The position numbers and the translations under genes are program-made. A stretch of 64,000 nucleotides of DNA from assembly GCF_900155595.1 (NCBI RefSeq), contig NZ_FTPB01000004.1:1302001-1366000 (forward strand), in the 5' to 3' direction. Origin of the DNA: Actinomyces mediterranea (GTDB lineage: Bacteria; Actinomycetota; Actinomycetes; Actinomycetales; Actinomycetaceae). The notes under the pieces were generated by a model, which was not told where the DNA came from, did not search any database, and was given only the letters and a program-made list of their open reading frames with translations. Numbering within the stretch: the first letter of the stretch is position 1; every line of letters starts with the position of its first letter. Shown piece after piece: positions 1 through 64,000 of this stretch.

Positions 1-203
1 TCGGGACGACGCATGACCCGGCAACGCCCTATGTCATGGCGGTGAATCTCGCTGCTCAATTGTCCTCCGGTGTCCTCGTGACAAACGAGGGGTGGGATCA
101 CACCGCGTATTCGAAGGTGGCGAATCCTTGCGTGCGCGGAGCCGTCGAAACCTATCTCGTTGATGGCAGCGTCCCCGAACAGGGGTTGATGTGCGGACAG
201 TAG
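1..203 (+). CDS. C-terminal end of an alpha/beta-hydrolase (partial)
   Basis: The gene enters from the left edge; the open frame starts at base 3 and ends at a TAG at 201-203, leaving about 66 residues. The motif DPATPY followed by VLVTNEGWDHTAY and a terminal Cys pair (NPCVRGAV, GLMCGQ) matches the TAP-like C-terminal region of secreted actinobacterial alpha/beta-hydrolases of the tripeptidyl-aminopeptidase type. In that family the Asp of DPAT and the His of DHTAY belong to the catalytic triad. The signal peptide and nucleophile lie outside the window, so the substrate cannot be told. Confidence 0.7.
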   Translation, partial: GTTHDPATPYVMAVNLAAQLSSGVLVTNEGWDHTAYSKVANPCVRGAVETYLVDGSVPEQGLMCGQ

Positions 204-313
204 GGACCGGTGTGAGGCGATCCATTGACGAGGACGTGCCGGGCATTTGCCCCAACCGAGCCCCTCACATTACAGTGTCACCGTTGCCTTGATACCCGCG
301 GGTGTTGCGGCGC

Positions 314-386
314 GCCACCTTAGCTCAGTCGGCAGAGCGATTCACTCGTAATGAATAGGTCGTGGGTTCGATTCCCACAGGTGGCT
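314..386 (+). tRNA. tRNA-Thr (anticodon CGU)
   Basis: A 73-base cloverleaf: acceptor GCCACCT pairs with AGGTGGC, the D arm contains TAGCTCAGTCGG, the anticodon stem ATTCA/TGAAT closes loop CTCGTAA (anticodon CGT, threonine), and the T arm is GTGGG-TTCGATT-CCCAC. The discriminator base is T at 386 and the CCA end is not encoded. Confidence 0.96.
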
Positions 387-419
387 CCGTGTGAAGTCCA
401 ATCCAGTTCCTCCCCGCAT

Positions 420-538
420 AAACGCACACAGTTTCTGGAAACCAAAGTTAAGTCAAACAGTTTTCAACCCTGTGACCTGCGAATATGTGATGCTTGTTCA
501 CGTGCGTGGGGAGTTTTTCGGGGAAACTGTGTGCGTTT
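420..538. repeat. Perfect 16-bp inverted repeat with 87-bp spacer
   Basis: AAACGCACACAGTTTC at 420-435 is the exact reverse complement of 523-538. The spacer holds no convincing gene. The element sits between tRNA-Thr and a truncated transporter gene, so it may be a small non-autonomous mobile element or the scar of a deletion. No target-site duplication was seen. Confidence 0.6.
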
Positions 539-541
539 TAG

Positions 542-1036
542 CGGGTTGACGGCGGCATCGCGGATGTCTTCATGTTCACCGCCGCGGGACCCTTCTACGT
601 GGCGAGTCATCCCGTATCCTCCCTCATCTCGGGCCTCGTTTTCGGCCTCGGTCTCATTCTCGTTGTCTTCGCAGGCGGAGAACTCGCGACTTCGGCGATG
701 ATGGCGCTTCCCCAGGCCGCCGCTCTGCGCCGCATCACCTGGGGGCGGGCGTCCCTCTGCCTCGCGATCTGGGCGCAGTCGAAAATTGCCAATGATGTGG
801 CGAAGATGGTTCTCATGGCGTGGTGCATGTTCGCCTTCGTGACCTCGGACTTCGAGCACGTCGTGGCGAATATGACGACGCTGAGCCCGGGGCTATTCTT
901 CAATGCTCCGGGCGTTCAGGCTGCGGGGATCGTTCATAATCTGGTGTTCGTAGGTTTGGGGAATCTCGTGGGCGGTGCCCTCTTCGTCGGGGCGGTCTAT
1001 CTATTCATCGCGCACCAAGAGGCTGCCGATCATTGA
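542..1036 (+). pseudogene. Formate/nitrite transporter (FNT family), twice-deleted remnant
   Basis: The readable product has hallmark FNT segments: GLILVVFAGGELATSAMM, then ITWGR, then AIWAQSKIANDVAK and FEHVVANMTT. Intact FNT proteins are about 260-280 residues with six membrane helices; here about 165 residues remain. The first helix region is missing because an in-frame TAG at 539-541 lies just beyond the inverted repeat. The stretch between ITWGR and LCLAIWAQ, normally about 70-80 residues, has been removed in frame. The first ATG is at 572. Transport function is unlikely. The assignment to FNT is firm; the view that it is dead is inferred from the missing segments. Confidence 0.75.
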
Positions 1037-1209
1037 CCGCAGGGCGGCGAGACGCATGGTCTTTGCGACACGCCGTCGCAAAGACTGGGTCGAAAGTCCT
1101 CTATGCTCGCCTTCATGACGAAATGCGTGGTCGTGTCAGATCGCCTCGACAACGGGTGCGGGATCACGCAGATATGCCCTGCGAGCAGACCGAAGGTGGA
1201 CTGACAACG

Positions 1210-2235
1210 GTGAACCTCATCGATATGCGCAACGAACTCGGACACCGGGCGGCGCCCGCAGTCGTCCTCGTCAATCTGGGAACCCCGAAGACGCCGACAA
1301 CGGCGGATGTGCGCACCTACCTGCGTCAATTCCTCTCCGATCGGCGCATCATCGAGATGAACCCGCTCATGTGGCGGCCCATTCTCGAAGGCATCATCTT
1401 GCGCGTCCGCCCCGCGCGAACCGCGGAGAAATACAGGACCATTTGGATGGATGAGGGGTCGCCGCTGCTTCATTACACCCTCGAGCAGGCCAGGCTCGTA
1501 GGGGAGGAGCTCAGCGGAGTCGCCACAGTTCGCGCGGCGATGCGCTACGGCAGCCCCGCCCTGGCGGATGTGCTTGACGAGCTCTACGCCGACGGATACC
1601 GCAAAGTAGCTGTGCTCGCGGCCTACCCGCAGTACTCGGGGACGACGGTTGCTTCCGTCAATGACGCACTCATCTCGTGGATGGCGTCGCGGCGCGACCA
1701 TATGGAGATCCGGATCTCCCGGTCCTTCCCCATCGTACCCTCCTACATCGAGGCTCTCGCCCGGGCGGTCGAAGACCATTGGGCGACTAATGGTCGCCCG
1801 GACTTCGAGGGCGGGGACCGCCTTATCGCGTCCTTCCATTCGATTCCCGTGGCGATGCACAAGGCGGGAGACCCCTATCGGAGTGAATGCGAAGCGACCG
1901 CCGCCGCCGTGAGCGATCGCCTCAACCTCCCCGAAGGGGCGTTGAGCGTCACCTTCCAATCCGTATTCGGGCCCGCCGAGTGGCTCGCCCCTGCGACGAT
2001 CGACACGGTCGAACACCTGGGGAAGCAGGGGGTCAATCGCGTCGACGTCATCTGTCCGGGATTCGTCGCCGATTGTCTCGAGACCCTTGAGGAGATCGAC
2101 CAGCTCAACCGCGAGACATTCCTCAAGGCGGGGGGCTCGCAATTCCACTACATCCGCTGGGGCAATGATGCTCCGGCGACGGTGGAGGCGCTCGTACAAC
2201 AGGCGCGCAGTCTCATCGGAGGTTGGGCGTCCTGA
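1210..2235 (+). CDS. hemH: Ferrochelatase
   Basis: Inserts ferrous iron into a porphyrin in the last steps of heme synthesis. The start used is the GTG at 1210 because AAGGTGG lies about ten bases upstream; other in-frame starts as far back as 1033 have poorer sites and add residues not seen in the family. Family motifs in order are VLVNLGTP near the N-terminus, FLSDRRIIEMN, QYSGTTVASV, the catalytic-histidine segment SFHSIPVAMHKAGDPY, and FQSVFGPAEWL followed by CPGFVADCLETLEEID with the conserved Glu. That last segment resembles the proteobacterial form (GFSADCLETLEEI) more than the usual actinobacterial coproporphyrin ferrochelatase. No other heme genes are nearby. The length, 341 residues, is normal. 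It converges on the MarR gene. Confidence 0.92.
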   Translation: MNLIDMRNELGHRAAPAVVLVNLGTPKTPTTADVRTYLRQFLSDRRIIEMNPLMWRPILEGIILRVRPARTAEKYRTIWMDEGSPLLHYTLEQARLVGEELSGVATVRAAMRYGSPALADVLDELYADGYRKVAVLAAYPQYSGTTVASVNDALISWMASRRDHMEIRISRSFPIVPSYIEALARAVEDHWATNGRPDFEGGDRLIASFHSIPVAMHKAGDPYRSECEATAAAVSDRLNLPEGALSVTFQSVFGPAEWLAPATIDTVEHLGKQGVNRVDVICPGFVADCLETLEEIDQLNRETFLKAGGSQFHYIRWGNDAPATVEALVQQARSLIGGWAS

Positions 2236-2289
2236 CTACGATGGCACGGAGCAAGGCGACGGGAATTAATTGGGCCCGCACCGACCGGG

Positions 2290-2739
2290 TTACTTCTCGA
2301 TATCGCTGAGGCGCTCTGCGATCCGTGAGAAGACGCGGTCGAGGACGGTGATCTCATCCTCTGTCAGGTCGTTGAGGACGAGAGACCTGATGATGTCTCG
2401 TTGAACGAGGGCGGCCTGTGAGAACAGGGCGGCGCCCTCGTCGGTGAGAATGACGAGCCCGCCGCGGCCATCTCCCGCACAAGGGGTTCTCATGACGAGT
2501 CCCCGGTCGACGAGCCGGTTGATGGTGTGAGTGAGGCGCGAGGGGCTGAAAACCACCTGGTGGGCCAGGATGGAAGGGCGGATGCCATTGGCTCCGGCGC
2601 GGGAGATCTGGAGGAGGACATTATACTCGGGCAGCGTGAGCTTGCAGGAGGACTTGAGGCCGATTTCGATGCGGTTCGACAGGCGAGAGGTCGTCGTGAA
2701 GTACGCCTCCCAGGCTTTGCCCCGAGCCTCCGGCCTCAT
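2290..2739 (-). CDS. MarR-family transcriptional regulator
   Basis: A 149-residue winged-helix regulator. The recognition region LPEYNVLLQISRAGANGIRPSILAHQVVFSPSRLTHTINRLVDRGLVMR and wing DGRGGLVILTDEG are typical of MarR proteins, which form dimers and usually repress a neighbouring gene until a ligand binds. The start at 2739 is chosen because GGGAGG lies nine bases upstream; an extension to 2787 is possible but lacks a site. It faces a decayed flavin monooxygenase/reductase pair on the same strand, which may once have been its target. Confidence 0.85.
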   Translation of the reverse strand: MRPEARGKAWEAYFTTTSRLSNRIEIGLKSSCKLTLPEYNVLLQISRAGANGIRPSILAHQVVFSPSRLTHTINRLVDRGLVMRTPCAGDGRGGLVILTDEGAALFSQAALVQRDIIRSLVLNDLTEDEITVLDRVFSRIAERLSDIEK

Positions 2740-2979
2740 CGTCGTGCGCCTCCCAGCAACGTGTCGAAGTCCGTGAAGCCCGGCCAAGAGTCTGCCTCGC
2801 TCACGGTGGTGGGGACGGGGGACTCGAAGGGGATCCCACTGCTCCCCGATATGGGATTGATTTTCAGGAAATTATCGCTTGAACCCTCCTCATGTCCATG
2901 TTTTGTGACCCCTTCCACCTTTGCGGGCGTGCAGGATGCGTCAGTGCGCGTCCCGAGGCGACGTAATAGCTCAGCGGCT

Positions 2980-3185
2980 CCCCGGGGTGATACGGGGGGC
3001 GGGGGAGGTCCTGCCCGACCCATCCGAGTCGACCGCGTGCGCGCCCCAGTCCTCCGTGGCGGCGTAGATCGCGGTCGGCACCGGATCGGCGTGCGCGCAT
3101 TCGAGACGGGATGGGGCGAAAGCGGTGAGGACGTGGTCGATGATTCTTCCGACATGCCCGCGTGGATGATGACGATGCTGCTCAT
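2980..3185 (-). pseudogene. FMN reductase remnant (CE1759-like)
   Basis: An N-terminal piece MSSIVIIHAGMSEESS, typical of the flavodoxin-like start of NADPH-dependent FMN reductases, is followed after a deletion and frame change by PVPTAIYAATEDWGAH, a signature from the C-terminal part of the same family. The central 100 or so residues are gone. Its ATG overlaps the stop of the upstream luciferase-like remnant by ATGA, showing the two were once translationally coupled. The 3' limit is approximate. Confidence 0.55.
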
Positions 3186-3859
3186 GCGACGTCGTTCCGA
3201 TCCTGCCCGCCCGCGAGGAGCGCGTCGGAATGGCGGATGGCGTCCTGGGAGTTCCTCCTCATAGAACTCTCCGGTCCAGTCCCGCGATTGTCTTCTTCGC
3301 CTCCCCGTGGTCGTGGTATTCGAATCGCTCGCGGTAAAGGGCGACCATTCGGGCGGTGTGCTCGGGCGGCCAGAAGATATTGTTGTGGAAGAAACCGTCG
3401 CCGCAATAGGCGGCCTGTTCGGCGATTTCGGGGAAGCGGATGGAGCCGTGCCACACGAATGGGGCGATGGAGTCGAGAGGGCGCGGTGTGGAGATGTATC
3501 CGCGAAGGAGAGTGCGGAACTTGCCCGACCGCGTGACATTCTCATTCGCCCACAGTTCGCGCAACAGTGCATAGTTCTCAATGGCACGTGCGATTCCATC
3601 TCGAATGTCTTTGCCGAACCAGGGGTAGACGGAGCCGGTGTTGCCGTGGCCCATCGTGAGGTCGATCCGTCCGTCGGGCATATAGTGGCATCGCGTAATC
3701 CTCGGCGATCTTCACGGGGTCATTCGTCGTGATGAGAGCCCTCGGTCGATAGTTGGATCCTTTCGGTGACCGCAGCGATGCGCGCGAGGGGCGTCGTGGG
3801 ATGTGGTCGGTGGTGGGATCGGTGGTGGGGTCCGAGACGCTCATGATTCCGAACTGCAT
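3182..3859 (-). pseudogene. LLM-class flavin-dependent monooxygenase remnant (CE1758-like)
   Basis: The start MQFGIMSVSDPTTDPTTDH and the segment ALITTNDPVKIAEDYAM are in one frame but are joined by a deletion of roughly 60-70 residues. A frameshift near 3680 moves the rest (GHGNTGSVYPWFGKDIRDGI, APFVWHGSIRFPEIAEQAA, DGFFHNNIFWP) into another frame, and near 3260 the frame changes again to RRNSQDAIR. Family members are about 350 residues, with a bacterial-luciferase-like barrel that uses FMNH2 from the reductase partner encoded next door. Several independent lesions make this a clear pseudogene. Confidence 0.75.
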
Positions 3860-4074
3860 GGGTGTTCCTTAGAAGAATCGTTCACCGAAAGATGTAGTGC
3901 AACTTTCAACCATATCTGAACTGCGAGGTGCATCTCGTAGTGTCAGGGACGGGCTGCGGCACAGGGAAAGAATGAATTTCTACTTGCGTCATCATGAATG
4001 ATGAATTTATTCTTGAGTATTGAAAAGCGGGGAGTTGAGCCCCGGCATTCACCCTCTCGAGAATAGGAATTTTC

Positions 4075-4395
4075 ATGAAGAAGACTCATGTCGTCCTCAT
4101 TGATGACATCGACAACTCTGTCGAAGCGGTGAAGACCGTGAATTTTGCACTCAATGGCACCTCCTACGAAATCGACCTTTCTCAGGATCACCTTGACGAA
4201 CTCGAAGCCGATTTCGCGAAGTGGGTCACCGCTGCTCGCAAGATCTCAGGACGAGGTGTGCGCTCTGCTCGGACCTCGACAGGGCCGAAGACCGCGGTTG
4301 TGCGCGCCTGGGCGAAGGAACAGGGCATTGAGATCTCCGATCGTGGTCGGATCCCCGCTCCCGTCCTCGAGTCGTACCTCGCTGCGAAGGCCTGA
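4075..4395 (+). CDS. lsr2: Lsr2 nucleoid-associated xenogeneic silencer
   Basis: A 106-residue protein. The N-terminal half (KKTHVVLIDDIDNS...VNFALNGTSYEIDLS) is the Lsr2 dimerisation domain. The C-terminal half (VVRAWAKEQGIEISDRGRIPAPVLESYLAA) is the DNA-binding domain with the RGR AT-hook-like motif. Lsr2 bridges AT-rich DNA and represses horizontally acquired genes in actinobacteria. The gene is preceded by an unusually AT-rich stretch (about 3870-4020), which fits autoregulation. AGGA six bases before the ATG is a usable ribosome-binding site. The DNA-binding motif is intact. Confidence 0.95.
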   Translation: MKKTHVVLIDDIDNSVEAVKTVNFALNGTSYEIDLSQDHLDELEADFAKWVTAARKISGRGVRSARTSTGPKTAVVRAWAKEQGIEISDRGRIPAPVLESYLAAKA

Positions 4396-4403
4396 TGCAT
4401 GTG

Positions 4404-4423
4404 CCTGCTCGCCGTTGAGCAGG
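4404..4423 (+). terminator. Weak hairpin after lsr2
   Basis: CCTGCTC and GAGCAGG form a 7-bp stem around GCCGTT just after the lsr2 stop. There is no T tract, so this may be only a partial terminator. Confidence 0.4.
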
Positions 4424-4469
4424 TAAGAACACCGGTGACAAGACCGCTGTCGAATGAAAGAATGACACC

Positions 4470-5207
4470 ATGACTTACACGCTGGTACTGCTCCGCCACG
4501 GCGAGAGCGAATGGAACGCGAAGAACCTCTTCACAGGTTGGGTCGATGTGCCCCTGTCGGACAAGGGCCGTGCAGAAGCCACCCACGGTGGCGAACTCCT
4601 CAAGGAATCCGGCGTTCTGCCGGACCTGCTGTTCACCTCGATGCTGCGTCGCGCCATCATGACGGCGAATCTCGCCCTCGACGCCGCTGACCGCCACTGG
4701 ATCCCCGTCGAGCGCAACTGGCGCCTCAATGAGCGCCACTACGGTGCCCTCCAGGGCAAGAATAAGAAGGAGATCCGCGACGAGTACGGCGAAGAACAGT
4801 TCATGCAATGGCGCCGCTCCTACGACGTGCCGCCGCCCGTGATCGAGGCTGGTTCGGAGTTCTCCCAGGACGCTGATCCCCGCTACACGGGTGAGCCGAT
4901 CCCGGCGACCGAGTGCCTTAAGGACGTCCTCGAACGCATGCTCCCCTATTGGGAAGGCACGATCGTCCCGGCGATCACAACCGGCAAGACCGTTATGATC
5001 GCTGCGCACGGCAACTCGCTGCGCGCCATCGTCAAGCACCTCGATGACATCTCCGATGATGACATTGCGGGCGTCAACATCCCCACCGGCATTCCGCTCG
5101 TCTACGAGCTCGACGAGGAGACTCTCAAGCCCGTGAAGAAGGGCGGCACCTATCTGGATCCCGAGGCTGAGGCGAAGATCGCCGCCGTCGCGAACCAGGG
5201 CAAGTGA
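4470..5207 (+). CDS. gpmA: 2,3-bisphosphoglycerate-dependent phosphoglycerate mutase
   Basis: Interconverts 3- and 2-phosphoglycerate in glycolysis and gluconeogenesis. At 245 residues it has the normal length. The histidine-phosphatase signature [10 protein letters not shown] places the phosphorylated His at residue 10, followed by [26 protein letters not shown] and the second catalytic His in [17 protein letters not shown]. The C-terminal segment [13 protein letters not shown] is also conserved. It lies in the same direction as lsr2 and ends at a strong hairpin. Confidence 0.96.
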
Positions 5208-5221
5208 GCCATTCTCGCTGA

Positions 5222-5278
5222 AACTGCGGTATGGGGGTGGCCCCGACTATCGGTCGGGGCCACCCCCATACCGCAGTT
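5222..5278. terminator. Perfect 26-bp inverted repeat after gpmA
   Basis: The arms 5222-5247 and 5253-5278 are exact reverse complements around a five-base loop (TATCG). This is a very stable hairpin immediately after gpmA and 16 bases before the -10 of the next gene. No T run follows, so it may end transcription in both directions or insulate the downstream promoter. Confidence 0.75.
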
Positions 5279-5293
5279 GTGCTGCACCGGTAC

Positions 5294-5299
5294 TATACT
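5294..5299 (+). promoter_or_regulatory. -10 element of a leaderless promoter (GNAT gene)
   Basis: TATACT followed by exactly six bases and then the ATG at 5306. No ribosome-binding site precedes the ATG, so the mRNA is predicted to begin at or next to the start codon. Confidence 0.55.
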
Positions 5300-5305
5300 C
5301 GCGGG

Positions 5306-5752
5306 ATGATCGCTGAGAATCCCGAGACGCTCATCGGGTTGACGGTCGTCACCGACTTGAGCCGGGCGGATATGGAAACCGTTCACCGATGGTTGACGGG
5401 TGACACCTATTGGGGTGCGGGCAGGAGCCTCGAGCAGACCCTGACTGCTGGCGACCACTCGTTGAACTTCGGCCTGCGCGACGGCGACGGCGCCCTGTGC
5501 GGGTATGCCCGAGTCGTCACCGATTACGCCCACTTCGCCTGGCTTGCCGACGTCTACGTCCTTCCAGCGCTGCGGGGATGCGGTGCGGGTAGGCGGCTCA
5601 TCGCCGCGGTCATCGAGACACTGAGGAGAATGGAACTCAACCTGGTGCTCCTGGCGACCAACGACGCCCATGGTTTCTACGAAGGATTCGGTTTCGCTCC
5701 CCTCGCCGACCCGGGGCGCTTCATGGCGGCGCGACTGCGCCCGCCCCGTTGA
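5306..5752 (+). CDS. GNAT-family N-acetyltransferase
   Basis: A 148-residue acetyl-CoA-dependent acyltransferase. The fold is shown by WLADVYVLPALRGCGAGRRLIAAVIE, which contains motif A (the R-x-x-G-x-G/A pyrophosphate loop), and by LLATNDAHGFYEGFGFAPL, the usual strand and Tyr-containing helix (motif B). The closest described types are the small YitH/aminoalkylphosphonate-like acetyltransferases whose end reads HGFYEKFGF. The substrate cannot be predicted. The start at 5306 is supported by the TATACT-N6-ATG arrangement. Confidence 0.85.
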   Translation: MIAENPETLIGLTVVTDLSRADMETVHRWLTGDTYWGAGRSLEQTLTAGDHSLNFGLRDGDGALCGYARVVTDYAHFAWLADVYVLPALRGCGAGRRLIAAVIETLRRMELNLVLLATNDAHGFYEGFGFAPLADPGRFMAARLRPPR

Positions 5753-5889
5753 CGATATCCTCGAGTCACCCCTTCCCCTTTCTGGGGCGCGCGAAGGTTC
5801 CGCTCCGATCCGCTGCGAGGTCTCGTCGGCCGGGTGCCGTCTGAGAAGAGGTTTCTCGACTCCGGGCGGGCCATATAGGTCGTGAATGG

Positions 5890-5895
5890 TAGAAT
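5890..5895 (+). promoter_or_regulatory. Candidate -10 for carD-ispD
   Basis: TAGAAT lies about 36 bases before the carD start, leaving a short leader that contains GGGAG. No good -35 is seen, which is common for CarD-dependent actinobacterial promoters. Confidence 0.4.
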
Positions 5896-5931
5896 GAGAT
5901 TTGCTATTCGCATAGTTCAGGGAGTCCGCTC

Positions 5932-6450
5932 ATGTCCTTCGCCATCGGTCAGACGGTTGTTTATCCTCACCACGGTGCCGCCACGATCGAAGAGATCTCC
6001 ACCCGCACGGTTCGGGGCGAAGACGTCACCTATCTGACCCTGCGAGTCAATCAGGGCGACCTTACCATTCAGGTCCCCGCGGGAAACGTCGACCTCGTCG
6101 GAGTGCGCGACGTCGTCGATGAGGACGGCCTCGAAGAGGTCCTATCCGTCCTGCGCGCCCCCTACATCGAAGAGCCGACGAACTGGTCGCGCCGCTACAA
6201 AGCGAACCAGGAAAAACTCTCGACCGGTGACATCGTCAAGGTCTCAGAAGTGGTCCGCGACCTCACCCGTCGTGACGATCAGAAGAAGCTCTCGACCGGG
6301 GAGAAGCGGATGCTGACGAAGGCCCGCCAGATCCTCACCTCTGAACTCGCTCTCGCGCGCAATATCGACAAGGCGGCTGCGGCCGCCAGGCTTGACGAGG
6401 TCCTCGCAGAGGGGTACGTGCCCTTCGACGACGACGCAATCGACGAGTGA
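5932..6450 (+). CDS. carD: CarD-family RNA polymerase-binding regulator
   Basis: A 172-residue transcription factor that binds RNA polymerase beta and stabilises open complexes. The N-terminal Tudor-like RNAP-interaction domain is seen in [20 protein letters not shown]...[20 protein letters not shown]. The helical DNA-binding domain contains the conserved tryptophan in [17 protein letters not shown], then [31 protein letters not shown] precedes the ATG. The stop is one base before the ispD ATG, so the two are co-transcribed, as in mycobacteria. Confidence 0.95.
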
Positions 6451-6451
6451 C

Positions 6452-7222
6452 ATGGCGGCGTTCGCCGTACTGACAGCCGCAGGATCGGGCACCAGGCTCG
6501 GATGCTCGGGCCCCAAGGCCCTCGTCGGCGTCGCGGGCGTCCCGATGGTTGTGCGTGCTGCGCGCGGCCTCGTCGATGCGGGAATCGCCGGGATCATCAT
6601 CACCGCCCCCTCCGACCATCTTTACGACTTCACCCGGCTATTCCCCGGCGCAGTGCTGAACGGGGTCCCCATCCGCGTCGTCGCGGGCTCATCTGCATCC
6701 CGCCAGGCCTCCGTCGCCCTCGGAATGGCGCAACTGCCCGCATTGGCAGCGGATACGGGGGAGGGCCTCGATGCCACGACCCCCGTCCTCGTCCACGATG
6801 CCGCACGCTGCCTCACGCCCACCAGCGTGATCCGCCGGGTCGTCAACGCCGTCGAATCCGGCCTCGTCGCCGTCATCCCCGTCCTGCCCGTCACCGATAC
6901 CCTCAAAGAGGTCGGGGAGCCCCTCACGGTCTCCGATATCCGCATGCGCCCCGTCCTGGCGACTCCCGACAGGCTCACCATGGTCGCAGTGCAGACCCCT
7001 CAGGGATTCGCATGGTCCATTCTCAAGAAGGCACATGCGGCGGCCGAGGCCCGCTCCGCATCGGAATCAACCGCAGCGACCGACGACGCGGGACTCGTCG
7101 AGGACCTTGGGGAACAGGTCGTCGTCGTCGACGGCGACGCGCTGTGCCTCAAGATCACGACCGCACTCGACTTGGGGCTGGCCGAGCATCTCATCGCCAA
7201 TACTGAACGGGCGGGCGCTTAA
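6452..7222 (+). CDS. ispD: 2-C-methyl-D-erythritol 4-phosphate cytidylyltransferase
   Basis: Third enzyme of the MEP isoprenoid route, coupling CTP to methylerythritol phosphate. The nucleotide-binding N-terminus AVLTAAGSGTRLGCSGPKALV has the conserved G-x-G-x-R and Lys. VLVHDAARCLTPTSVI is the conserved HDAAR motif, and VQTPQGFAWSILKKAH plus TDDAGLVEDLG complete the family signature. The length of 256 residues is usual. It is coupled to carD; in many actinobacteria ispF follows directly, but here ispF lies about 2.8 kb away on the other strand. Confidence 0.94.
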   Translation: MAAFAVLTAAGSGTRLGCSGPKALVGVAGVPMVVRAARGLVDAGIAGIIITAPSDHLYDFTRLFPGAVLNGVPIRVVAGSSASRQASVALGMAQLPALAADTGEGLDATTPVLVHDAARCLTPTSVIRRVVNAVESGLVAVIPVLPVTDTLKEVGEPLTVSDIRMRPVLATPDRLTMVAVQTPQGFAWSILKKAHAAAEARSASESTAATDDAGLVEDLGEQVVVVDGDALCLKITTALDLGLAEHLIANTERAGA

Positions 7223-7850
7223 GCGTCGTTGAGTCGACGCTTGCGGGTGAGGACGACCGCTACAGCGCCTGCAACTCCGATCGCTCCAACGAGGGCGGAG
7301 TAGGAGCCTCATCCTTTGAGCCGCTCGGGCGCGGCGTGATCGAGCCGGTCGCAAGATCGAGGAGAGAGTGGTGCTCGTCTGCGAGGGCGAAATCCTTGAT
7401 GACGAAGGATTGGACGGACGCAGTGAAACGCGAATGCGGAAGAAACTGACACGGCGAAGCTCTTTGCATCCTTTGCAAACTCGAAGCTCTCGTTCATACT
7501 GATGCGCCGTCCCCCGCTCAGCGTCGTCTCAATGCTCTTCCCGGAGGTGAGAGTCTCGCTCAGCAACTTCGGGTACTCTCGCCATAGCGGTTGCCGAGTT
7601 CAACCTTCACATATGCGGACAGTGTGAGATCGGCTGACTTGAGGGAGACCCTGTGATCGCCTGACTCGGTGTTCACTATGTCGAATTCGACGATCGGTGA
7701 GGCAAGGGCTCGTGGCGCGTAGTCCAGACGAGTGTTCTCCGACCGATTGACGCGTTCGGCAAGATCCGGGGGATGCCCATTCGACGTACGGCGCGTGAGT
7801 GTGCCCATCGCCGTGATAGCTTTACGATGAGCTCGCACTTGCGGGCCTTG
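7223..7850 (-). pseudogene. Decayed cell-wall-anchored surface protein
   Basis: Read on the minus strand, three frames supply consecutive pieces of one protein: ASPIVEFDIVNTESGDHRVSLKSADLTLSAY, then SGKSIETTLSGGRRISMNESFEFAKDA, then SFVIKDFALADEHHSLLDLATG. It ends with SYSALVGAIGVAGAVAVVL followed by TRKRRLNDA and a stop. That tail is a membrane span plus basic residues, as at the C-terminus of sortase-anchored proteins, although no LPxTG is readable. Several frameshifts and a stop before the anchor mean it cannot make a full protein. The 5' limit is approximate. Confidence 0.5.
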
Positions 7851-7872
7851 GACATCCCAAGGAGTGTACGCC

Positions 7873-9234
7873 TTGTCCAACACACAGGTCGGCGCCGTCG
7901 GCGCACCCAAGATCCTCACCCGGCCCATCATCGAATGGGCGATGTGGGACTGGGGGTCAGCAGCATTCAACGCGGTCGCCACAACCTTCGTGTTCTCCGT
8001 CTACCTGACGGGGACCGATAGATTCGCCCCTGGAGACGAGGCCTCCGTTCATCTGACAACCGGTATGACTATTGCGGGTCTCGTCATCGCCCTCCTCGCT
8101 CCGATCACCGGCCAGAGGGCCGACCGGCGCGGCAAGGGAGGCGTGTGGCTCGGATGGTTCACTGCAATGGTCGTCGTGTGCTGCGCATCGATGTTCTTCG
8201 TCGCACCCGAATCTCCGTTTGGGCGCAGCGGGGCGATGTGGCTCGGCATCGTCCTTCTCGGCTTGGGCAATATCTTCTTCGAATTCGCATCCGTCAACTA
8301 CAACGCGATGCTCAACCACCTCACGACGAAGGAGAACATGGGGCGAGTTTCTGGACTGGGATGGGGCGCCGGATACGTCGGTGGCATCGTCCTCCTCCTG
8401 ATCCTCTACGTCGGCCTCATCGGCCCGAATCTCTTCGGCGTCCCCACCGACAACGGTATGGCCGTCCGCATCTCCATGGTGATTGCTGCTCTTTGGTTCG
8501 CCCTGTCAGCAGCCCCCGTCATTATGCGTCCGCCGACACCGTCCGTGATCCGCCACGAGGGCGATGCGCGCGAGACTCTGTGGGACTCCTACCGGCTCTT
8601 GTGGGGCACAGTGAAATCCCTCGCCGCAGAAGCACCCCACACGCTGTTCTTCCTCATCGCCTCCGCAGTCTTCCGCGATGGATTGGCGGGTGTCTTCACC
8701 TTCGGAGCGATCCTCGCGGGCACCGCCTTCGGCTTCTCCGCCGGCTCCGTCATGATCTTCGCTATCGCTGCGAATATCGTTGCGGGGATCGCGACCATCA
8801 GCTTCGGCGCCCTTGACGACCGATTCGGGCCCAAGAAGGTCATCATCTTCTCACTCGCCTCCATGGTCGTAGCGGGACTGGGGGTGTTCTTCCTCCACTC
8901 CCATGGTCAGATCGTGTTCTGGACGCTCGGCCTCATCCTGTGCATCTTCGTCGGGCCCACCCAATCCGCCTCCCGCTCCTTCCTCGGGCGCATGATCCCC
9001 AAGGGGCGCGAGGGCGAGGTCTACGGGCTGTACGCCACCACCGGGCGCGCGGTCTCCTTCGTCGCACCCGCCATGTACGGGCTGTTCCTGCGCATAGGCA
9101 AAACGGTGACAGAAGAGGGCCAAGATTACACCTACTGGGGGATCCTCGGCATCATCCTCGTGCTATTGGTCGGCCTCGTCCTCACGATCCCTGTGAAGGC
9201 GGAACAGGCCCACCTCGACCACTTCGACGACTGA
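7873..9234 (+). CDS. MFS transporter, UMF1/Atg22-like
   Basis: A 453-residue polytopic membrane protein with about 12 hydrophobic segments. The start chosen is TTG at 7873 because AAGGAG sits eight bases upstream; the GTG at 7864 overlaps that site. The N-terminus IIEWAMWDWGSAAFNAV resembles the WALYDWANSAF motif of the UMF1/Atg22 branch of the major facilitator superfamily. LLAPITGQRADRRGKGG matches the loop 2-3 motif, and VNYNAMLNHLT...GRVSGLGWGAGYVGG is a further family signature. The substrate is not known. Some relatives are involved in amino-acid efflux or cell-surface processes, but no role is claimed here. Confidence 0.85.
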   Translation: MSNTQVGAVGAPKILTRPIIEWAMWDWGSAAFNAVATTFVFSVYLTGTDRFAPGDEASVHLTTGMTIAGLVIALLAPITGQRADRRGKGGVWLGWFTAMVVVCCASMFFVAPESPFGRSGAMWLGIVLLGLGNIFFEFASVNYNAMLNHLTTKENMGRVSGLGWGAGYVGGIVLLLILYVGLIGPNLFGVPTDNGMAVRISMVIAALWFALSAAPVIMRPPTPSVIRHEGDARETLWDSYRLLWGTVKSLAAEAPHTLFFLIASAVFRDGLAGVFTFGAILAGTAFGFSAGSVMIFAIAANIVAGIATISFGALDDRFGPKKVIIFSLASMVVAGLGVFFLHSHGQIVFWTLGLILCIFVGPTQSASRSFLGRMIPKGREGEVYGLYATTGRAVSFVAPAMYGLFLRIGKTVTEEGQDYTYWGILGIILVLLVGLVLTIPVKAEQAHLDHFDD

Positions 9235-9255
9235 CAATCGGCCGCGCGCCGGGCC

Positions 9256-9921
9256 TCACTGATCCTCCCGCGATGCGGGGGAGCGCAGCACGAGCAGCGC
9301 ATCCGCCCGTCTGCCGGCCTCGTGTTCGCCAGAAGCGGGAACTTCCCTCCACCGATCCTCGCCCACCTCGATCTGCCACCGGGGAGTCACGAAGGATAAA
9401 GCGGCGAGGAGCTCCGCTGCCGTATACGTGGTCCCATGGTTGGAATGCCACGGCGGATTTACCGCGTGCACGGCGATCATGAGGCGACCGCCCGGTGCGA
9501 GGCGCTCGACCTGACGGGCGAGGAGTCCGGGAAGGGTTGGGCCGTCGCCCTCGTCATTGCAGTGGACGAATGAGGCGCAGATGAGGTCGAACTCGCCGTC
9601 AATGTCGACGTTGGACGCGTCGCCGACGATTCCCGTCAAGCGCGGGCGCAACCCCTCAAGGCGGGCCGTTTCGCACATGCGGCTGATCGCCGTCACTGAG
9701 TAGTCGATACCGACGCCCTCCCATCCGCGCGAGACGAGCCAGAGAAGATCCGCTCCCTCGCCGCAGCCGATGTCGAGAACCCTGCCCGGGGTCCATGATT
9801 CAGTGACCGTGGCGAGCCATTCATTCGGCTCGTTCGACCACAGTCGCCGAGTCGAGGAGTAGCGCTCCTCCCAGCGGTCCGGGCCGTCAGCCTGCGGAGG
9901 AATGTCGTTCGTAGAACTCAT
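9256..9921 (-). CDS. Class I SAM-dependent methyltransferase
   Basis: A 221-residue Rossmann-fold methyltransferase. WEERYSSTRRLWSNEPNEWL at the N-terminus and motif I VLDIGCGEGADLLWL bind S-adenosylmethionine. GVGIDYSVTAISRM is motif post-I, FDLICASFVHC is motif II and LAPGGRLMIAVHAVNPPWH is motif III. The WxxRYxxxxxxW..P N-terminus recalls tellurite-resistance (TehB)-like and thiopurine-type methyltransferases; the actual substrate is not known. A TAGTGT-N6-ATG arrangement upstream predicts a leaderless mRNA. Confidence 0.82.
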   Translation of the reverse strand: MSSTNDIPPQADGPDRWEERYSSTRRLWSNEPNEWLATVTESWTPGRVLDIGCGEGADLLWLVSRGWEGVGIDYSVTAISRMCETARLEGLRPRLTGIVGDASNVDIDGEFDLICASFVHCNDEGDGPTLPGLLARQVERLAPGGRLMIAVHAVNPPWHSNHGTTYTAAELLAALSFVTPRWQIEVGEDRWREVPASGEHEAGRRADALLVLRSPASREDQ

Positions 9922-9927
9922 AAGGGC

Positions 9928-9933
9928 ACACTA
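9928..9933 (-). promoter_or_regulatory. -10 of leaderless promoter (methyltransferase)
   Basis: On the minus strand TAGTGT is followed by six bases and the ATG at 9921. Confidence 0.5.
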
Positions 9934-9994
9934 AGCGGTGGTGGAGTGACGCGCTAGACATGACGCATCACGAAACGATCAAGAGAATGCCCAG

Positions 9995-10510
9995 TCAGCC
10001 GATGCGGACGACGAGGGCGGCCGCACTCGCCGCGAGACCATCCCCGCGCCCCGTGAACCCCAGACCATCAGTCGTCGTCGCACTCACCTGCACCGGTGCT
10101 CCGACGATCTCGCTCATTCGCGCGCGCGCCTCGGGCAGTCGCGTCGCCATACGGGGTCGATTCCCGATCACCTGCACCGTCGCATTGCCGACCTGCCAGC
10201 CCGCCTCGGCGGCCATGCGCACCACTTCTTTGAGGAAATCCTCCCCCGATGCATTCGCCCACTCAGGGCGGGACGTCCCGAAGACGCTGCCCATCTCACC
10301 CAATCCAGTCGCCGCGAGGATCGCATCGCACACTGCGTGTGCGGCGACATCCCCGTCGGAGTGTCCCGACAGCGGGGTTTCGCCCGGCCATGCGAGGCAG
10401 GCGAGCATCAACGAACCGGTTTCGGGATCGTCCTCGTCGGTGACGAAGGCATGGACGTCGATCGCCTGACCGACGCGGAAGGGGATCGGGGAGTCGCTGT
10501 AGTCGCTCAT
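9995..10510 (-). CDS. ispF: 2-C-methyl-D-erythritol 2,4-cyclodiphosphate synthase
   Basis: Fifth MEP-pathway enzyme; it cyclises CDP-methylerythritol 2-phosphate and releases CMP, working as a zinc-dependent trimer. The zinc ligands are in DVHAF (Asp18, His20) and in the [18 protein letters not shown] motif. [16 protein letters not shown] and the C-terminal [21 protein letters not shown] are family signatures. Length, 171 residues, is slightly above the usual 155-160. TAGGCT-N6-ATG upstream predicts a leaderless transcript. It is separated from ispD and inverted relative to it. Confidence 0.93.
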
Positions 10511-10516
10511 GGCGTC

Positions 10517-10522
10517 AGCCTA
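10517..10522 (-). promoter_or_regulatory. -10 of leaderless promoter (ispF)
   Basis: On the minus strand TAGGCT lies six bases before the ispF ATG. Confidence 0.5.
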
Positions 10523-10552
10523 GCGAGTGCGGGGCTCCCAATTGTTCTCACA

Positions 10553-12253
10553 CTACGAGAGGGAGGGGGTCAGGGCGACGAGTCCCAGGCCGGAGACTCC
10601 TACGAGGAGGTCGTCGAAAACGAGAGTCGGTTCTGACAACTTTCGGGTTTTCTTCACATCGACAAGGGAGCCTGTCGCCGAATCGGCAAAGAACGGATGC
10701 CGCTCGAAATCGTAAAACCCTAACCCGATCGAACGATCCGTTGAGAGCACGAAGCCTTCAAGTTCAACAGTGCATTCGCCGTCATAACCGTAGGACAGCG
10801 AGTAATCGGAGTTGATGCCCTCTATCGAAATCTTCTGGTTGTTCATAACCATGTCCTCACAATTCTCACCGGTGAAGCCGACGAGTCCATCACCCCAGGT
10901 GCGCACTTCATCGCGCCATTGTCGGCCGATTTCTTCGATAGTGGGGCGCCGCGGTCCGAGGACGGGCCGGGGTCCGCGCGTGACACGGCGGTAGTCGATG
11001 TCGAAGGTTTCGATGAGTGAGCCATCCGGGGCGAGTAGGCTCATAGAATCCTTCTCGCCGGGGATGACGGCCCACCCATCCGACGCTGCAATGATGGGTC
11101 CTTCAGAGTCCAGATAGGCGTAGTCGGGCTTGACCTCGAAGGAAGAGGTCTCACCGGTGCGGATATTGAAAAGGAGCATCATGTCAGCTGAATAGTCCGT
11201 GACAATCGTCCACTGATCGTCTCCCTCGCCGACAATGTCGTCACTCAGAGAGGCTCTGGTGGGTAACCGTCTCTGCCACAATTGTTCAGTCGGTGATGCC
11301 CAACCGGTGCACAGTCCATCCCAATCACATGCGATCGCCATATCGCCGACAATTTTGACGCGTGTATCCGCACTCCACGGAGACACGATGCGTGCGCCAG
11401 TCTCAATGTCGATGAGGTATCCATCGAGGAGGAGCAGATCCCCCCACAAAGACAGCTCATTCGAGGAGTAGATGACTATGTCCGCACTGAGTCGCCACAA
11501 TTCCTGCGGGGTTGCTCCCGCAACGTCATACGCGACGAGTTGCGGCAATGCGCTGCCATCGCTCGAGACGACGATCAGTGTCGTACCGTTGGCGATTGAA
11601 GCAAAAGTGGATGTCGGCCGATCTGAATCGAGGGGGATCGGGAGTGTCCAGGCGACTGCGACTCCGTGTGACCAATCGGATGAGGGATGTCCTGTCGACG
11701 CCGTAGTACCCGAGTATCCGACAGCCGCCTCCCTGTCGATGCTCGTCCATCGTGTGATGAAGGGGGTGAGGACCAGCACCGCGATGACAATGACAGCGCT
11801 CCCAACGGTGAGCCACGTACGAGGACGTCGATTCGGATGAGGTCCGGACTTTTGTGCGACCGTCGAAAAGGGGTTGACGGCGGGACTGATCTGTGAGGTC
11901 CACTGTTGCAGGGGATCCAACGGCTGGTGCGCGCCCACGAGCGGATCGGACTGCGCGTGGCCAGGATTCGGTCGAAGCGTCGGGACAGCGGGTGTGATGT
12001 CCTCCCGCTCGGGCGCAGCGCTTCCCGGATGCTCGTGCCCGACCCGCGGGGGCTCCGCGGATGGAACGGGCTGATCCGGATGGGACCAGCGTTCGTCGGC
12101 CACCGATGACGGCTCACCCGGTGTGGGAGAGAAGACCGCAGGCGGCTCGGGGAGCGGCGCAGCGATGTCATCAACGCCGTCCACAGGCGGCGCCCACTTC
12201 GAATCGTCGCTCATCGCGCCTCCATTCATCGGGTCGGACCTGGGTTCACTCAC
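10553..12253 (-). CDS. Single-pass membrane protein with Pro-rich cytoplasmic arm and beta-propeller-like ectodomain
   Basis: A 566-residue protein of unknown role. Residues 1-146 are Pro/Ser-rich and hydrophilic, 147-166 (TWLTVGSAVIVIAVLVLTPF) are one membrane helix, and the rest is outside. The outer part has repeated units such as LLLDGYLIDIETGARIVSPW, MLLFNIRTGETSSFEV and WAVIPGEKDSMSLLAPDG, which look like PQQ-type beta-propeller blades. Two starts are plausible: GTG at 12253 with CATACT six bases upstream (leaderless), or ATG at 12214 with GGAGG four bases upstream. It is transcribed divergently from thrC and reads towards ispF. No enzymatic motif is seen. Confidence 0.7.
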   Translation of the reverse strand: MSEPRSDPMNGGAMSDDSKWAPPVDGVDDIAAPLPEPPAVFSPTPGEPSSVADERWSHPDQPVPSAEPPRVGHEHPGSAAPEREDITPAVPTLRPNPGHAQSDPLVGAHQPLDPLQQWTSQISPAVNPFSTVAQKSGPHPNRRPRTWLTVGSAVIVIAVLVLTPFITRWTSIDREAAVGYSGTTASTGHPSSDWSHGVAVAWTLPIPLDSDRPTSTFASIANGTTLIVVSSDGSALPQLVAYDVAGATPQELWRLSADIVIYSSNELSLWGDLLLLDGYLIDIETGARIVSPWSADTRVKIVGDMAIACDWDGLCTGWASPTEQLWQRRLPTRASLSDDIVGEGDDQWTIVTDYSADMMLLFNIRTGETSSFEVKPDYAYLDSEGPIIAASDGWAVIPGEKDSMSLLAPDGSLIETFDIDYRRVTRGPRPVLGPRRPTIEEIGRQWRDEVRTWGDGLVGFTGENCEDMVMNNQKISIEGINSDYSLSYGYDGECTVELEGFVLSTDRSIGLGFYDFERHPFFADSATGSLVDVKKTRKLSEPTLVFDDLLVGVSGLGLVALTPSLS

Positions 12254-12259
12254 ACGACC

Positions 12260-12265
12260 AGTATG
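12260..12265 (-). promoter_or_regulatory. -10 of possible leaderless promoter (membrane protein)
   Basis: On the minus strand CATACT is followed by six bases and the GTG at 12253. Confidence 0.4.
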
Positions 12266-12313
12266 CCGTCACCGGTGCGTTGGACGCCGCTACTGTCAGT
12301 GCTCGAACGCCGA

Positions 12314-12319
12314 TAGGAT
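12314..12319 (+). promoter_or_regulatory. -10 of leaderless promoter (thrC)
   Basis: TAGGAT, six bases, then the thrC GTG at 12326, with no ribosome-binding site between. Confidence 0.55.
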
Positions 12320-12325
12320 TGAAGC

Positions 12326-13771
12326 GTGCGATACATCTCAACACGGCAAGATCCGGCGGTGCCCTCGCGGACTTTCTCGGACATCCTCTTGGAAGGGCTC
12401 GCCCCCGACGGGGGTCTCTACCTACCCGAGGAATACCCGCAGCTGACCCCCCAGGACCTCGCGGACCTGCGTCGCGTCTTCGTCGCCGAGGGCTATGCCG
12501 CCCTCGCCTCACGCGTCCTCGCCCTCTTCATCGACGACATCCCCGCCGCCGACCTCGAAGCGGTCACCGCTCGCGCATACTCCACCCCCGCTTTCTCACA
12601 TCCCGACATCGTCCCCGTCACGCACCTGCGCGACTCCCTGTGGATCGCCCACCTGTCGAACGGCCCGACCGCCGCTTTCAAGGACATGGCGATGCAGCTG
12701 CTCGGCGAACTCTTCGAATACGAGCTCGCCCGGCGGGACGACTGGCTCACCATCGTCGGCGCCACATCGGGGGACACCGGTTCTTCCGCGGAATACGCGT
12801 TGCGGGGCAGGCCCGGCCTCGGAGTCGTCATGCTCACCCCGGCCGACCGCATGACCCCCTTCCAGAGGGCGCAGATGTTCTCCCTCATGGATGACAACAT
12901 CATCAATGTCGCCGTTGACGGCGTCTTCGACGATTGCCAGGACCTCGTCAAGGCACTCAATATGGACGCCGACTTCAAAGCCGCCTGGCATATCGGAGCC
13001 GTCAACTCGATCAACTGGGCGCGCCTGCTCGCCCAAGTCGTCTACTACATCGCGACCTGGCTGAGGATCTCGACGGCGGACACGGACGCGGTGAGCGTCG
13101 TCGTCCCGTCGGGCAACTTCGGCAACGTCTGCGCCGCCCACATCGCCCGCCAGATGGGGGTGCCCCTCGACGCGCTCATCGTCGCAACGAATGAGAACGA
13201 CGTCCTCGATGAATTCTTCCGCACCGGTGTCTATCGGGTGCGATCCGGCGAACAGACCCTCGCTACCTCCTCGCCGTCCATGGACATCTCCAAGGCCTCG
13301 AACTTCGAGCGATTCATCTTCGACCTCCTCGGTCGCGACGGTGGGCGCGTCGCAGAACTCTTCGGAAAGGTACTGGAGCGCGACGGCTGCTTCGACCTGT
13401 CCGACACCCCCGAATTCGCCGCCCTGAGGGAGAACTTCGGCTTCGCATCGGGGACCTCGACGCACGCCGACCGGCTCGTCGAAATCGCCCGTACTGAGAC
13501 AGAAGACGGGTACCTCATCGACCCGCATACCGCCGACGGCATGCACGTGGCGCGCCAATGGGCAGCGCACGTCTCCACGCCCCTCGTCGTCATGGAGACC
13601 GCCCTGCCCGTGAAATTCGCCGAGACGATCCACGAGGCCACCGGCCACGATCCGGCTGTTCCGGAGCGCTTCGCCGACATCGGGAGCGGCCCGCAGCGCG
13701 TCGTCGAACTGCCCAACGACGTTGACGCACTCAAGACACTCATCGAATCCCGGGTCCACCCCCTCGCCTGA
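12326..13771 (+). CDS. thrC: Threonine synthase
   Basis: A PLP enzyme converting O-phosphohomoserine to threonine. At 481 residues it belongs to the long E. coli/yeast-like class, shown by the N-terminal YISTRQ and FSDILLEGLAPDGGLYLPE. The PLP lysine is K119 in NGPTAAFKDMAMQLLG. ATSGDTGSSAEYAL and PSGNFGNVCAAHIARQMG form the cofactor phosphate-binding loops. NAVNSIN-type residues (IGAVNSINWARL) are conserved. The GTG start is supported by TAGGAT-N6-GTG. The 3' end overlaps the convergent SWIM gene by 32 bases. Confidence 0.94.
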   Translation: MRYISTRQDPAVPSRTFSDILLEGLAPDGGLYLPEEYPQLTPQDLADLRRVFVAEGYAALASRVLALFIDDIPAADLEAVTARAYSTPAFSHPDIVPVTHLRDSLWIAHLSNGPTAAFKDMAMQLLGELFEYELARRDDWLTIVGATSGDTGSSAEYALRGRPGLGVVMLTPADRMTPFQRAQMFSLMDDNIINVAVDGVFDDCQDLVKALNMDADFKAAWHIGAVNSINWARLLAQVVYYIATWLRISTADTDAVSVVVPSGNFGNVCAAHIARQMGVPLDALIVATNENDVLDEFFRTGVYRVRSGEQTLATSSPSMDISKASNFERFIFDLLGRDGGRVAELFGKVLERDGCFDLSDTPEFAALRENFGFASGTSTHADRLVEIARTETEDGYLIDPHTADGMHVARQWAAHVSTPLVVMETALPVKFAETIHEATGHDPAVPERFADIGSGPQRVVELPNDVDALKTLIESRVHPLA

Positions 13772-15299
13772 CCCCGCCCACCCTCCCGTGAAACCCGTCC
13801 GAGTACGCGGTGGGGCGGGCGTCCTCGGCTGCGAAAGGGGCTCCGACACCGCGAACCCATGCGGCATCGCGGTCGAGGACGGGCGAGGAGAGGACGGATG
13901 GGCCCGCATCGACAACCCGCTGGCACCAGCGGCGAAGCACCTCGCGCACTTGAGCCGGCCCGGACCCCGCATCCTCCTGGGCGTCCTCGGCGCGCCGCAC
14001 CTCCTCACCATCGGAGGCGGGTTCGGGCAGGGTTCCCGCCCAGGAGCGATCGACGAGGTCGAGGCCCGGCCACCACACGCCTCCGAGCTCATCGGGCACG
14101 ACGATGACTCCGCTGATGACGACCATTCCGAGCAGTTCGTCCTTGCGCGCCAAACAGCGCACGTGGGTCCCCAGGGCTTGCCCGAAGAGTTCGGTCGCCA
14201 GGCCCGCGCCGAGCGCGCGAGCCGTCTCGCTCAAGGACACGAACCTTCCGCTCACATCGAGGCCGCTGCGATCGCCGCCGCGAATTTCGCCCTCGATGAC
14301 CTCGAAGGGCGCGGGAACTGACTTCCACCACTCCTCCGGCGCCGCTGCGAGCGACGCCCGCACTGTTGCGCCCGCGCCCAAACGGCCGTCGTCGCGCGCC
14401 GTCGCTCCGGCGACGAGGAGTCGGCGACGCGACAGGACCCGGATCGGGGCGGACAACTCGCGCCAGACCGGCTCGACGTCGTAGGCGTTTCTCACGCTTA
14501 CCGCGTCGCCGGGGCGCAGGCGCGCCACCGACCAGGTCCGCCCCGACGCGTCCGCGAAAGTCGCCTCGGCCCCGGCGAACCCCGAGGTTGCGATGACGGG
14601 TGCCGCGAAGAGCGGCGTCACAGACAGGCCCCCGACCTTGCGATAGGTCCCGCGCGCTCGGCCGAGCAGCGCCCTCGCATCCTCGTCGGGGCCGAGGTGG
14701 GACAGCAGATGCAAGTTGATGAGGGCGGAAGCGAATGCCGATGCCCGCACCTGCGGTGAGGCCGATAGGTTCTGGTAGTACGCCGTGAGCGCCCGATCCG
14801 CGGTGACGAGGCCCGCGGCTCGCAGCCCGTGGAGATCGCGGGCGAGCGCCGAACGGTGCGCCGCCCCCAGGTGCGCGGTTCCGACCTGCAGGATCGTCGC
14901 GAGGTCGGCGACGACTGCGAGGGCGGTCTCGCGCTGAGCCGCCGACACGGGAACGCTCACGGCCGGGCCCCTCCGAGCGTCGGCGCTCTCAGCTGTGGAG
15001 TCGGAGGCGCCGTCCGAAGCGGCCTCCCCGCCCTCGTCGTCCTCACATCCATCGGCGACTTCCAGGCTCAGAGCCACCACCGCGCGGTGGGCGCAGCGCG
15101 GCGCCAACAGGCAATCGCACACGATCTCGTCCTCGTCGCGCAGTACATTAACGTCGGCCATCCGCACCGTCGACGCGCCGAGAACCGTCTCAGCCCCGAC
15201 CTCCACTCCGTCGGCGAGATAAGCGTCGACCCGTTGACGCACCCGCGGCGTCAACGCATCGACGATGGAGGAGAGTACCTCGGGGGCGATCCGAGTCAT
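13740..15299 (-). CDS. SWIM zinc-finger protein (YehQ-like), last gene of MoxR/VWA operon
   Basis: A 519-residue protein. The zinc-binding SWIM motif C-x-C-x5-C-x-H is seen at C61, C63, C69 and H71 (EIVCDCLLAPRCAHRAV). The rest is mainly helical at first, followed by a beta-rich part (TPLFAAPVIATSGFAGAEATF, GRFVSLSETARAL). No enzymatic motif is seen. Its ATG overlaps the stop of the DUF5682-VWA gene by ATGA, so translation is coupled. In E. coli the SWIM protein YehQ sits in the corresponding place after YehL, YehM and YehP. The C-terminal codons overlap the end of thrC on the other strand. Confidence 0.8.
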   Translation of the reverse strand: MTRIAPEVLSSIVDALTPRVRQRVDAYLADGVEVGAETVLGASTVRMADVNVLRDEDEIVCDCLLAPRCAHRAVVALSLEVADGCEDDEGGEAASDGASDSTAESADARRGPAVSVPVSAAQRETALAVVADLATILQVGTAHLGAAHRSALARDLHGLRAAGLVTADRALTAYYQNLSASPQVRASAFASALINLHLLSHLGPDEDARALLGRARGTYRKVGGLSVTPLFAAPVIATSGFAGAEATFADASGRTWSVARLRPGDAVSVRNAYDVEPVWRELSAPIRVLSRRRLLVAGATARDDGRLGAGATVRASLAAAPEEWWKSVPAPFEVIEGEIRGGDRSGLDVSGRFVSLSETARALGAGLATELFGQALGTHVRCLARKDELLGMVVISGVIVVPDELGGVWWPGLDLVDRSWAGTLPEPASDGEEVRRAEDAQEDAGSGPAQVREVLRRWCQRVVDAGPSVLSSPVLDRDAAWVRGVGAPFAAEDARPTAYSDGFHGRVGGVRRGGGPGIR

Positions 15300-18200
15300 G
15301 AGTGCTCCCGAATGACCGTGCCCACCCATCGGGCCAGATCGAGCGGCGACACCGCCGCGACCCGCATGCCCGCGGCCGCGACCCGTGAGGCGACTCCGAC
15401 GTTGTAGACGCCCGTGCCCGAATCGTTGAGAGCCGCGCACCCGAGCAGCATCACACCGGAGACGGCCAGGGCCTCGACCTCGTCCTCCAGCGCATCGAGC
15501 GGCCCGCCCTCGTCGAAATCCGACACGAGGACGAGCAGGGTGCGCCCCGGTACCCGGACCCGCGATCGGGCCACGCGAAGCGCCCCCGCGATGTCCGTTC
15601 CGCCGCCGATCTCGACCTCCACGAGCAGCGCCAAAGGGTCGTCGACCCGGCCGGAGAAGTCGATGATCTCCGTGTTGAAGGCGAGGAAGTCGACCGACAG
15701 ACACGGGGACTCGGCGAGGATCGCGGCGACGAGGGCGGAGTAGACGACCGACTCCGACATCGAACCGGACACGTCGACGACGAGGATCAGACGCCAGTCG
15801 GATTCTTGGGCCTGCGCCGAATGGAACACCGGGTGAACGGGAACGACTCGGGGGCTCCCGTCGACCGGCACGACGTGGCGCAGATTCGCTCGCAGCGTCC
15901 GCGCAAGGTCGAGATCGTTCGTGTGGCGCCGCGTGGGTCGGCTCGTCGCCAGGCCCGTCAGCGCCGGGCGGAGTCTTACGGCGAGCTCCTTGGCGAGTTC
16001 GGACACAAGTCGGGCGACGAGGGGGCGCAGCTTCGCCAGGCGGGCCTCGGGCAGGGCTCCGGTCAACGACAGGGCCGTCGTCAATAGGTCGACCGAGGGG
16101 CGCACGGTGTCAGGGGAGAGGCGTTCGAGTAGGTCGGCGCGGCCTCGGGAAGCGGCCTCGCCGAAGATCTCCTCGATGTGCCCGTGACCGAAGAGCGCGT
16201 CGATCTCGGACTCCCATTGGCGCACGCCGAGCTGCGAGGGGCCCGACGCGGCGTCCCGTCTGCGCGCGTCGAGGGCGTCGGATGCGCTCCGCCCGTACAA
16301 CTCGTCGAGTGCGGATGCCATGCGTCGGCCCTGCGGCGACAGGCTCGTGCGCTGCGTCCCGAGGATGAGCCGCCACCTCTCGGCCGGGCTGAAGGACGCG
16401 TCGGCGAGCCCCAGGGCCGCCAGACGCGCCCGCGCCCCCGTGTCGGCTTGTGTGATGGCGATGACCTGCTCGGCAGGAAGCTCAAGGTTGCGCGCCCGCC
16501 CCAAGTTCGGCGCGAGGTCGGCGAGCAGGCGTTCGCGAGAATCCTGGTCGAAACAGTCGAACCCGCCGCGCAGGGCCGGCAGGACCGTGACGAACTCCGC
16601 GTCGTCGACGGTGTTGATCCGATCGACGAGGGCGAGGGCGGCGGGCGCCGTGTCGAAACGGGCGCCCGCCGTGATGAGCAGGCCGACGAGCCTGCGGCGC
16701 AGGACCCGTCTGGCTTCCGGGGTGGCGGCGTTGAGCCAGGAGGCGATGCGGACCGCCGCCTCGTCCTCGTCGATGAGGAGTCCGGCGGATGCGCCCTGCA
16801 TGAGGGGCGAGCCCGCGGACGTCAGGCGGTTGAGGGCCGCATGGAGCGAGAGCGGGTGGTCGGCGCCGATCCCGATGAGGGCGGCGAGGGCGGCGGCGTC
16901 GTCGGGGTCGTCGGATCCCTCGATGCCGCGGATCTCGCGGATGGCGGCGGTTCCGAACAGGTCGGCGGCGGTGGCGGCCCTCTCGCGGAGCTGAGAGTCG
17001 AGGAGAGCAGCGCCGGGAATGTCCGCGCGGGCCACGTCGCTTAGGGCGATCGCGAAGGACACGGCCTCGGCGAAGGACACGGTCGCGGTCATGCGAGTAG
17101 CGAGGTTGAGTGCTCTCTCAAGGGGTGCGGGGCAGGCGCAGGCACTGGCCTCGCGCAGGAGTCGCACGACGTCCACGGCACCCTCGACCCGCCGGGTGAG
17201 CAGCGCCGTCGACGCGATCTGCTCGACTGTGAGCCCGCGAATGGAAGCGAGTTCGATGCTCGCCTCCGTGGCGGGAGTCCACTGCACCTGCCAAGTCTGT
17301 GCAAGGGCTTGCGCTCCCCGGGTCGTGCTCCGCTCCTCGCTGTGGCCGTAGACGACTCCGCCCGCGCGCAGCCGGTGCATGAGTACGGAACGGGTGAGGT
17401 CGAGGGCGCTGCGTTCGGGTACGAGGACGAGCTCGTGGGTTCCGTCAAGGGGGAGGCGTGCCGCTTCGACCTCGGATCGCACGGCTTCGAGCAGGGGGGA
17501 TGTGGGGACGGCGGGGTCGACTCGTCCCGTCCTCGTGCCGATGAGGACGCGTTCGAGGGCGTCGGCCACTGCTCTGCCCCGTCCGAGGATTTCCCCTTGG
17601 GCGAGGACGGAGGTGACCGCTTCGACGAGTTCGCGCCGTGAGGGGGCAGCCAGGTTGCGCAGGGTCGCGAGGTCGAGGGCGATGCGTGAACATTCTGCGG
17701 CTTCTGCGGGGCCTGCGGGGTGTCCGGCTTCGCGCAGCGCCCTCGTGATGGAGGTGATGACGGAGGCGACGTCGGCGCGCAGGCGCTTAGGGTCGAGGCC
17801 CGATTCGTAGACGAGTTGTTGCCAGCCGGGGTCGCGGATGCCGGATGGGTAGCCGGAACGCGAGTCGAGGTGGTCGAAGGAGTAGGCGACGAGACAGGAA
17901 CGCACAGGAGCGTGCTGCGTGCGTGCAGGGAGCTTCGCAGCCTCGGAGGAGCCATGTTCCCCAAGCGGAATGTTCACAGCCACAGGGGTGCAAGATGCGG
18001 TGTCTTGTGGAAGGGGGAGAAGAGCGGGGGCGTGGAAGGCTCCGACGAGTGCGGCGACTCGGGTGCCGGACGAGATCTCGGGAGTGAGGGTGGCGCGCAT
18101 CCATTGTTCGCGCTCGAGGCTGTCCTCGTCTGTTTCTGCCTCATCGACGCGCATCGCCCACCCGTGCGCGAGGGCGGCGACGCGGATCTGACCGGGGGTT

Positions 18201-18859
18201 GAAGAGGGTGCGCGAGCTTCGACGAGGCGATCCCAGGATTCGGCTGAATCCCCGTCCTCGGCGCGGGCCGCGGCCTCCAGGGCTCGTCGGCCTCGAGAAT
18301 CGCCGGAGGCGGGAGCCGGGCCCTGGCTGCCCTTGGCCTCCTCACGGGGGTCGCTCTCTTCCCGGAGTGCGCCGAACTCCATCTCATGATCGGCTGCTCC
18401 GGCTGGTGTCTCTCCTGCTCGTGGGCCCGTTGGCGTCTCCCCACTTGGTGTTTCTCCAGCTCTCGGGCCCACGCCTGCCGAGGTCTTCTCCCCCCGAGCC
18501 GCAATGGGCCGGTCAATGCACAGGACCCGTACCCCGCGCGCCGCGGCCCAGCGCAAAGCCGCGAGTTCGGGTGAGAAGTCCGCGAACGGGTAGAAGCTGA
18601 GATCCTCGCCGCGACTGAATGCGAGAGCAACCGGGGCGACGGTGTTCGCGCTGGTCAGCCAGGGGATCCATTCATCTGCCTCAGCAGGCAGTTCGATAGC
18701 GAGCACATCGGGTGCGAAGTCGTCGAGCATCGCGGGGATACTCGCGGCCAGCGCAGGGGAGTGATGGCGCACACCGATGAGGAAGGGGTCGCGGCATGCC
18801 GCGAGCGCCGACACCTGTTCGCGCGCATCGACCTCGTTCCTCATGTTCCCACATTCCAT
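15296..18859 (-). CDS. DUF5682 protein fused to a VWA (CoxE-like) domain
   Basis: A 1187-residue protein that joins two families usually encoded separately (YehM-like and YehP-like). The N-terminal part starts ACRDPFLIGVRHHSPALAAS and contains APDVLAIELPAEAD and YPFADFSPELAALRWA, the DUF5682 signature. A low-complexity Ala/Gly/Glu insert (about residues 125-220) follows. A long helical middle leads to the VWA domain from about residue 1020, where LVVDVSGSMSES (Asp1029) is the metal-ion-dependent adhesion site, with GGGTDIAGAL and LVLVSDFDEGG completing it. In MoxR/VWA systems the VWA protein is thought to recruit or hold clients for the AAA+ partner. The stop overlaps the SWIM start; the MoxR gene ends 33 bases upstream. 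Confidence 0.85.
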   Translation of the reverse strand: MECGNMRNEVDAREQVSALAACRDPFLIGVRHHSPALAASIPAMLDDFAPDVLAIELPAEADEWIPWLTSANTVAPVALAFSRGEDLSFYPFADFSPELAALRWAAARGVRVLCIDRPIAARGEKTSAGVGPRAGETPSGETPTGPRAGETPAGAADHEMEFGALREESDPREEAKGSQGPAPASGDSRGRRALEAAARAEDGDSAESWDRLVEARAPSSTPGQIRVAALAHGWAMRVDEAETDEDSLEREQWMRATLTPEISSGTRVAALVGAFHAPALLPLPQDTASCTPVAVNIPLGEHGSSEAAKLPARTQHAPVRSCLVAYSFDHLDSRSGYPSGIRDPGWQQLVYESGLDPKRLRADVASVITSITRALREAGHPAGPAEAAECSRIALDLATLRNLAAPSRRELVEAVTSVLAQGEILGRGRAVADALERVLIGTRTGRVDPAVPTSPLLEAVRSEVEAARLPLDGTHELVLVPERSALDLTRSVLMHRLRAGGVVYGHSEERSTTRGAQALAQTWQVQWTPATEASIELASIRGLTVEQIASTALLTRRVEGAVDVVRLLREASACACPAPLERALNLATRMTATVSFAEAVSFAIALSDVARADIPGAALLDSQLRERAATAADLFGTAAIREIRGIEGSDDPDDAAALAALIGIGADHPLSLHAALNRLTSAGSPLMQGASAGLLIDEDEAAVRIASWLNAATPEARRVLRRRLVGLLITAGARFDTAPAALALVDRINTVDDAEFVTVLPALRGGFDCFDQDSRERLLADLAPNLGRARNLELPAEQVIAITQADTGARARLAALGLADASFSPAERWRLILGTQRTSLSPQGRRMASALDELYGRSASDALDARRRDAASGPSQLGVRQWESEIDALFGHGHIEEIFGEAASRGRADLLERLSPDTVRPSVDLLTTALSLTGALPEARLAKLRPLVARLVSELAKELAVRLRPALTGLATSRPTRRHTNDLDLARTLRANLRHVVPVDGSPRVVPVHPVFHSAQAQESDWRLILVVDVSGSMSESVVYSALVAAILAESPCLSVDFLAFNTEIIDFSGRVDDPLALLVEVEIGGGTDIAGALRVARSRVRVPGRTLLVLVSDFDEGGPLDALEDEVEALAVSGVMLLGCAALNDSGTGVYNVGVASRVAAAGMRVAAVSPLDLARWVGTVIREHS

Positions 18860-18892
18860 CGCTGTGTTGTGTGATTCGTCCAGCTCGTCGGC

Positions 18893-20026
18893 TCAGTCCT
18901 CAAGCGCGCTGCGAAGCTCCCAGAGCTGCGCCCAGGTGTGCCGTCCCTCGTTCGCGCGGCGTTTCACAGTCGAATCCCAGTAGGCGAGCAGGCGCGCCCC
19001 GTCTTCAGAATCGTCCTTGCGGACCGCCCCGAGCAGTTGGCCGGGAATGAGTCGCACTCCGTCCTTCGCGTGAGGGAAGAACGCCCCGGCAAGGGCGATC
19101 GACCCGGAGATGGCGACCGCTTCAGCCGTCGACAGGACGGTTGAGGGTTTCTCGACGGCCCATCCTTCCTGGCTGATCCCGCTGCGCAGGTCACGGAACG
19201 CGGTGACGAGGGTTTCAACGACGACCTCGTCGACCTTCGCGGGCACTCCGGCTGCACTGAGCGTCTGCTTCGTTTTCTCAGTGACGAGGGCGATCTCAGC
19301 CGAAGCGTCGCAGATCGGGGCGACGGCCTCGAAGTTGAAACGGCGTTTGAGGGCGGCGCTCATTTCTGACACTCCCCGGTCGCGCAGGTTTGCTGTCGCG
19401 ATGAGACAGAATCCGGGGCGCGCATGAATCGCATACTCCCCGAGTTCGGGGACGGCGATGCGGCGTTCGGACAGGATGGAGACGAGTGAGTCTTGGACTT
19501 CGGGCAGGCAACGGGTGATCTCCTCGATGCGCGCGACCCGCCCCGTCGACATGGCGGCCAGGACAGGGGAGGGGACGAGGGCGTCGACACTGGGGCCGCG
19601 CGCGAGGAGTTGGGCGTAGTTCCACCCGTAACGCAACTGGTCCTCGGTCGTGCCCGCACTGCCCTGGACGGTCAGCCCCGAGGTGCCGCAGATGGCTGCG
19701 GAGAGCAGTTCGGAGAGCATTGACTTCGCGGTGCCCGGCTCGCCGACGAGGAGGAGGGCGCGCTCACCGGCCAGGGTGATGACGCAGCGCTCAACGAGGG
19801 AGACATCGCCGACGAACTTGCGGCTGATCTTCAGCCGAGGGTTTCCACAGATGAAGGAGACGACGGCCGAGGGTGTCAGGCGCCAGCCGGGCGGCTTGGG
19901 CCCCTCCTGGCGGGCGAGGACGGCGAGCTCGTCTGCGTAGAGGACCTCCGGCGGCGGCACCTGCTGGGCTGTGTTCGCCTCGGACGCTCCGGGCGTGGAA
20001 TCGCCGGGGGGTGTGCTCGTCGCCAT
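18893..20026 (-). CDS. MoxR-type AAA+ ATPase (YehL-like)
   Basis: A 377-residue AAA+ protein. Walker A is GEPGTAKS (residues 95-102) and Walker B is VARIEEITRCLPEVQ (Glu168-Glu169). LIATANLRDRGVSEMSAALKRRFNFEAV covers sensor 1 and the arginine-finger region. The GxxGTAKS form and the short C-terminal helical lid place it in the MoxR/RavA group, which acts with VWA proteins in assembly, metal insertion or conflict systems. GAGGAGGAA precedes the ATG by three bases. Residues 1-40 are a variable Pro-rich arm. Confidence 0.9.
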   Translation of the reverse strand: MATSTPPGDSTPGASEANTAQQVPPPEVLYADELAVLARQEGPKPPGWRLTPSAVVSFICGNPRLKISRKFVGDVSLVERCVITLAGERALLLVGEPGTAKSMLSELLSAAICGTSGLTVQGSAGTTEDQLRYGWNYAQLLARGPSVDALVPSPVLAAMSTGRVARIEEITRCLPEVQDSLVSILSERRIAVPELGEYAIHARPGFCLIATANLRDRGVSEMSAALKRRFNFEAVAPICDASAEIALVTEKTKQTLSAAGVPAKVDEVVVETLVTAFRDLRSGISQEGWAVEKPSTVLSTAEAVAISGSIALAGAFFPHAKDGVRLIPGQLLGAVRKDDSEDGARLLAYWDSTVKRRANEGRHTWAQLWELRSALED

Positions 20027-20092
20027 GATTCCTCCTCGAAACCTTCTTCTCAGGGTCGGGTGAGCTCGGCGGCCTCATGAGCTAGTCGCCCG

Positions 20093-20142
20093 TCGCTCTC
20101 TCCCCTTCGGCCTGAAGTCTATTCGCTCTCTCCCCTTCGGCC
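20093..20142. repeat. 20-bp direct repeat upstream of the MoxR gene
   Basis: TCGCTCTCTCCCCTTCGGCC occurs at 20093-20112 and again at 20123-20142 within the 156-bp gap between the 1506-aa gene and the MoxR gene. CTCTCCCC in the second copy can also pair with GGGGAGAG around 20155-20163 to form a hairpin. It may attenuate or process the polycistronic mRNA. Confidence 0.5.
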
Positions 20143-20182
20143 CCGAGAGAAACTGGGGGAGAGGGTGAACATCTTCACCTGT

Positions 20183-23100
20183 TCAGCGCCTGCGGTAGCG
20201 GGTCGTGCGCAACTCCGTGTATCCGGGAACGTCCCCGTCCACGTAGCGCTGCCACGCATCCTCGAAGAGTCGCCCCAAGGGGACGAGCGGGACGACCGCA
20301 TCGTGACGCGGAGTGACTTTCGGGGCGTCGGTGAGATCGTAGAATGGGGCCTTCCAGACCTCCATTGGCTTATGCGGGGTGCTCGCCTCCTGCCAGCCGC
20401 CCGGCAGGAAGAGGCTGCGACCTGCACGGGCGCGCTTCGCTTCGACGAGCAGCCCCGCCTCCAGCAGAGGGGCCGCCGCTGCGAGACGCTGCTTCTTCGA
20501 CCAGGAGTTCCACGACTCGACGTTCTTGTCGCTGGGGAAGGTCAGGGCGAGGATCTGCAGCCAGTAACGCGCCGAATCTTCGGGGACACCCAGGGACTTG
20601 GCCGCAGCGGACACGACCTGGGGTGCGGACACGAGCGGGTCACAAGCGCAGCCAGGCGTTGCGTTGACGAGGGCGTCGGCGATCTCGTCATAAACACCGA
20701 TCACCACATCGAGGCGCTTGCGGATCCTTTGCAGCGAGTACTCGCCCTCGTCGATCGCGTCGAGCAGACGCCGATCCTCCGTGAAGTCTTTTGACGTGTT
20801 CGGATCATAGAAGACGGTCGAGTACGGGGCGTTCGTCATCGACCAGGGGCCGACTGAATCGACCTGATCCGAGGGCGCGTTCTCGTCTACGGCGGGCAGG
20901 CCCAGGACGGTGCGCAGGCCGCTCCCGTAGTCCTGCCACTCGACTTTCACGCTTCGGCACGCTGACTTCATGCGCTCATACACCTGGGCGAGCCAGAGCG
21001 CGAAGCGGCTACCGGCCTCGGCCTGAGCAGCAGCCCACAGCCAGACATCAGGGTCGACGCTGTTCGGATCCTGACTGAGTTCGCGCAGTCGCCGTGCGCC
21101 GCCCCAGGGGAAAGCCGAATCCGCTGCGGCGAGAAGAGCACCTGGAAGATGGAAAACCTGCTCATTGTCCGACCAGGCGGCAATGACCGCTTCAACGTCG
21201 ATCCCTTCATGTGCCAGACGCAGGGGGTCGGAGGCGCCGGCCTCGATGAGTCGCAGGAGCTCTTCGGCGCCGAGTCCACTGAGGAACTCCCTGCCTTCCC
21301 TCGCTTCGGCGACTTTCAGGCCGAGCAGGGTGCGCAGGTCCTTGTCGAGGAAGTTCGCCTCAGCCGAGCGGATGTTGGGCAGGCCCGCGAGGAACAATGA
21401 AGCGGCTGCTCTGGTCCACCCGGTCCCCTCAGCGAGGCGCTCGGCCTTCGCCGGATCCCACTGGGGGGCGCCCTCGTCGAGGAGGACGCGGAACGCCTCG
21501 ATGATCGTTTCGGCTTCGATGCCGCAGCCTCGGGTGACGAGGCTGATCGGAGCGCCGTCGACGCTCTTGGGAACACCGCCTGAGGGAGAGAAGAAGCGCG
21601 TCTTGTCGTTGCTGTTGTGAGCCCAGAAGGGGCGGCCGGTGCCGATCAGGATTGCAGGGCCGGAGGGGGTGGTGAGGAGTCGTGCGGGCTCGGTGGATGA
21701 TGGCTTTTCTTCGATCCCCGCCACCTCGAAAACACAGCACGAGGGCGAGTACAGGCCTTCATCGACGAGGTCCCCGAATGCTGCGGCGGCTTGACCTACG
21801 AACTCTTTCGAGGCGAGGGGACGGGTGACTGAGAACAGCAGAGCGATCGGTCGGGTGATGAGGTGGGTGAAAGCACTCCCGACGCCCGTCACCGCAAGCT
21901 CGGCTCCTCCTAGACGCCGGGCCATGTTATGCAGAACGTCACGCTCCGTCGTCAACGACCACTCGATATTCGCCCAGCTGAGAGCGTCGCATGAGGCTTC
22001 CCATTCGGGGAAGCTCCTTGTTGGCTGCGCCTCTTGTGTTGTGCGCTCGAGTCCGTCTTCGACGATTCGTTTGACGCGGGCCGTTGCCCATACGACGGAG
22101 TCGACGAGTGCGCGACAGTCGGAACCGAGGAAACTCGCGGCCGCTGCCCGGGCCTCGTCGGTGAGGATCCTGCCGGGATCCACCGCCTCAGCATCTTCCG
22201 TACTGTCGGCGGTCGGAACGACTTTGAGGAGCTCTTCGAGCTGGGAGGGTGTCGCATGGCGCAGCTTGTCGCTTGCGGCCTCGTCGCGCACTCGGAACTG
22301 GTTCCAGCCGACCTGGGGGACTCTGTGGAGAAGATGAGTGCCCCCTCGTGCGTCAGCCGCCGCGAACATGGGGGCGAAATCATCTTCGCGCACGAGCTCC
22401 TCGCCCTTGAGCAGCCAGTGCCCGCCCCCGGGGCGCGCCATGCGGCCTTTGAAGCGGTCCCAGCGGTCCTTCGGGTGCACCTTATGCCCGTTGGCGTCGA
22501 GGTAGAGCGACTCCTCGTCCCTGCTCATGCGCAGCCACGCGTGTCGGCCATGGGCCGTCGACAGGCTGGAGTCGGCCGTCGTCGGGAAGACTGGACACCA
22601 GATGATGGTGTGCTTTTCGAGTTCCCACCCGTCGCGAAGGTAGGGCTCGATGAGTTCGGCGAGCGGAGCGGGCAGGGATTCGCGTCCCCTCTGACCCGTC
22701 GCGGGGTCGATTTCCCGGAAGGTGTCATCGAGACGCCAGTAGTGCTCGCCTTCGCGAAGAACGAGGGCGCGATCGGCGAAGGGGTCGCCGCCGTCGCCCC
22801 CGTGGACGACGCGCTCACCGACGAGGCGCCCATCGTTGAAGGGCAGGGTCAAGGGGACGTCCGAGCCGCCGTAGTAGCGGATCTGCGTTGATGTTCCCGG
22901 GTCGGTCGACCAGGTGAGGAAGTATTCCCAGTTCTTCCGGTAGGCGCAGGCCGTGGCTTCGCCTGCGAGCAGATAGTGCCAGTATTCGGCTTTGTCTGTT
23001 GCGGTGGGAGCGAAGGAGGCTTCGGCGATCCTCTTGTCGCCGTCGACCCAGATGATGTGGCCATCGGCGGCGATGCCGATCGAGGGGAAGGACTCGTGGA

Positions 23101-24703
23101 AGGTGGTGTTCTTGCCGAGTTCGGCGGATGCGGCTTCCAGTTCGGGCCATGTGTACTCGGTGAGGAAACCGTCGCGGAAAACATCGGCGAGGATTTCTCC
23201 GGCGTTGAGTCGTTCGACGAGGGCGCTGATCTGGCGCGGATACGCGTCAAGACCGGCGGGGGTGAAGAGCGGGCTCAGTCGTCGTATTTCGCTGAGGACT
23301 TCTTGTGAGGTCGGGTGCTCGCCGAGCGTGGACTCCGCCCAGCGTCCGAGCATTGCGCGGGCACCGGAGTGGGAGAGGATGACGTCGAGATGGTCTGAGG
23401 CCGTCCTGCCGATTGTCCCAAGCACCAGGTGCGCGTGTTCGCTTTCGGCGAGGGCATCGAGGTCGGGGCGGTCTTGCGTTTCCGCCCAGTCGGACAGGTT
23501 CAGGCGGTTGTAGTAGGAGCCCGGAGGCGCATCGAATTCGACTTTCGCTCCGGTGGACAAGAGCGCGTCGAGGAGTTCGGGTTGCAGGCCGAAGACGCGC
23601 TTGGACAAGGTGATGCTCTGCCCCTTGAGACTCTTCATTCTTCTGATGAGGAGGCTGAGCTTGCGCGGGTATCCGGCGTTCCATTGGCTCTGGAGCATGC
23701 GCGTGTAGCGTTCGACCCATTCGCGGGCGTCGACTCGCCCGGCGGCGAGGTCTTCGCTCAAACCGACGGAGTCGAGGATGTCGATCCACTCGTCGGAGGG
23801 GACGGGACTCGGGGTGAGGGCGAGTAGCGCCTTCGTGGTCGTGGGCTCTTGCGCGACTAAAACGGGGATCGCTTTCTTGAAGCCCCTCCAGAAGGCGGCG
23901 GGCGCTTTGGACAGCGACGGGGAGGAAAGAACGGCACGCAGGAAGCGGGTGTGGACTTCCACAGGGTCCGCGTGGGCGGCTTTCGCGAGGCGCTTGAGGT
24001 CTGCGGCGAGCCCGCCGTAGGGCGGCATCCCGCCTTTGACGCGGTCGATGTTGAGGGTGAGGAAAATGTCGAGGGCGCGTTCGGGTTCGTAGCGTTCGCA
24101 CAGGGTTTTCGACTCGTTCGTCAGTTCTTTAGCGGTGATGGCCCCGGCGAGGGCGAATTCGAGGAAGGCCTTGGAGTTGCGGTCTTCATCGACTTTGAGG
24201 CTGTGGACGCGCTCGGCTTCGCGCGCTTTGGAGAAGTACTGGGCTGCGTAGACGCGGTTGTCGAGGCGCAAGAAGATGCGGGCGGCCTCTTCGAGGAAGG
24301 TCGGAAGGAAATGCGGGGCGGAGTCGCCGAGCATTTTCGCCAGCTCGTCGAGGAGAAGCTTCGCATTTCCGGGCTTGGATTTGGCGGCTTTGGCGGCGCG
24401 TTGCAGGTCGCCGACGAGGTTGAGGGCGTGGCGCGCATTCTTCGGGTCGTGGATGATCGGCCAGGCGGGGAAGCCGATGGCGCGTTGGCGCATTCGACCG
24501 ATGCCGGTGTGTTGCCCGGGTGTGAAGCCGAGGGAGGTGAGGGTGATGTCCTCGACTTCGCCGAGGGCGTCGGGGGTGAGGCGCACGACGGTACGCCCCT
24601 CAAGGGCGGGGTGGGTGTAGGTGCGAGCCGAGGCGGGGATGGTTCCGGGGGCGTCGGAGGAGATGATGCCACCGAGTTCGGCGGCTCGAGATGGGGTGAT
24701 CAT
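20183..24703 (-). CDS. 1506-aa protein of unknown function in the MoxR/VWA operon
   Basis: A very large protein with no recognised enzymatic motif. The N-terminal third is helical and rich in short Ala/Leu helices (ARHALNLVGDLQRAAKAAKS, YAAQYFSKAREAERVHSLKV, FLEFALAGAITAKEL). The centre is beta-rich with many Trp/Tyr residues (ADGHIIWVDGDKRIAEASF, SLYLDANGHKVHPKDRW). The C-terminus is again helical (ARYWLQILALTFPSD, KKQRLAAAAPLLEAGLLVEAKRAR) and ends in a basic tail. AAGGAA five bases before the ATG supports the start. It lies between the DUF4132 gene and the MoxR gene in one operon, so it is probably a structural or client-recognition part of the same system. Homology to a named family was not recognised. 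Confidence 0.75.
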   Translation of the reverse strand: MITPSRAAELGGIISSDAPGTIPASARTYTHPALEGRTVVRLTPDALGEVEDITLTSLGFTPGQHTGIGRMRQRAIGFPAWPIIHDPKNARHALNLVGDLQRAAKAAKSKPGNAKLLLDELAKMLGDSAPHFLPTFLEEAARIFLRLDNRVYAAQYFSKAREAERVHSLKVDEDRNSKAFLEFALAGAITAKELTNESKTLCERYEPERALDIFLTLNIDRVKGGMPPYGGLAADLKRLAKAAHADPVEVHTRFLRAVLSSPSLSKAPAAFWRGFKKAIPVLVAQEPTTTKALLALTPSPVPSDEWIDILDSVGLSEDLAAGRVDAREWVERYTRMLQSQWNAGYPRKLSLLIRRMKSLKGQSITLSKRVFGLQPELLDALLSTGAKVEFDAPPGSYYNRLNLSDWAETQDRPDLDALAESEHAHLVLGTIGRTASDHLDVILSHSGARAMLGRWAESTLGEHPTSQEVLSEIRRLSPLFTPAGLDAYPRQISALVERLNAGEILADVFRDGFLTEYTWPELEAASAELGKNTTFHESFPSIGIAADGHIIWVDGDKRIAEASFAPTATDKAEYWHYLLAGEATACAYRKNWEYFLTWSTDPGTSTQIRYYGGSDVPLTLPFNDGRLVGERVVHGGDGGDPFADRALVLREGEHYWRLDDTFREIDPATGQRGRESLPAPLAELIEPYLRDGWELEKHTIIWCPVFPTTADSSLSTAHGRHAWLRMSRDEESLYLDANGHKVHPKDRWDRFKGRMARPGGGHWLLKGEELVREDDFAPMFAAADARGGTHLLHRVPQVGWNQFRVRDEAASDKLRHATPSQLEELLKVVPTADSTEDAEAVDPGRILTDEARAAAASFLGSDCRALVDSVVWATARVKRIVEDGLERTTQEAQPTRSFPEWEASCDALSWANIEWSLTTERDVLHNMARRLGGAELAVTGVGSAFTHLITRPIALLFSVTRPLASKEFVGQAAAAFGDLVDEGLYSPSCCVFEVAGIEEKPSSTEPARLLTTPSGPAILIGTGRPFWAHNSNDKTRFFSPSGGVPKSVDGAPISLVTRGCGIEAETIIEAFRVLLDEGAPQWDPAKAERLAEGTGWTRAAASLFLAGLPNIRSAEANFLDKDLRTLLGLKVAEAREGREFLSGLGAEELLRLIEAGASDPLRLAHEGIDVEAVIAAWSDNEQVFHLPGALLAAADSAFPWGGARRLRELSQDPNSVDPDVWLWAAAQAEAGSRFALWLAQVYERMKSACRSVKVEWQDYGSGLRTVLGLPAVDENAPSDQVDSVGPWSMTNAPYSTVFYDPNTSKDFTEDRRLLDAIDEGEYSLQRIRKRLDVVIGVYDEIADALVNATPGCACDPLVSAPQVVSAAAKSLGVPEDSARYWLQILALTFPSDKNVESWNSWSKKQRLAAAAPLLEAGLLVEAKRARAGRSLFLPGGWQEASTPHKPMEVWKAPFYDLTDAPKVTPRHDAVVPLVPLGRLFEDAWQRYVDGDVPGYTELRTTRYRRR

Positions 24704-24781
24704 GACAGTTCCTTCGGGGCGTACGCGTACGAGGAGAGGGTGCGGGGGTGGGTGCGATCGTGTTCGGGGTGCGAGCCCCGC

Positions 24782-25627
24782 TCAGGGGCGGGGTTCATCG
24801 TCGATGACGCGTCCGGCGTAGATGTGGGCGGCCATGCGCACACCTTCGGAGTAGGCGATGCGGCCGACCTCGCCGATGCGGATGACGTGGTCGTCGCGCA
24901 CCCAGTGCAGGTCGCCGGTCTCCGTTTCGGCGTCGGGACTGTCCGCGCCGATCCAGTAGCGGGCGGTGACGAGGGCGCCGTCCTCGTAGACCGGGCAGGT
25001 CGAGTATCCGCCGGAGACTTTGAAGCCAGCGGCGGTGGCGCGTCCTGCGGCGTAACGCAGTTGTGTGAAGGAGCCGCCCGACCAGGTGTTGAGTTCGAGC
25101 GCTTCGGCCGTGGCGGGGTCTGCGCGGTGGACATCGCGGAAGAGCTGGTCGAAGCGTTGGGAAATGCCGAGTTCCGCAGCGAATTCGCGCAGGTCGTCGA
25201 GGTCGACGAGGGCAGCGGGGTGGGGGATGAGGACGGCCTCGGCGCTGATGGTCGTCGTCTCGCCGTCGAGGTCGACGATGCCGAGGGCGTCCGCGTCCGC
25301 GGCGCGCAAGAATCCGGCGACCTCTCCGTCCGGGGTGGAGATGACGAGGTCAGTGAGCCAGGATCGCCACGCGTCATCGGGCCAGACGGTGGCCAGGACG
25401 ATTCGGGGAACGGGCAGGGATCGCAGGAACCAGCGTTCGACGGCCTCCCCGACCTCGAGGTCGTGCTGGTGGAGGAAGATCAGGGTCGAGTCGAGGTCCT
25501 CCCAGGCCTGCGTCTTCTTCGCGGCCGCAGGAACGGATTTCAAAGTTCTGCCCTTGTCGTTGCGGGCGACGATCTTGCCGCCCTCGATACTGAGTTCGTG
25601 ACCGGTTCCGGTCGGGATCCACTCCAT
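24782..25627 (-). CDS. DUF4132-type protein (YehI/MolR C-terminal-like)
   Basis: A 281-residue protein, first gene of the operon. The sequence EWIPTGTGHELSIEGGKIVARNDKGRTLKSVP and RWFLRSLPVPRIVLATVWPDDAWRSWLTDLV, then GIVDLDGETTTISAEAVLIPHPAALVDLDDLREFAAELG, resembles the DUF4132 domain that ends E. coli YehI (formerly MolR). YehI is about 1200 residues with a WGR domain; here only the DUF4132-like part is present, and no WGR is seen. AAGGA precedes the ATG. The gene follows a strong promoter about 110 bases upstream. The biochemical role of DUF4132 is not established. Confidence 0.7.
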   Translation of the reverse strand: MEWIPTGTGHELSIEGGKIVARNDKGRTLKSVPAAAKKTQAWEDLDSTLIFLHQHDLEVGEAVERWFLRSLPVPRIVLATVWPDDAWRSWLTDLVISTPDGEVAGFLRAADADALGIVDLDGETTTISAEAVLIPHPAALVDLDDLREFAAELGISQRFDQLFRDVHRADPATAEALELNTWSGGSFTQLRYAAGRATAAGFKVSGGYSTCPVYEDGALVTARYWIGADSPDAETETGDLHWVRDDHVIRIGEVGRIAYSEGVRMAAHIYAGRVIDDEPRP

Positions 25628-25736
25628 CGGGGTCCTTCCTCGCGTCGCCGTCCGGTGTGTGGAAGGCGTGGGTGCGCCCGGCGGGTTGCGCCGGACGCTC
25701 GGTTGGATGTTGCCCCTCGTCAGTGGGGCCTTCCGG

Positions 25737-25766
25737 AGTATATGTGCAGGATGAAGAGGTGGACAA
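25737..25766 (-). promoter_or_regulatory. Sigma70-type promoter of the MoxR/VWA operon
   Basis: On the minus strand TTGTCC (25766-25761) is followed by an 18-base spacer and TATACT (25742-25737). This is among the best -35/-10 pairs in the window and predicts a start near 25730. Confidence 0.6.
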
Positions 25767-25944
25767 GGATCCTTGAGACATCAACTTCCTCGCGAAACCC
25801 GTCCGCTTCGTCTTGTACGGCTGTGCGCGTGAGGCGGGCCCGACGCCTTATGCGTGATTCGCGAGGGCGGGCGGGGGATCCCGGCTCAGGTACTCGCGGG
25901 TCCCGCAGAACACGCTCCGCGCCAGTTCGACCTCGCCGCCCCGG

Positions 25945-25950
25945 TAGAAT
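25945..25950 (+). promoter_or_regulatory. -10 of leaderless promoter (cysS)
   Basis: TAGAAT, then CGGAGC, then the cysS ATG at 25957. Confidence 0.55.
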
Positions 25951-25956
25951 CGGAGC

Positions 25957-27408
25957 ATGACGCTGCAGTTGCACGACTCGAAGACCTCCCGCCTGACGCC
26001 CCTCGATCCGATCATCCCCGGACATGTCGGCATCTACCTGTGCGGGGCGACAGTCCAGGGCTCCCCGCATGTGGGCCACCTGCGCGCCGCCGTCGCCTTC
26101 GACTCCCTCGTCAGGTGGTTGCGCCGAAGCGGCCTCGATGTCACCTACATCCGCAATGTGACTGACATTGACGACAAGATCCTCAATAAGTCCGCGCAGG
26201 CGCAGGTCCCCTGGTGGGCGTGGGCCTACCGATTCGAACGCGAATTCACCGACGCTTACGACACCCTCGGCGTCCTGCCCCCGACCTATGAGCCGCGCGC
26301 CACCGGTCACATCCCCGACCAGATCGACCTCGTGCGCCGCCTCATTGACCGCGGACACGCCTACAACGACGGGCGCGGCAATGTCTATTTCGACGTGCAC
26401 AGTCAGCCCGACTACGGCTCCCTGACGCGCCAGCGCCTCGACGACATGCGCACCACCGAAGACGAGACTCAGATCGACGCGGCCGTTGAGGCGGGCAAGC
26501 GCGACCCCCGGGACTTCGCCCTGTGGAAGTCCACGAAGCCCGGCGAACCTGAAACCGCATCCTGGGAGTCCCCCTGGGGTCAGGGCCGCCCCGGATGGCA
26601 TCTCGAATGCTCCGCCATGGCCAGACGCTATCTCGGCGACGAGTTCGACGTCCACGGCGGAGGCATCGACCTGCGCTTCCCGCACCACGAGAACGAGCAG
26701 GCTCAGTCCCATGGCGCAGGCTGGGGTTTTGCCCGCCTGTGGGTCCACAACGCATGGGTGACGACTAAGGGTGAGAAGATGAGCAAGTCGCTCGGCAACG
26801 TCTTGTCGATCGACGCCCTCACCCGGGACTATCCCGTAGTCGCAGTGCGCTGGGCCCTATCCACTGTGCATCACCGCTCCGCAATCGAATGGGGCGACGA
26901 GACCCTGCCCGCGGCCGCCGCCGCATGGGAGCGCTTTTCCGGCTTCGTTGAGCGCTCCATCGACCTCGCCGGGGAGGCTTCGGCTGAGCAGATCGCCCTG
27001 CCCGCCTCCGAGCTTCCCGACGGGTTCGTCGCCGCCATGGACGACGACCTCAATGTCGCGGGCGCGCTCGCGGTCATCCATGAGCACATGAAGGCGGGGA
27101 ACACGGCCATTGACGAGGGCGACAAGGCGCTCGTCCGTCGAGAGCAGGTGCTCGTCCGTTCCATGCTTGACGTCCTCGGTCTCGACCCGGCGTCGCCCCA
27201 GTGGCGCGGGGGACTTGGCGCGGGAGGGGGCGAGGGTTCTGCTGAGCATGAGGCCTTGGATGCCCTGGTTCGTGCCCTCATCGAAGAGCGCGCTCAGGCG
27301 CGCGCCAACAAGGACTGGGCTCGCGCGGACGCTCTGCGGGATCGACTCGCCCAGGCCGGCATCGCCGTCGCCGACGGCCGCGAGGGCGCGAGCTGGAGGC
27401 TGGGCTGA
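25957..27408 (+). CDS. cysS: Cysteinyl-tRNA synthetase
   Basis: Class Ia synthetase charging tRNA-Cys; 483 residues, normal length. [17 protein letters not shown] carries the zinc-site Cys and the HIGH-type motif, [11 protein letters not shown] follows, and [39 protein letters not shown] supplies the remaining zinc ligands. KMSKS appears as [10 protein letters not shown]. The C-terminal helical region ends [33 protein letters not shown], as expected. TAGAAT-N6-ATG predicts a leaderless mRNA. In mycobacteria cysS is followed by rlmB; here a two-gene cassette has been inserted between them. Confidence 0.96.
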
Positions 27409-27474
27409 AGTCCAAGACGGGGGTATTAAGGGCCTTCGGGCCTCGCAATGAGAACAACCGATACGCGTCCACTC

Positions 27475-27503
27475 TTGTCATCGCATCCTACATGTGGGAA
27501 AAT
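27475..27503 (+). promoter_or_regulatory. Promoter of the XRE-ImmA/PIN pair
   Basis: TTGTCA (27475-27480), a 17-base spacer and GAAAAT (27498-27503) end seven bases before the GTG at 27511, giving a strong, apparently leaderless promoter. Confidence 0.55.
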
Positions 27504-27510
27504 CACACAC

Positions 27511-28572
27511 GTGGCACAGGTGAAGGATTTTGCTGAACTCGGCGCTCGGATTCGAGTGTTTCGCCAAGGGGCGAATCTCGATCAAGAGAAGCTCGCTTGG
27601 GAGTGCACCTGTCGAGGCCAGAACCTTGATCGCACGGCCATCTCTCGTATTGAAACAGGGGACAGGAAGGTATCGGCCCTCGAACTCTCGGTCCTCGCAG
27701 AAGTATTCGACGTATCTTTCGTTGATCTCGTCTCGCTTCCAGACCAGGCCGTGCTTGCCGCGCGCAAGCCGATTGCTGAAGAATCGACGAGCCAAGAACG
27801 CGAGGAGTTCCGCGCCGGTGTTGAGATTGATCGAGCCTGGAGAGATCTGAGCCAGTTGCGCGGCTATCACTTGATCGAACCCGTGGTATTTCCATTCAAT
27901 GCGCACGGTCTTGATTCTCCCGACGAGGCGCGTGAACTTGCGCAGAAGACACGGGACTTTCTCAAAGTCGGAGACGAACCTCTGGGCCCGATGACGGATG
28001 TCGCTGCGGAACTCGGTCTGTGGTGTCGAACGACCGAAGCGAAGATTGATGGACTGTCTTTCTCGCCCGAAATCGGACTCGGTGTCGCTCTAGTGGGTCA
28101 GGGCCTGGATCCTGGTCGACGACGCGCCACCGTGGCTCATGAGATCGGCCATCACATCAGCGGTGACACCTATGAAGCGTCGAGTCATTTCTCTTCAGCA
28201 GGACAAGCCGAGGAGTTCATTGAGGTGTTTGCCGCCGAGCTTCTCCTCCCCTCCAGCGTCCTCGAAGAACTCAGGTGCCCGACGAGGGATGATCTTGTCA
28301 GGCTGGCTGCTGAATACAGGGTCTCGTGGTCCTTGATCGTTCAAAGTGCCGACACGGCCAAGGTGGATCTATCCAAGGTCGAGCGGAATACAACACCGGT
28401 TGATGAGGATTTCTATAGGGCTGTGGGCTCGAAGCCTGAAGAGGATATGCTTCCTCCAGGCCTTGCGAAGAAGTGGGTTCAAGCCTGTGTTCGCGCAGTC
28501 GATGAGGACTTCATTACTCGTCGACGCGCTCAGGAGATGACGTGCGGACTCGTCGAGGCCGGGGATGAGTGA
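27511..28572 (+). CDS. XRE-type helix-turn-helix protein with ImmA/IrrE metallopeptidase domain
   Basis: A 353-residue two-domain protein. Residues about 8-75 (LGARIRVFRQGANLDQEKLAW...TAISRIETGDRKVSALELSVLAEVF) form an XRE helix-turn-helix. The central domain contains ATVAHEIGHHISGD with the zinc-binding HEIGHH (residues 210-215) and EEFIEVFAAELLLPSSVL with the third ligand region, typical of ImmA/IrrE (DUF955) peptidases. Such proteins regulate mobile elements and act as antitoxins by cleaving or binding a repressor or toxin. The GTG start fits the leaderless promoter. The stop overlaps the PIN-like gene by eight bases. Base use is less GC-biased than the neighbours, consistent with transfer. 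Confidence 0.88.
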   Translation: MAQVKDFAELGARIRVFRQGANLDQEKLAWECTCRGQNLDRTAISRIETGDRKVSALELSVLAEVFDVSFVDLVSLPDQAVLAARKPIAEESTSQEREEFRAGVEIDRAWRDLSQLRGYHLIEPVVFPFNAHGLDSPDEARELAQKTRDFLKVGDEPLGPMTDVAAELGLWCRTTEAKIDGLSFSPEIGLGVALVGQGLDPGRRRATVAHEIGHHISGDTYEASSHFSSAGQAEEFIEVFAAELLLPSSVLEELRCPTRDDLVRLAAEYRVSWSLIVQSADTAKVDLSKVERNTTPVDEDFYRAVGSKPEEDMLPPGLAKKWVQACVRAVDEDFITRRRAQEMTCGLVEAGDE

Positions 28573-29134
28573 GCCCATCTTCGTCTGGGACACGACCGGG
28601 TTGCTTCATGCCCAAGCATGTGATCGCCTTGATGGTTTGATTGACGCCGCTGGGCGTGAACGTCGGCATCTCGTTCCGAGCGGTGTCATGAAGGAGCTTC
28701 AACGGCTCGGTCACACCCCATCTCATGAAAGTCTAGAAATCTGCGATCTGGAGGAGATTGAAGAGTTCTCGGTGCTTGCCGGGTGGATGGCACGTTTCGG
28801 CTCATCCGTGCCTGATGGGCGGGACAGCGGAGAAGCGTGGGCTGCTGCCGTGGCTGAGCTCCGGGATGCGGTGGCGATCATTGACGACGCGAAAGCGCGT
28901 CGGATCATTCGGAAGACTGCGCCGCTGCTGAGGACGCGGGGTGTTCTCTGGGCGATTTCGCGAGGCGTGAAAGAAGGAAGAGCTCAGACTCCGCAGGCGT
29001 ACAGCGGTCTATGTGACCAGATGCTGCAGGCACACACTCAGCATGAGAACCTCCAACCCCTTCGATGGCCATTTCAAGCCGGTGGATATGCGGCCTGGTA
29101 TGAGAAGGAAGAACAACAAGGACACCTCGATTGA
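28565..29134 (+). CDS. PIN-like ribonuclease (putative toxin)
   Basis: A 189-residue protein. PIN-domain features are an early Asp in FVWDTTGLLHA (Asp9), Glu44 in VPSGVMKELQRLG, Glu90, the acidic pair in AIIDDAKARRIIRK (Asp107/108), and RTRGVLWAISRGVKEGRAQ, which matches the G-x-L-x-x-L-x-x-A-x-x-x-G end of PIN toxins. PIN domains are metal-dependent RNases and are common toxins. The overlap with the upstream ImmA/IrrE regulator suggests a toxin/antitoxin-type unit. No direct activity evidence exists in the sequence beyond these residues. Confidence 0.65.
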   Translation: MSEPIFVWDTTGLLHAQACDRLDGLIDAAGRERRHLVPSGVMKELQRLGHTPSHESLEICDLEEIEEFSVLAGWMARFGSSVPDGRDSGEAWAAAVAELRDAVAIIDDAKARRIIRKTAPLLRTRGVLWAISRGVKEGRAQTPQAYSGLCDQMLQAHTQHENLQPLRWPFQAGGYAAWYEKEEQQGHLD

Positions 29135-29242
29135 GGTTCGGCGCGCATGTTGAACTCCGGGCTGTTTTCTTGTGAGAGGTGAATCCGGGTGAATCGGGCC
29201 GCAAAGGCCGCTTCGGACTGCCGGATCAGCGCCGGGCCCCGC

Positions 29243-29248
29243 TAGGCT
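29243..29248 (+). promoter_or_regulatory. Candidate -10 of rlmB
   Basis: TAGGCT about 50 bases before the rlmB ATG, leaving a leader with AAGAAGGA as ribosome-binding site. Confidence 0.4.
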
Positions 29249-29300
29249 GAATCGGATCAGGCGCGCCGGGAGGCGCTCGCAACGAAGAAGGACGAACACG

Positions 29301-30296
29301 ATGGCTGGAAACAACGGGCGCCGCGGAGCCGTGCGCAAGCCGGGCTCGAAGAAGGGCGCGAAGGTCGGGACGGGCGGACACTCGCGCCGTCGCCTCGAAG
29401 GCAAGGGCCCGACGCCGAAGGCCGAGGACCGCACCTACCATCCGGCTCATAAGCGCAAGGTGCAGCGTGAGGCGCGCGAAGCCCAAAAGGCTGCAATCGC
29501 CCGCGCGCGTGCGAAGAGCTCTATCAAGATCGCCCCAGGTCATGAGCTTATCGCCGGGCGTAATCCCGTCGCGGAGGCCGTGCGCGCCTCCGTTCCGATT
29601 GAGCGCGTCTTCGTCCTCGACAATGTGAAGGACGATCGCGTGGAGGAAGTCATCCGACTCGCCTCCGCCATGGGAGCCCCCGTGTACGAGGTGACGCGCC
29701 GCGACCTTGATGTTGCGACCGATGGGGCCGTCCATCAGGGCGTCGCGATTGAAGTGCGAGGCTACGAGTACGCGCAGGTCGATGACCTGATCGTGGGTTC
29801 TTTGCAGCAGCTGGGCACGCCGCTGCTCGTCGCCCTCGACCAGGTGACGGACCCGCATAACCTGGGGGCGGTCTTGCGTTCGGCGGGCGCTTTCGGAGCG
29901 GACGGGCTCATCATCCCCGAGCGGCGCAGTGCGGGCGTGACCGTGACCGCCTGGAAGGTGTCCGCGGGTGCTGCTGCTCGCGTGCCCGTCGCGAGGGTGA
30001 CGAACCTCGTGCGCGCTCTTCAAGAATGCAAGAAGGCGGGCTACTTCGTCGTCGGCCTCGACGGAGGCGGCGACGCCGAGCTCCGCGAGCTGTCCCTGGC
30101 GACGGCGCCGCTCGTCGTTGTGACGGGAGCGGAGGGTTCTGGATTGTCGCGCCTCGTGCGCGAGACCTGCGACCAGATCGTATCCATTCCGATCTCTTCT
30201 GCGGTCGAGTCGTTGAACGCTGCCGTGGCGACGGGCATTGCTCTGTATGAGGTCGCCTCCCTGCGGGCTTCGGAGGCGGCCGCGAAGGGGGAGTGA
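29301..30296 (+). CDS. rlmB: 23S rRNA (guanosine-2'-O-)-methyltransferase, TrmH/RlmB family
   Basis: A SPOUT-class methyltransferase of 331 residues. The first 70 are basic and disordered, as in actinobacterial RlmB. HELIAGRNPVAEAVRA starts the RNA-binding substrate domain. LVALDQVTDPHNLGAVLRSAGAFGADGLIIPERRS is SPOUT motif 1 with the catalytic Arg. VVVTGAEGSGLSRLVRETCD is motif 2 and IPISSAVESLNAAVATGIALYE is motif 3 of the trefoil knot. Function is 2'-O-methylation of G in 23S rRNA. The AAGAAGGA site precedes the ATG. Confidence 0.92.
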   Translation: MAGNNGRRGAVRKPGSKKGAKVGTGGHSRRRLEGKGPTPKAEDRTYHPAHKRKVQREAREAQKAAIARARAKSSIKIAPGHELIAGRNPVAEAVRASVPIERVFVLDNVKDDRVEEVIRLASAMGAPVYEVTRRDLDVATDGAVHQGVAIEVRGYEYAQVDDLIVGSLQQLGTPLLVALDQVTDPHNLGAVLRSAGAFGADGLIIPERRSAGVTVTAWKVSAGAAARVPVARVTNLVRALQECKKAGYFVVGLDGGGDAELRELSLATAPLVVVTGAEGSGLSRLVRETCDQIVSIPISSAVESLNAAVATGIALYEVASLRASEAAAKGE

Positions 30297-30309
30297 AGGG
30301 GCTCCACTG

Positions 30310-30345
30310 CCCGAGGCGGGTAGTCTGAGTGTGCCCGCCCTCGGG
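30310..30345 (+). terminator. Hairpin after rlmB
   Basis: CCCGAGGCGGG at 30310-30320 pairs with CCCGCCCTCGGG at 30334-30345 apart from one bulged base. The 200 bases that follow, up to the IS3 relic, contain no gene; they have short pairing segments but no RNA family was recognised. Confidence 0.5.
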
Positions 30346-30632
30346 TGGGGTGACCCGAAGACAGGGTGCTGCTTGCTAAAGGAAATCAACGGTGCCTGTC
30401 GAGGGACGGGCAGTCTGAAAACCCTCTCATCCGATGGGGATAAGTCGACCGATGGTGCCAGGATTAAGCTGGTGAAACTGGTTTGAAGGGGACTTTAACG
30501 TTTCACTGTAATAGCGAGTATTCGACGGGAGAGTGCCTCAGTCCCTGAGGGTGGAGGGGTTTGGGTTTTTGGGCCGTTTGTTTTGAGAGGGTTGTTCTAG
30601 GTAGTCCTGGCCGTGTGTGGCCGGGCGGAATG

Positions 30633-30797
30633 GATGGCCGTGAGGGGAAGTTGGCGACGCATACGCCTGAGCAGATTGTTGTGAAGTTGGAGAAGGCTGA
30701 GCAGTTGCGTGGTGAGGGGATGAGTACGGCTCAGGCCTGCCGCGTGCGTGGTATCAGTGAGGCGGCGTTGGGAGAGTTGGCAGAGGGAAACTTCTAA
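30633..30797 (+). pseudogene. IS3-family OrfA remnant
   Basis: THTPEQIVVKLEKAEQLRGEGMSTAQACRVRGISEAAL is the helix-turn-helix start of an IS3-type OrfA. It is joined directly to ELAEGNF, the usual end of the protein, so the leucine-zipper middle of about 40 residues has been deleted. Confidence 0.7.
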
Positions 30798-30810
30798 GCC
30801 CGGCGTGTCG

Positions 30811-31628
30811 GCATGAAGCTGTCAACCATCTTATTGACCTGGGGTTCTCTCAGCGTCTTGCGTGCCGCGTTGCCGGGCTGTCCCGGTCAGCGTATTGCCG
30901 AGCCCGCGATGGGGGCGGGCCTGCCAGACTGCATGATCATGCGGGTGTGCGCCAGTGGATGAACGATTTTGCTGCCACGCATCGAAGGTGGGCTATAAAC
31001 GTGCCTGGGCGTGCGCCAAGAGCGAGGGAATCCATGTGGGGCGTGATGTCTTGGCGCTTGTGGCGCACCGAAGGGCTTTGCGTACGCTCGCGCAAGGCCT
31101 CCAAGCCCCGCCCCCAACTCCTGGCCACGGCCAGTGCTCCAGGGCAGGTGTGGGCCATTGATTTCCAGTTCGACTCCGACTGGAAGGGGACGGGTCTTCA
31201 AGGTCTGTAACGTCATCGATGAGCTCACGCGCCAACACCTGGCTTTCCGCGTCGAGCGCCGCATGGGAGCCGCCGACGTGATCGACATGCTTGACCTAGC
31301 AGTCCTGGCCCATGGAGCACCCCATGTGCTACGGGCCGATAACGGGCCTGAATTCATTGCCGCAGCCTTGGCACGCTGGGCCAGCGAGCACGACACGCTC
31401 TAAGCGTTCATACCCCCAGGCCAGCCCTGGCATAACGGGTTCGTGGAATCCTTGCATAACCGCATGCACGACGAACTCCTCGAGGACAACATGTTCGACG
31501 GTATCGACCACGCCCGCACACTCATCGTCGAATGGTCACGGCGCTACAATGAAGAACACCCCCACAGCGCGCTGGGCTGGCTCTCACCCAACCAATACAC
31601 ACGCCACTGGGTACAACACCACCAATAA
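30811..31628 (+). pseudogene. IS3-family OrfB (DDE transposase) remnant
   Basis: Pieces in successive frames read RHEAVNHLIDLGFSQRLACR, QVWAIDFQFDSDW (first Asp of the DDE triad), APHVLRADNGPEFIAAALARW (second Asp) and QPWHNGFVESLHNRMHDELL (Glu), ending EEHPHSALGWLSPNQYT. Frame changes near 31195 and an in-frame TAA near 31400 interrupt it, so no active transposase can be made. Confidence 0.75.
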
Positions 31629-31686
31629 CAACCAACAACCCTCAAAACACCCGGCCCACAAAACCAAACCAAGCCAAGGGTGTGTA

Positions 31687-31990
31687 CTGCTCGCTGACGA
31701 CGTTGCAGTTCCTTTGGGAGCTGCACTTCATTGAGGCTGGTCGCTAGCGTGGGGTGCGTGTGTCGTGGAGAGCATTCGTAGACGTATTCACTGCGCGGGT
31801 GTGGATAGTGGCCGAAGTTTATAGTTGCTCTGTAAGCGTCTTCGTGCGGTGCACAACTCGGCCTCTCGGCGAGAGAGTCGGCTGGATTGCCGTGTTTTTC
31901 TCACCGAGAGGCCGAAGTGTGTGCGGGCCTATTTGCAGTGACGGGGCAAGTGTTCAGACAGTTGCTCCTAACTGCGCCCGGGCTGTGAGC
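31687..31990. other. Gene-free spacer with a large hairpin
   Basis: About 300 bases without a gene between the IS3 relic and the lipoprotein. The segments 31855-31874 and 31899-31918 are reverse complements at 18 of 20 positions and could form the terminator of the minus-strand lipoprotein gene. The rest shows nothing recognisable. Confidence 0.5.
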
Positions 31991-32224
31991 TCAGTGCTTC
32001 TTGTCTTTATCGCTCATCTTGTCGCCGTCCGACATCTTGTCATGGTCCTTATCTGACATCTTGTCTTTGTCGCTCATCTTGTCTTGGGATGGTTTGTCCG
32101 TCGTCTGCGACGTGGAAGTGCCGGACCTGCCCTTATCTCCCGACGCGTTCTGGCCACAGGCGGCAATGCCGGAAGCGGCTGCGGCGACGATGGTGGTGGC
32201 GGCGAGAAGCTTGCGAAGATTCAT
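31991..32224 (-). CDS. Small lipoprotein with Met-Ser-Asp-Lys repeats
   Basis: A 77-residue exported lipoprotein. The signal peptide MNLRKLLAATTIVAAAASG leads to a lipobox IAAC with Cys23 as the lipidation site. The mature part has a Ser/Thr-rich linker and then repeated M-S-D-K/M-S-D-G units ending DKDKKH, resembling the 'pentapeptide MXKDX repeat' proteins. The Met/Asp/His content would suit metal binding, but that is inference. It is divergent from dipZ, and a GATTCG on the plus strand at 32275-32280 (CGAATC on the minus strand) resembles a SigK-type -10. Confidence 0.75.
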   Translation of the reverse strand: MNLRKLLAATTIVAAAASGIAACGQNASGDKGRSGTSTSQTTDKPSQDKMSDKDKMSDKDHDKMSDGDKMSDKDKKH

Positions 32225-32393
32225 GGAAACCCGATTCTGTAGTGGGGTACCCGTGTGGCACCCGCTCGTCGATTGATTCGCCGCCCAAGTTACGACAGAT
32301 CTGTGACATGAGTCACCACGGTCAATCGTGCAAGAGAACGATCTGAACGCCGTCCAGTGACGAACCGATGAGTGAATACCCAGGAGGTACTAC

Positions 32394-34184
32394 ATGACAA
32401 CACTCATCCTCATCGGACTCATCGGCGGCTTCATCACCGGAATCTCGCCGTGCATCCTCCCCGTCCTGCCGGTCATCTTCCTCTCAGGAGGCGCTCAAGG
32501 TGCGCGCGGCACATCATCGACATCATCAATCGCCTCCATCCCCGGCATGGCGACCGCGGGCTCCCTCTCCGCCCTCGGAAACATCACGGCGGAAACCGGA
32601 TCCTCGCAATCAGTCGCGACGAGGACACCGAGCCGCTGGCGCCCCTACCTCGTCGTCGCCGGACTCATCGTCAGCTTCACCTTCTTCACACTCCTCGGCT
32701 CGACAATCCTCAGCCTGCTCCACCTCCCCCAGGACTTCATCCGCTGGGCCGGGATCGTCGCACTGTCCGTCATCGGGGTCGCCATGATGATCCCCCGCGT
32801 CATGGAGGTCCTCGAAAAGCCATTCACACGTTTCGGCAGCTCGACGGGTAAGCGCCCCGATAATGGATTCCTCCTCGGCGTCGTCCTCGGAGCCGCCTAT
32901 GTCCCCTGCGCCGGTCCCGTCCTCGCAGCAGTGTCAGTCGCCGGAACCACCGGAAGGATCGGCCCGGACACGCTCGCCCTCGCCCTATCCTTCGCAATCG
33001 GCACCGGCATTCCGCTCCTCGGCTTCGCCCTCGCCGGACGCAAGCTCACCGAGCGCATCGCCGCGTTCCGCACGCGCCAGAAGGCGATCCGCATCATCGC
33101 GGGCGGCGCCATGCTCGCCCTCGCCATTGGGCTCGCAACCGACCTGCCCGCAGTGATCCAGCGCGCCCTGCCCGACTGGACCGCCTCCCTCCAGGCGAAA
33201 ACCGACGAATATCTGCGCGGCAACACCTCATCGAATAACGCGAACGGCCAGCCCGCCCAATGCGTCGACGGAGCCTCCGAACTTGCCGACTGCGGCCCCC
33301 TGCCGAAGATCGAAGGAGCAGTCGCATGGTTCAACACCCCCGGTGATCAGCCTATCGGCGACGCCGACGAAACCGGCAAGGTAACGCTCGTCGACTTCTG
33401 GGCGTACTCGTGCATCAACTGCCAGCGCTCCATCCCCGGCATTGAGAAGCTGCATCAGACCTATAAAGACTTCGGCCTGCGGGTCATCGGCGTTCACTCG
33501 CCCGAATACGCTTTCGAGAAAGAGGTCGACAACGTCAAGGACGGTGCGGCCAAACTCGGCATCACCTACCCCGTTGCCGTCGACTCGAACCTGACGACAT
33601 GGACGAACTTCGACAACCACTACTGGCCCGCCCATTACCTCGCAGATGCGGCGGGACAGCTGCGAGCGGTCAAGTACGGCGAGGGCGGAGAGGCGACAAC
33701 GGAGAAACTCGTGCGCCGACTCCTCCAGGATGCCAATCCGAATATCACCCTGCCCGCCCCCGTCTTCACTGTGGAGAATCCGAATGACAGCGGCGACCGC
33801 AGTCCCGAGACCTACCTGGGCGCCGCCCGCAATCGCTTCTACCATGAGGGTTCCCTCGGCGCGGGGACGCGAGACTTCTCATTCCCCGACGGGCAGCGGC
33901 TCCACACTTTCGCCCTCGACGGGCGGTGGAACGTCGAGCAGGAGAGGATCAGTCCGGTCGAGGCCGATGGGCGCCTCCGCCTGTCATTCCGCGGCAAGCA
34001 GGTCAATGTCGTCGTCGCAGGCGAGGGCGACCTCGAATGGGAGGTGAACGGGCAGAAGAGACGGATGCACATCTCGGGGACGCCCAACAGCCTCGAATTG
34101 TTCTCAACGCAGAACACCGTCGACTCAGTGATCACACTGAGCGCATCACCCGGCCTGGAGCTCTACTCATTCACTTTCGGGTGA
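32394..34184 (+). CDS. dipZ: DipZ: CcdA membrane domain fused to thioredoxin-like domain
   Basis: A 596-residue thiol-disulfide transporter/reductase. Residues 1-250 form a CcdA-type domain with redox cysteines C20 (GISPCILP) and C172 (YVPCAGPV) and six or so membrane helices. After a linker, residues about 305-440 form a TlpA-like extracytoplasmic thioredoxin domain with C340-x-x-C343 ([13 protein letters not shown]). The last 140 residues are a beta-rich domain found in DipZ proteins. AGGAGG five bases before the ATG is an excellent site. DipZ passes electrons from cytoplasmic thioredoxin to exported proteins. The next genes are a SigK/RskA-like pair; in M. tuberculosis dipZ belongs to the SigK regulon. 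Confidence 0.93.
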
Positions 34185-34270
34185 CTATAAGGTGACCAGG
34201 GGGGCGAGACGGGGATGAATGACGAAAGTAATGGGAATCGTGTCGAGATGAAGTGCGATCTGTGCCTACC

Positions 34271-34828
34271 ATGTGCGGCGTGGACGAAGCAGATATTGAT
34301 CGTCGGCTGCTCCAGGCAGTCGCAGCGCGCGACGAGCGCGCCTTCGGCGAACTGTACGACCGCTGGTCGGGCAGGCTCTTCGCCCTCGTCCTGCAGGTCG
34401 TCAGGGATCGCGCTCAATCGGAAGAGGTTCTTCAGGACGTCTTCTGGCAGGTGTGGACATCAGCCGATTCCTATGACCCGACTCGTGGAAGTGCGAGGGC
34501 GTGGCTGGTGACCCTGACGCGCAGACGGGCAATCGACCGTGTGAGATCCAGTCAAGCCTCGCGAGATCGCGATTTGCGACATCATGGACTCTATCCGGCC
34601 TTCGATTCGACGCTTGATTCAATTGAAGAGCGTTTCGAGGGTGAGCGGGTGCGAAAGGCCCTCGGTCGCGTCGGAGAGCCCCATCGTACGACGATCGTCC
34701 TCGCGTACTTCACTGGCCTCACGCACTCGCAGATCGCGGAGCGCATGCAGGTGCCGCTGGGCACGGTGAAGAGTCGGATTCGTGACGGCATGGAGAAACT
34801 GCGGCATGAGATGGGAGGTGCCCGATGA
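34271..34828 (+). CDS. sigK: ECF RNA polymerase sigma factor, SigK-like
   Basis: A 185-residue ECF sigma factor. Region 2 is AFGELYDRWSGRLFALVLQVVRDRAQSEEVLQDVFWQVW with SARAWLVTLTRRRAIDRVRS. Region 4 is RTTIVLAYFTGLTHSQIAERMQVPLGTVKSRIRDGMEKLR. The start at 34271 gives the usual short N-terminus; a GTG at 34253 is an alternative. The stop overlaps the anti-sigma start by ATGA. The SigK assignment rests on similarity of these motifs, the RskA partner and the dipZ neighbour. Confidence 0.88.
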   Translation: MCGVDEADIDRRLLQAVAARDERAFGELYDRWSGRLFALVLQVVRDRAQSEEVLQDVFWQVWTSADSYDPTRGSARAWLVTLTRRRAIDRVRSSQASRDRDLRHHGLYPAFDSTLDSIEERFEGERVRKALGRVGEPHRTTIVLAYFTGLTHSQIAERMQVPLGTVKSRIRDGMEKLRHEMGGAR

Positions 34829-35514
34829 GGAGGGACGCGGAAGAGCCGGAGGGGATCGACCCCCTGGACTCTGAGACTGCTGCTCTGCTCGGAGCCTCGC
34901 TGCGCCCCGTGGAGCCGCCACCCGCGCTCAAAGAGGCGCTGATGGCGAGGGTGCATGAGTCTGCGCGCGCCCCAGCGTATGACTCAGGTTCACCCCAATC
35001 GCCGACGGAGGATCGCACGGTCGTCACTATCCATGAGCGTCGCCCGATGCCCCGCGTCATGCGGATCATCGGTCAAGCGGCTGCTGCGGTTGCCCTCCTT
35101 GGAGTCGGAATGGGCGTTGGTCATTGGACGGCGATGCACTCCATGGACGCGACCAGCCACTTCGCTGCACTCAATCAGGCGCAGGACGTCGACCGGGTGA
35201 CCGATACGATGCCCGATGGGCATGTCGCCACCCTCACGTGGTCCAAGGGGATGGACATGGCGGCGGTGACCCTGCCGACGGGGCTCAGGGCATCCGAGGG
35301 ACGGAGCTTGCAGGTATGGGTCCGTAACGGCGATACGGTGACGAAGGCCGGCATGTACGAGCCCGCGAAGGGGACGGCCTTCTCCTTCCTCGACATCATG
35401 CCCGAACCCGGCATTGAGATTCTCATCACCGAGGAGCCCGAGGGCGGGTCCGATCAGCCGACCGGCGATCCCCTCGTCGTGCTGCGCATCGGCGAGGGCG
35501 CGAAGACTGCCTGA
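34825..35514 (+). CDS. rskA: Anti-sigma factor, RskA-like
   Basis: A 229-residue single-pass membrane protein. The cytoplasmic N-terminus of about 80 residues would bind the sigma factor, though it lacks a zinc-binding HxxxCxxC. RIIGQAAAAVALLGVGMGVG is the membrane helix. The outside domain (HVATLTWSKGMDMAAVTLPTGLRASEGRSLQVWVRNGDTVTKAGMYEP...EILITEEPEGGSDQPTGDPLV) is the RskA C-terminal fold. Such factors release their sigma factor after regulated proteolysis. Translation is coupled to the sigma gene. Confidence 0.9.
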   Translation: MRRDAEEPEGIDPLDSETAALLGASLRPVEPPPALKEALMARVHESARAPAYDSGSPQSPTEDRTVVTIHERRPMPRVMRIIGQAAAAVALLGVGMGVGHWTAMHSMDATSHFAALNQAQDVDRVTDTMPDGHVATLTWSKGMDMAAVTLPTGLRASEGRSLQVWVRNGDTVTKAGMYEPAKGTAFSFLDIMPEPGIEILITEEPEGGSDQPTGDPLVVLRIGEGAKTA

Positions 35515-35535
35515 GGATGGAGTGAGAGAAGAGGA

Positions 35536-36168
35536 ATGTCATCTGGTGTGAAGTCCTTCATATCGTCGCTGTGGGCGAGGGTGAGGGGCACCTACGGAGT
35601 CGATCTGATCCCTGAAGGGGCATCTAGTGGAGCGTATCCAGATGCTGTGCCGCAGTCGCCGTCACCTCATTCCAGCGGCTCGCGAGCGCAGGGGTACGCG
35701 GCGAAGTTGATGCGCTCGCTGAACCCGCGCGACGTCGATGAGGCGAGAGAGCTTGCGATTTCCGGGTGGAGGAGTCTGCAGGCCCTGCCGGAAGGTTCGC
35801 AAATATCAGGTCACGTGGCCCTCGCGGTGAATGCGGAAGACGTTGAAGGCGCTGTCGATGTCCTCGTGAAGAGGGCGGGGTATCGGCGGCGCGACGCTGT
35901 CGCCTTCGTGGCCGCGCTCATGATCGTCACCGCCTCGGGACGACAAGTCCTTGACGAAGCTGAGGAAGCGGATTGCGAATATCGACAGCTCATCAGTCGG
36001 GGACTTCCTCCGCTCGATAGTGATGAGGTCGCAATGCTGTGGAACGGCGAGGCCGATGCTGCCTGCGCCCGTTATCGGCGACGCAGCGGGGCGAGCGAGG
36101 ACGACGCGCGCACTATGATCCACTTGGCGGCGAAGATAGCGGCAGCGGAAGGTGATCTTCCTCAGTGA
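35536..36168 (+). CDS. Hypothetical protein
   Basis: A 210-residue protein of unknown family. The first 55 residues are Ser/Pro-rich; the rest is predicted helical (DVDEARELAISGWRSL, DVEGAVDVLVKRAGYRRRDAVAFVAALMIVTASG, ARYRRRSGASEDDARTMIHLAAKIAAAE). No signal peptide or membrane span is seen. AGAGGA precedes the ATG. It starts 21 bases after rskA in the same direction and may be part of the same transcript. Confidence 0.6.
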   Translation: MSSGVKSFISSLWARVRGTYGVDLIPEGASSGAYPDAVPQSPSPHSSGSRAQGYAAKLMRSLNPRDVDEARELAISGWRSLQALPEGSQISGHVALAVNAEDVEGAVDVLVKRAGYRRRDAVAFVAALMIVTASGRQVLDEAEEADCEYRQLISRGLPPLDSDEVAMLWNGEADAACARYRRRSGASEDDARTMIHLAAKIAAAEGDLPQ

Positions 36169-36231
36169 GGTCGGCGGTCGCGCGCGATGTGATCGATTGC
36201 GCCGAGAGCTGGAGACCGAGGAACTAAATAG

Positions 36232-36246
36232 ATATCATATTGATAT
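36232..36246. promoter_or_regulatory. Palindromic operator-like site upstream of the SPFH gene
   Basis: ATATCA-TAT-TGATAT is a perfect 6-bp dyad with a 3-bp centre in an AT-rich patch 57 bases before the SPFH start. It could be an operator for the ribbon-helix-helix protein encoded downstream. Confidence 0.45.
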
Positions 36247-36303
36247 GACTTTGCTCTTGGAGTCGCGCAATCCCGCGACGGGCGAAAGACTAAGGAGAAC
36301 GCG

Positions 36304-37263
36304 ATGACCGCGCACACCATGCTCGTAAACGCCGATCAGTACCACGATGCTGAGCGGACCGCCCGCGTCGACATCACCGAGCGTCCGGCGGCTACTCTCG
36401 GAGCAGTCGCCGCATTCCCCGCCCTCCTCGTCTTCCTAGCCGGGCTCGCCTATTCCATCTACCTCTTTATCAGTGGCGCGATCATGGCCGATGCGGAGGA
36501 GCCCGGCGGGATCGCTCGCATCATCGCCGCTTCGATCCTTCTCCTCGTCGTCCTCATCCTGTTCAGCTCCCTTGCAGTCATCTCGCCGGGACAAACCTCG
36601 GTCCGCCAGTTCTTCGGCAAGTACATCGGCACGGTCCGCACAACCGGCCTCGTCCTCGTTCCCCCGCTGTCGAACGGGAAGAAGATCTCCGTCAAAGTTC
36701 ACAACTTCGAAACCGCCGAACTGAAAGTCAATGACTCCGACGGCAACCCCGTGAACATTGCCGCGATCGTCGTCTGGCAGGTCGCCGACACCGCCCGAGC
36801 CGTCTTCGCCGTCGAGGAATACGAGGAGTTCATCAAGGCCCAGGCCGAATCGGCGCTGCGTCACGTCGCCACCACCCACCCCTATGACGAACCCGGCCCT
36901 GGAGAGACCTCCCTGCGCGGCGGCACCGACGCGGTGTCCGCCGAACTCGCCGATGAAGTCGCGGCCCGAGTCGCCTTGGCGGGTCTTGAAATCGTCGAAG
37001 TCCGTATCTCCTCCCTCGCTTACGCGCCCGAGATCGCCCAGGCGATGCTCCAGCGCCAGCAGGCCGGTGCCGTCATCGCCGCTCGCGAGCAGATCGTCGA
37101 GGGCGCGGTTTCAATGGTGAGCCAGGCCCTCGAGCGCCTCGAAGAAGAAGACATCGTCAACCTCGACGACGAGCGCAAAGCCCAGATGGTCTCCAACCTG
37201 CTCGTCGTCCTCTGCTCGGACACGAACACCCAGCCGATCGTCAACGCCGGTTCCCTCTACTGA
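36304..37263 (+). CDS. SPFH/Band 7 (stomatin/slipin-like) membrane protein
   Basis: A 319-residue protein. Two hydrophobic segments near the N-terminus ([24 protein letters not shown] and [24 protein letters not shown]) precede the SPFH domain, which begins [29 protein letters not shown] and continues NVHNFET-like, [28 protein letters not shown], and [38 protein letters not shown] proteins form membrane-microdomain oligomers. AAGGAGA precedes the ATG. A small ribbon-helix-helix gene follows 21 bases later, a pairing seen in other actinobacteria. Confidence 0.88.
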
Positions 37264-37284
37264 GCCGCGCGGGGAAGTCGAACG

Positions 37285-37539
37285 ATGGTGCCTGACAAGC
37301 GCGAGCGCAAGCAGATCCTGCTCAGGCTCGACCCGGCCGTCCATGGGGCTCTTGCCGCGTGGGCGGCCGACGACCTGCGCTCCGTCAACGCCCAGATCGA
37401 GATCCTCCTCCGCCGCGCCCTCAAAGACGCCGGTCGCGACCCGAAAGCGGCTCCCATGCGGGGGCGGGGCAGGCCGCGCAAGAACGAGGGCGGAGCGGCG
37501 TTCGATGCGAGTCCCGCACGCGACGCGGAGAACTCCTGA
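37285..37539 (+). CDS. Arc-type ribbon-helix-helix DNA-binding protein
   Basis: An 84-residue protein. RKQILLRLDPAVHGALAAWAADDLRSVNAQIEILLRRAL is a ribbon-helix-helix domain of the Arc/MetJ group. The basic tail MRGRGRPRKNEGG contains an AT-hook-like RGRPRK. It is most likely a local regulator, possibly of the SPFH gene through the upstream dyad. Confidence 0.8.
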   Translation: MVPDKRERKQILLRLDPAVHGALAAWAADDLRSVNAQIEILLRRALKDAGRDPKAAPMRGRGRPRKNEGGAAFDASPARDAENS

Positions 37540-37547
37540 CATCACGT

Positions 37548-37727
37548 ATGGAGGAATCCCGAGTCGAGATTCGAGGGCCTCGCGTCTGCGGCAAGACCGA
37601 AACGCTCCGCAGGGCTGTCGAAGCAGTCGGCGGATCGCAGATCAAACTCGACGTCTCCGGTATTCAGGTGGATCTGCTGCGCTCTGCGCCTGTGAGGCCA
37701 TCGCTGGAGTTGGACATGCGCCTTTGA
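37548..37727 (+). pseudogene. Fragment of an AAA (AAA_14/DUF4143-type) ATPase
   Basis: Sixty residues beginning MEESRVEIRGPRVCGKTETLRRAVE. GPRVCGKTE is the Walker A region of the AAA_14 ATPases that also carry DUF4143, but the reading frame ends shortly after with no Walker B. Family members are about 400 residues, so this is a remnant. Confidence 0.55.
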
Positions 37728-37803
37728 GGGCGATCACTGCGGCTAGGCTTGGATGAGGTGCGACCATCGTCGCGAAGCACTCGACACAAGCGGGGAGACT
37801 CTC

Positions 37804-39084
37804 ATGCCAGCCGTGATCGTACTCGGAGCCCAGTGGGGCGATGAAGGCAAGGGCAAGGCGACCGACCAGCTCGGGCAGGACACCGACCTCGTCGTGAAAT
37901 TCAACGGCGGCAACAACGCCGGTCACACGGTCGTCATCAACGGTGAGAAGTACGCCCTCCACCTCCTGCCCGCCGGCATTCTGTCCCAGGGAGTCACGCC
38001 GATCATCGGCAACGGCGTCGTCGTCGACATCAACGTCCTCTTCGCCGAGATCGAGGAGATGAAGTCGCGCGGAGTCGACTGCTCTCGACTCAAGATCTCT
38101 GCGAACGCCCACATCATCCCCAGCTACAACCGCCTCATCGACCAGGCGAACGAGAAGGCTCGCGGCAAGAACCAGATCGGCACCACCGGACGCGGCATCG
38201 GCCCCACCTACGCCGATAAGATGAACCGCATTGGCATCCGCATCCAGGACCTCTTCGACCCCGAGGGCCTCGCCGTGAAGATCGAAGCGGCGCTCGCCCC
38301 GAAGAACGAGGTCTTCGCCGCCGTCGGCATGCATACCCTGGATCCGACGGTCATCACCGAAGAACTCCTCGCATACGCCGATCGCATCCATCCGATGGTG
38401 TGCGACGCGTCCCTGCTCATCAACGACGCCCTCGACCGTGGGGAAACAGTGCTGTTCGAGGGCGGCCAGGCGACGATGCTCGACATCGACCACGGCACCT
38501 ATCCATTCGTCACCTCATCGAACCCGACTGCGGGCGGGGCCCTGACAGGGGCCGGAGTCGGACCGACCCGCATCGACCGGGTCGTCGGCGTCGCGAAGGC
38601 GTACACGACGCGCGTCGGAGAGGGACCCTTCCCCACCGAACTCGACGATGAGGTCGGGGAGACACTGCGGCGCAAGGGCGGCGAATTCGGCGTCACGACG
38701 GGGCGCCCGCGCCGCACCGGCTGGTTCGACTCCGTCATCATGCGCTATGCGACCCGGATCAACGGCCTCACCGACATCTGCCTCACCAAACTCGACGTCC
38801 TGTCGAACTACCCGGTGATCCCCGTCTGCGTCGCCTACGAGGTCGACGGTGTACGTACCGAGGAGATGCCCATCGACCAGGCCGGTTTCGCTCGCGCGGT
38901 TCCCGTGTACGAGGAGCTGCCCGGCTGGGAGGAGGACATCACCGGATGCCGTTCTTTCGACGACCTCCCCGCGAATGCGCAAGCGTACATTGCGCGCCTC
39001 GAAGAACTCTCCCGCTGCCGCATCCAGTCCATCGGAGTGGGCGCCGGGCGAGAGGCGACGATCGTCCGCTACCCGCTTCTATAA
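37804..39084 (+). CDS. purA: Adenylosuccinate synthetase
   Basis: Converts IMP to adenylosuccinate using GTP and aspartate in AMP synthesis. The start at 37804 follows GGGGAG and gives the family N-terminus [18 protein letters not shown], containing the P-loop. [13 protein letters not shown] has the catalytic His, [14 protein letters not shown] and [15 protein letters not shown] are substrate loops, and [14 protein letters not shown] and [10 protein letters not shown] complete the set. It is 426 residues, standard length. It ends at a strong terminator. Confidence 0.96.
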
Positions 39085-39100
39085 TTTCAGCGACGCGTCA

Positions 39101-39132
39101 GTTGGCCGCCCGCCCAATGGCGGGCGGCCAAC
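39101..39132. terminator. Bidirectional hairpin between purA and the WXG cluster
   Basis: A perfect 14-bp stem (39101-39114 with 39119-39132) around CAAT, placed between convergent genes. Confidence 0.75.
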
Positions 39133-39146
39133 TTATCGCAAGGCCA

Positions 39147-39449
39147 TCACAGTGCGCGCACGAACTGGACAGCGACGTTGAGCGGGACGGGATCCCATTC
39201 CATGACGTAGCGGACGGCGGCCATTTCGCTGGACTTCGACGAATTGCGGAGCCTGCGAACCTCGGCTCGATCGACCGGGCTCTCAGCGAGCATCCGCTCT
39301 AGGGAGAGCCCGTACGCCGTACGGTAGTGATCCCGCTGCGCCTTCTTGCGAGGATCGTTCTTCAAGACCGACCATGCGCTGACCCCGAGGATCACGGCGA
39401 TGGGGAGTGCGTAGAGCAGGGTCGGCACGATGACATCCATTCTTATCAT
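39147..39449 (-). CDS. Small membrane protein of the WXG cluster
   Basis: A 100-residue protein. The start at 39449 overlaps the stop of the upstream gene by ATGA. TLLYALPIAVILGVSAWSVL is one membrane helix, followed by a basic cytoplasmic tail (KNDPRKKAQRDHYRTAYGLSLERML). No family recognised; it is the last gene of the cluster. Confidence 0.65.
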   Translation of the reverse strand: MIRMDVIVPTLLYALPIAVILGVSAWSVLKNDPRKKAQRDHYRTAYGLSLERMLAESPVDRAEVRRLRNSSKSSEMAAVRYVMEWDPVPLNVAVQFVRAL

Positions 39450-40174
39450 TCCTTGACTGCGAGAGGCCACTCTTGACCGGGGAAGCTGGTGAGCGCGCTT
39501 TTCATATCGACGATTGATTTTCCGCATGCCACAAGTGTCGTGGCGAAGAAAGTGCCCGCGGCGATCAACTCGGCAACTGTGACTCCGCAGTCCAAGGCGA
39601 TGATTCCCAAACCGAGCGGGGACAGCGCGATCGTGCCGCAGGCAGCGATCCCTGCGATGAGCTCTGTGACGAACTTGACGACAATAATACCGAGTGCGAT
39701 GTAAAAGGCGCAGCCTGAGCCGGCGATCACCGTGAGTTGCGTGGCCATCGTTCCGCCGATGCCTGCGATGGCCGTGGCTGCACCCGGCTGATCGGATACG
39801 GCATGGATATAGGCGTCATGCGCAGAGCCTTTCCACTTTTCGGCGCTGATGAGATGGGCGGCACTGGTGGCATCGGCAATGTCGGTCATCGGTGTCTTCA
39901 CATCCACCACCCAGTCGTATGCGCGCTTGAAGAACAGCACTGGTGCGGCGGCCCCCTCGAGAAGCTCTCCGAGCTTTCCGAGGAATCCCTGCACCGCATT
40001 GGCGATGGAGTTGAATGCTTTGATGACGAGGTTGGCCATCCAGTCCATGATGAGCGGCGAATTGAGTCCCGAGATAACAGCGGATCGCAGTTCCTCAGTC
40101 TTCGTGCTAACGCTTTCAATGTTCGCGTTGAGCTCGCTAATGGTTACCTCGTACGTCGCGATGCTGAAGCTCAT
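39446..40174 (-). CDS. WXG-superfamily-like protein (putative type VII substrate)
   Basis: A 242-residue protein. The N-terminal 45 residues are helical (TYEVTISELNANIESVSTKTEELRSAV). A W-x-G turn occurs in AEKWKGSAHDAY around residue 113, as in WXG100-type type VII secretion substrates. Hydrophobic helices rich in Ala/Gly/Ile follow (FYIALGIIVVKFVTELIAGIAACGTIALSPLGLGIIAL), suggesting a membrane-active segment. TAAGGAGAG precedes the ATG. The role is inferred from the motif and neighbours only. Confidence 0.6.
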   Translation of the reverse strand: MSFSIATYEVTISELNANIESVSTKTEELRSAVISGLNSPLIMDWMANLVIKAFNSIANAVQGFLGKLGELLEGAAAPVLFFKRAYDWVVDVKTPMTDIADATSAAHLISAEKWKGSAHDAYIHAVSDQPGAATAIAGIGGTMATQLTVIAGSGCAFYIALGIIVVKFVTELIAGIAACGTIALSPLGLGIIALDCGVTVAELIAAGTFFATTLVACGKSIVDMKSALTSFPGQEWPLAVKE

Positions 40175-40185
40175 GTAGTCTCTCC

Positions 40186-40491
40186 TTAATAGGCGCCGTT
40201 GATCGAGGCGGTGGTTTCGGCTTCCTGGTTCCGATAGGCGGTCGCATTTCGATTAAGGGCATCAGCGGCCGCGTTCATCAGGGAATTGGCGCGCGCACCT
40301 TGGGCCGATACGAAATCGCAGGCTTCGTTGTACTGAGAAACGATGAGGAAGAAGATCCCCGCTTTCAGGCCTGTGAGTCTCAGGTCCTGGCCCGCTGCGC
40401 CGACTCCGGCGCAGGCGGTCGCCTGAGCCCTCCAGAGGTTGGCCTCCGAATCGATCGCCTCGGCGCATGCTTTGTTCAGGATCCATGTCAA
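40186..40491 (-). CDS. WXG100-like small protein with doubtful start
   Basis: A 101-residue Ala-rich helical protein (ACAEAIDSEANLWRAQATACAGVGAAG...NSLMNAAADALNRNATAYRNQEAETTASINGAY), of the size and character of WXG100/ESAT-6-like proteins. The frame opens only with a TTG at 40491 that abuts AAAGGAG, while the ideally spaced ATG at 40484 is in a different frame. Either the TTG is used by coupling to the upstream gene or a one-base change has damaged the start. Confidence 0.55.
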   Translation of the reverse strand: MTWILNKACAEAIDSEANLWRAQATACAGVGAAGQDLRLTGLKAGIFFLIVSQYNEACDFVSAQGARANSLMNAAADALNRNATAYRNQEAETTASINGAY

Positions 40492-40724
40492 CTCCTTTCT
40501 GTTAGGCGACTGAGGACGGACATGGCGGCGAAAAGCATGTCGTTTTCAGGGCGATCGGGCTCGTGCCGATTCGCCTCTGCCAAAATTGCATCAACAATGA
40601 TCCTTGCGCTACGCGCCCTCGCCCATTGCTCATCGATCTCAATCGACGTGATGAGTCCTGCCTGCCTGGTTACCCGCACGTTGCCCGTCATAGGTTTCCG
40701 AGGAGTCTCTGCTTGTGCGCGCAT
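40488..40724 (-). CDS. YbaB/EbfC-like protein in the WXG cluster
   Basis: A 78-residue readable protein. MTGNVRVTRQAGLITSIEIDEQWAR...ARIIVDAILAEANRH has the beta-strand and helix pattern of YbaB-like proteins that accompany type VII-type loci. The frame continues upstream (SLAEDFIAYSQRM) to about 40814 with no ATG, GTG or TTG and no site before 40724, so the natural start may be lost or unusual. Confidence 0.5.
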   Translation of the reverse strand: MRAQAETPRKPMTGNVRVTRQAGLITSIEIDEQWARARSARIIVDAILAEANRHEPDRPENDMLFAAMSVLSRLTERS

Positions 40725-40814
40725 TCGTTGCGAATACGCGATGAAGTCCTCTGCGAGGCTCGTTACGTCGACCGGCGGGCCGAAGGAGAGTCCTGCAGTA
40801 TGGGAGAAGGTCCT

Positions 40815-41429
40815 TTAGGGCATTGGAGACCATTCGACGGAGTCGAGTACGTTGATGAGTTCAACGGGCACCGTCGTGGTGCCAGGATCGCCGGTGACGT
40901 AGATCGTCCACAGTCCGTCCTCACGCCACACTTCCCAGCATTGGGACGGGTAATCGACGCTGTCGTTGAAGGTGAAGATCCCCTCGTAGCCCCACGCCGA
41001 CGAGCCGTCGATCATTCGGGGGTCGAGAAGGCGCGTGTCCTTGACCTGGCCAGTTTTCTCACGGTCCGTCATCGCCTGTTTGAGGTGGGCCTCGAGATCG
41101 AAGTCCGGCCTGGGCAGGTGATACAGGCCAAGGACCCTATCGGGAGGATCGTTGTAGGCGCTGATACCGGGGACGTTCTCCCACGACGGTGCCGCCCTCG
41201 CGATCGTGAAATTCTCGTAGGTTTCGCCTGCCTCAGGATCGAGGATGATCCACCCCTCGGGCGGGGTGGCAGTCATCGCATCGGGAGTGCTCCTTTCGTG
41301 CCATTGTTCGGCCGACGACTGAGACGATGAGGGGTCGTCCTCAGCGCATGCGCATCCGGCCACAAGGGGCACCGTGACGAGAAGTGCTGCCGTGGCGCGG
41401 ACAAGCAGCCTCCATATGCTGTCACTCAT
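40815..41429 (-). CDS. Lipoprotein of the WXG cluster
   Basis: A 204-residue exported protein. The start at 41429 gives a signal peptide LLVRATAALLVTVPL and lipobox LVAGC. The mature domain contains PPEGWIILDPEAGETYENFTIARAAPSWENVP and SAWGYEGIFTFNDSVDYPSQCWEVW, with paired Cys/Trp, but no known family was recognised. The start overlaps the end of the large disrupted gene by eight bases, showing past coupling. Confidence 0.65.
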   Translation of the reverse strand: MSDSIWRLLVRATAALLVTVPLVAGCACAEDDPSSSQSSAEQWHERSTPDAMTATPPEGWIILDPEAGETYENFTIARAAPSWENVPGISAYNDPPDRVLGLYHLPRPDFDLEAHLKQAMTDREKTGQVKDTRLLDPRMIDGSSAWGYEGIFTFNDSVDYPSQCWEVWREDGLWTIYVTGDPGTTTVPVELINVLDSVEWSPMP

Positions 41430-42156
41430 CCCGCAAAGCCTCCTCACGCTCGGTTCTGGCAGTGTTAAGCGCGTCGCCAGAATGAGCGACAACGCTCGCA
41501 GTCTGGGAGCCGAGCCCGTCGGGGCCGACAACATACTGCTGGAAGGCCGCCCGCTGTCGTTCGGTCATCTCGTCGTAGGGGATGATCGCACCGTCGTCCA
41601 TGAAACTCGCCAGCTCCGAGTGTTTTTCGAGGAAGAGTGCCGGATCGACCGGCGGATTCCCATACGAGCCGCTGGCGGCGATGGCCTTGTAGATCGCTGT
41701 TTGTTGCGTGATTTCAAGTGCCTGATGTGCGGTCATCTGCTCGGCTTCGGCTACCGAGACATTGTTCGTGGAGAACACGTTGTCAAGCAAGGAGTCGATG
41801 ACCCCCGACTTGCCCTGGTTGATGACCCACTTCGAGAAACCGTCGAGACTCTTGATCCCCTCACCGAGGGGGAGAGCGCCGAGCCCCGAAGCGGCGATGG
41901 ATTTGAGTTGTCTATTCGTCGCGTCCAGGACGGCCGAACCCTCGGTCTGCGCTTGACTGGGTGCTGCGGTGATGGCGTCCATCACTGGGGCCCACCGGTC
42001 CTGGACTGCGGTCATGGACGAGAAATCCCCCGAGGCCGCGGCCGCCGTGAGGTCGATCTGCTGGCCCGCCACCGAGGCACTGAGCAGCTTGGCGAGCGCG
42101 GTCGGCCCGCCGTAGAGACTCACGTCATCATTGAGGTTGTCAGGAGTGCTGTTGAT

Positions 42157-42210
42157 GTCGAAGGGCTGGTCGAAGGAAAGATCGGTGAACAGGCCGTTAC
42201 CACTGTCGCC
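42157..42210. repeat. Target-site duplication, left copy (54 bp)
   Basis: Matches 43897-43950 at 52 of 54 positions and directly abuts the left end of the IS1634-type element. Confidence 0.85.
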
Positions 42211-43895
42211 TGACTCGTGCAGCTTTAGTGACCCAGGAGGGTGAGTAGTTCTTGGGTCTGGGGGTCGATTTGGGGGTAAGCGGTGTGTTGTTGCTCGTTG
42301 GGTAGGGTGATGTCGATTTCTTGCAGATCGATGAGCTTTTTGACCAGTTTTGGGGCTGTGATTCCTGTTGCCTGGTAGAGATGGCGGGCGAGGGCTAGAG
42401 CTGCGGTGACAATGGTGAGGTGGGCTTGGATGGCGTCTTTGGTGTGGTGGAAGATGGGCCGGGCTTTGAGGTCGTGCTTACTCATGCGGAAGGACTGCTC
42501 TACGTGCCATAGCTCGTGGTAGTGGGCAATAATCTGCCTGCCGTGGCTGAGGTGGGCGGGGATATTGGTGACATAGCCTTTGAGTCCAGCTAGGCGCTTG
42601 GCGCGTTCGAAGGCTTTGTCATCAAAGCTCATGCCCATACGTCCCTGGGACACGAAGCGAGGCTTACGCGCGGGTTTGGCCCCTTCGATGGCGTCCATGG
42701 CTCGACGTTGTTGCGCGTTGAGGGTTCTATTGTCACGCGCTGCACGCTTGCTGGAGTAAGCCCATATTGCTCTCCACGCTTCTTGCCCCTCCTGCCTGCT
42801 ATTGTCCTGGTCAAGGCTTGGCTGTTGTGTTCTGTGGTTGGGGTTGGGGATGGGATGGTCAATAATTTGCCCATCAACCATGTAATCTCCATGCTGGTCC
42901 CAGTACTGTTCGAGGTCGTGGGGTGCTCGGCTTTGGCGGGCTCCGACGATGAAGAATAGCCCTGCTTCGTCCAGGGCTTTGAGGTTTCCTGTACTGAGCA
43001 TGCCTGCGTCTGCTACCACCACGAAATCATGCAGACCGTGGCGGTTTTGGAAGCGTTTAATGATGGGGATGAGGGTGTGGGTTTCGGCTTTGTTACCTTC
43101 AAAGGCTTCCACCTCTAAAGGGTTTCCCGCGCGGTCAACGAGTAGGCCAACAATGATTTGGGGGTCAACCCGACGTTCCTTGGAGTACCCCACGCGACGA
43201 AATCCTTTATTTGCTTCCCAATCCTCATCCTCACGCTCAGCCTCGAAATACAGCGTGGTCACGTCATACAGCACAAGGGACAGGTCCCCATGACGGCTAG
43301 CGTGAGTAAAACAAGCCTGGGCTAGGGTGTCACGGTAAGCTCGCTGAGCGCAGCGCTTAAGGGAGTTAAACAGCGTCCGACGGCTGACATGCTCGATTCC
43401 TAAACGCTCAAGGACATTGATAGTGGCTTCCTTCGAGCATGGTTCAATCAAACGCGCCAACACCATCTGCTTAAACGCTTCATCACCCAGGGCGTCAAAA
43501 CCAATATCCGCGTAGGCCTTGTCCAATGCGCTCCACAACAGGGCGGAGCGTTTGTCTCCCACGCGCAAAACGCTCGTGACATGGCGTTGCTTGGGCTCAA
43601 AATTCTAACGCTGTTTGGCCGGGGTGGAGTTCATCATGAGCTGCCTGCATCAACACAGTCAGCTCAACCTCATTGTGAGCAGAGCCGACATGCTTTACCA
43701 CAACGTTCTTGCGTCCCTGCTTTTCCATGATCTGCACAGCAGTCGCACCAGAAGCAGTTCTCACACGACGAATAAACGGGGCCACACCCCCATCATAGAC
43801 ACCCGTTTAGTGACCCACCCACACACCACGAACCACAGATTTTCAACAAAAACCAGGACTCCAACTCCCGAAAACGCCACCACTTGCACGAGTCA
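42211..43895 (-). mobile_element. IS1634-family (IS4 superfamily) insertion sequence
   Basis: About 1.69 kb, bounded by the inverted ends TGACTCGTGCA (42211-42221) and TGCACGAGTCA (43885-43895). It carries a transposase split by a one-base insertion. It is flanked by a 54-bp direct repeat, and IS1634 is known for making unusually long, variable target duplications. Two mismatches between the copies suggest the insertion is not brand new. It interrupts the large WXG-type gene. Confidence 0.88.
42225..43785 (-). pseudogene. IS1634-type transposase with single-base frameshift
   Basis: The first 62 residues (MAPFIRRVRTASGATAVQIMEKQGRKNVVVKHVGSAHNEVEL...HPGQTALEF) and the remaining 447 (from RVGDKRSALLWSALDKAYADIGF to LLTLLGH) are in adjacent frames. 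The join is a run of four A at 43599-43602 (TTTT on the coding strand); with three, the frame reads LEFEPKQRHVTSVLRVGDK without a stop. The catalytic core YDVTTLYFEAE, VVADAGMLSTGN and the YREL-like YHELWHVEQSFRMSKHDLKARP are intact. It is inactive as written unless slippage restores the frame, and a sequencing error is possible. Confidence 0.8.
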
Positions 43896-43896
43896 G

Positions 43897-43950
43897 GTCG
43901 AAAGGCTGGTCGAAGGCAAGATCGGTGAACAGGCCGTTACCACTGTCGCC
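43897..43950. repeat. Target-site duplication, right copy (54 bp)
   Basis: Begins one base after the right inverted end of the IS1634-type element; two mismatches from the left copy at 42157-42210. Confidence 0.85.
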
Positions 43951-45571
43951 CTTACCTCGGATCTGATCGACTAAATACCTGCTCAGGAGGAACTCGTAGC
44001 CGGACCCGCCTTGGGGTACATTGATCCGGAAAGATCCCTCAGGTAGTTCGTGTCCCTCCAATGAAGCGGAGAGGCCGTCGAAGAGACTCTGAGAGGTGCC
44101 CCAATTGCCGTAGCCGCCGGCGGCGGCAATCTCGTCTCCGTGTTCGTGATCGAAAGCGATAATGTCATGGGCGATCGAATCCTTACCCTCGAAGAACTTG
44201 GGCCCGAGTGCGAGGTTCGGATTCGATTCGGCGGCGTCGCCGAGCATCGTGGCAAGGTACTCGTACCCGTAGTGGTCGCCCCATCCGCCGCCCATGTAAG
44301 GGACATCCTCGCTGAGGGGTTCCCCTGTAACCGAATAGCGTGAGTTGCCGAACGCCTTCCATTGATCGAACCGGGTATTGGAGCGAATTCACGGAGGAAC
44401 CGTCATCGGTCATGAGGCCAGCATCAACGGCCGAGTATGCGTCCGACACCCCTTGCATCGCGGGGTCGGCATTGAGGCCGCCGGTCGACAAGACGACGAT
44501 CGAACCAAGCGCGGACTGCAGTTCGTTCAGCGTTTCGTCGTACGCCGTGTCGAGATGCCCGGCGGCGTTGACCAATTGACCGCGGTAGTTTTCCGCGCTC
44601 AACATGAACTGGGCCAGTCGTTCCGGTGGGACGATTTCACAGAGCGCTTGAGCGAAGAATGGATTGTTGCACAGGTCCCCATACTTCGTGAGGAATTCAT
44701 CGACCTGCTCAGGAGTTGGAGGCGTGGAATTGAGAATTGAAGCGGCCTCGGGTGCGATCTGTTGCGCGTATTCCCATTCGGCTTGCCCGTCAACCAGGGG
44801 AATGTCATTGAACAGGTTGGCGCCGATCTGTGCGCGGTTGGTCGAAGAAGCGGTACCGATGATGGAGGACTGGGCGCTCGCGATCACCGTCGCTGTGGTC
44901 GCGGCCTCGTCATCAAGGGCCTCCATCGCGGCGGTATACCTCGCAACGATCTCGGCCTGAGCGTCGTCACAGACAATACGGACAGTGTTCTCCCTCGAAC
45001 GCGCTTCGCCCGGCATCATCGGGTCGTCGGTGCCCTCTCGTCGGGACCGCTCGGCGTCAATGTCAGCGATAGCGGCATCGTACGCCGCCTGTGCCGCATC
45101 ATATTCGGTCCACAGATCAAGAACAGTCGTGGTGACGGCCGCAGTGACAGCACTCGCCCACTCCCTGATGGCATTAAGGACAGGGGAGAAGGACTCCGCG
45201 AGTTTACGAGCGTGTCCCCCAAGAGTGCGAATCGAGTCCGCGTACGCGTCGGCCGAATCGCCAATCCACCCGGGGACACCTGCCGATTGAAATCCCGCAA
45301 CCTGCGTACCAGTAATTGCCCTCGCAACGGACTCATAATCGTCGGCGAGGTCCTGTGCATCGGCGCCCACGTCCACAGGCAGGGGCATCACATCCTCAGC
45401 GCTCATTCCCGTCCGTCAAACGAGCCACAAGGACATCACAACTGGACAGGTTCTGATACTCCGTCCGATCCATATCAGAAATCATCTCCTCTTGCCCCGA
45501 ACCGAGAGTCGCGCACGCGTCAGAATGGGGCTGTCTGAAGAGCGGTGTGTGGGGGTTCGGCTTGATTCGAA

Positions 45572-45790
45572 ATGGAGATGGTCGTGACTGACGTGATCGA
45601 GTTGTTGGAAGAGGTGGTGATTGGTCTTGTGATGGGGAAGATCATCTGTCGGAAGGGTTTCGCCGAGTGTTTGCTGGCGCGGGTGATGGAGCAAGGTGTG
45701 AGCCTGGTCGGCCTGGGAGGGCTGCTGAACCAGTTCACGAAGAATGTCCTCGAGATCGCGTTGAACGCCGAGCTGCCCGAGGACAGGGAT
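45572..45790 (+). pseudogene. IS256-family transposase N-terminal fragment
   Basis: VTDVIELLEEVVIGLVMGK... then ARVMEQGVSLVGLGGLLNQFTKNVLEIALNAELPE resembles the start of actinobacterial IS256-type transposases (GLSLTGPGGLLKQLTKNVLETALNAEMTEHL). The similarity stops at ELPE, where the sequence runs into a minus-strand gene fragment. No catalytic residues remain. Confidence 0.6.
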
Positions 45791-45891
45791 GCCATAAACC
45801 TACCGATCTTCGCAAAAGCGTCAGCATCCTTCCAGTCCTTCTTCGCGCTGACACCAACAGCATCACGATCAAATTCAATGGCATCCGCCAT
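45783..45891 (-). pseudogene. 5' fragment of a gene truncated by the IS256 relic
   Basis: A minus-strand start with GGAGGGG upstream reads MADAIEFDRDAVGVSAKKDW KDADAFAKIGRFMASLS and then enters the IS256 fragment. Its direction and size suit another small WXG-cluster protein, but only about 37 residues remain. Confidence 0.45.
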
Positions 45892-46265
45892 ATAACCCCT
45901 CCACGCCATCCAACCGCATCGCAGTCACCAACAACGCACACGACACTACCCCACTGCTTACGAACCACTCCACCCACGTGTGCGAGTGCTTCCGATCAAT
46001 TCGAAACCCAAGCCGACACGAATTACACCACACAGTCGAGCACACACATCGAACTTTAAAAGCACCGAGCCGAAAGCGCCTGTCGGCGCGAAGGCCGCTC
46101 GTAGCGGCGGAGTGTGGAGCCCGGGGCTTAACGACTCGGTGCGGGCACCAGCATACGCGGGTCGGCTCGTCTGTGCTCGCCCGGGAACGTGGAGAATCCC
46201 ACGGCTGCCTCCACCCGGTGCCCGCAGGTTCTAAGAGTCGGCGCAAGATGTGGGACGATACGATC
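45892..46265. other. Gene-free spacer
   Basis: About 370 bases with no supported gene. The left half is less GC-rich than the surroundings; short GC-rich palindromic stretches occur near 46075-46150. GACGAT six bases before the ATG at 46266 is a possible -10 for the next gene. Confidence 0.5.
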
Positions 46266-47348
46266 ATGGACGCCGACCATCAGCCGCCCCCCGAGCTCCG
46301 ACGCAGGCGCTCGGACCGCCACCGCAGCGTCCCCGCCTCCGAGTCCGTGGGCGAAACTCCGGGCGCCACCGCCCGGGGGGAACGGCCAGGGCGATTCGCG
46401 AGCAGCGCGAACACCGTGAGCACACAGGCGATCATCGAGCCCTTCTCCTCGCGCTCCCTGTCCATCAACTCCGGGCTCAGGGTGTCCGCGCTCACCGTCC
46501 TCGCATTCTCCGTTCTCGGGATCCTCGTCTGGTTCCTGCCGGGCAGCCTGTGGACATTCGGCCCGCTCGTCGCCCTCGCAGGGATCTGCGTCGCACTCGG
46601 CTGGGAGGCCCTCGCCGGAGTCGATCTACCCTTTTCTGCACACGCCGTCCTCGTCGCAGTATCAGCGGGGATCCCGCTCGCCGTGGCGCTGACAGCGGAT
46701 CTCGCGTCGGCGGTGCCCCTCGTCGCCGTCGCAGCGATCGCCATTACCGTCGGCATCTTCCGGGGGACTCCCACACCCGTCAACCGCTTCGACAAGGACG
46801 GTTCGGCGTCCCCGCAGGGCGCATCGTCGCGCAGGGCGGATCGTTCCACGAGGCCTGTTCCGACGACGACTCTGCTCGCCTCCTCTTTCTGCGCCCTCAT
46901 CTTCATCACAGGAGGGACGTCGTGGATCGCGCTCGACGCCCTCGCCCAGTGGGCGGTCGTCATCCCCATCGCCTGCGTCATCGTCGCTGCGGTCGTATGG
47001 GGCGACCAGATTGGCGACACCTATCGCGCACAATCTGTGTGGGCGCTGCTCGTCGCCGTCGTCGTCGGAGTGGCGGCGTCGCTCGGCATGCGCCTGATCG
47101 GCCAGTCCGTAGCGCTCACCCCTGTCGTCCTGCCGGGGATCGCTCGCACGATCGGCGGCAATGGGGCTGCGGCGCTGCTCGGAGCGCTCACCGGTGTGGG
47201 CGTCGCCCTGTCGATCATTGCCGTCGATGGTCTGCTCGGCGATCACATCCACCGGCGCACCCCCCTCGGAGCCCTCGCCCGGGGTGCCGCGAAGTTCCTC
47301 GTCGCAGCGATCCCCGTATATGCGATGATCAGGATCGGCGGCATCTGA
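46266..47348 (+). CDS. Polytopic membrane protein of unknown function
   Basis: A 360-residue protein. The first 65 residues are hydrophilic and Arg/Pro/Ser-rich; then come about nine hydrophobic segments, for example LRVSALTVLAFSVLGILVWFL, AHAVLVAVSAGIPLAVALTADL and VIPIACVIVAAVVWG. A long loop (RGTPTPVNRFDKDGSASPQG...) lies between the fourth and fifth. HIHRRTPLGALARG near the end is basic. No transporter signature was recognised. It is upstream of the nitrobindin-like gene on the same strand. Confidence 0.7.
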   Translation: MDADHQPPPELRRRRSDRHRSVPASESVGETPGATARGERPGRFASSANTVSTQAIIEPFSSRSLSINSGLRVSALTVLAFSVLGILVWFLPGSLWTFGPLVALAGICVALGWEALAGVDLPFSAHAVLVAVSAGIPLAVALTADLASAVPLVAVAAIAITVGIFRGTPTPVNRFDKDGSASPQGASSRRADRSTRPVPTTTLLASSFCALIFITGGTSWIALDALAQWAVVIPIACVIVAAVVWGDQIGDTYRAQSVWALLVAVVVGVAASLGMRLIGQSVALTPVVLPGIARTIGGNGAAALLGALTGVGVALSIIAVDGLLGDHIHRRTPLGALARGAAKFLVAAIPVYAMIRIGGI

Positions 47349-47396
47349 GACTCGGGCGCCATCCGATCCCGCTTCGCGAGTGCGCGCACAGGGCTC

Positions 47397-47402
47397 TAGG
47401 CT
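47397..47402 (+). promoter_or_regulatory. -10 of leaderless promoter (nitrobindin-like gene)
   Basis: TAGGCT, then GTCCCC, then the ATG at 47409. Confidence 0.55.
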
Positions 47403-47408
47403 GTCCCC

Positions 47409-48059
47409 ATGATGGTCATTCCAGCGGATCTGCCCGCCGCCCTCGCCCCTCTCGCCTGGATGCTCGGTACGTGGAAGGGGTGGGGCATGCTCGCCACCCC
47501 TGAGGGCGAGGATGATCGGGTGATCGTCGAGGAGATCCGCTCCGAGATCTGCTCCGACCGGATGCGTCTGGTGACGCAGGTCTACGAGGGCGTTCCCGCC
47601 CCCGGCGTCGTCATCGACCCCGTGTGGGATGCGGGTGAGGGCCTTGCCCGCATCGGGCGGGGGAGCCTGCTCCTCGAGGAGACCCTTTACGCGTCGGTAC
47701 TGCCCTCCACGGCCGAACTTCCGCCGCCGGGCCACTACCTGCCCCGCGAGTTCACCGCCTCGTCTGCATTGACGAATGGGCTCGCCGTCTTGTGGGCCGG
47801 TGTCGGCGTGGGGCCGCGCGTGCACATGGTCTCCGATGCGGTTGCACGCGGCGCATCAGCGGAGGATGTGACGCATCTGGAGCGCATGTATGGCCTCGTT
47901 GCTGGCGAACTCCTGTGGACCCAGGAACGCACCCTGTCGGGGGCAGAGGCGCAGGTGGAGATGTCGGGCCGGCTCATGCGCACCGCGCAGGCGACCACCC
48001 AATCGGGCGCCGCCGTTGAGGGCATCGACTCCGACACGGAGGACGGTTCGCGTGTCTGA
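47409..48059 (+). CDS. Nitrobindin-like beta-barrel (FABP family) protein
   Basis: A 216-residue protein. PLAWMLGTWKGWGM carries the G-x-W-x-G-x-G signature of nitrobindins (THAP4/DUF1794), small barrels that bind ferric heme. HLERMYGLVAGELLWTQE is also typical. The segment that normally supplies the proximal heme His (PHLSAxLxR) reads VEMSGRLMR here, so the ligand appears to be absent and heme binding is doubtful. The GTG of the ygfZ gene overlaps its stop by eight bases, a common pairing in actinobacteria. Confidence 0.85.
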   Translation: MMVIPADLPAALAPLAWMLGTWKGWGMLATPEGEDDRVIVEEIRSEICSDRMRLVTQVYEGVPAPGVVIDPVWDAGEGLARIGRGSLLLEETLYASVLPSTAELPPPGHYLPREFTASSALTNGLAVLWAGVGVGPRVHMVSDAVARGASAEDVTHLERMYGLVAGELLWTQERTLSGAEAQVEMSGRLMRTAQATTQSGAAVEGIDSDTEDGSRV

Positions 48060-49263
48060 TGCCATTGAATGCCCCGGTGCCGTGGGCGAGCCCGTCATGA
48101 TTCACCTGCCTGGCGCAGTCGCACACGTCAACGACGAGGGCGGTGCCCCGCAGCGCACTGGGGGCGTCCCCCTGCACTACGGGGATCCTGCCGGGGAGCA
48201 GTGGGCGCTGGAGGCGGGGACCGGCCTCGTCGACCGCTCCGACCTGCGCGTCGTCACCGTGACCGGACCCGATCGCCAGACGTGGCTGACGTCGATCACC
48301 ACTCAGATCATCACTGGGATGACGCCCGGTCAGTCGAAGGAGCTGCTCGTCCTCGATCCGCAGGGGCATATCGAGCACGCGGCTGCGGTGAGCGACGACT
48401 CTGAGCGCACGTGGCTCATCTGCGAGGGCGTCGACGCAGAGCCCCTCGCCGTTTTCCTCGACTCCATGCGCTTCGCCCTGCGCGTCGAGGTCGCCATCCG
48501 TGATGACGTGACCGTCGTCGCATCGACGAGCGGCCGCAGGGGGCAGGGGGTCGATGCCGCGTCCCTGCCCGGGCACGTCCTCACCTGGAACGACCCGTGG
48601 CCGGGCGTTACAGAGGGGGGAGCCGAATACTTCCAGGGCTCCCACCCCGGCGCTTCTATCGGCATGCGCCTCCACCTCGTTGAGCGCCGCGCGGCGCGCG
48701 ACTTCGTCGACGCCTGGCTCGCCCGCCCCGGGCACTGCGCCGCTGGACTCTTCGCCTGGGAGGCGGTGCGTATCGCGGCATGGAGACCTCGCTTCGGCGT
48801 CGACACGGACGAGCGCACCATCCCCGCGGAAGTCGACTGGCTGCGCACCGCAGTCCATACGAACAAGGGGTGCTACCGGGGTCAGGAGTCCGTTGCCCGT
48901 GTCCTCAACCTCGGCCGCCCGCCGCGCCGACTCGTCGCCCTGCAATTCGACGGATCGCGCGGTGATCTTCCCGAAGCGGGAACACGCATCGATATGAGGG
49001 GGCGCGCCGTCGGCGTCGTCACCTCGGTCGCGCGCCACGCGGATGAGGGACCCATCGGTTTGGCGCTCGTCGCTAGAAGCGTCCCCGCCGACACCGTCTT
49101 CGACCTCGACGGCGTGGCCGCCGCGCAGGAACTCATCGTCCCGATCGATGGGAAGTCCTCCGTCTCCCCGCGCACGCGGCCCGGCCAGGATCTGACGAAC
49201 CCGGACCTTCGCCGACCGGGCGTTCCCGCGGTCGGCGGGCTCGGCTCCCTGGGGGCGCGCTGA
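48052..49263 (+). CDS. ygfZ: Folate-binding Fe-S cluster repair protein YgfZ
   Basis: A 403-residue member of the aminomethyltransferase (GcvT-like) fold that uses tetrahydrofolate to help assemble or repair certain Fe-S enzymes. The diagnostic K-G-C-Y-x-G-Q-E motif is present as [43 protein letters not shown] and [10 protein letters not shown]-like ([15 protein letters not shown]) are further signatures. GTG at 48052 is the start because it gives coupling to the upstream gene. The stop overlaps the dtd ATG (TGATG). Confidence 0.9.
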
Positions 49264-49688
49264 TGCGAGCCGTTATCCAGCGTGTCACCAGCGCATCCGT
49301 GAGCGTCGACGGCGAGGTCGTCGGCGCTATCGATCGGCCCGGCCTCATGGTCCTGCTCGGGGTGTCGCGCAACGACGGCGCGGCGCAGGCGGCGACGATG
49401 GCGCGCAAGATCGCCGAATTGCGCATCCTGGAGGGGGAGACCAGCGCGTCAGAGGCGGGGGCGCCTGTTCTCGTCGTCTCCCAGTTCACCCTGTATGGGG
49501 ATACGCGCAAGGGCCGACGCCCCTCCTGGTCGCATGCGGCCCCCGGCCCGCAGGCCGAGCCCCTCATAGATGCGGTCGTCGCCGATCTGAGGGGCCGCGG
49601 CCTCGAGGTCGCGACCGGCAGGTTCGGGGCGATGATGCGGGTCGCCCTCGTCAATGACGGTCCCTTCACGGTGCTTGTTGACGCGTGA
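49263..49688 (+). CDS. dtd: D-aminoacyl-tRNA deacylase
   Basis: Removes D-amino acids wrongly attached to tRNA. At 141 residues it is standard. [21 protein letters not shown] opens the fold, [16 protein letters not shown] contains the S-Q-F-T-L motif, and [19 protein letters not shown] holds the cross-subunit G-P motif. It is coupled to ygfZ. Its last 27 bases plus the following 16 are repeated at 51601-51643, downstream of an ATPase/TOPRIM cassette, where a degraded second dtd 3' end lies. Confidence 0.95.
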
Positions 49689-49704
49689 GGGGCGGAACTT
49701 CGTC
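49662..49704. repeat. 43-bp direct repeat, left copy (dtd 3' end)
   Basis: Identical to 51601-51643 except one base. It includes the last nine dtd codons and bounds the ATPase/TOPRIM cassette on the left. Confidence 0.9.
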
Positions 49705-49779
49705 TGCTCTCGCCTCACCTGCGAATCCAGTGTGTTAGGTTCAAATATGTGAGGCGCTTGACGTGAGGATGGAGACGGC

Positions 49780-50940
49780 ATGAAGGTGACTCATCTGTCC
49801 GCTAAGAATTGGCGGAATTTCAAAAGCATTAAGTTCGACATTAACGACCGATTGTTCATTGTCGGCCCGAATGCTGCAGGCAAGTCCAATCTTCTGGATC
49901 TCTTTCGCTTCCTGTCCGACCTCGTCTCTCCCGGCGGAGGGTTGGCATCTGCGGTGGAGAAAAGGGGAAGCCTATCGAAAATCCGTTGTCTATTCGCTCG
50001 GAACCACGCCAAAGGACGCCTGATCATCGAGGTCCGTATGCGAGACGGTGAGGATGAATGGCGCTACGAGCTGTCGATCAAGGGGGAGCAGGGCGGGCGC
50101 AACCGACCGATCGTCGATCGGGAGATCGTCGAATGCAATGGCACGATTATCCTCAACAGGCCGGATGAGAAGGATATTGAGGATTCTGAGCTTCTCGTCC
50201 AGACGCACCTCGAACAGATCTCCGCGAACCAGGCTTTCAGGAAGGTTGCGAATTATCTTTCGCAGGTGCAGTACTTTCACTTGGTTCCCCAGATCATCCG
50301 CGATCCCTCGCGCACGCCTCCCGTATCGGGGGATCCCTACGGGAGTGATTTCATCGCGCAGATGAACGCGACATCATCCAGGACCAGGGACGCATGGCTT
50401 CGCCGTATGCAGGAGGCTCTCAGTGCTGCCGTTCCGGGTTTTGAGTCTTTGACTATCGAGATTGATCCCAGTGGTCGTCCCCATCTCATCGGCGGCTATA
50501 AGAATTGGCGGTCCAGCCCCTCTCACCAGAGTGAAGCAGACTTCTCCGATGGAACATTGCGCCTCATCGGGTTGCTGTGGGCGATCATCAAGATGCCGGC
50601 GAGTTCGGGGGTTCTGCTTCTTGAAGAGCCGGAACTCTCACTCAACTCCGCCATCGTCCGGGTGCTGCCCTCGGTTCTCGCACAGGCGCGCCGGTCGAGT
50701 GATCTGCAGATCATCTTGTCCACCCACGCTCCGGAGATCCTCGACGATGAGGGGATCCAGCCTGAGGAGGTCCTCCTCCTCAGGGTGGGTGATGAGGGTA
50801 CCACAGCGTGCCTTCTGTCCGATATGGAAAAAGCGATTGCCGACCTAGAGCTCGGAGTGTCGACATCGGATGTCGTGGAGGCGCTCATCGCTCCGGAAGA
50901 CGTGACAGGTCTGGTCAGCGCGGTGCGGTCGAAGCGATGA
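49780..50940 (+). CDS. AAA_21-type ATPase (OLD/RecF-like), putative defence protein
   Basis: A 386-residue SMC/RecF-type ATPase. KVTHLSAKNWRNFKSIKFDINDRLFIVGPNAAGKSNLLDL has the Walker A GPNAAGKS (start of the ABC-type head). DGTLRLIGLLWAI is the Q/signature region, VLLLEEPELSLN is Walker B and IILSTHAPEILDD is the H-loop. Stand-alone ATPases of this kind followed by a TOPRIM protein occur in OLD/PARIS-like anti-phage systems. The stop overlaps the next gene by ATGA. TAGGTT about 45 bases upstream is a likely -10. The cassette lies between direct repeats of the dtd end. Confidence 0.85.
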   Translation: MKVTHLSAKNWRNFKSIKFDINDRLFIVGPNAAGKSNLLDLFRFLSDLVSPGGGLASAVEKRGSLSKIRCLFARNHAKGRLIIEVRMRDGEDEWRYELSIKGEQGGRNRPIVDREIVECNGTIILNRPDEKDIEDSELLVQTHLEQISANQAFRKVANYLSQVQYFHLVPQIIRDPSRTPPVSGDPYGSDFIAQMNATSSRTRDAWLRRMQEALSAAVPGFESLTIEIDPSGRPHLIGGYKNWRSSPSHQSEADFSDGTLRLIGLLWAIIKMPASSGVLLLEEPELSLNSAIVRVLPSVLAQARRSSDLQIILSTHAPEILDDEGIQPEEVLLLRVGDEGTTACLLSDMEKAIADLELGVSTSDVVEALIAPEDVTGLVSAVRSKR

Positions 50941-51548
50941 TCGCAGAAGGGCCCGTCTACGTATCGGTCGCCGTTGAGGGGGCATCCGACCAGGGGATGG
51001 CGCATGCACTTGTGGGATACGTCGGTTTCGCGTTGGCGAAGCCCCCGCTGTCCAAAGGCGGAAAGTCGAAACTCGATCCGCTTATCGGCAAATTGGCGAG
51101 GACCGGCGTACACAATCCGTGGATCGTGTTTCGCGACGCGGATTCGGATTGTCCCGTCGCCCTTCGCGAGCGATTGATCGGTGCTCGTGAGCACGACGGC
51201 GCGTTTGAACTGCGCATCGCTCAATCGATGACGGAGGCCTGGCTCATGGCCGATACCGAAGGATTCGCACGATACTTCTCCCTTTCTCAAGACCGCATGA
51301 GTACCGCTCCAGATCGATTGCAGCATGCGAAAAACGAGCTTCTGCAGCTCCTGGCCAAGTCCCGGTTGAGAAAGATCCGGGAAGACATGGTGTCGCGACA
51401 GGGTAAAGAAGGCCCCTTGTATGTGCATCGACTCAATGATTTCGCACAGAATCACTGGGACATCGACAACGCCCGGCGGGTCAGTCCGAGTCTCGATAGA
51501 ACTGCGAGTCGCCTGCAGAAGATGCGCCTCATCCTCTCTCAGGCCTGA
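50937..51548 (+). CDS. DUF4276/TOPRIM-like nuclease partner
   Basis: A 203-residue protein. VYVSVAVEGASDQGMAHAL has the conserved Glu of TOPRIM domains, WIVFRDADSDCP has the D-x-D pair, and IAQSMTEAWLMADTEGFARYF matches the 'EAWLLAD' signature of DUF4276. The lysine-rich C-terminal part (HAKNELLQLLAKSRLRKIRED) may bind nucleic acid. The start at 50937 gives an ATGA overlap with the ATPase gene, so the two work as a pair; TOPRIM partners in related systems are toxic nucleases switched on by the ATPase. Confidence 0.75.
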   Translation: MIAEGPVYVSVAVEGASDQGMAHALVGYVGFALAKPPLSKGGKSKLDPLIGKLARTGVHNPWIVFRDADSDCPVALRERLIGAREHDGAFELRIAQSMTEAWLMADTEGFARYFSLSQDRMSTAPDRLQHAKNELLQLLAKSRLRKIREDMVSRQGKEGPLYVHRLNDFAQNHWDIDNARRVSPSLDRTASRLQKMRLILSQA

Positions 51549-51552
51549 GTCT

Positions 51553-51627
51553 TCTCATCGATTCTCACTTCACACTCTGCGGGGATACTCGTAAGGGACG
51601 CCCTTCACGGTGCTTGTTGACGCGTGA
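51553..51627 (+). pseudogene. Degraded 3' remnant of a second dtd copy
   Basis: LIDSHFTLCGDTRKGR corresponds to residues 70-85 of Dtd ([16 protein letters not shown]). A deletion then joins it, out of frame, to codons for FTVLVDA and the stop. Many third-position differences from the intact gene upstream (for example GAT ACT CGT versus GAT ACG CGC) show it is an older, diverged copy; only the last 43 bases are nearly identical. Confidence 0.75.
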
Positions 51628-51643
51628 GGGGCGGAACCTCGTC
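51601..51643. repeat. 43-bp direct repeat, right copy
   Basis: One mismatch from 49662-49704; also contains the last codons of the convergent nucleotidyltransferase gene. Confidence 0.9.
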
Positions 51644-52417
51644 CATCGTGTGGACGAGGGCGACGAGTTCGTCCACGAGCTGCGCGGTCCGCGTGACGAT
51701 CTCGGGGGCGTCGACGCTCAAGAGCTGCAGCTCTCTCCAGCGTCCCGTGAAATCTCGGGGCAGGGCGCCCAATCGGCCCGCATGCTCGAGGAGGCGCTTC
51801 TCCCCGGGGTGATACCTGTGATTGAGGGCGAAGAGCATGTTGAAATAGGTCGCTTGAAGGGAGGCGCGTCGGTGCGCGACCATCTCGTAGTCCCCCCGCT
51901 GATGAGCCGTCCTCATTTGCGAAAGGAACGTCGCCAAGAGTTCGGGCGATTCTGTGAGAATGCGGCGGCGAGTGGCGGCGGGATAGGCCGAGACTCGTTC
52001 CTTGAGAGCGTGGAGGCCCCCGTCGTCGTCAACCGTGACGCATGTTGCGACAGTATAGAGGAAGCACGTCGTGAATCCGTCGCTCATCAAGCCCGTCGTC
52101 GAGGCGATGCCGATCTGATGGCGGAGCCCGGAAAGATCGAGGTAAACGACCTCGATGTCGTGATGGCCGATCGACAGGTGATCCTCGGGGCCGAATGCGT
52201 CTGAGGACACGATGGTGCCCGAGTCGGCGATATCGGCGAGGAGGCGGGCGCGCTCCTCGCGCTGGGGGGCGGCGCCTTCAAAAAATGCGTACATATCGGT
52301 ATCCGACGTGGAGTCCGCCATTCCGGACGCCCGTGAGCCGCCGACGGCGACCGCGCGGACCCCGGGTATGCGCATGAGCGCGTCGGCGAGACTGAAGTCG
52401 GCGTCCGTGAGATCCAT
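51605..52417 (-). CDS. DUF4037-type nucleotidyltransferase
   Basis: A 270-residue protein. AVAVGGSRASGMADSTSDTDMYAFF is the G-G-S-x(9-13)-D-x-D/E nucleotidyltransferase signature, with Asp residues for metal binding, and IEVVYLDLSGL supplies the third acidic position. The C-terminal part is helical with many His/Tyr/Arg residues, like DUF4037 proteins. The start at 52417 is favoured because TATAGT is exactly six bases upstream on the minus strand. The last codons fall inside the 43-bp repeat that bounds the ATPase cassette, so this gene was once directly convergent with dtd. Confidence 0.8.
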   Translation of the reverse strand: MDLTDADFSLADALMRIPGVRAVAVGGSRASGMADSTSDTDMYAFFEGAAPQREERARLLADIADSGTIVSSDAFGPEDHLSIGHHDIEVVYLDLSGLRHQIGIASTTGLMSDGFTTCFLYTVATCVTVDDDGGLHALKERVSAYPAATRRRILTESPELLATFLSQMRTAHQRGDYEMVAHRRASLQATYFNMLFALNHRYHPGEKRLLEHAGRLGALPRDFTGRWRELQLLSVDAPEIVTRTAQLVDELVALVHTMDEVPPLTRQQAP

Positions 52418-52423
52418 GGACAC

Positions 52424-52429
52424 ACTATA
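52424..52429 (-). promoter_or_regulatory. -10 of leaderless promoter (nucleotidyltransferase)
   Basis: TATAGT on the minus strand, six bases, then the ATG at 52417. Confidence 0.55.
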
Positions 52430-52582
52430 GGCAATAGGCACGGACATGACGAGCCGCGTCACGATCCGATGTGCGCGGGCGGCATCAGAGGAGAACGAGC
52501 GCCGTGTGGGGCTCCGCCCTCGTCTGTGGACGGGCCATCACGCCCTCGGCGAACTAACGCGCGCAGCCCACACGCATGCCCC

Positions 52583-52588
52583 TAGTGT
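52583..52588 (+). promoter_or_regulatory. Candidate -10 of clpC
   Basis: TAGTGT about 64 bases before the clpC ATG; no clear -35 or CtsR-type operator was seen. Confidence 0.35.
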
Positions 52589-52651
52589 GGAGGCAGTTCA
52601 CCGGACTCGGTGTGCGCTCGCGCGCCCGGGCCCCTATGCAAGGGAGTCACC

Positions 52652-55120
52652 ATGTTCGAACGGTTCACCGACAGGGCCAGGCGCGTCGTCGTCCTCGCCC
52701 AGGATGAGGCGCGCGGCCTCAAGCACAACTACATCGGAACCGAGCACCTCCTCCTCGGCCTCATCACCGAGGGCGAGGGCGTCGCCGCGAAGGCACTGGA
52801 AATGATGGACATCAAGTCCGACTCCGTGCGCGAATCCGTCATCGAGATCATCGGCGCCGGTGAGAAGCCCGTCGAGGGCCACATTCCCTTCACGCCCCGC
52901 GCCAAGCGGGTCTTCGAGCTGTCCCTGCGTGAGGCCCTCCAGCTTGGACACAACTACATCGGAACCGAGCACCTCCTCCTCGGCCTGCTCAAAGAGGGCG
53001 AGGGTGTGGCGGCGCAGGTGCTCACCAAGCTCGGCGCGGACCTCACGCAGGTGCGCCAAACCGTCATCCAGCTCCTCTCCGGCTACCAGCGCGGCGAGGG
53101 CGAGGGGCGCGAGGCCGTCGGAGCCGGAGTCGGCGGGAGCGGCGGCCCGGATAGGGCGAACTCCGCGATCCTCGAACAATTCGGTCGCAACCTCACGCAG
53201 GCGGCCCGGGAGAACAAGCTCGACCCAGTCATCGGCAGGCGCGTCGAGATGGAGCGCGTCATGCAGATCCTCTCGCGCCGCACGAAGAACAACCCCGTGC
53301 TGATCGGCGAGCCCGGTGTCGGAAAGACTGCCGTCGTCGAGGGCCTCGCCCAGGCGATCGTCGCCGGCGACGTGCCCGAAACCATCAAGGACAAGCAGAT
53401 CTACAGCCTCGACATGGGGTCCCTCGTCGCGGGTTCGCGCTACCGCGGCGACTTCGAAGAGCGTCTGAAGAAGGTGCTCAAGGAGATCCGCACGCGCGGC
53501 GACATCATCCTGTTCATCGACGAGATCCACACCCTCGTCGGCGCGGGCGCCGCCGAGGGCTCCATCGACGCCGCCCAGATGCTCAAGCCCATGCTCGCGC
53601 GCGGTGAACTCCAGACCATCGGCGCCACCACGAATGACGAGTACCGCAAGTACATCGAGAAGGATGCGGCCCTCGAGCGACGCTTCCAGCCGGTCAAGGT
53701 CGACGAGCCGAGCGTCGAGGAGACCATTGAGATCCTCAAGGGCCTGCGCGACCGCTACGAGGCCCACCACCGCGTCATCATCACCGATGAGGCGATCAGC
53801 GCCGCAGCGGAGCTCGCCGACCGCTACATCTCCGACCGTTTCCTGCCGGACAAGGCGATCGACCTCGTCGACGAGGCCGGCGCGCGCCTGCGCATCCGCC
53901 GCATGACGGCTCCGCCGGAGCTGCGCGAACTCGACGAGAAGATCGCCGAGGTGCGCCGCAATAAGGAGAGCGCCATTGACGACCAGGACTTCGAGAAGGC
54001 CGCATCCCTGCGTGACGAAGAGTCCCGCCTCGGCGAGGAGCGCAAGGCGAAGGAGGCCGCCTGGAAGGGCGGCGAGTCCGACGAGATCGCAGAAGTTGGC
54101 GACGAGGAGATCGCTGAAGTCCTCGCCATGTCGACCGGCATCCCCGTCTTCAAACTCACCCAGACGGAGACGGCGAAGCTCCTCAACATGGAGGATGAGC
54201 TCCACAAGCGCGTCATCGGCCAGGACGAGGCCGTTAAGGCCCTGTCGCAGTCGATCCGTCGCACGCGAAGCGGCCTGAAGGATCCGAACCGCCCCGGCGG
54301 CTCCTTCATCTTCGCTGGCCCCACCGGCGTCGGCAAGACGGAGTTGGCCAAGGCGCTCGCGGAGTTCCTCTTCGGAGACGAGGACGCCCTCATCCAGCTC
54401 GACATGTCGGAGTTCTCCGAGAAGCACACGGCGTCGCGCCTTTTCGGAGCCCCTCCCGGCTATGTCGGATACGACGAGGGCGGCCAGCTCACCGAGAAGG
54501 TGCGCCGCAAGCCGTTCTCCGTCGTCCTTTTCGACGAGGTCGAGAAGGCCCACCCCGATATCTTCAACTCGCTCCTCCAGATCCTTGAAGAGGGGCGCCT
54601 GACCGATTCGCAGGGCCGCAAGGTCGATTTCAAGAACACTGTCATCATCATGACGACGAACCTCGGTACGCGCGACATCAACAAGGGCGTCCTCACGGGC
54701 TTCCAGTCGGCGGAGAACATGACTCACGACTACTCGCGCATGAAGGCGAAGGTGTCGGAAGAACTCAAGCAGCATTTCCGCCCCGAGTTCCTCAACCGCG
54801 TCGACGACACGATCGTGTTCCCGCCTCTGGGCAAGGAGCAGATCAAACTCATCGTCGACCTCATGATCGCCAAGCTCGCCAAGCGAATGGAGGCCCAGGA
54901 CATGCACCTGCAGCTCTCCGACGATGCGCGCGACCTGCTCGCCGATCTCGGCTTCGATCCGGTGCTCGGCGCGCGTCCGTTGCGCCGCGCGATTCAGCGT
55001 GAAATCGAGGATGCCCTGTCGGAGAGGATCCTCTTCGGAGAGATTCAGCCCGGCCAGGTCGTCACCGTCGGCGTCGAGGGCGAGGGCAAGGAGCGCAGCT
55101 TCACCTTCAACGGCCAGTAG
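52652..55120 (+). CDS. clpC: ClpC AAA+ unfoldase of the Clp protease
   Basis: An 822-residue Hsp100 protein that unfolds substrates for ClpP. Two ClpN repeats (each with [13 protein letters not shown]) fill residues 1-145. The first AAA module has Walker [11 protein letters not shown] and Walker [19 protein letters not shown]-like coiled middle ([23 protein letters not shown]) is the ClpC signature, and the second AAA module has [26 protein letters not shown] precedes the ATG. The C-terminal ClpP loop residue set is not obvious by eye but the length is right. Essential in related actinobacteria. Confidence 0.96.
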
Positions 55121-55130
55121 CTCGATGAGG

Positions 55131-55178
55131 CTCAGTCCCCGCCACCGGATGATTCCGGGGACGGGGACTGAGTCGTTT
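55131..55178 (+). terminator. Terminator after clpC
   Basis: CTCAGTCCCCG (55131-55141) pairs with CGGGGACTGAG (55162-55172), followed by TCGTTTT. Confidence 0.75.
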
Positions 55179-55207
55179 TGGCGGTGCTCGCAGGGGGAGA
55201 GGGCCGG

Positions 55208-56053
55208 TCAGAACTTTCCGCCTCCCCCGCCGTGGGTGGCGCCGCTCGATGAGGTGTGCGTCGAGGAATCATCGGAGTCGTTGCTGGTGGGGCGAGGAGT
55301 CTTCGTCACATAGGTCTGGATGAATGTGTCCTGCCCCCCGCTCACGACGAACGTCCCGTCGGCGACATAGGATGCCGCCCCCGGTTCGAGGCCCTCATTC
55401 GTCATCTTGTTAATGAAATATCGCTTGACGAAGGCTCGGGCGGCGGCGATGCCTCCGACGAGGCCGGTGAGGATTGAGCCGATCACGTGACCAATGAGGT
55501 CCGTGAGCGTTGTCGGAGTCTTCGTGATGGGGTTGCCGTCTTCGGCGGCTTGCATGTAGCGCTCCATCTGCCCGACGAAGACTCGTGCACCCCCCTCCCA
55601 GTCGTTTTCGCCCAGGGGCTTTTTGATGAGCGTCCCAAGGGCGGAAATCCCGGCATCGGTGAAAGTGGCGATGGATGTGCCGCGCGTGGAGATCCACCAG
55701 TCGCGGGTCGCGGGGGCGACGAGGAGGAGGACTCCGGAGCGCTCCGCCCCGATCCCGTAACCGTTGTAGTCGAAGTAGTCGTCGGCCATTTCCATCGGCG
55801 TCTTGTTGGCGTCGAGGTCGGCGTAGAGAACGACGATGTCTTGGCCGTATCTGGCCGATACTCGGGTGATCTCCTCTTCAAGCTCCTGCTCAACGGAGGG
55901 GGAGAGCAGGCCGGCCTCGTCGACGACGTGTCGGGTCGACGCCTGCGCCGTACCCGGCAGCAGCGCGGCGATCGCGAGGACGAGAGCGAATACGACGGAG
56001 AGCCTTGTGATGATGGAGCGCATCTGCGCTGCGGTTGTGTTCATGTCACTCAC
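55208..56053 (-). CDS. TPM-domain membrane protein (YdjH-like)
   Basis: A 281-residue protein. SIITRLSVVFALVLAIAALLPGTAQA is a signal peptide or anchor. HVVDEAGLLSPSVEQELEEEITRVSARYGQDIVVLYADLD begins the TPM (DUF477) fold, and GVLLLVAPATRDWWISTRG and GARVFVGQMERYMQAA continue it. A membrane helix (LIGHVIGSILTGLVGGIAAARA) follows, and the end is Ser/Gly-rich (SSSGATHGGGGGKF), as in many TPM proteins. The start may be GTG at 56053 or ATG at 56044. It follows the zinc-ribbon gene by three bases, matching the order of the B. subtilis ydjG-ydjH genes. Confidence 0.8.
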   Translation of the reverse strand: MSDMNTTAAQMRSIITRLSVVFALVLAIAALLPGTAQASTRHVVDEAGLLSPSVEQELEEEITRVSARYGQDIVVLYADLDANKTPMEMADDYFDYNGYGIGAERSGVLLLVAPATRDWWISTRGTSIATFTDAGISALGTLIKKPLGENDWEGGARVFVGQMERYMQAAEDGNPITKTPTTLTDLIGHVIGSILTGLVGGIAAARAFVKRYFINKMTNEGLEPGAASYVADGTFVVSGGQDTFIQTYVTKTPRPTSNDSDDSSTHTSSSGATHGGGGGKF

Positions 56054-56056
56054 CCG

Positions 56057-57214
56057 TCAATTCACGAAGATGTAGGCCAGGAACCAGCCGATGGTGGCGA
56101 ATAGTGCGAAAAAGGGGATCGTGAAACCGACGTAGAGCGCTCTGAGCTTCCTTCGACTGATTGGGAAGGAGCCGACGACCTCGCCGGTCTGTCCATTGAT
56201 TGCAAAGGGGTAGGCCTTCCCTTCGTAGGCGATGACGATCAACCACACCGGAAGCAGCGCATACCAGATGGCGTCCCTTGTGACGGAGATCTGCGCCGAT
56301 TCGAGTTGGACGGAGGCATATCCGGTGACCGTCGACTGGACGAGGGTGGATAGCGTCGTCTTGACCCGCTTGTCGGCCCGGTCGATGGTGGTGGCTGCTT
56401 CAATGTCGTAGGAGGACGCGGCGTATCCGGACAGGTAGGCGGTGGCGAAGGATTTCGAGTCCGCTAATTCGAAAGGCTCTACGCCCTCGGCCCGTGTCTC
56501 TTCGAGTTTCGTCGTCGCACAGACGGGGACTCCGCGGAACTTGGCGGAGGCGTCGCGCGTGATCTGGAAGACGTCGGTTTCGACGTAGTCGAATTCGGTG
56601 TCCGACCATGTGCGGGTCTGGGTCCCTTTCAATGTGATGGTGCCCGACGCGTCGGCGTCGTGGTACCAGTAGGGGATATAGGTGCCGGTGGCCTCCGACA
56701 GGGTGTGGGTGTCCTGGAATGCGCGGGGGAGGAGGAACTTGCCCGTCGTCGCCTTCTTGAAGGCATTGAGCATTCCCGTCTTGTCGAGGGCGAACGGGAT
56801 GATGAAGTCGGGGATCCGCGTGCTCTGAATGCGGCTGGATGCGACGAAGGTGTTATTGCAGAAACCGCAGCGGGTGGAGATCGTCGTCGGGTCGGCGACG
56901 ATCTCAGCTCCGCAGGAATTGCACACCAGCGTCGCCACCGGGCCGAGTTCGCTCTGGTCGACATATGTCGCAGCGGATTGCTTCCACTGGTCGCCGGCCT
57001 CGGCGCTGCCGGGCGAGGGAGCCGCCGGTGCACTGTCTACCGCCCCGTCTGCATCGGGGGAAACAGGCGATCCCGCCTGCGCGAGACTCGCATTGAATTG
57101 CTCGACTTCGGCGACCTCGAAAGATGAGCCGCAGTATTCGCACGCCATTCTCCCGGTGACGGGATTGAACTCAATGGGTGCCGAGCACGACGGGCATTTG
57201 TACTGGATCTCGCT
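56057..57214 (-). CDS. Zinc-ribbon membrane protein (YdjG-like)
   Basis: A 385-residue protein. GTG at 57214 follows GGGGA and gives the N-terminus SEIQYKCPSCSAPIEFNPVTGRMACEYCGSSFE, a TFIIB-type zinc ribbon. A second ribbon is LVCNSCGAEIVADPTTISTRCGFCNNTF. The soluble middle has IPDFIIPFALDKTGMLNAFKKATTGKFLLPRAF and YIPYWYHDADASG. Two membrane helices lie near the end (WYALLPVWLIVIAYEGKAYPFAI and LYVGFTIPFFALFATIGWFLAYIFV). The family matches B. subtilis YdjG, which works with YdjH and the SPFH protein YdjI in a membrane-stress complex with PspA. Confidence 0.8.
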   Translation of the reverse strand, partial: SEIQYKCPSCSAPIEFNPVTGRMACEYCGSSFEVAEVEQFNASLAQAGSPVSPDADGAVDSAPAAPSPGSAEAGDQWKQSAATYVDQSELGPVATLVCNSCGAEIVADPTTISTRCGFCNNTFVASSRIQSTRIPDFIIPFALDKTGMLNAFKKATTGKFLLPRAFQDTHTLSEATGTYIPYWYHDADASGTITLKGTQTRTWSDTEFDYVETDVFQITRDASAKFRGVPVCATTKLEETRAEGVEPFELADSKSFATAYLSGYAASSYDIEAATTIDRADKRVKTTLSTLVQSTVTGYASVQLESAQISVTRDAIWYALLPVWLIVIAYEGKAYPFAINGQTGEVVGSFPISRRKLRALYVGFTIPFFALFATIGWFLAYIFVN

Positions 57215-57467
57215 CACGATCCATCCCCTTTTCTCCTGGTGGTACACGCATGCTGGAGGGACAAGCGCTTCATGCGGAGGCGCTGTGGCGGTTGTCGTCC
57301 GACAGGGTGGTCGACGAGGTCGATCCGAGCCCCACCGGATAGAAGAAACGACGAAGAATCACCTATTCGGGTATTTCTCACGTCACACTGTTTTACCATG
57401 AATAACCACAGGATATGGGCACTGTCATGATGTGCCCCGTCCTCTGTTCATTTTGAAAGGAGAAGCC

Positions 57468-58937
57468 GTGGGACTCATTCAGGCCGCCACTGGCGCGATC
57501 GGGGGCACACTCGCCGATCAATGGATTGACGCTTTTGAAGCGGTGGACATGGGTGAGGGCATCGTCTTCACAAAGGGATCGAAACTGCGTCAGGGCGATC
57601 CGCGCAGTTCGAACCGCAAGGGGACTGAGGACCTCATCACGAATGGATCGAGGATCCACGTGTACGACCGTCAGGCGATGCTGCTGACGGACGCGGGCAA
57701 GATCTCGGACTTCACCGCCGAGCCGGGTCTGTACACCGTCGACTACACGGGGCAGCCGACGATCTTCTCAGGCGACCTCAAGGGCACTCTTCTCGATTCG
57801 TGGGAGCGTTTCAAGTTCGGCGGGGGCACCCCGCAGAAGCAGCAGATCTTCTTCGTTAATCTTCAAGAGATCAAGGGCATTAAGTTCGGCACCCCCTCCG
57901 CCCTCAACTATTTCGATACTTTCTATAATGCAGAGTTGTTCCTGCGCTGCCACGGCACCTTCTCAATCAGGATCGCCGACCCGATCCTGTTCTACCAGCA
58001 GGCCATTCCCCGCGACGCAGTGCGCGTGCACATCGACGACATCAAAGAGCAGTACATGTCGGAGTTCCTCGAAGCGCTTCAGGCATCCATCAACCAGATG
58101 AGCGTCGATGGCATCCGCATCTCCCAGGTCGCTTCGAAGATGCGCGAGCTGTCGCAGTACATGCGCAACACCCTCGACGATGACTGGTTGCTCGGACGCG
58201 GTATGGAGATCCAGTCCGTCGGCATCGCCTCGATCTCCTACGACGACGAGTCCCGCAAACTCATCGACATGCGTAACCAGGGCGCGATGCTCTCCGATCC
58301 GAGTGTGCGCGAGGGGTACGTCCAGGGCGCCGTCGCCCGCGGCATGGAGGCCGCAGGCTCCAACGAGGCCGGTGCGGGCATGGCATTCATGGGCATGGGT
58401 GTGGGTATGCAGGCTGGTGGCGGCTTTATGCAGGCGGCGTCCCAGTCGAACCAGCAGCAGATGCAGCAGCCCCAGTGGCAGCAACAGCAGATGCCTCCCC
58501 AGCAGCAGGGGGCGCCCCAGCAGTGGACGCAACCGCAGCCGGGCCAGTGGACCCAGCCCCCTGCCCCGCAGGGACAGCAGTGGGCGCCTCAGCAGCAGAT
58601 GCCTCCCCAGCAGCAGGGGGCACCTCAGCAGTGGACGCAACCGCAGCCGGGCCAGTGGACCCAGCCCCCTGCCCCGCAGGGACAGCAGTGGGCGCCTCAG
58701 CAGCAGATGCCTCCCCAGCAGCAGGGGGCGCCCCAGCAGTGGACTCAGCCTCAGCAGGGGCAGGTACCCCCGCAGGGAGTCCCTCAGCAGTGGCAGCAAG
58801 CCCAGCAGGGGGCGCCCCAGCAGTGGGATCAAAGCCAGGGTCAGGTGCCTCCCGCCCAGCCCGAGCAGTGGTCTCATCCGCAGGCTCCGGAGGGTGAGCC
58901 CCCGGAGCAGCCGCCCGCTGACAACCAGCAGCAGTAG
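57468..58937 (+). CDS. SPFH-domain protein with long Gln/Pro repeat tail (YdjI-like)
   Basis: A 489-residue protein. GTG at 57468 follows AAAGGAG. Residues 1-30 (GLIQAATGAIGGTLADQWIDAF) and GSKLRQGDPRSSNRKGTEDLITNGSRIHVYDRQAMLL are the start of the 'virion core protein'-type SPFH family to which YdjI belongs. The SPFH part continues to EIQSVGIASISYDDESRKLI near residue 270. The C-terminal 160 residues are Gln/Pro/Trp-rich low-complexity sequence built on a 36-residue unit; YdjI itself usually ends in a zinc ribbon, which is absent here. It is divergent from the zinc-ribbon and TPM genes. Confidence 0.82.
   Translation: MGLIQAATGAIGGTLADQWIDAFEAVDMGEGIVFTKGSKLRQGDPRSSNRKGTEDLITNGSRIHVYDRQAMLLTDAGKISDFTAEPGLYTVDYTGQPTIFSGDLKGTLLDSWERFKFGGGTPQKQQIFFVNLQEIKGIKFGTPSALNYFDTFYNAELFLRCHGTFSIRIADPILFYQQAIPRDAVRVHIDDIKEQYMSEFLEALQASINQMSVDGIRISQVASKMRELSQYMRNTLDDDWLLGRGMEIQSVGIASISYDDESRKLIDMRNQGAMLSDPSVREGYVQGAVARGMEAAGSNEAGAGMAFMGMGVGMQAGGGFMQAASQSNQQQMQQPQWQQQQMPPQQQGAPQQWTQPQPGQWTQPPAPQGQQWAPQQQMPPQQQGAPQQWTQPQPGQWTQPPAPQGQQWAPQQQMPPQQQGAPQQWTQPQQGQVPPQGVPQQWQQAQQGAPQQWDQSQGQVPPAQPEQWSHPQAPEGEPPEQPPADNQQQ
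58485..58808 (+). repeat. 108-bp tandem repeats in the SPFH gene tail
   Basis: Units begin at 58491, 58599 and 58707, each 108 bp (36 codons), nearly identical between the first two, with the third incomplete. Each encodes a segment starting MPPQQQGAPQQWTQ. The identity suggests recent expansion and possible length variation. Confidence 0.85.
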
Positions 58938-58948
58938 GCATGTCGATT

Positions 58949-58985
58949 GAGGGCCTGACTCGCGACGATCGCGAGTCAGGCCCTC
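58949..58985 (+). terminator. Terminator after the SPFH gene
   Basis: A 16-bp perfect stem (58949-58964 with 58970-58985) around ACGAT. Confidence 0.75.
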
Positions 58986-59096
58986 CGTCGTGTTCTTCGG
59001 GTGTGCAGGGCTGGGATCGGCGAAAACATGCCCAGCTCGGAACAAATGAAAAGACTGAAATAGACAAATGTGTGGTGACTTAGGTCCCTGATTTGC

Positions 59097-59102
59097 TAGA
59101 CT
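59097..59102 (+). promoter_or_regulatory. Candidate -10 of ppdK
   Basis: TAGACT about 58 bases before the ppdK ATG, in an AT-richer stretch. Confidence 0.45.
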
Positions 59103-59160
59103 CGCACCCAGCGGCCTAACGACGGGCTACTCATTGCAATGACGGAAGTAGAGGACCTCA

Positions 59161-61872
59161 ATGGTCAAGTACGTGTACGACTTCTCCGAGGGCGACAAGT
59201 CCATGAAGGACCTGCTCGGAGGCAAGGGTGCGAACCTCGCAGAGATGACGAAGCTCGGACTGCCAGTTCCCCCGGGATTCACCATCACCACCGAAGCGTG
59301 TCGGGCTTACCTCAGGGATTCAGTCGTTCCTGAATCCCTTGCCACCGAGGTCACTACGGCGCTTCGCGGCGTCGAGGACCAGATGGGCCGCACCCTCGGC
59401 GATCCCGAGAGCCCTCTCCTCGTGTCCGTCCGTTCTGGTGCCAAGTTCTCCATGCCCGGCATGATGGAGACTGTCCTCAACATCGGCCTCAACGACCAGT
59501 CCGTCCTCGGCCTGGCGAACATCTCCGGCAATGAGCGCTTCGCGTGGGATTCCTACCGCCGCCTCATTCAGATGTTCGGCAAGACTGTCCTCGACATCGA
59601 CGGCGACCTGTTCTCCGACGCCCTCGACGCTCTCAAGGCCGAGCGCGGCATCAAGGGTGACACCGAGCTGACCGCCGAGGACCTCAAGGGCCTGGTCGTC
59701 ACCTTCAAGAAGATCGTGTCCGATCAGAAGGGGATCGACTTCCCCCAGGATCCGCGCGCCCAGATGGATATGGCGATCGAGGCCGTCTTCCGCTCGTGGA
59801 ACACTGAGCGCGCCCGGATCTACCGCCGTCGCGAGCGCATCCCTCACGATCTGGGCACTGCGGTCAATATCTGCACGATGGTCTTTGGCAACATGGGCGA
59901 AGGCTCGGGCACTGGTGTGTGCTTCACTCGCGACCCCTCTTCGGGCCACTCCGGCGTCTATGGCGACTATCTCGAGAACGCCCAGGGCGAGGACGTCGTC
60001 GCCGGAATCCGTAACACCCTGTCGCTGGCCGACCTGGAGTCGATTGACAAGGCCTCCTACGACCAGCTTCGTGGAATCATGCGCAAGCTGGAGACCCACT
60101 ACCGTGACATGTGCGACATCGAGTTCACGATCGAGCGCGGCAAACTGTGGATGCTGCAGACCCGAGTCGGTAAGCGCACCGCGGCGGCAGCGTTCCGCAT
60201 CGCCACCCAGCTCGTCGAGGAGAAGCTCATCACCCGCGACGAGGCTCTCACCCGCGTCACCGGCGACCAGCTCACGCAGCTGATGTTCCCGCAATTCGAC
60301 CCCAGTGCCGTTAAGGAGCTCATCGCCCGAGGTATGGCCGCCTCCCCGGGCGCCGCAGTCGGCAAGATCGCCTTCGACAACGCGCAGGCCGAGGCGATGT
60401 CCGCGCAGGGCATCAAGTGCGTGCTCGTGCGCCGCGAGACCAACCCCGATGATCTGCCCGGCATGGTCGCCGCTGAGGGCATCCTGACAGCGCGCGGCGG
60501 CAAGACCTCGCACGCTGCCGTCGTGGCGCGCGGCATGGGCAAGACCTGCGTCTGCGGCGCCGAGGCCCTCGAGATCGACGCCGAGAAGGGCACCGTCACC
60601 ATTGACGGGCGCGTCCTCACTGGCGATGACACCATCGCCATTGACGGTCAGAGTGGTGAGATCTTCATCGGCGATGTGCCCGTCACGGACTCCCCGGTCA
60701 CCACCTACCTGTCCGAGGGCCTCGATGCGGGCCTCGCCGCAGCCGGCCACGATGAGGGGACCCGCGACCTCGTGACTGCCGTCGACCGCATCCTCACGCA
60801 CGCGGATAAGGTCCGCCGCCTCAAGGTCCGCGCCAACGCCGACACCCCGACGGATTCGCGTCGGGCGATCGAGTTCGGCGCCGAGGGCATCGGACTGTGC
60901 CGTACCGAGCACATGTTCCTCGGGGCGAGGCGCCCGCTCGTCGAGCGCGCCATCCTGTCCGCGCCGGATTCGCCCGAACGCAAGGCCGCCTTCGGGGAGC
61001 TCGAGAAGCTGCAGAAGCAGGACTTCCTCGAGATGCTCGAAGTGATGGACTCCAAGGCGATGACGGTTCGCCTCATCGACCCGCCGCTCCATGAGTTCAT
61101 GCCGGCGCTGTCCGAGCTGGAGATCAAGGTCGCAGTCGCCAAGGCGACGGGAGGTGCGGACCCTGCGGACGAGAGGATGCTCGCAGCGGTTCGCCGTTTC
61201 CACGAGCAGAACCCGATGCTTGGCCTGCGCGGCGTGCGCCTCGGCATCTACCTGCCGGGCCTGTTCGCCCTCCAGATGCGCGCCCTGTGCGAGGCCGCCG
61301 CCGAATTGGTCGCCCGCGGGCTCAACCCGATGCCGGAGATCATGGTCCCCCTCGTCGGCTCCGTCCGCGAACTCCAACTCATCCGTGAAGAGGGCGAGGC
61401 GATCATCGCCGAAGTGGCACGTGCCCGCGGCGTCGACCTGTCGAGTGTCACCATCGGTGCCATGATCGAGCTGCCCCGCGCGGCGATGACTGCGGAGGAC
61501 CTCGCCGAGGAGGCCGACTTTTTCTCATTCGGCACGAACGACCTCACTCAGACCGTGTGGGGCTTCTCGCGTGACGATGTCGAAAGCGTCTTCTTCCCGC
61601 AGTACATCGAGGCCGGCATCTTCGGCGTCTCGCCCTTCGAGTCCATCGATGTTCACGGCGTGGGAACCCTCGTCCGTGAGGGCGTGACCCGTGCGCGCTC
61701 CACCAAGTCCGATATCAAGCTCGGCGTGTGCGGCGAGCACGGCGGGGATCCCGCGTCGATCCACTTCTTCCACGAAGTCGGCGTCGACTACGTCTCCTGC
61801 TCCCCGTTCCGAGTCCCGGTCGCCCGCCTGGAGGCCGGCCGCGCGGCAGTGGAGGCCGATGTCGACGCCTGA
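59161..61872 (+). CDS. ppdK: Pyruvate, phosphate dikinase
   Basis: Interconverts pyruvate, ATP and Pi with PEP, AMP and PPi; can serve glycolysis or gluconeogenesis from lactate. At 903 residues it is standard. VYDFSEGDKSMKDLLGGKGANLAEM starts the ATP-grasp domain, where GAKFSMPGMMETVLNIGLND is conserved. The phosphorylated His is residue 451 in GGKTSHAAVVARGMGK. The PEP/pyruvate barrel contains GAEGIGLCRTEHMF, and GTNDLTQTVWGFSRDD and GVCGEHGGDP near the end. It lies beside an L-lactate permease, fitting a role in lactate use. Confidence 0.96.
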   Translation: MVKYVYDFSEGDKSMKDLLGGKGANLAEMTKLGLPVPPGFTITTEACRAYLRDSVVPESLATEVTTALRGVEDQMGRTLGDPESPLLVSVRSGAKFSMPGMMETVLNIGLNDQSVLGLANISGNERFAWDSYRRLIQMFGKTVLDIDGDLFSDALDALKAERGIKGDTELTAEDLKGLVVTFKKIVSDQKGIDFPQDPRAQMDMAIEAVFRSWNTERARIYRRRERIPHDLGTAVNICTMVFGNMGEGSGTGVCFTRDPSSGHSGVYGDYLENAQGEDVVAGIRNTLSLADLESIDKASYDQLRGIMRKLETHYRDMCDIEFTIERGKLWMLQTRVGKRTAAAAFRIATQLVEEKLITRDEALTRVTGDQLTQLMFPQFDPSAVKELIARGMAASPGAAVGKIAFDNAQAEAMSAQGIKCVLVRRETNPDDLPGMVAAEGILTARGGKTSHAAVVARGMGKTCVCGAEALEIDAEKGTVTIDGRVLTGDDTIAIDGQSGEIFIGDVPVTDSPVTTYLSEGLDAGLAAAGHDEGTRDLVTAVDRILTHADKVRRLKVRANADTPTDSRRAIEFGAEGIGLCRTEHMFLGARRPLVERAILSAPDSPERKAAFGELEKLQKQDFLEMLEVMDSKAMTVRLIDPPLHEFMPALSELEIKVAVAKATGGADPADERMLAAVRRFHEQNPMLGLRGVRLGIYLPGLFALQMRALCEAAAELVARGLNPMPEIMVPLVGSVRELQLIREEGEAIIAEVARARGVDLSSVTIGAMIELPRAAMTAEDLAEEADFFSFGTNDLTQTVWGFSRDDVESVFFPQYIEAGIFGVSPFESIDVHGVGTLVREGVTRARSTKSDIKLGVCGEHGGDPASIHFFHEVGVDYVSCSPFRVPVARLEAGRAAVEADVDA

Positions 61873-61886
61873 TCGACCATGATGAC

Positions 61887-61920
61887 AGGGGCGCCCTCGG
61901 GTCTCACCCGGGGGCACCCC
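61887..61920. terminator. Hairpin between ppdK and lactate permease
   Basis: GGGGCGCCCTCGGGT pairs with ACCCGGGGGCACCCC at 13 of 15 positions around CTC, between convergent genes. Confidence 0.65.
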
Positions 61921-61939
61921 CCCTCGTGTACGCGCGCGA

Positions 61940-63601
61940 TCAGTTCGCGATGAGGAAGCCGAGGATCCCCATGGACGCCAGCGCTGTGATGATGCACAGG
62001 AATAGGAGGAGACCCACGGAGTAGGGCAGTGCCTTTCGCAAGAGCTCGGGCTCCATCCCCTCCTCCTTGACGGCGGTCGCGGCGATCGCGAGATTCTGGG
62101 GGCTGATGATCTTGCCGAGGCCGCCGCCGACCTCGTTGACGGCGAGGAGGAGCTGCGGGCTCAGCCCCGTCTGCGCGGCAACCGTCGAATGGAGGTTCGC
62201 GAAGAGTGCGCCTGCCGAGGTTGCCGAACCCGTCACAGCCGTCCCGATCCACCCCAGAATCGGGGCGAAGAAGGCGAAGGCCGCACCTGTCATCGCCAGG
62301 GCGGTTCCGATGGCGACCGTCTGACCGGAGTAGTTCATCGCGTAGGCGAGGGCCATGACAGCGGTGATCGTGAGGATCGCCATCTTCAACCCCATGATGG
62401 TCGATCCGAGGGTCGCAATGCCCTTCGAAACGGAGAAGGGGAAGCGCCCGTCCGAATCGGTCGCCGAGTATACGGCGATGACGACGAGTGAGGCGAGGAC
62501 GAGCATCGTGCCGGGGGAGGACAGCGAGGACAGGGTGAAGACCGTGTCCGTGGAGACTTCGCCGCTCAGCGTCATGAGATTGCCGTCCAATCCCGGCCAG
62601 GGGATCTTCACATCCGTCGCCTTGAGAACGGCCGGGATATCGACGCCGAACCTCCACAGCTTGGCGACGGCGAAGACGATGACGACGAACCAGTAGGGCA
62701 GAAGGGCCAGGGTGATGCGGCCCGCGCCGAGTGACTCGCTGCCGTTCGCTGCGGAGCGCTGATCGTCGGGCGTCGACGGCGTCCAGAAGGTCAAAAGACC
62801 CGCGGCGAGGGCGAAGGAGAGCAGTGCGCCGACGACGGCGGTGAGCTCATAGGAGATGAAGTGCGCGGTTGCGTAGTGACCGACCGCCATGCCGATCCCG
62901 GATGCCAGGCCGATGGGCCACAGTTCCTTGACACCGCGCGCCCCGTCGAGCATGGCGAGCAGCAGGAAGGGGAGCCAGATGAGGAACAGCGGGGTGATGC
63001 TCGACGCTGTTGATGTGATGAGCGGAGTGTCGATTCCGCCGAGCTTCGCGGTGGTGATCATGGGGATCGCCATTGCGCCGAAGCCGACGTGGATGGAGTT
63101 TGCGACCATGGTCACGAGGGCGGCCTTCATCGGGGGCAGCCCAAGGGCGAGGAGCATTGCGCAGGTGATCGCCACAGGAGCGCCGAAACCGGCGAGGCCC
63201 TCCATGAGGGCGCAGAATGCAGTGGCGACGAGGAGAGCCTGAATACGCAGATCGCCCTTACCGACGAGGGAGAATACCGCGCGCACATCGTCGCCGCGCC
63301 CGGATGCCTCCGATAGGTTGTAGAGCCACACTGCTGCGACGACGATGTAGCAAATGACGAGCAGACCGAAGGTGGCGCCCTGTGTCGCCGACAAGAGGGA
63401 GAGTCCTGCGGGCATGTGGAACCCGAGGACGGCGACCGCAATGGCGACTGCGAGCGAGCCGATGGCGCACCAGTGCGTCGCGATCTTGAAGACGCCGAGC
63501 ATGACGAAGAAGACCGCGAGCGGGAGGAGGGCGAGCAGGGCTGTCAGGGGCAGTGAATCTGCTACCGCTGTTGTCGAGGGAGTGAACGCGCTTGCGAACA
63601 T
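61940..63601 (-). CDS. lctP: L-lactate permease
   Basis: A 553-residue polytopic carrier of the LctP family (lactate/H+ symport), with about 12-14 membrane segments. The start ATG at 63601 is preferred because AAGGA lies six bases upstream. Family signatures include YNLSEASGRGDDVRAVFSLVGKGDLRIQALLVATAFCALMEGLAGFGAPVAI, TTAKLGGIDTPLITSTAS and SGALFANLHSTVAAQTGLSPQLLLAVNEVGGGLGKIISPQNLAIA. TAGTAT upstream is a probable -10. It converges on ppdK. Confidence 0.93.
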   Translation of the reverse strand: MFASAFTPSTTAVADSLPLTALLALLPLAVFFVMLGVFKIATHWCAIGSLAVAIAVAVLGFHMPAGLSLLSATQGATFGLLVICYIVVAAVWLYNLSEASGRGDDVRAVFSLVGKGDLRIQALLVATAFCALMEGLAGFGAPVAITCAMLLALGLPPMKAALVTMVANSIHVGFGAMAIPMITTAKLGGIDTPLITSTASSITPLFLIWLPFLLLAMLDGARGVKELWPIGLASGIGMAVGHYATAHFISYELTAVVGALLSFALAAGLLTFWTPSTPDDQRSAANGSESLGAGRITLALLPYWFVVIVFAVAKLWRFGVDIPAVLKATDVKIPWPGLDGNLMTLSGEVSTDTVFTLSSLSSPGTMLVLASLVVIAVYSATDSDGRFPFSVSKGIATLGSTIMGLKMAILTITAVMALAYAMNYSGQTVAIGTALAMTGAAFAFFAPILGWIGTAVTGSATSAGALFANLHSTVAAQTGLSPQLLLAVNEVGGGLGKIISPQNLAIAATAVKEEGMEPELLRKALPYSVGLLLFLCIITALASMGILGFLIAN

Positions 63602-63785
63602 CAGCATTCCTTGTCCGGGGTCGGCGATGATACTAGGAGGGGGCCTCAACGATGAGTGCCAGGACTTTCAGCCTAACCCCAGTATTCCTCTCAGCGCAGC
63701 CGTTCCACTCATGACGGACACTCCATGACAGATGTCATGTCACCCTCCATCACTGATGCCACTGGTGGCGTGACCAGCGCAAACG

Positions 63786-63791
63786 TACCGT
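63786..63791 (+). promoter_or_regulatory. -10 of possible leaderless promoter (ABC ATPase)
   Basis: TACCGT, six bases, then the ATG at 63798. Confidence 0.4.
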
Positions 63792-63797
63792 TGGCTC

Positions 63798-64000
63798 ATG
63801 ATCGATACGAACCCCGTCATTGAGGCCGTCGCGCTGACCAAAACCTTCGGTCCCACTATTGCCGTCGACTCGGTTTCCATGCGCATCGACGTCGGTGAGA
63901 TCGTTGCACTGCTGGGGAAGAACGGAGCCGGCAAGACGACGCTCATCGATATGATCCTCGGATTGCAGCGCCCTACTTCAGGGACGTCCACTCTGTTCGG
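63798..64000 (+). CDS. ABC transporter ATP-binding protein (5' part)
   Basis: The first 67 codons of an ABC ATPase running out of the window. EAVALTKTFGPTIAVDSVSMRIDVGEIVALLGKNGAGKTTL contains the A-loop region and the Walker A motif GKNGAGKTT, followed by IDMILGLQRPTSGTSTLFG. The style is that of drug/antibiotic-export ATPases (CcmA/DrrA type). The permease and target are outside the window. Confidence 0.9.
   Translation, partial: MIDTNPVIEAVALTKTFGPTIAVDSVSMRIDVGEIVALLGKNGAGKTTLIDMILGLQRPTSGTSTLF

Follow-up and report, generated by a model that had tools for sequence, protein, structure and literature searches.

A five-gene operon with a YehL-type MoxR ATPase in Actinomyces mediterranea, and a DNA-damage promoter motif upstream of most of its relatives examined

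In Escherichia coli the locus yehF-yehH-yehI-yehK-yehL-yehM-yehP-yehQ encodes MoxR, DUF5682, VWA and SWIM components in the same order as the gene block described here, and as in the block a DUF4132 domain is encoded upstream. A literature search found no paper giving a function for the yeh genes. In the consulted part of PMC3893208 the MoxR family is divided into seven subfamilies, among them YehL. A MoxR ATPase with a VWA partner is also present in RavA-ViaA and NorQ-NorD, which the consulted portions of the literature tie to respiratory enzymes. Furthermore, ternary systems consisting of MoxR, vWA and a third protein have been described (Kaur et al. 2020, PMC7159879). In their beta-propeller type (subsystem 4) the third component carries helical repeats (TPR) and a propeller, while a C-terminal propeller is a strict feature of the vWA protein. 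VMAP-type systems are arranged in the order large component, MoxR, vWA, and their vWA protein carries further C-terminal domains. DUF5682, SWIM, DUF4132, yeh and WGR are not mentioned in the main text of PMC7159879.

The window, a stretch of 64,000 nucleotides from Actinomyces mediterranea (contig NZ_FTPB01000004.1), harbours a related block (Table 1). A sequence-only reading had placed five genes in one minus-strand run at 13740..25627, coupled by ATGA at the end and preceded by a strong promoter. All five minus-strand open reading frames were found at this place, and the SWIM-type gene starts at 15299, not at the mechanical start 15704, and lies there within an ATGA overlap with the VWA stop. 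The other intergenic gaps comprise 78 bp (DUF4132/1506-aa gene), 156 bp (1506-aa gene/MoxR) and 33 bp (MoxR/DUF5682-VWA). The strong promoter was not borne out: a single sigma70-like match lies in 13600-26000 compared to 0.7 expected from shuffles.

Table 1. Features of the five-gene block and its flanks (positions within the window)
Feature	Positions	Strand	Basis
Left flank, threonine synthase gene thrC	12326..13771	+	
Gene 5, SWIM-type protein, 519 aa	13740..15299	-	ATGA overlap with gene 4
Direct repeat of 12 bp (left copy), perhaps an insertion boundary	13790..13801		
SWIM CxC...CxH motif, residues 61-71	15087..15119	-	family alignment
Gene 4, DUF5682-VWA (CoxE-type) fusion, 1187 aa	15296..18859	-	PF18934 1e-138, PF05762 7e-54
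VWA domain, MIDAS intact	15323..15985	-	D1029, S1031, S1033, T1088, D1114 invariant in 22 sequences
DUF5682 domain	16076..18739	-	near-invariant H-H-P ... E ... D ... RE..M ... GxxH
Gene 3, MoxR AAA+ ATPase, YehL type	18893..20026	-	AAA_5 E 2e-37
Gene 2, 1506-aa protein (P1506)	20183..24703	-	ORF, conserved MoxR neighbour
P1506 conserved C-terminal domain, ~residues 1340-1506	20186..20686	-	conservation, helix order in model
P1506 beta-propeller, ~residues 507-815	22259..23185	-	AF2 model
Gene 1, stand-alone DUF4132 protein, 281 aa	24782..25627	-	PF13569 E 6e-23
Sigma70-like match before gene 1, within chance expectation	25737..25766	-	TTGTCC-18-TATACT
Direct repeat of 12 bp (right copy)	25794..25805		
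Right flank, cysteinyl-tRNA synthetase gene cysS	25957..27408	+	

The yeh-type parts named by the sequence-only reading were recovered in profile comparisons: the MoxR profile matches YehL (4e-115), the DUF5682-VWA profile matches YehM (3e-62) and the YehP ORF (286 bits), and hhalign pairs the DUF4132 protein (AF2 model with pLDDT 92) with the C-terminal domain of YehI-type proteins at prob 97.5. No match was obtained between the SWIM profile and YehQ. The MoxR motor is strongly conserved, and its P-loop GEPGTAKS is identical in 81/81 aligned sequences and in E. coli YehL. VWA and DUF5682 are separate proteins in E. coli, whereas the block encodes one fused protein with DUF5682 in the N-terminal part and a VWA match ending 8 residues short of the C-terminus. 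Conserved residues of DUF5682 (H, E, D, GxxH) were read from 28 chosen sequences; comparison with the erythromycin-esterase/TraB-like proteins of PF05139, which comprised only 5 and then 7 esterase sequences (from 11 loci), gave an hhalign prob of 0.1. The SWIM-type protein itself has no Pfam match and the Pfam SWIM model is matched by 1/21 aligned members; nevertheless the family retains C61xC63...C69xH71 almost without exception. The E. coli locus has the WGR protein YehF, whereas no WGR protein was noted in the block. Finally, in place of YehI the block encodes the short DUF4132 protein and P1506. Since the former resembles the YehI C-terminal domain, both together take the position of YehI in a yeh-type locus, although hhalign finds no similarity in sequence between P1506 and YehI (prob 0.1).

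P1506 has no match in Pfam, NCBIfam or PADLOC. The AF2 model of residues 316-1506 (pLDDT 87) contains a beta-propeller, and the N-terminal part appears helical by eye. From the order of its secondary structure elements the C-terminal domain appears winged-helix-like, and weak HTH-type Pfam matches to it (FaeA, HTH_67, MerR, HTH_36) occur in 1/24 members each. The block shares MoxR, vWA and the P-loop GXXXTAKS with subsystem 4 (PMC7159879), and P1506, with its modelled propeller and apparently helical N-terminal part, may correspond to the third component. The vWA domain of the block, however, is C-terminal to DUF5682 and ends the protein, unlike the vWA proteins of both subsystem 4 and the VMAP type, and the bpMoxR model scores the block MoxR at 21.7 bits, below the cut-off of 27. 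The block is best read as related to the described propeller-type MoxR-vWA ternary systems, not as a member of them.

Gene order was compared in 80 loci, the best 80 of at least 576 candidates from a single MoxR query, so that this sample favours near relatives. All five genes are present in 65/80 of these best loci, with order and strand identical in 65/65, and 14/15 incomplete loci reach a locus end. Co-occurrence in other genomes and the proposal of one conserved unit are therefore upheld for the best 80 of at least 576. A further proposal, that P1506 is an extra, lineage-specific component, is not supported: it is encoded in 78/80 loci (again the best 80 of at least 576), one of the others starts at MoxR (L051) and only L060 is truly without it. 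Its range includes Streptomyces, Actinoplanes, Nonomuraea, Saccharothrix, Corynebacterium and one myxobacterial MAG. Given the fixed order of the five genes, P1506 is a core component of the block. In a phylum sample P1506 occurs in 8/396 genomes, the window's own included, and DUF5682 adjoins it in 8/8. A survey of 31 stretches, of which one is an arbitrary piece (L156) and one has no match (L153), revealed five arrangements around a common MoxR-DUF5682 core.

The RecA-NDp/PafBC motif tTGTCRgtg-8nt-TannnT is described as a RecA-independent DNA-damage promoter motif of actinobacteria in the consulted part of PMC5656591. Our main new result is the presence of this motif (≤2 mismatches) before the first gene in 62/72 loci among the best 80 of at least 576; the other 8 loci lack a gene-1 match or have <300 bp before gene 1. 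With loci assigned by record title, it is present in 42/44 from Streptomyces and in 20/28 others. These upstream regions are related by descent, so the counts are not independent events. The exact motif precedes gene 1 in 27/72 loci among the best 80 of at least 576, and all sequence of these 80 loci, on both strands and with spacers of 7-9, contains 29 exact matches. At ≤2 mismatches the motif was found upstream of the other four genes in 1/85, 2/79, 0/84 and 0/48 cases (3/296 in total) and in 6/790 random windows. Among the 10/72 upstream regions without it are those of L046, one of the two nearest relatives, with 4 mismatches, and of L092, which is myxobacterial, with 5. Actinobacterial YehI-type loci carry the motif (≤2 mismatches) in 5/7 cases (random windows 3/420), while loci with MoxR-DUF5682-VWA but without DUF4132 showed it in 0/13 (13 of 14 loci) and 0/5. 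The consulted parts of the literature on the PafBC/RecA-NDp regulon do not list the operon among its members.

In contrast to most relatives examined, the window copy has no such motif upstream, the best candidate having 6 mismatches; the shuffled controls of the motif tests preserve base composition only. The window genome contains a tandem WYL pair; it shows 4 motif matches with ≤1 mismatch vs 9 for a reversed-pattern control and thus no excess. As the motif is absent upstream, the window copy is probably regulated differently or on its way out. In a sister species thrC and cysS are adjacent and the site of the operon is empty; the operon of the window genome is an insertion between both genes. 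Next to thrC the SWIM protein has a shorter end, its last residues diverging from those of L045/L046 after APFAAE.

The new evidence suggests a link to the DNA-damage response. We hold it as likely as not that the block is a single operon, transferable between bacteria, for a putative YehL-type MoxR-VWA remodelling machine acting in this response. The MoxR ring would drive the VWA domain of the DUF5682-VWA protein, with DUF5682 as the active, perhaps hydrolytic, module. P1506, with its helical part, propeller and winged-helix-like end, might together with the DUF4132 protein form a recognition scaffold replacing YehI, and the SWIM protein may contact nucleic acid or protein. Such a complex could remodel a damaged or stalled nucleoprotein complex. 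The promoter evidence informs on timing, not on function.

Timing by DNA damage would also suit a biological-conflict or anti-phage system, in which a MoxR-vWA ternary-like assembly senses the invader by its third component, DUF5682 is the effector and DNA-damage control a mere trigger. The order large component, MoxR, vWA agrees with the VMAP type, and the P-loop GXXXTAKS, frequent in the propeller and FtsH subsystems (PMC7159879), is invariant here. P1506 and SWIM diverge fastest, with mean identities across 41 loci of 0.42 and 0.45 vs 0.76 for MoxR; the spread is patchy, the window genome carries an insertion, and on a plasmid of Iodobacter a yeh-type locus has type I restriction genes as neighbours. 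Nevertheless PADLOC models have no match in the five proteins except MoxR to REase_II (E 0.02), and one pattern scan of viral contigs revealed no relative. The nearest flanks are not rich in defence genes: in 119 of 120 called genes (the L090 gene was left out) 15 PADLOC models find a match, none of them in more than 4 genes, and the model with 4 is cold-shock. We consider such a system unlikely.

Chaperone-type MoxR systems usually adjoin their client gene. MoxR with a CoxE-type VWA of intact MIDAS would fit a chaperone devoted to metal insertion or to the activation of a single enzyme, as with NorQD, CoxDE or RavA-ViaA, and the consulted part of PMC13036017 reports that NorQD drives metal insertion by twisting; yet no conserved client gene was seen beside the five genes (commonest outside family in 10/80 loci, the best 80 of at least 576; top Pfam family in 5/119 nearest flanking genes). 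We regard this function as quite improbable. That the operon of the window genome is a decaying passenger without function is very improbable, since despite the shortened SWIM C-terminus, the missing promoter motif and the absence of the operon from the 14 other sampled members of the family, all five reading frames are open and the MoxR, MIDAS, SWIM and DUF5682 signature residues intact, and this explanation concerns the window copy alone.

The reading as a DNA-damage machine can be extended to other phyla. The consulted part of PMC8533742 places the DUF4132 protein DRA0166 of D. radiodurans under DdrO/IrrE control and describes its increase with mitomycin C. In a 25-kb Deinococcus locus the sole DdrO-motif match with ≤2 mismatches lies ~20 bp before the first gene of the cassette; with ≤3 mismatches this locus (L192) has 4 matches vs 2.2 expected. 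The cassette is without DUF4132. A LexA-like box (13/20) starts 27 bp before E. coli yehF and is not the best match within its 30 kb. We tentatively suggest, as somewhat less than probable, that YehL-type MoxR-DUF5682-VWA-SWIM cassettes accompanied by DUF4132, the E. coli yeh genes among them, represent a single ancient machine of the DNA-damage response. Its MoxR-VWA motor would act at lesions by remodelling nucleoprotein complexes, and different phyla would independently have brought it under the control of three unrelated regulators of damage, PafBC (actinobacteria), DdrO/IrrE (Deinococcus) and LexA (E. coli).

The yeh-type family is hereby shown to include a form in which DUF4132 and the propeller belong to separate proteins, beside the five arrangements of the MoxR-DUF5682 core. 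Through the motif that links the actinobacterial form to the PafBC pathway, this family gains a testable condition, regulator and phenotype.

The five ORFs assigned to the operon by the sequence-only reading are all present in the window on the minus strand.

Genes of the operon, listed from the promoter side (window coordinates)
Protein	Coordinates	Strand	Length	Position	Domain source
DUF4132 protein	24782..25627	minus	281 aa	first	Pfam
P1506	20183..24703	minus	1506 aa	second	
MoxR	18893..20026	minus	377 aa	third	Pfam
DUF5682-VWA fusion	15296..18859	minus	1187 aa	fourth	Pfam
SWIM-type protein	13740..15299 (ATG at 15299)	minus	519 aa	last	

The last pair of genes is joined by an ATGA overlap. 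Since Pfam scores SWIM in only 1/21 members of the SWIM-type family, this label was taken from a CxC...CxH motif, which is nearly invariant across the family. The VWA domain has invariant MIDAS residues (n = 22 sequences), and GEPGTAKS forms the MoxR P-loop in 81/81 aligned sequences. The gap between P1506 and MoxR (window 20027-20182) holds two copies of a 20-bp repeat, GGCCGAAGGGGAGAGAGCGA; no unusual RNA folding was found in this gap.

A single MoxR query against named genomes was applied, and the best 80 of 576 candidates were taken as loci. The five genes, proposed to form one unit, indeed co-occur in other genomes: 65 of these 80 loci are complete, all 65 with identical order and strand, and 14 of the 15 incomplete loci reach a locus end. 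Kineosporia (L060) is the sole locus truly missing DUF4132 and P1506. No constant companion gene was found outside the block, as no other family occurs in more than 10 of the 80 loci. In an even phylum sample of 396 genomes P1506 is present in 8 and DUF5682 in 24, and P1506 adjoins DUF5682 in all 8, the window's own genome counted. More than one P1506 copy lies within the block in Corynebacterium (L084, L086), Arachnia (L045), Actinoplanes (L063) and Actinocorallia (L083). E. coli yehH/yehI resemble a parallel duplication; yehH is a pseudogene in K-12. In one locus (L140:5890-7277) P1506 matches in pieces only, and the adjoining MoxR, DUF5682-VWA and SWIM genes look intact.

The k-mers common to the regions upstream of gene 1 (n = 73), TTGTCAGTG, represent the RecA-NDp motif tTGTCRgtg-8nt-TannnT, a published LexA/RecA-independent DNA-damage promoter (PMC5656591), which is described as used by PafBC and found across actinobacteria (PMC6789036, PMC8223512). 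Among the best 80 loci the exact motif occurs in 27/72 regions upstream of gene 1, with 29 occurrences in total on both strands of the whole loci. With ≤2 mismatches it is found in 62/72 of these regions (0.4 in composition shuffles), in 1/85, 2/79, 0/84 and 0/48 regions upstream of the other four genes, and in 6/790 random windows; this concentration also places the start of the operon at gene 1. At this threshold 42 of the 44 regions assigned to Streptomyces by record title carry it, as do 20 of 28 others, a set including Umezawaea, Streptosporangium, Nonomuraea, Actinokineospora, Saccharothrix and Actinospica; it is missing in 10/72. Actinobacterial loci with a YehI-type DUF4132 protein instead of separate DUF4132 and P1506 genes have it in 5/7 cases (random windows 3/420), loci without DUF4132 in 0/13 and 0/5. 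A second k-mer set, CCCGTCACTTGATCA, is common to about 10-18 of the 73 regions. Upstream of the window copy the motif was not found, and matches in the window genome were not above control. This genome has a tandem WYL pair, which is likely PafBC given its position ~35 kb from Pup-ligase-type genes.

Profiles of the operon match E. coli YehL (4e-115), YehM (3e-62) and the YehP ORF (286 bits). The C-terminal domain of YehI-type proteins aligns with the small DUF4132 protein (hhalign 97.5%, E 5e-12), whereas no match was found between YehI and P1506. From the order 31 stretches were fetched, 29 of them informative: MoxR-DUF5682-VWA alone in 14 (one cut before MoxR), YehI-MoxR-DUF5682-VWA in 7 (SWIM gene detected or not), VWA, MoxR, DUF5682 in 5, and the window type in 3 (one with a broken P1506). 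A further type, SWIM-DUF5691-MoxR-DUF5682 with VWA, is present in Deinococcus taeanensis; Methylosinus shares this gene order, no VWA gene being listed there. According to these arrangements, the MoxR-DUF5682 core combines with different large proteins. In this further type (L192 from Deinococcus, and L194) the SWIM gene is first and DUF5691 replaces DUF4132/P1506 around the same core. On a mobilizable Iodobacter plasmid (L195), type I restriction genes closely follow a YehI-type cassette that has two DUF4132 genes.

In D. radiodurans the DUF4132 protein DRA0166 is described as a DdrO regulon member raised by mitomycin C in an IrrE-dependent manner (PMC8533742); the same source mentions MolR kinship via a WGR domain, and LexA regulon membership. 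In 25 kb of D. taeanensis the sole DdrO-motif match with ≤2 mismatches lies ~20 bp before the first gene; matches with ≤3 mismatches are near the chance number. A LexA-like box whose start lies 27 bp before yehF in E. coli agrees in 13/20 letters and is not the best match within its 30 kb.

The operon, taken to have arrived horizontally, sits between thrC and cysS in the window, unlike in the sister species (L172), where thrC ends at 11958 and cysS starts at 12104. Neither P1506 nor DUF5682 was found in other family members (0/14 in the sample). Among the matches listed, Arachnia (86%) and Tessaracoccus (83%) have the closest MoxRs, the others reaching ≤70%. GC content is 67.6% in the operon versus 62.7% in the rest of the window, and the end of the SWIM protein is shortened on the thrC side. 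An exact 12-bp direct repeat (13790-13801 and 25794-25805), roughly expected by chance once per hundred comparisons of that size, brackets the block; no transposase was found among the five genes between the repeats. A plasmid collection holds MoxR relatives in 40 records (E ≤ 1e-60), several of them chromosome-sized; of four opened, the Streptomyces record carries the window type.

Another accessory module adjoins the operon: between cysS and an rlmB-like gene (named by eye), window 27448-29134 (+) encodes an HTH + ImmA/IrrE-type peptidase (Pfam M78) and a 189-aa protein, PIN-like by eye, with no Pfam match. A 566-aa protein (10553-12253, minus strand) likewise has no Pfam match; five of its relatives are encoded near ispF and thrC in the sister species.

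The promoter evidence speaks for timing, not mechanism. The fast divergence of P1506 and the SWIM protein, like the mobility of the operon, would suit a conflict system equally well. The link to DNA damage is strong in relatives of the window copy, and the gene set is real, conserved and mobile; it belongs to the YehL-MoxR kind, and its arrangement is new.
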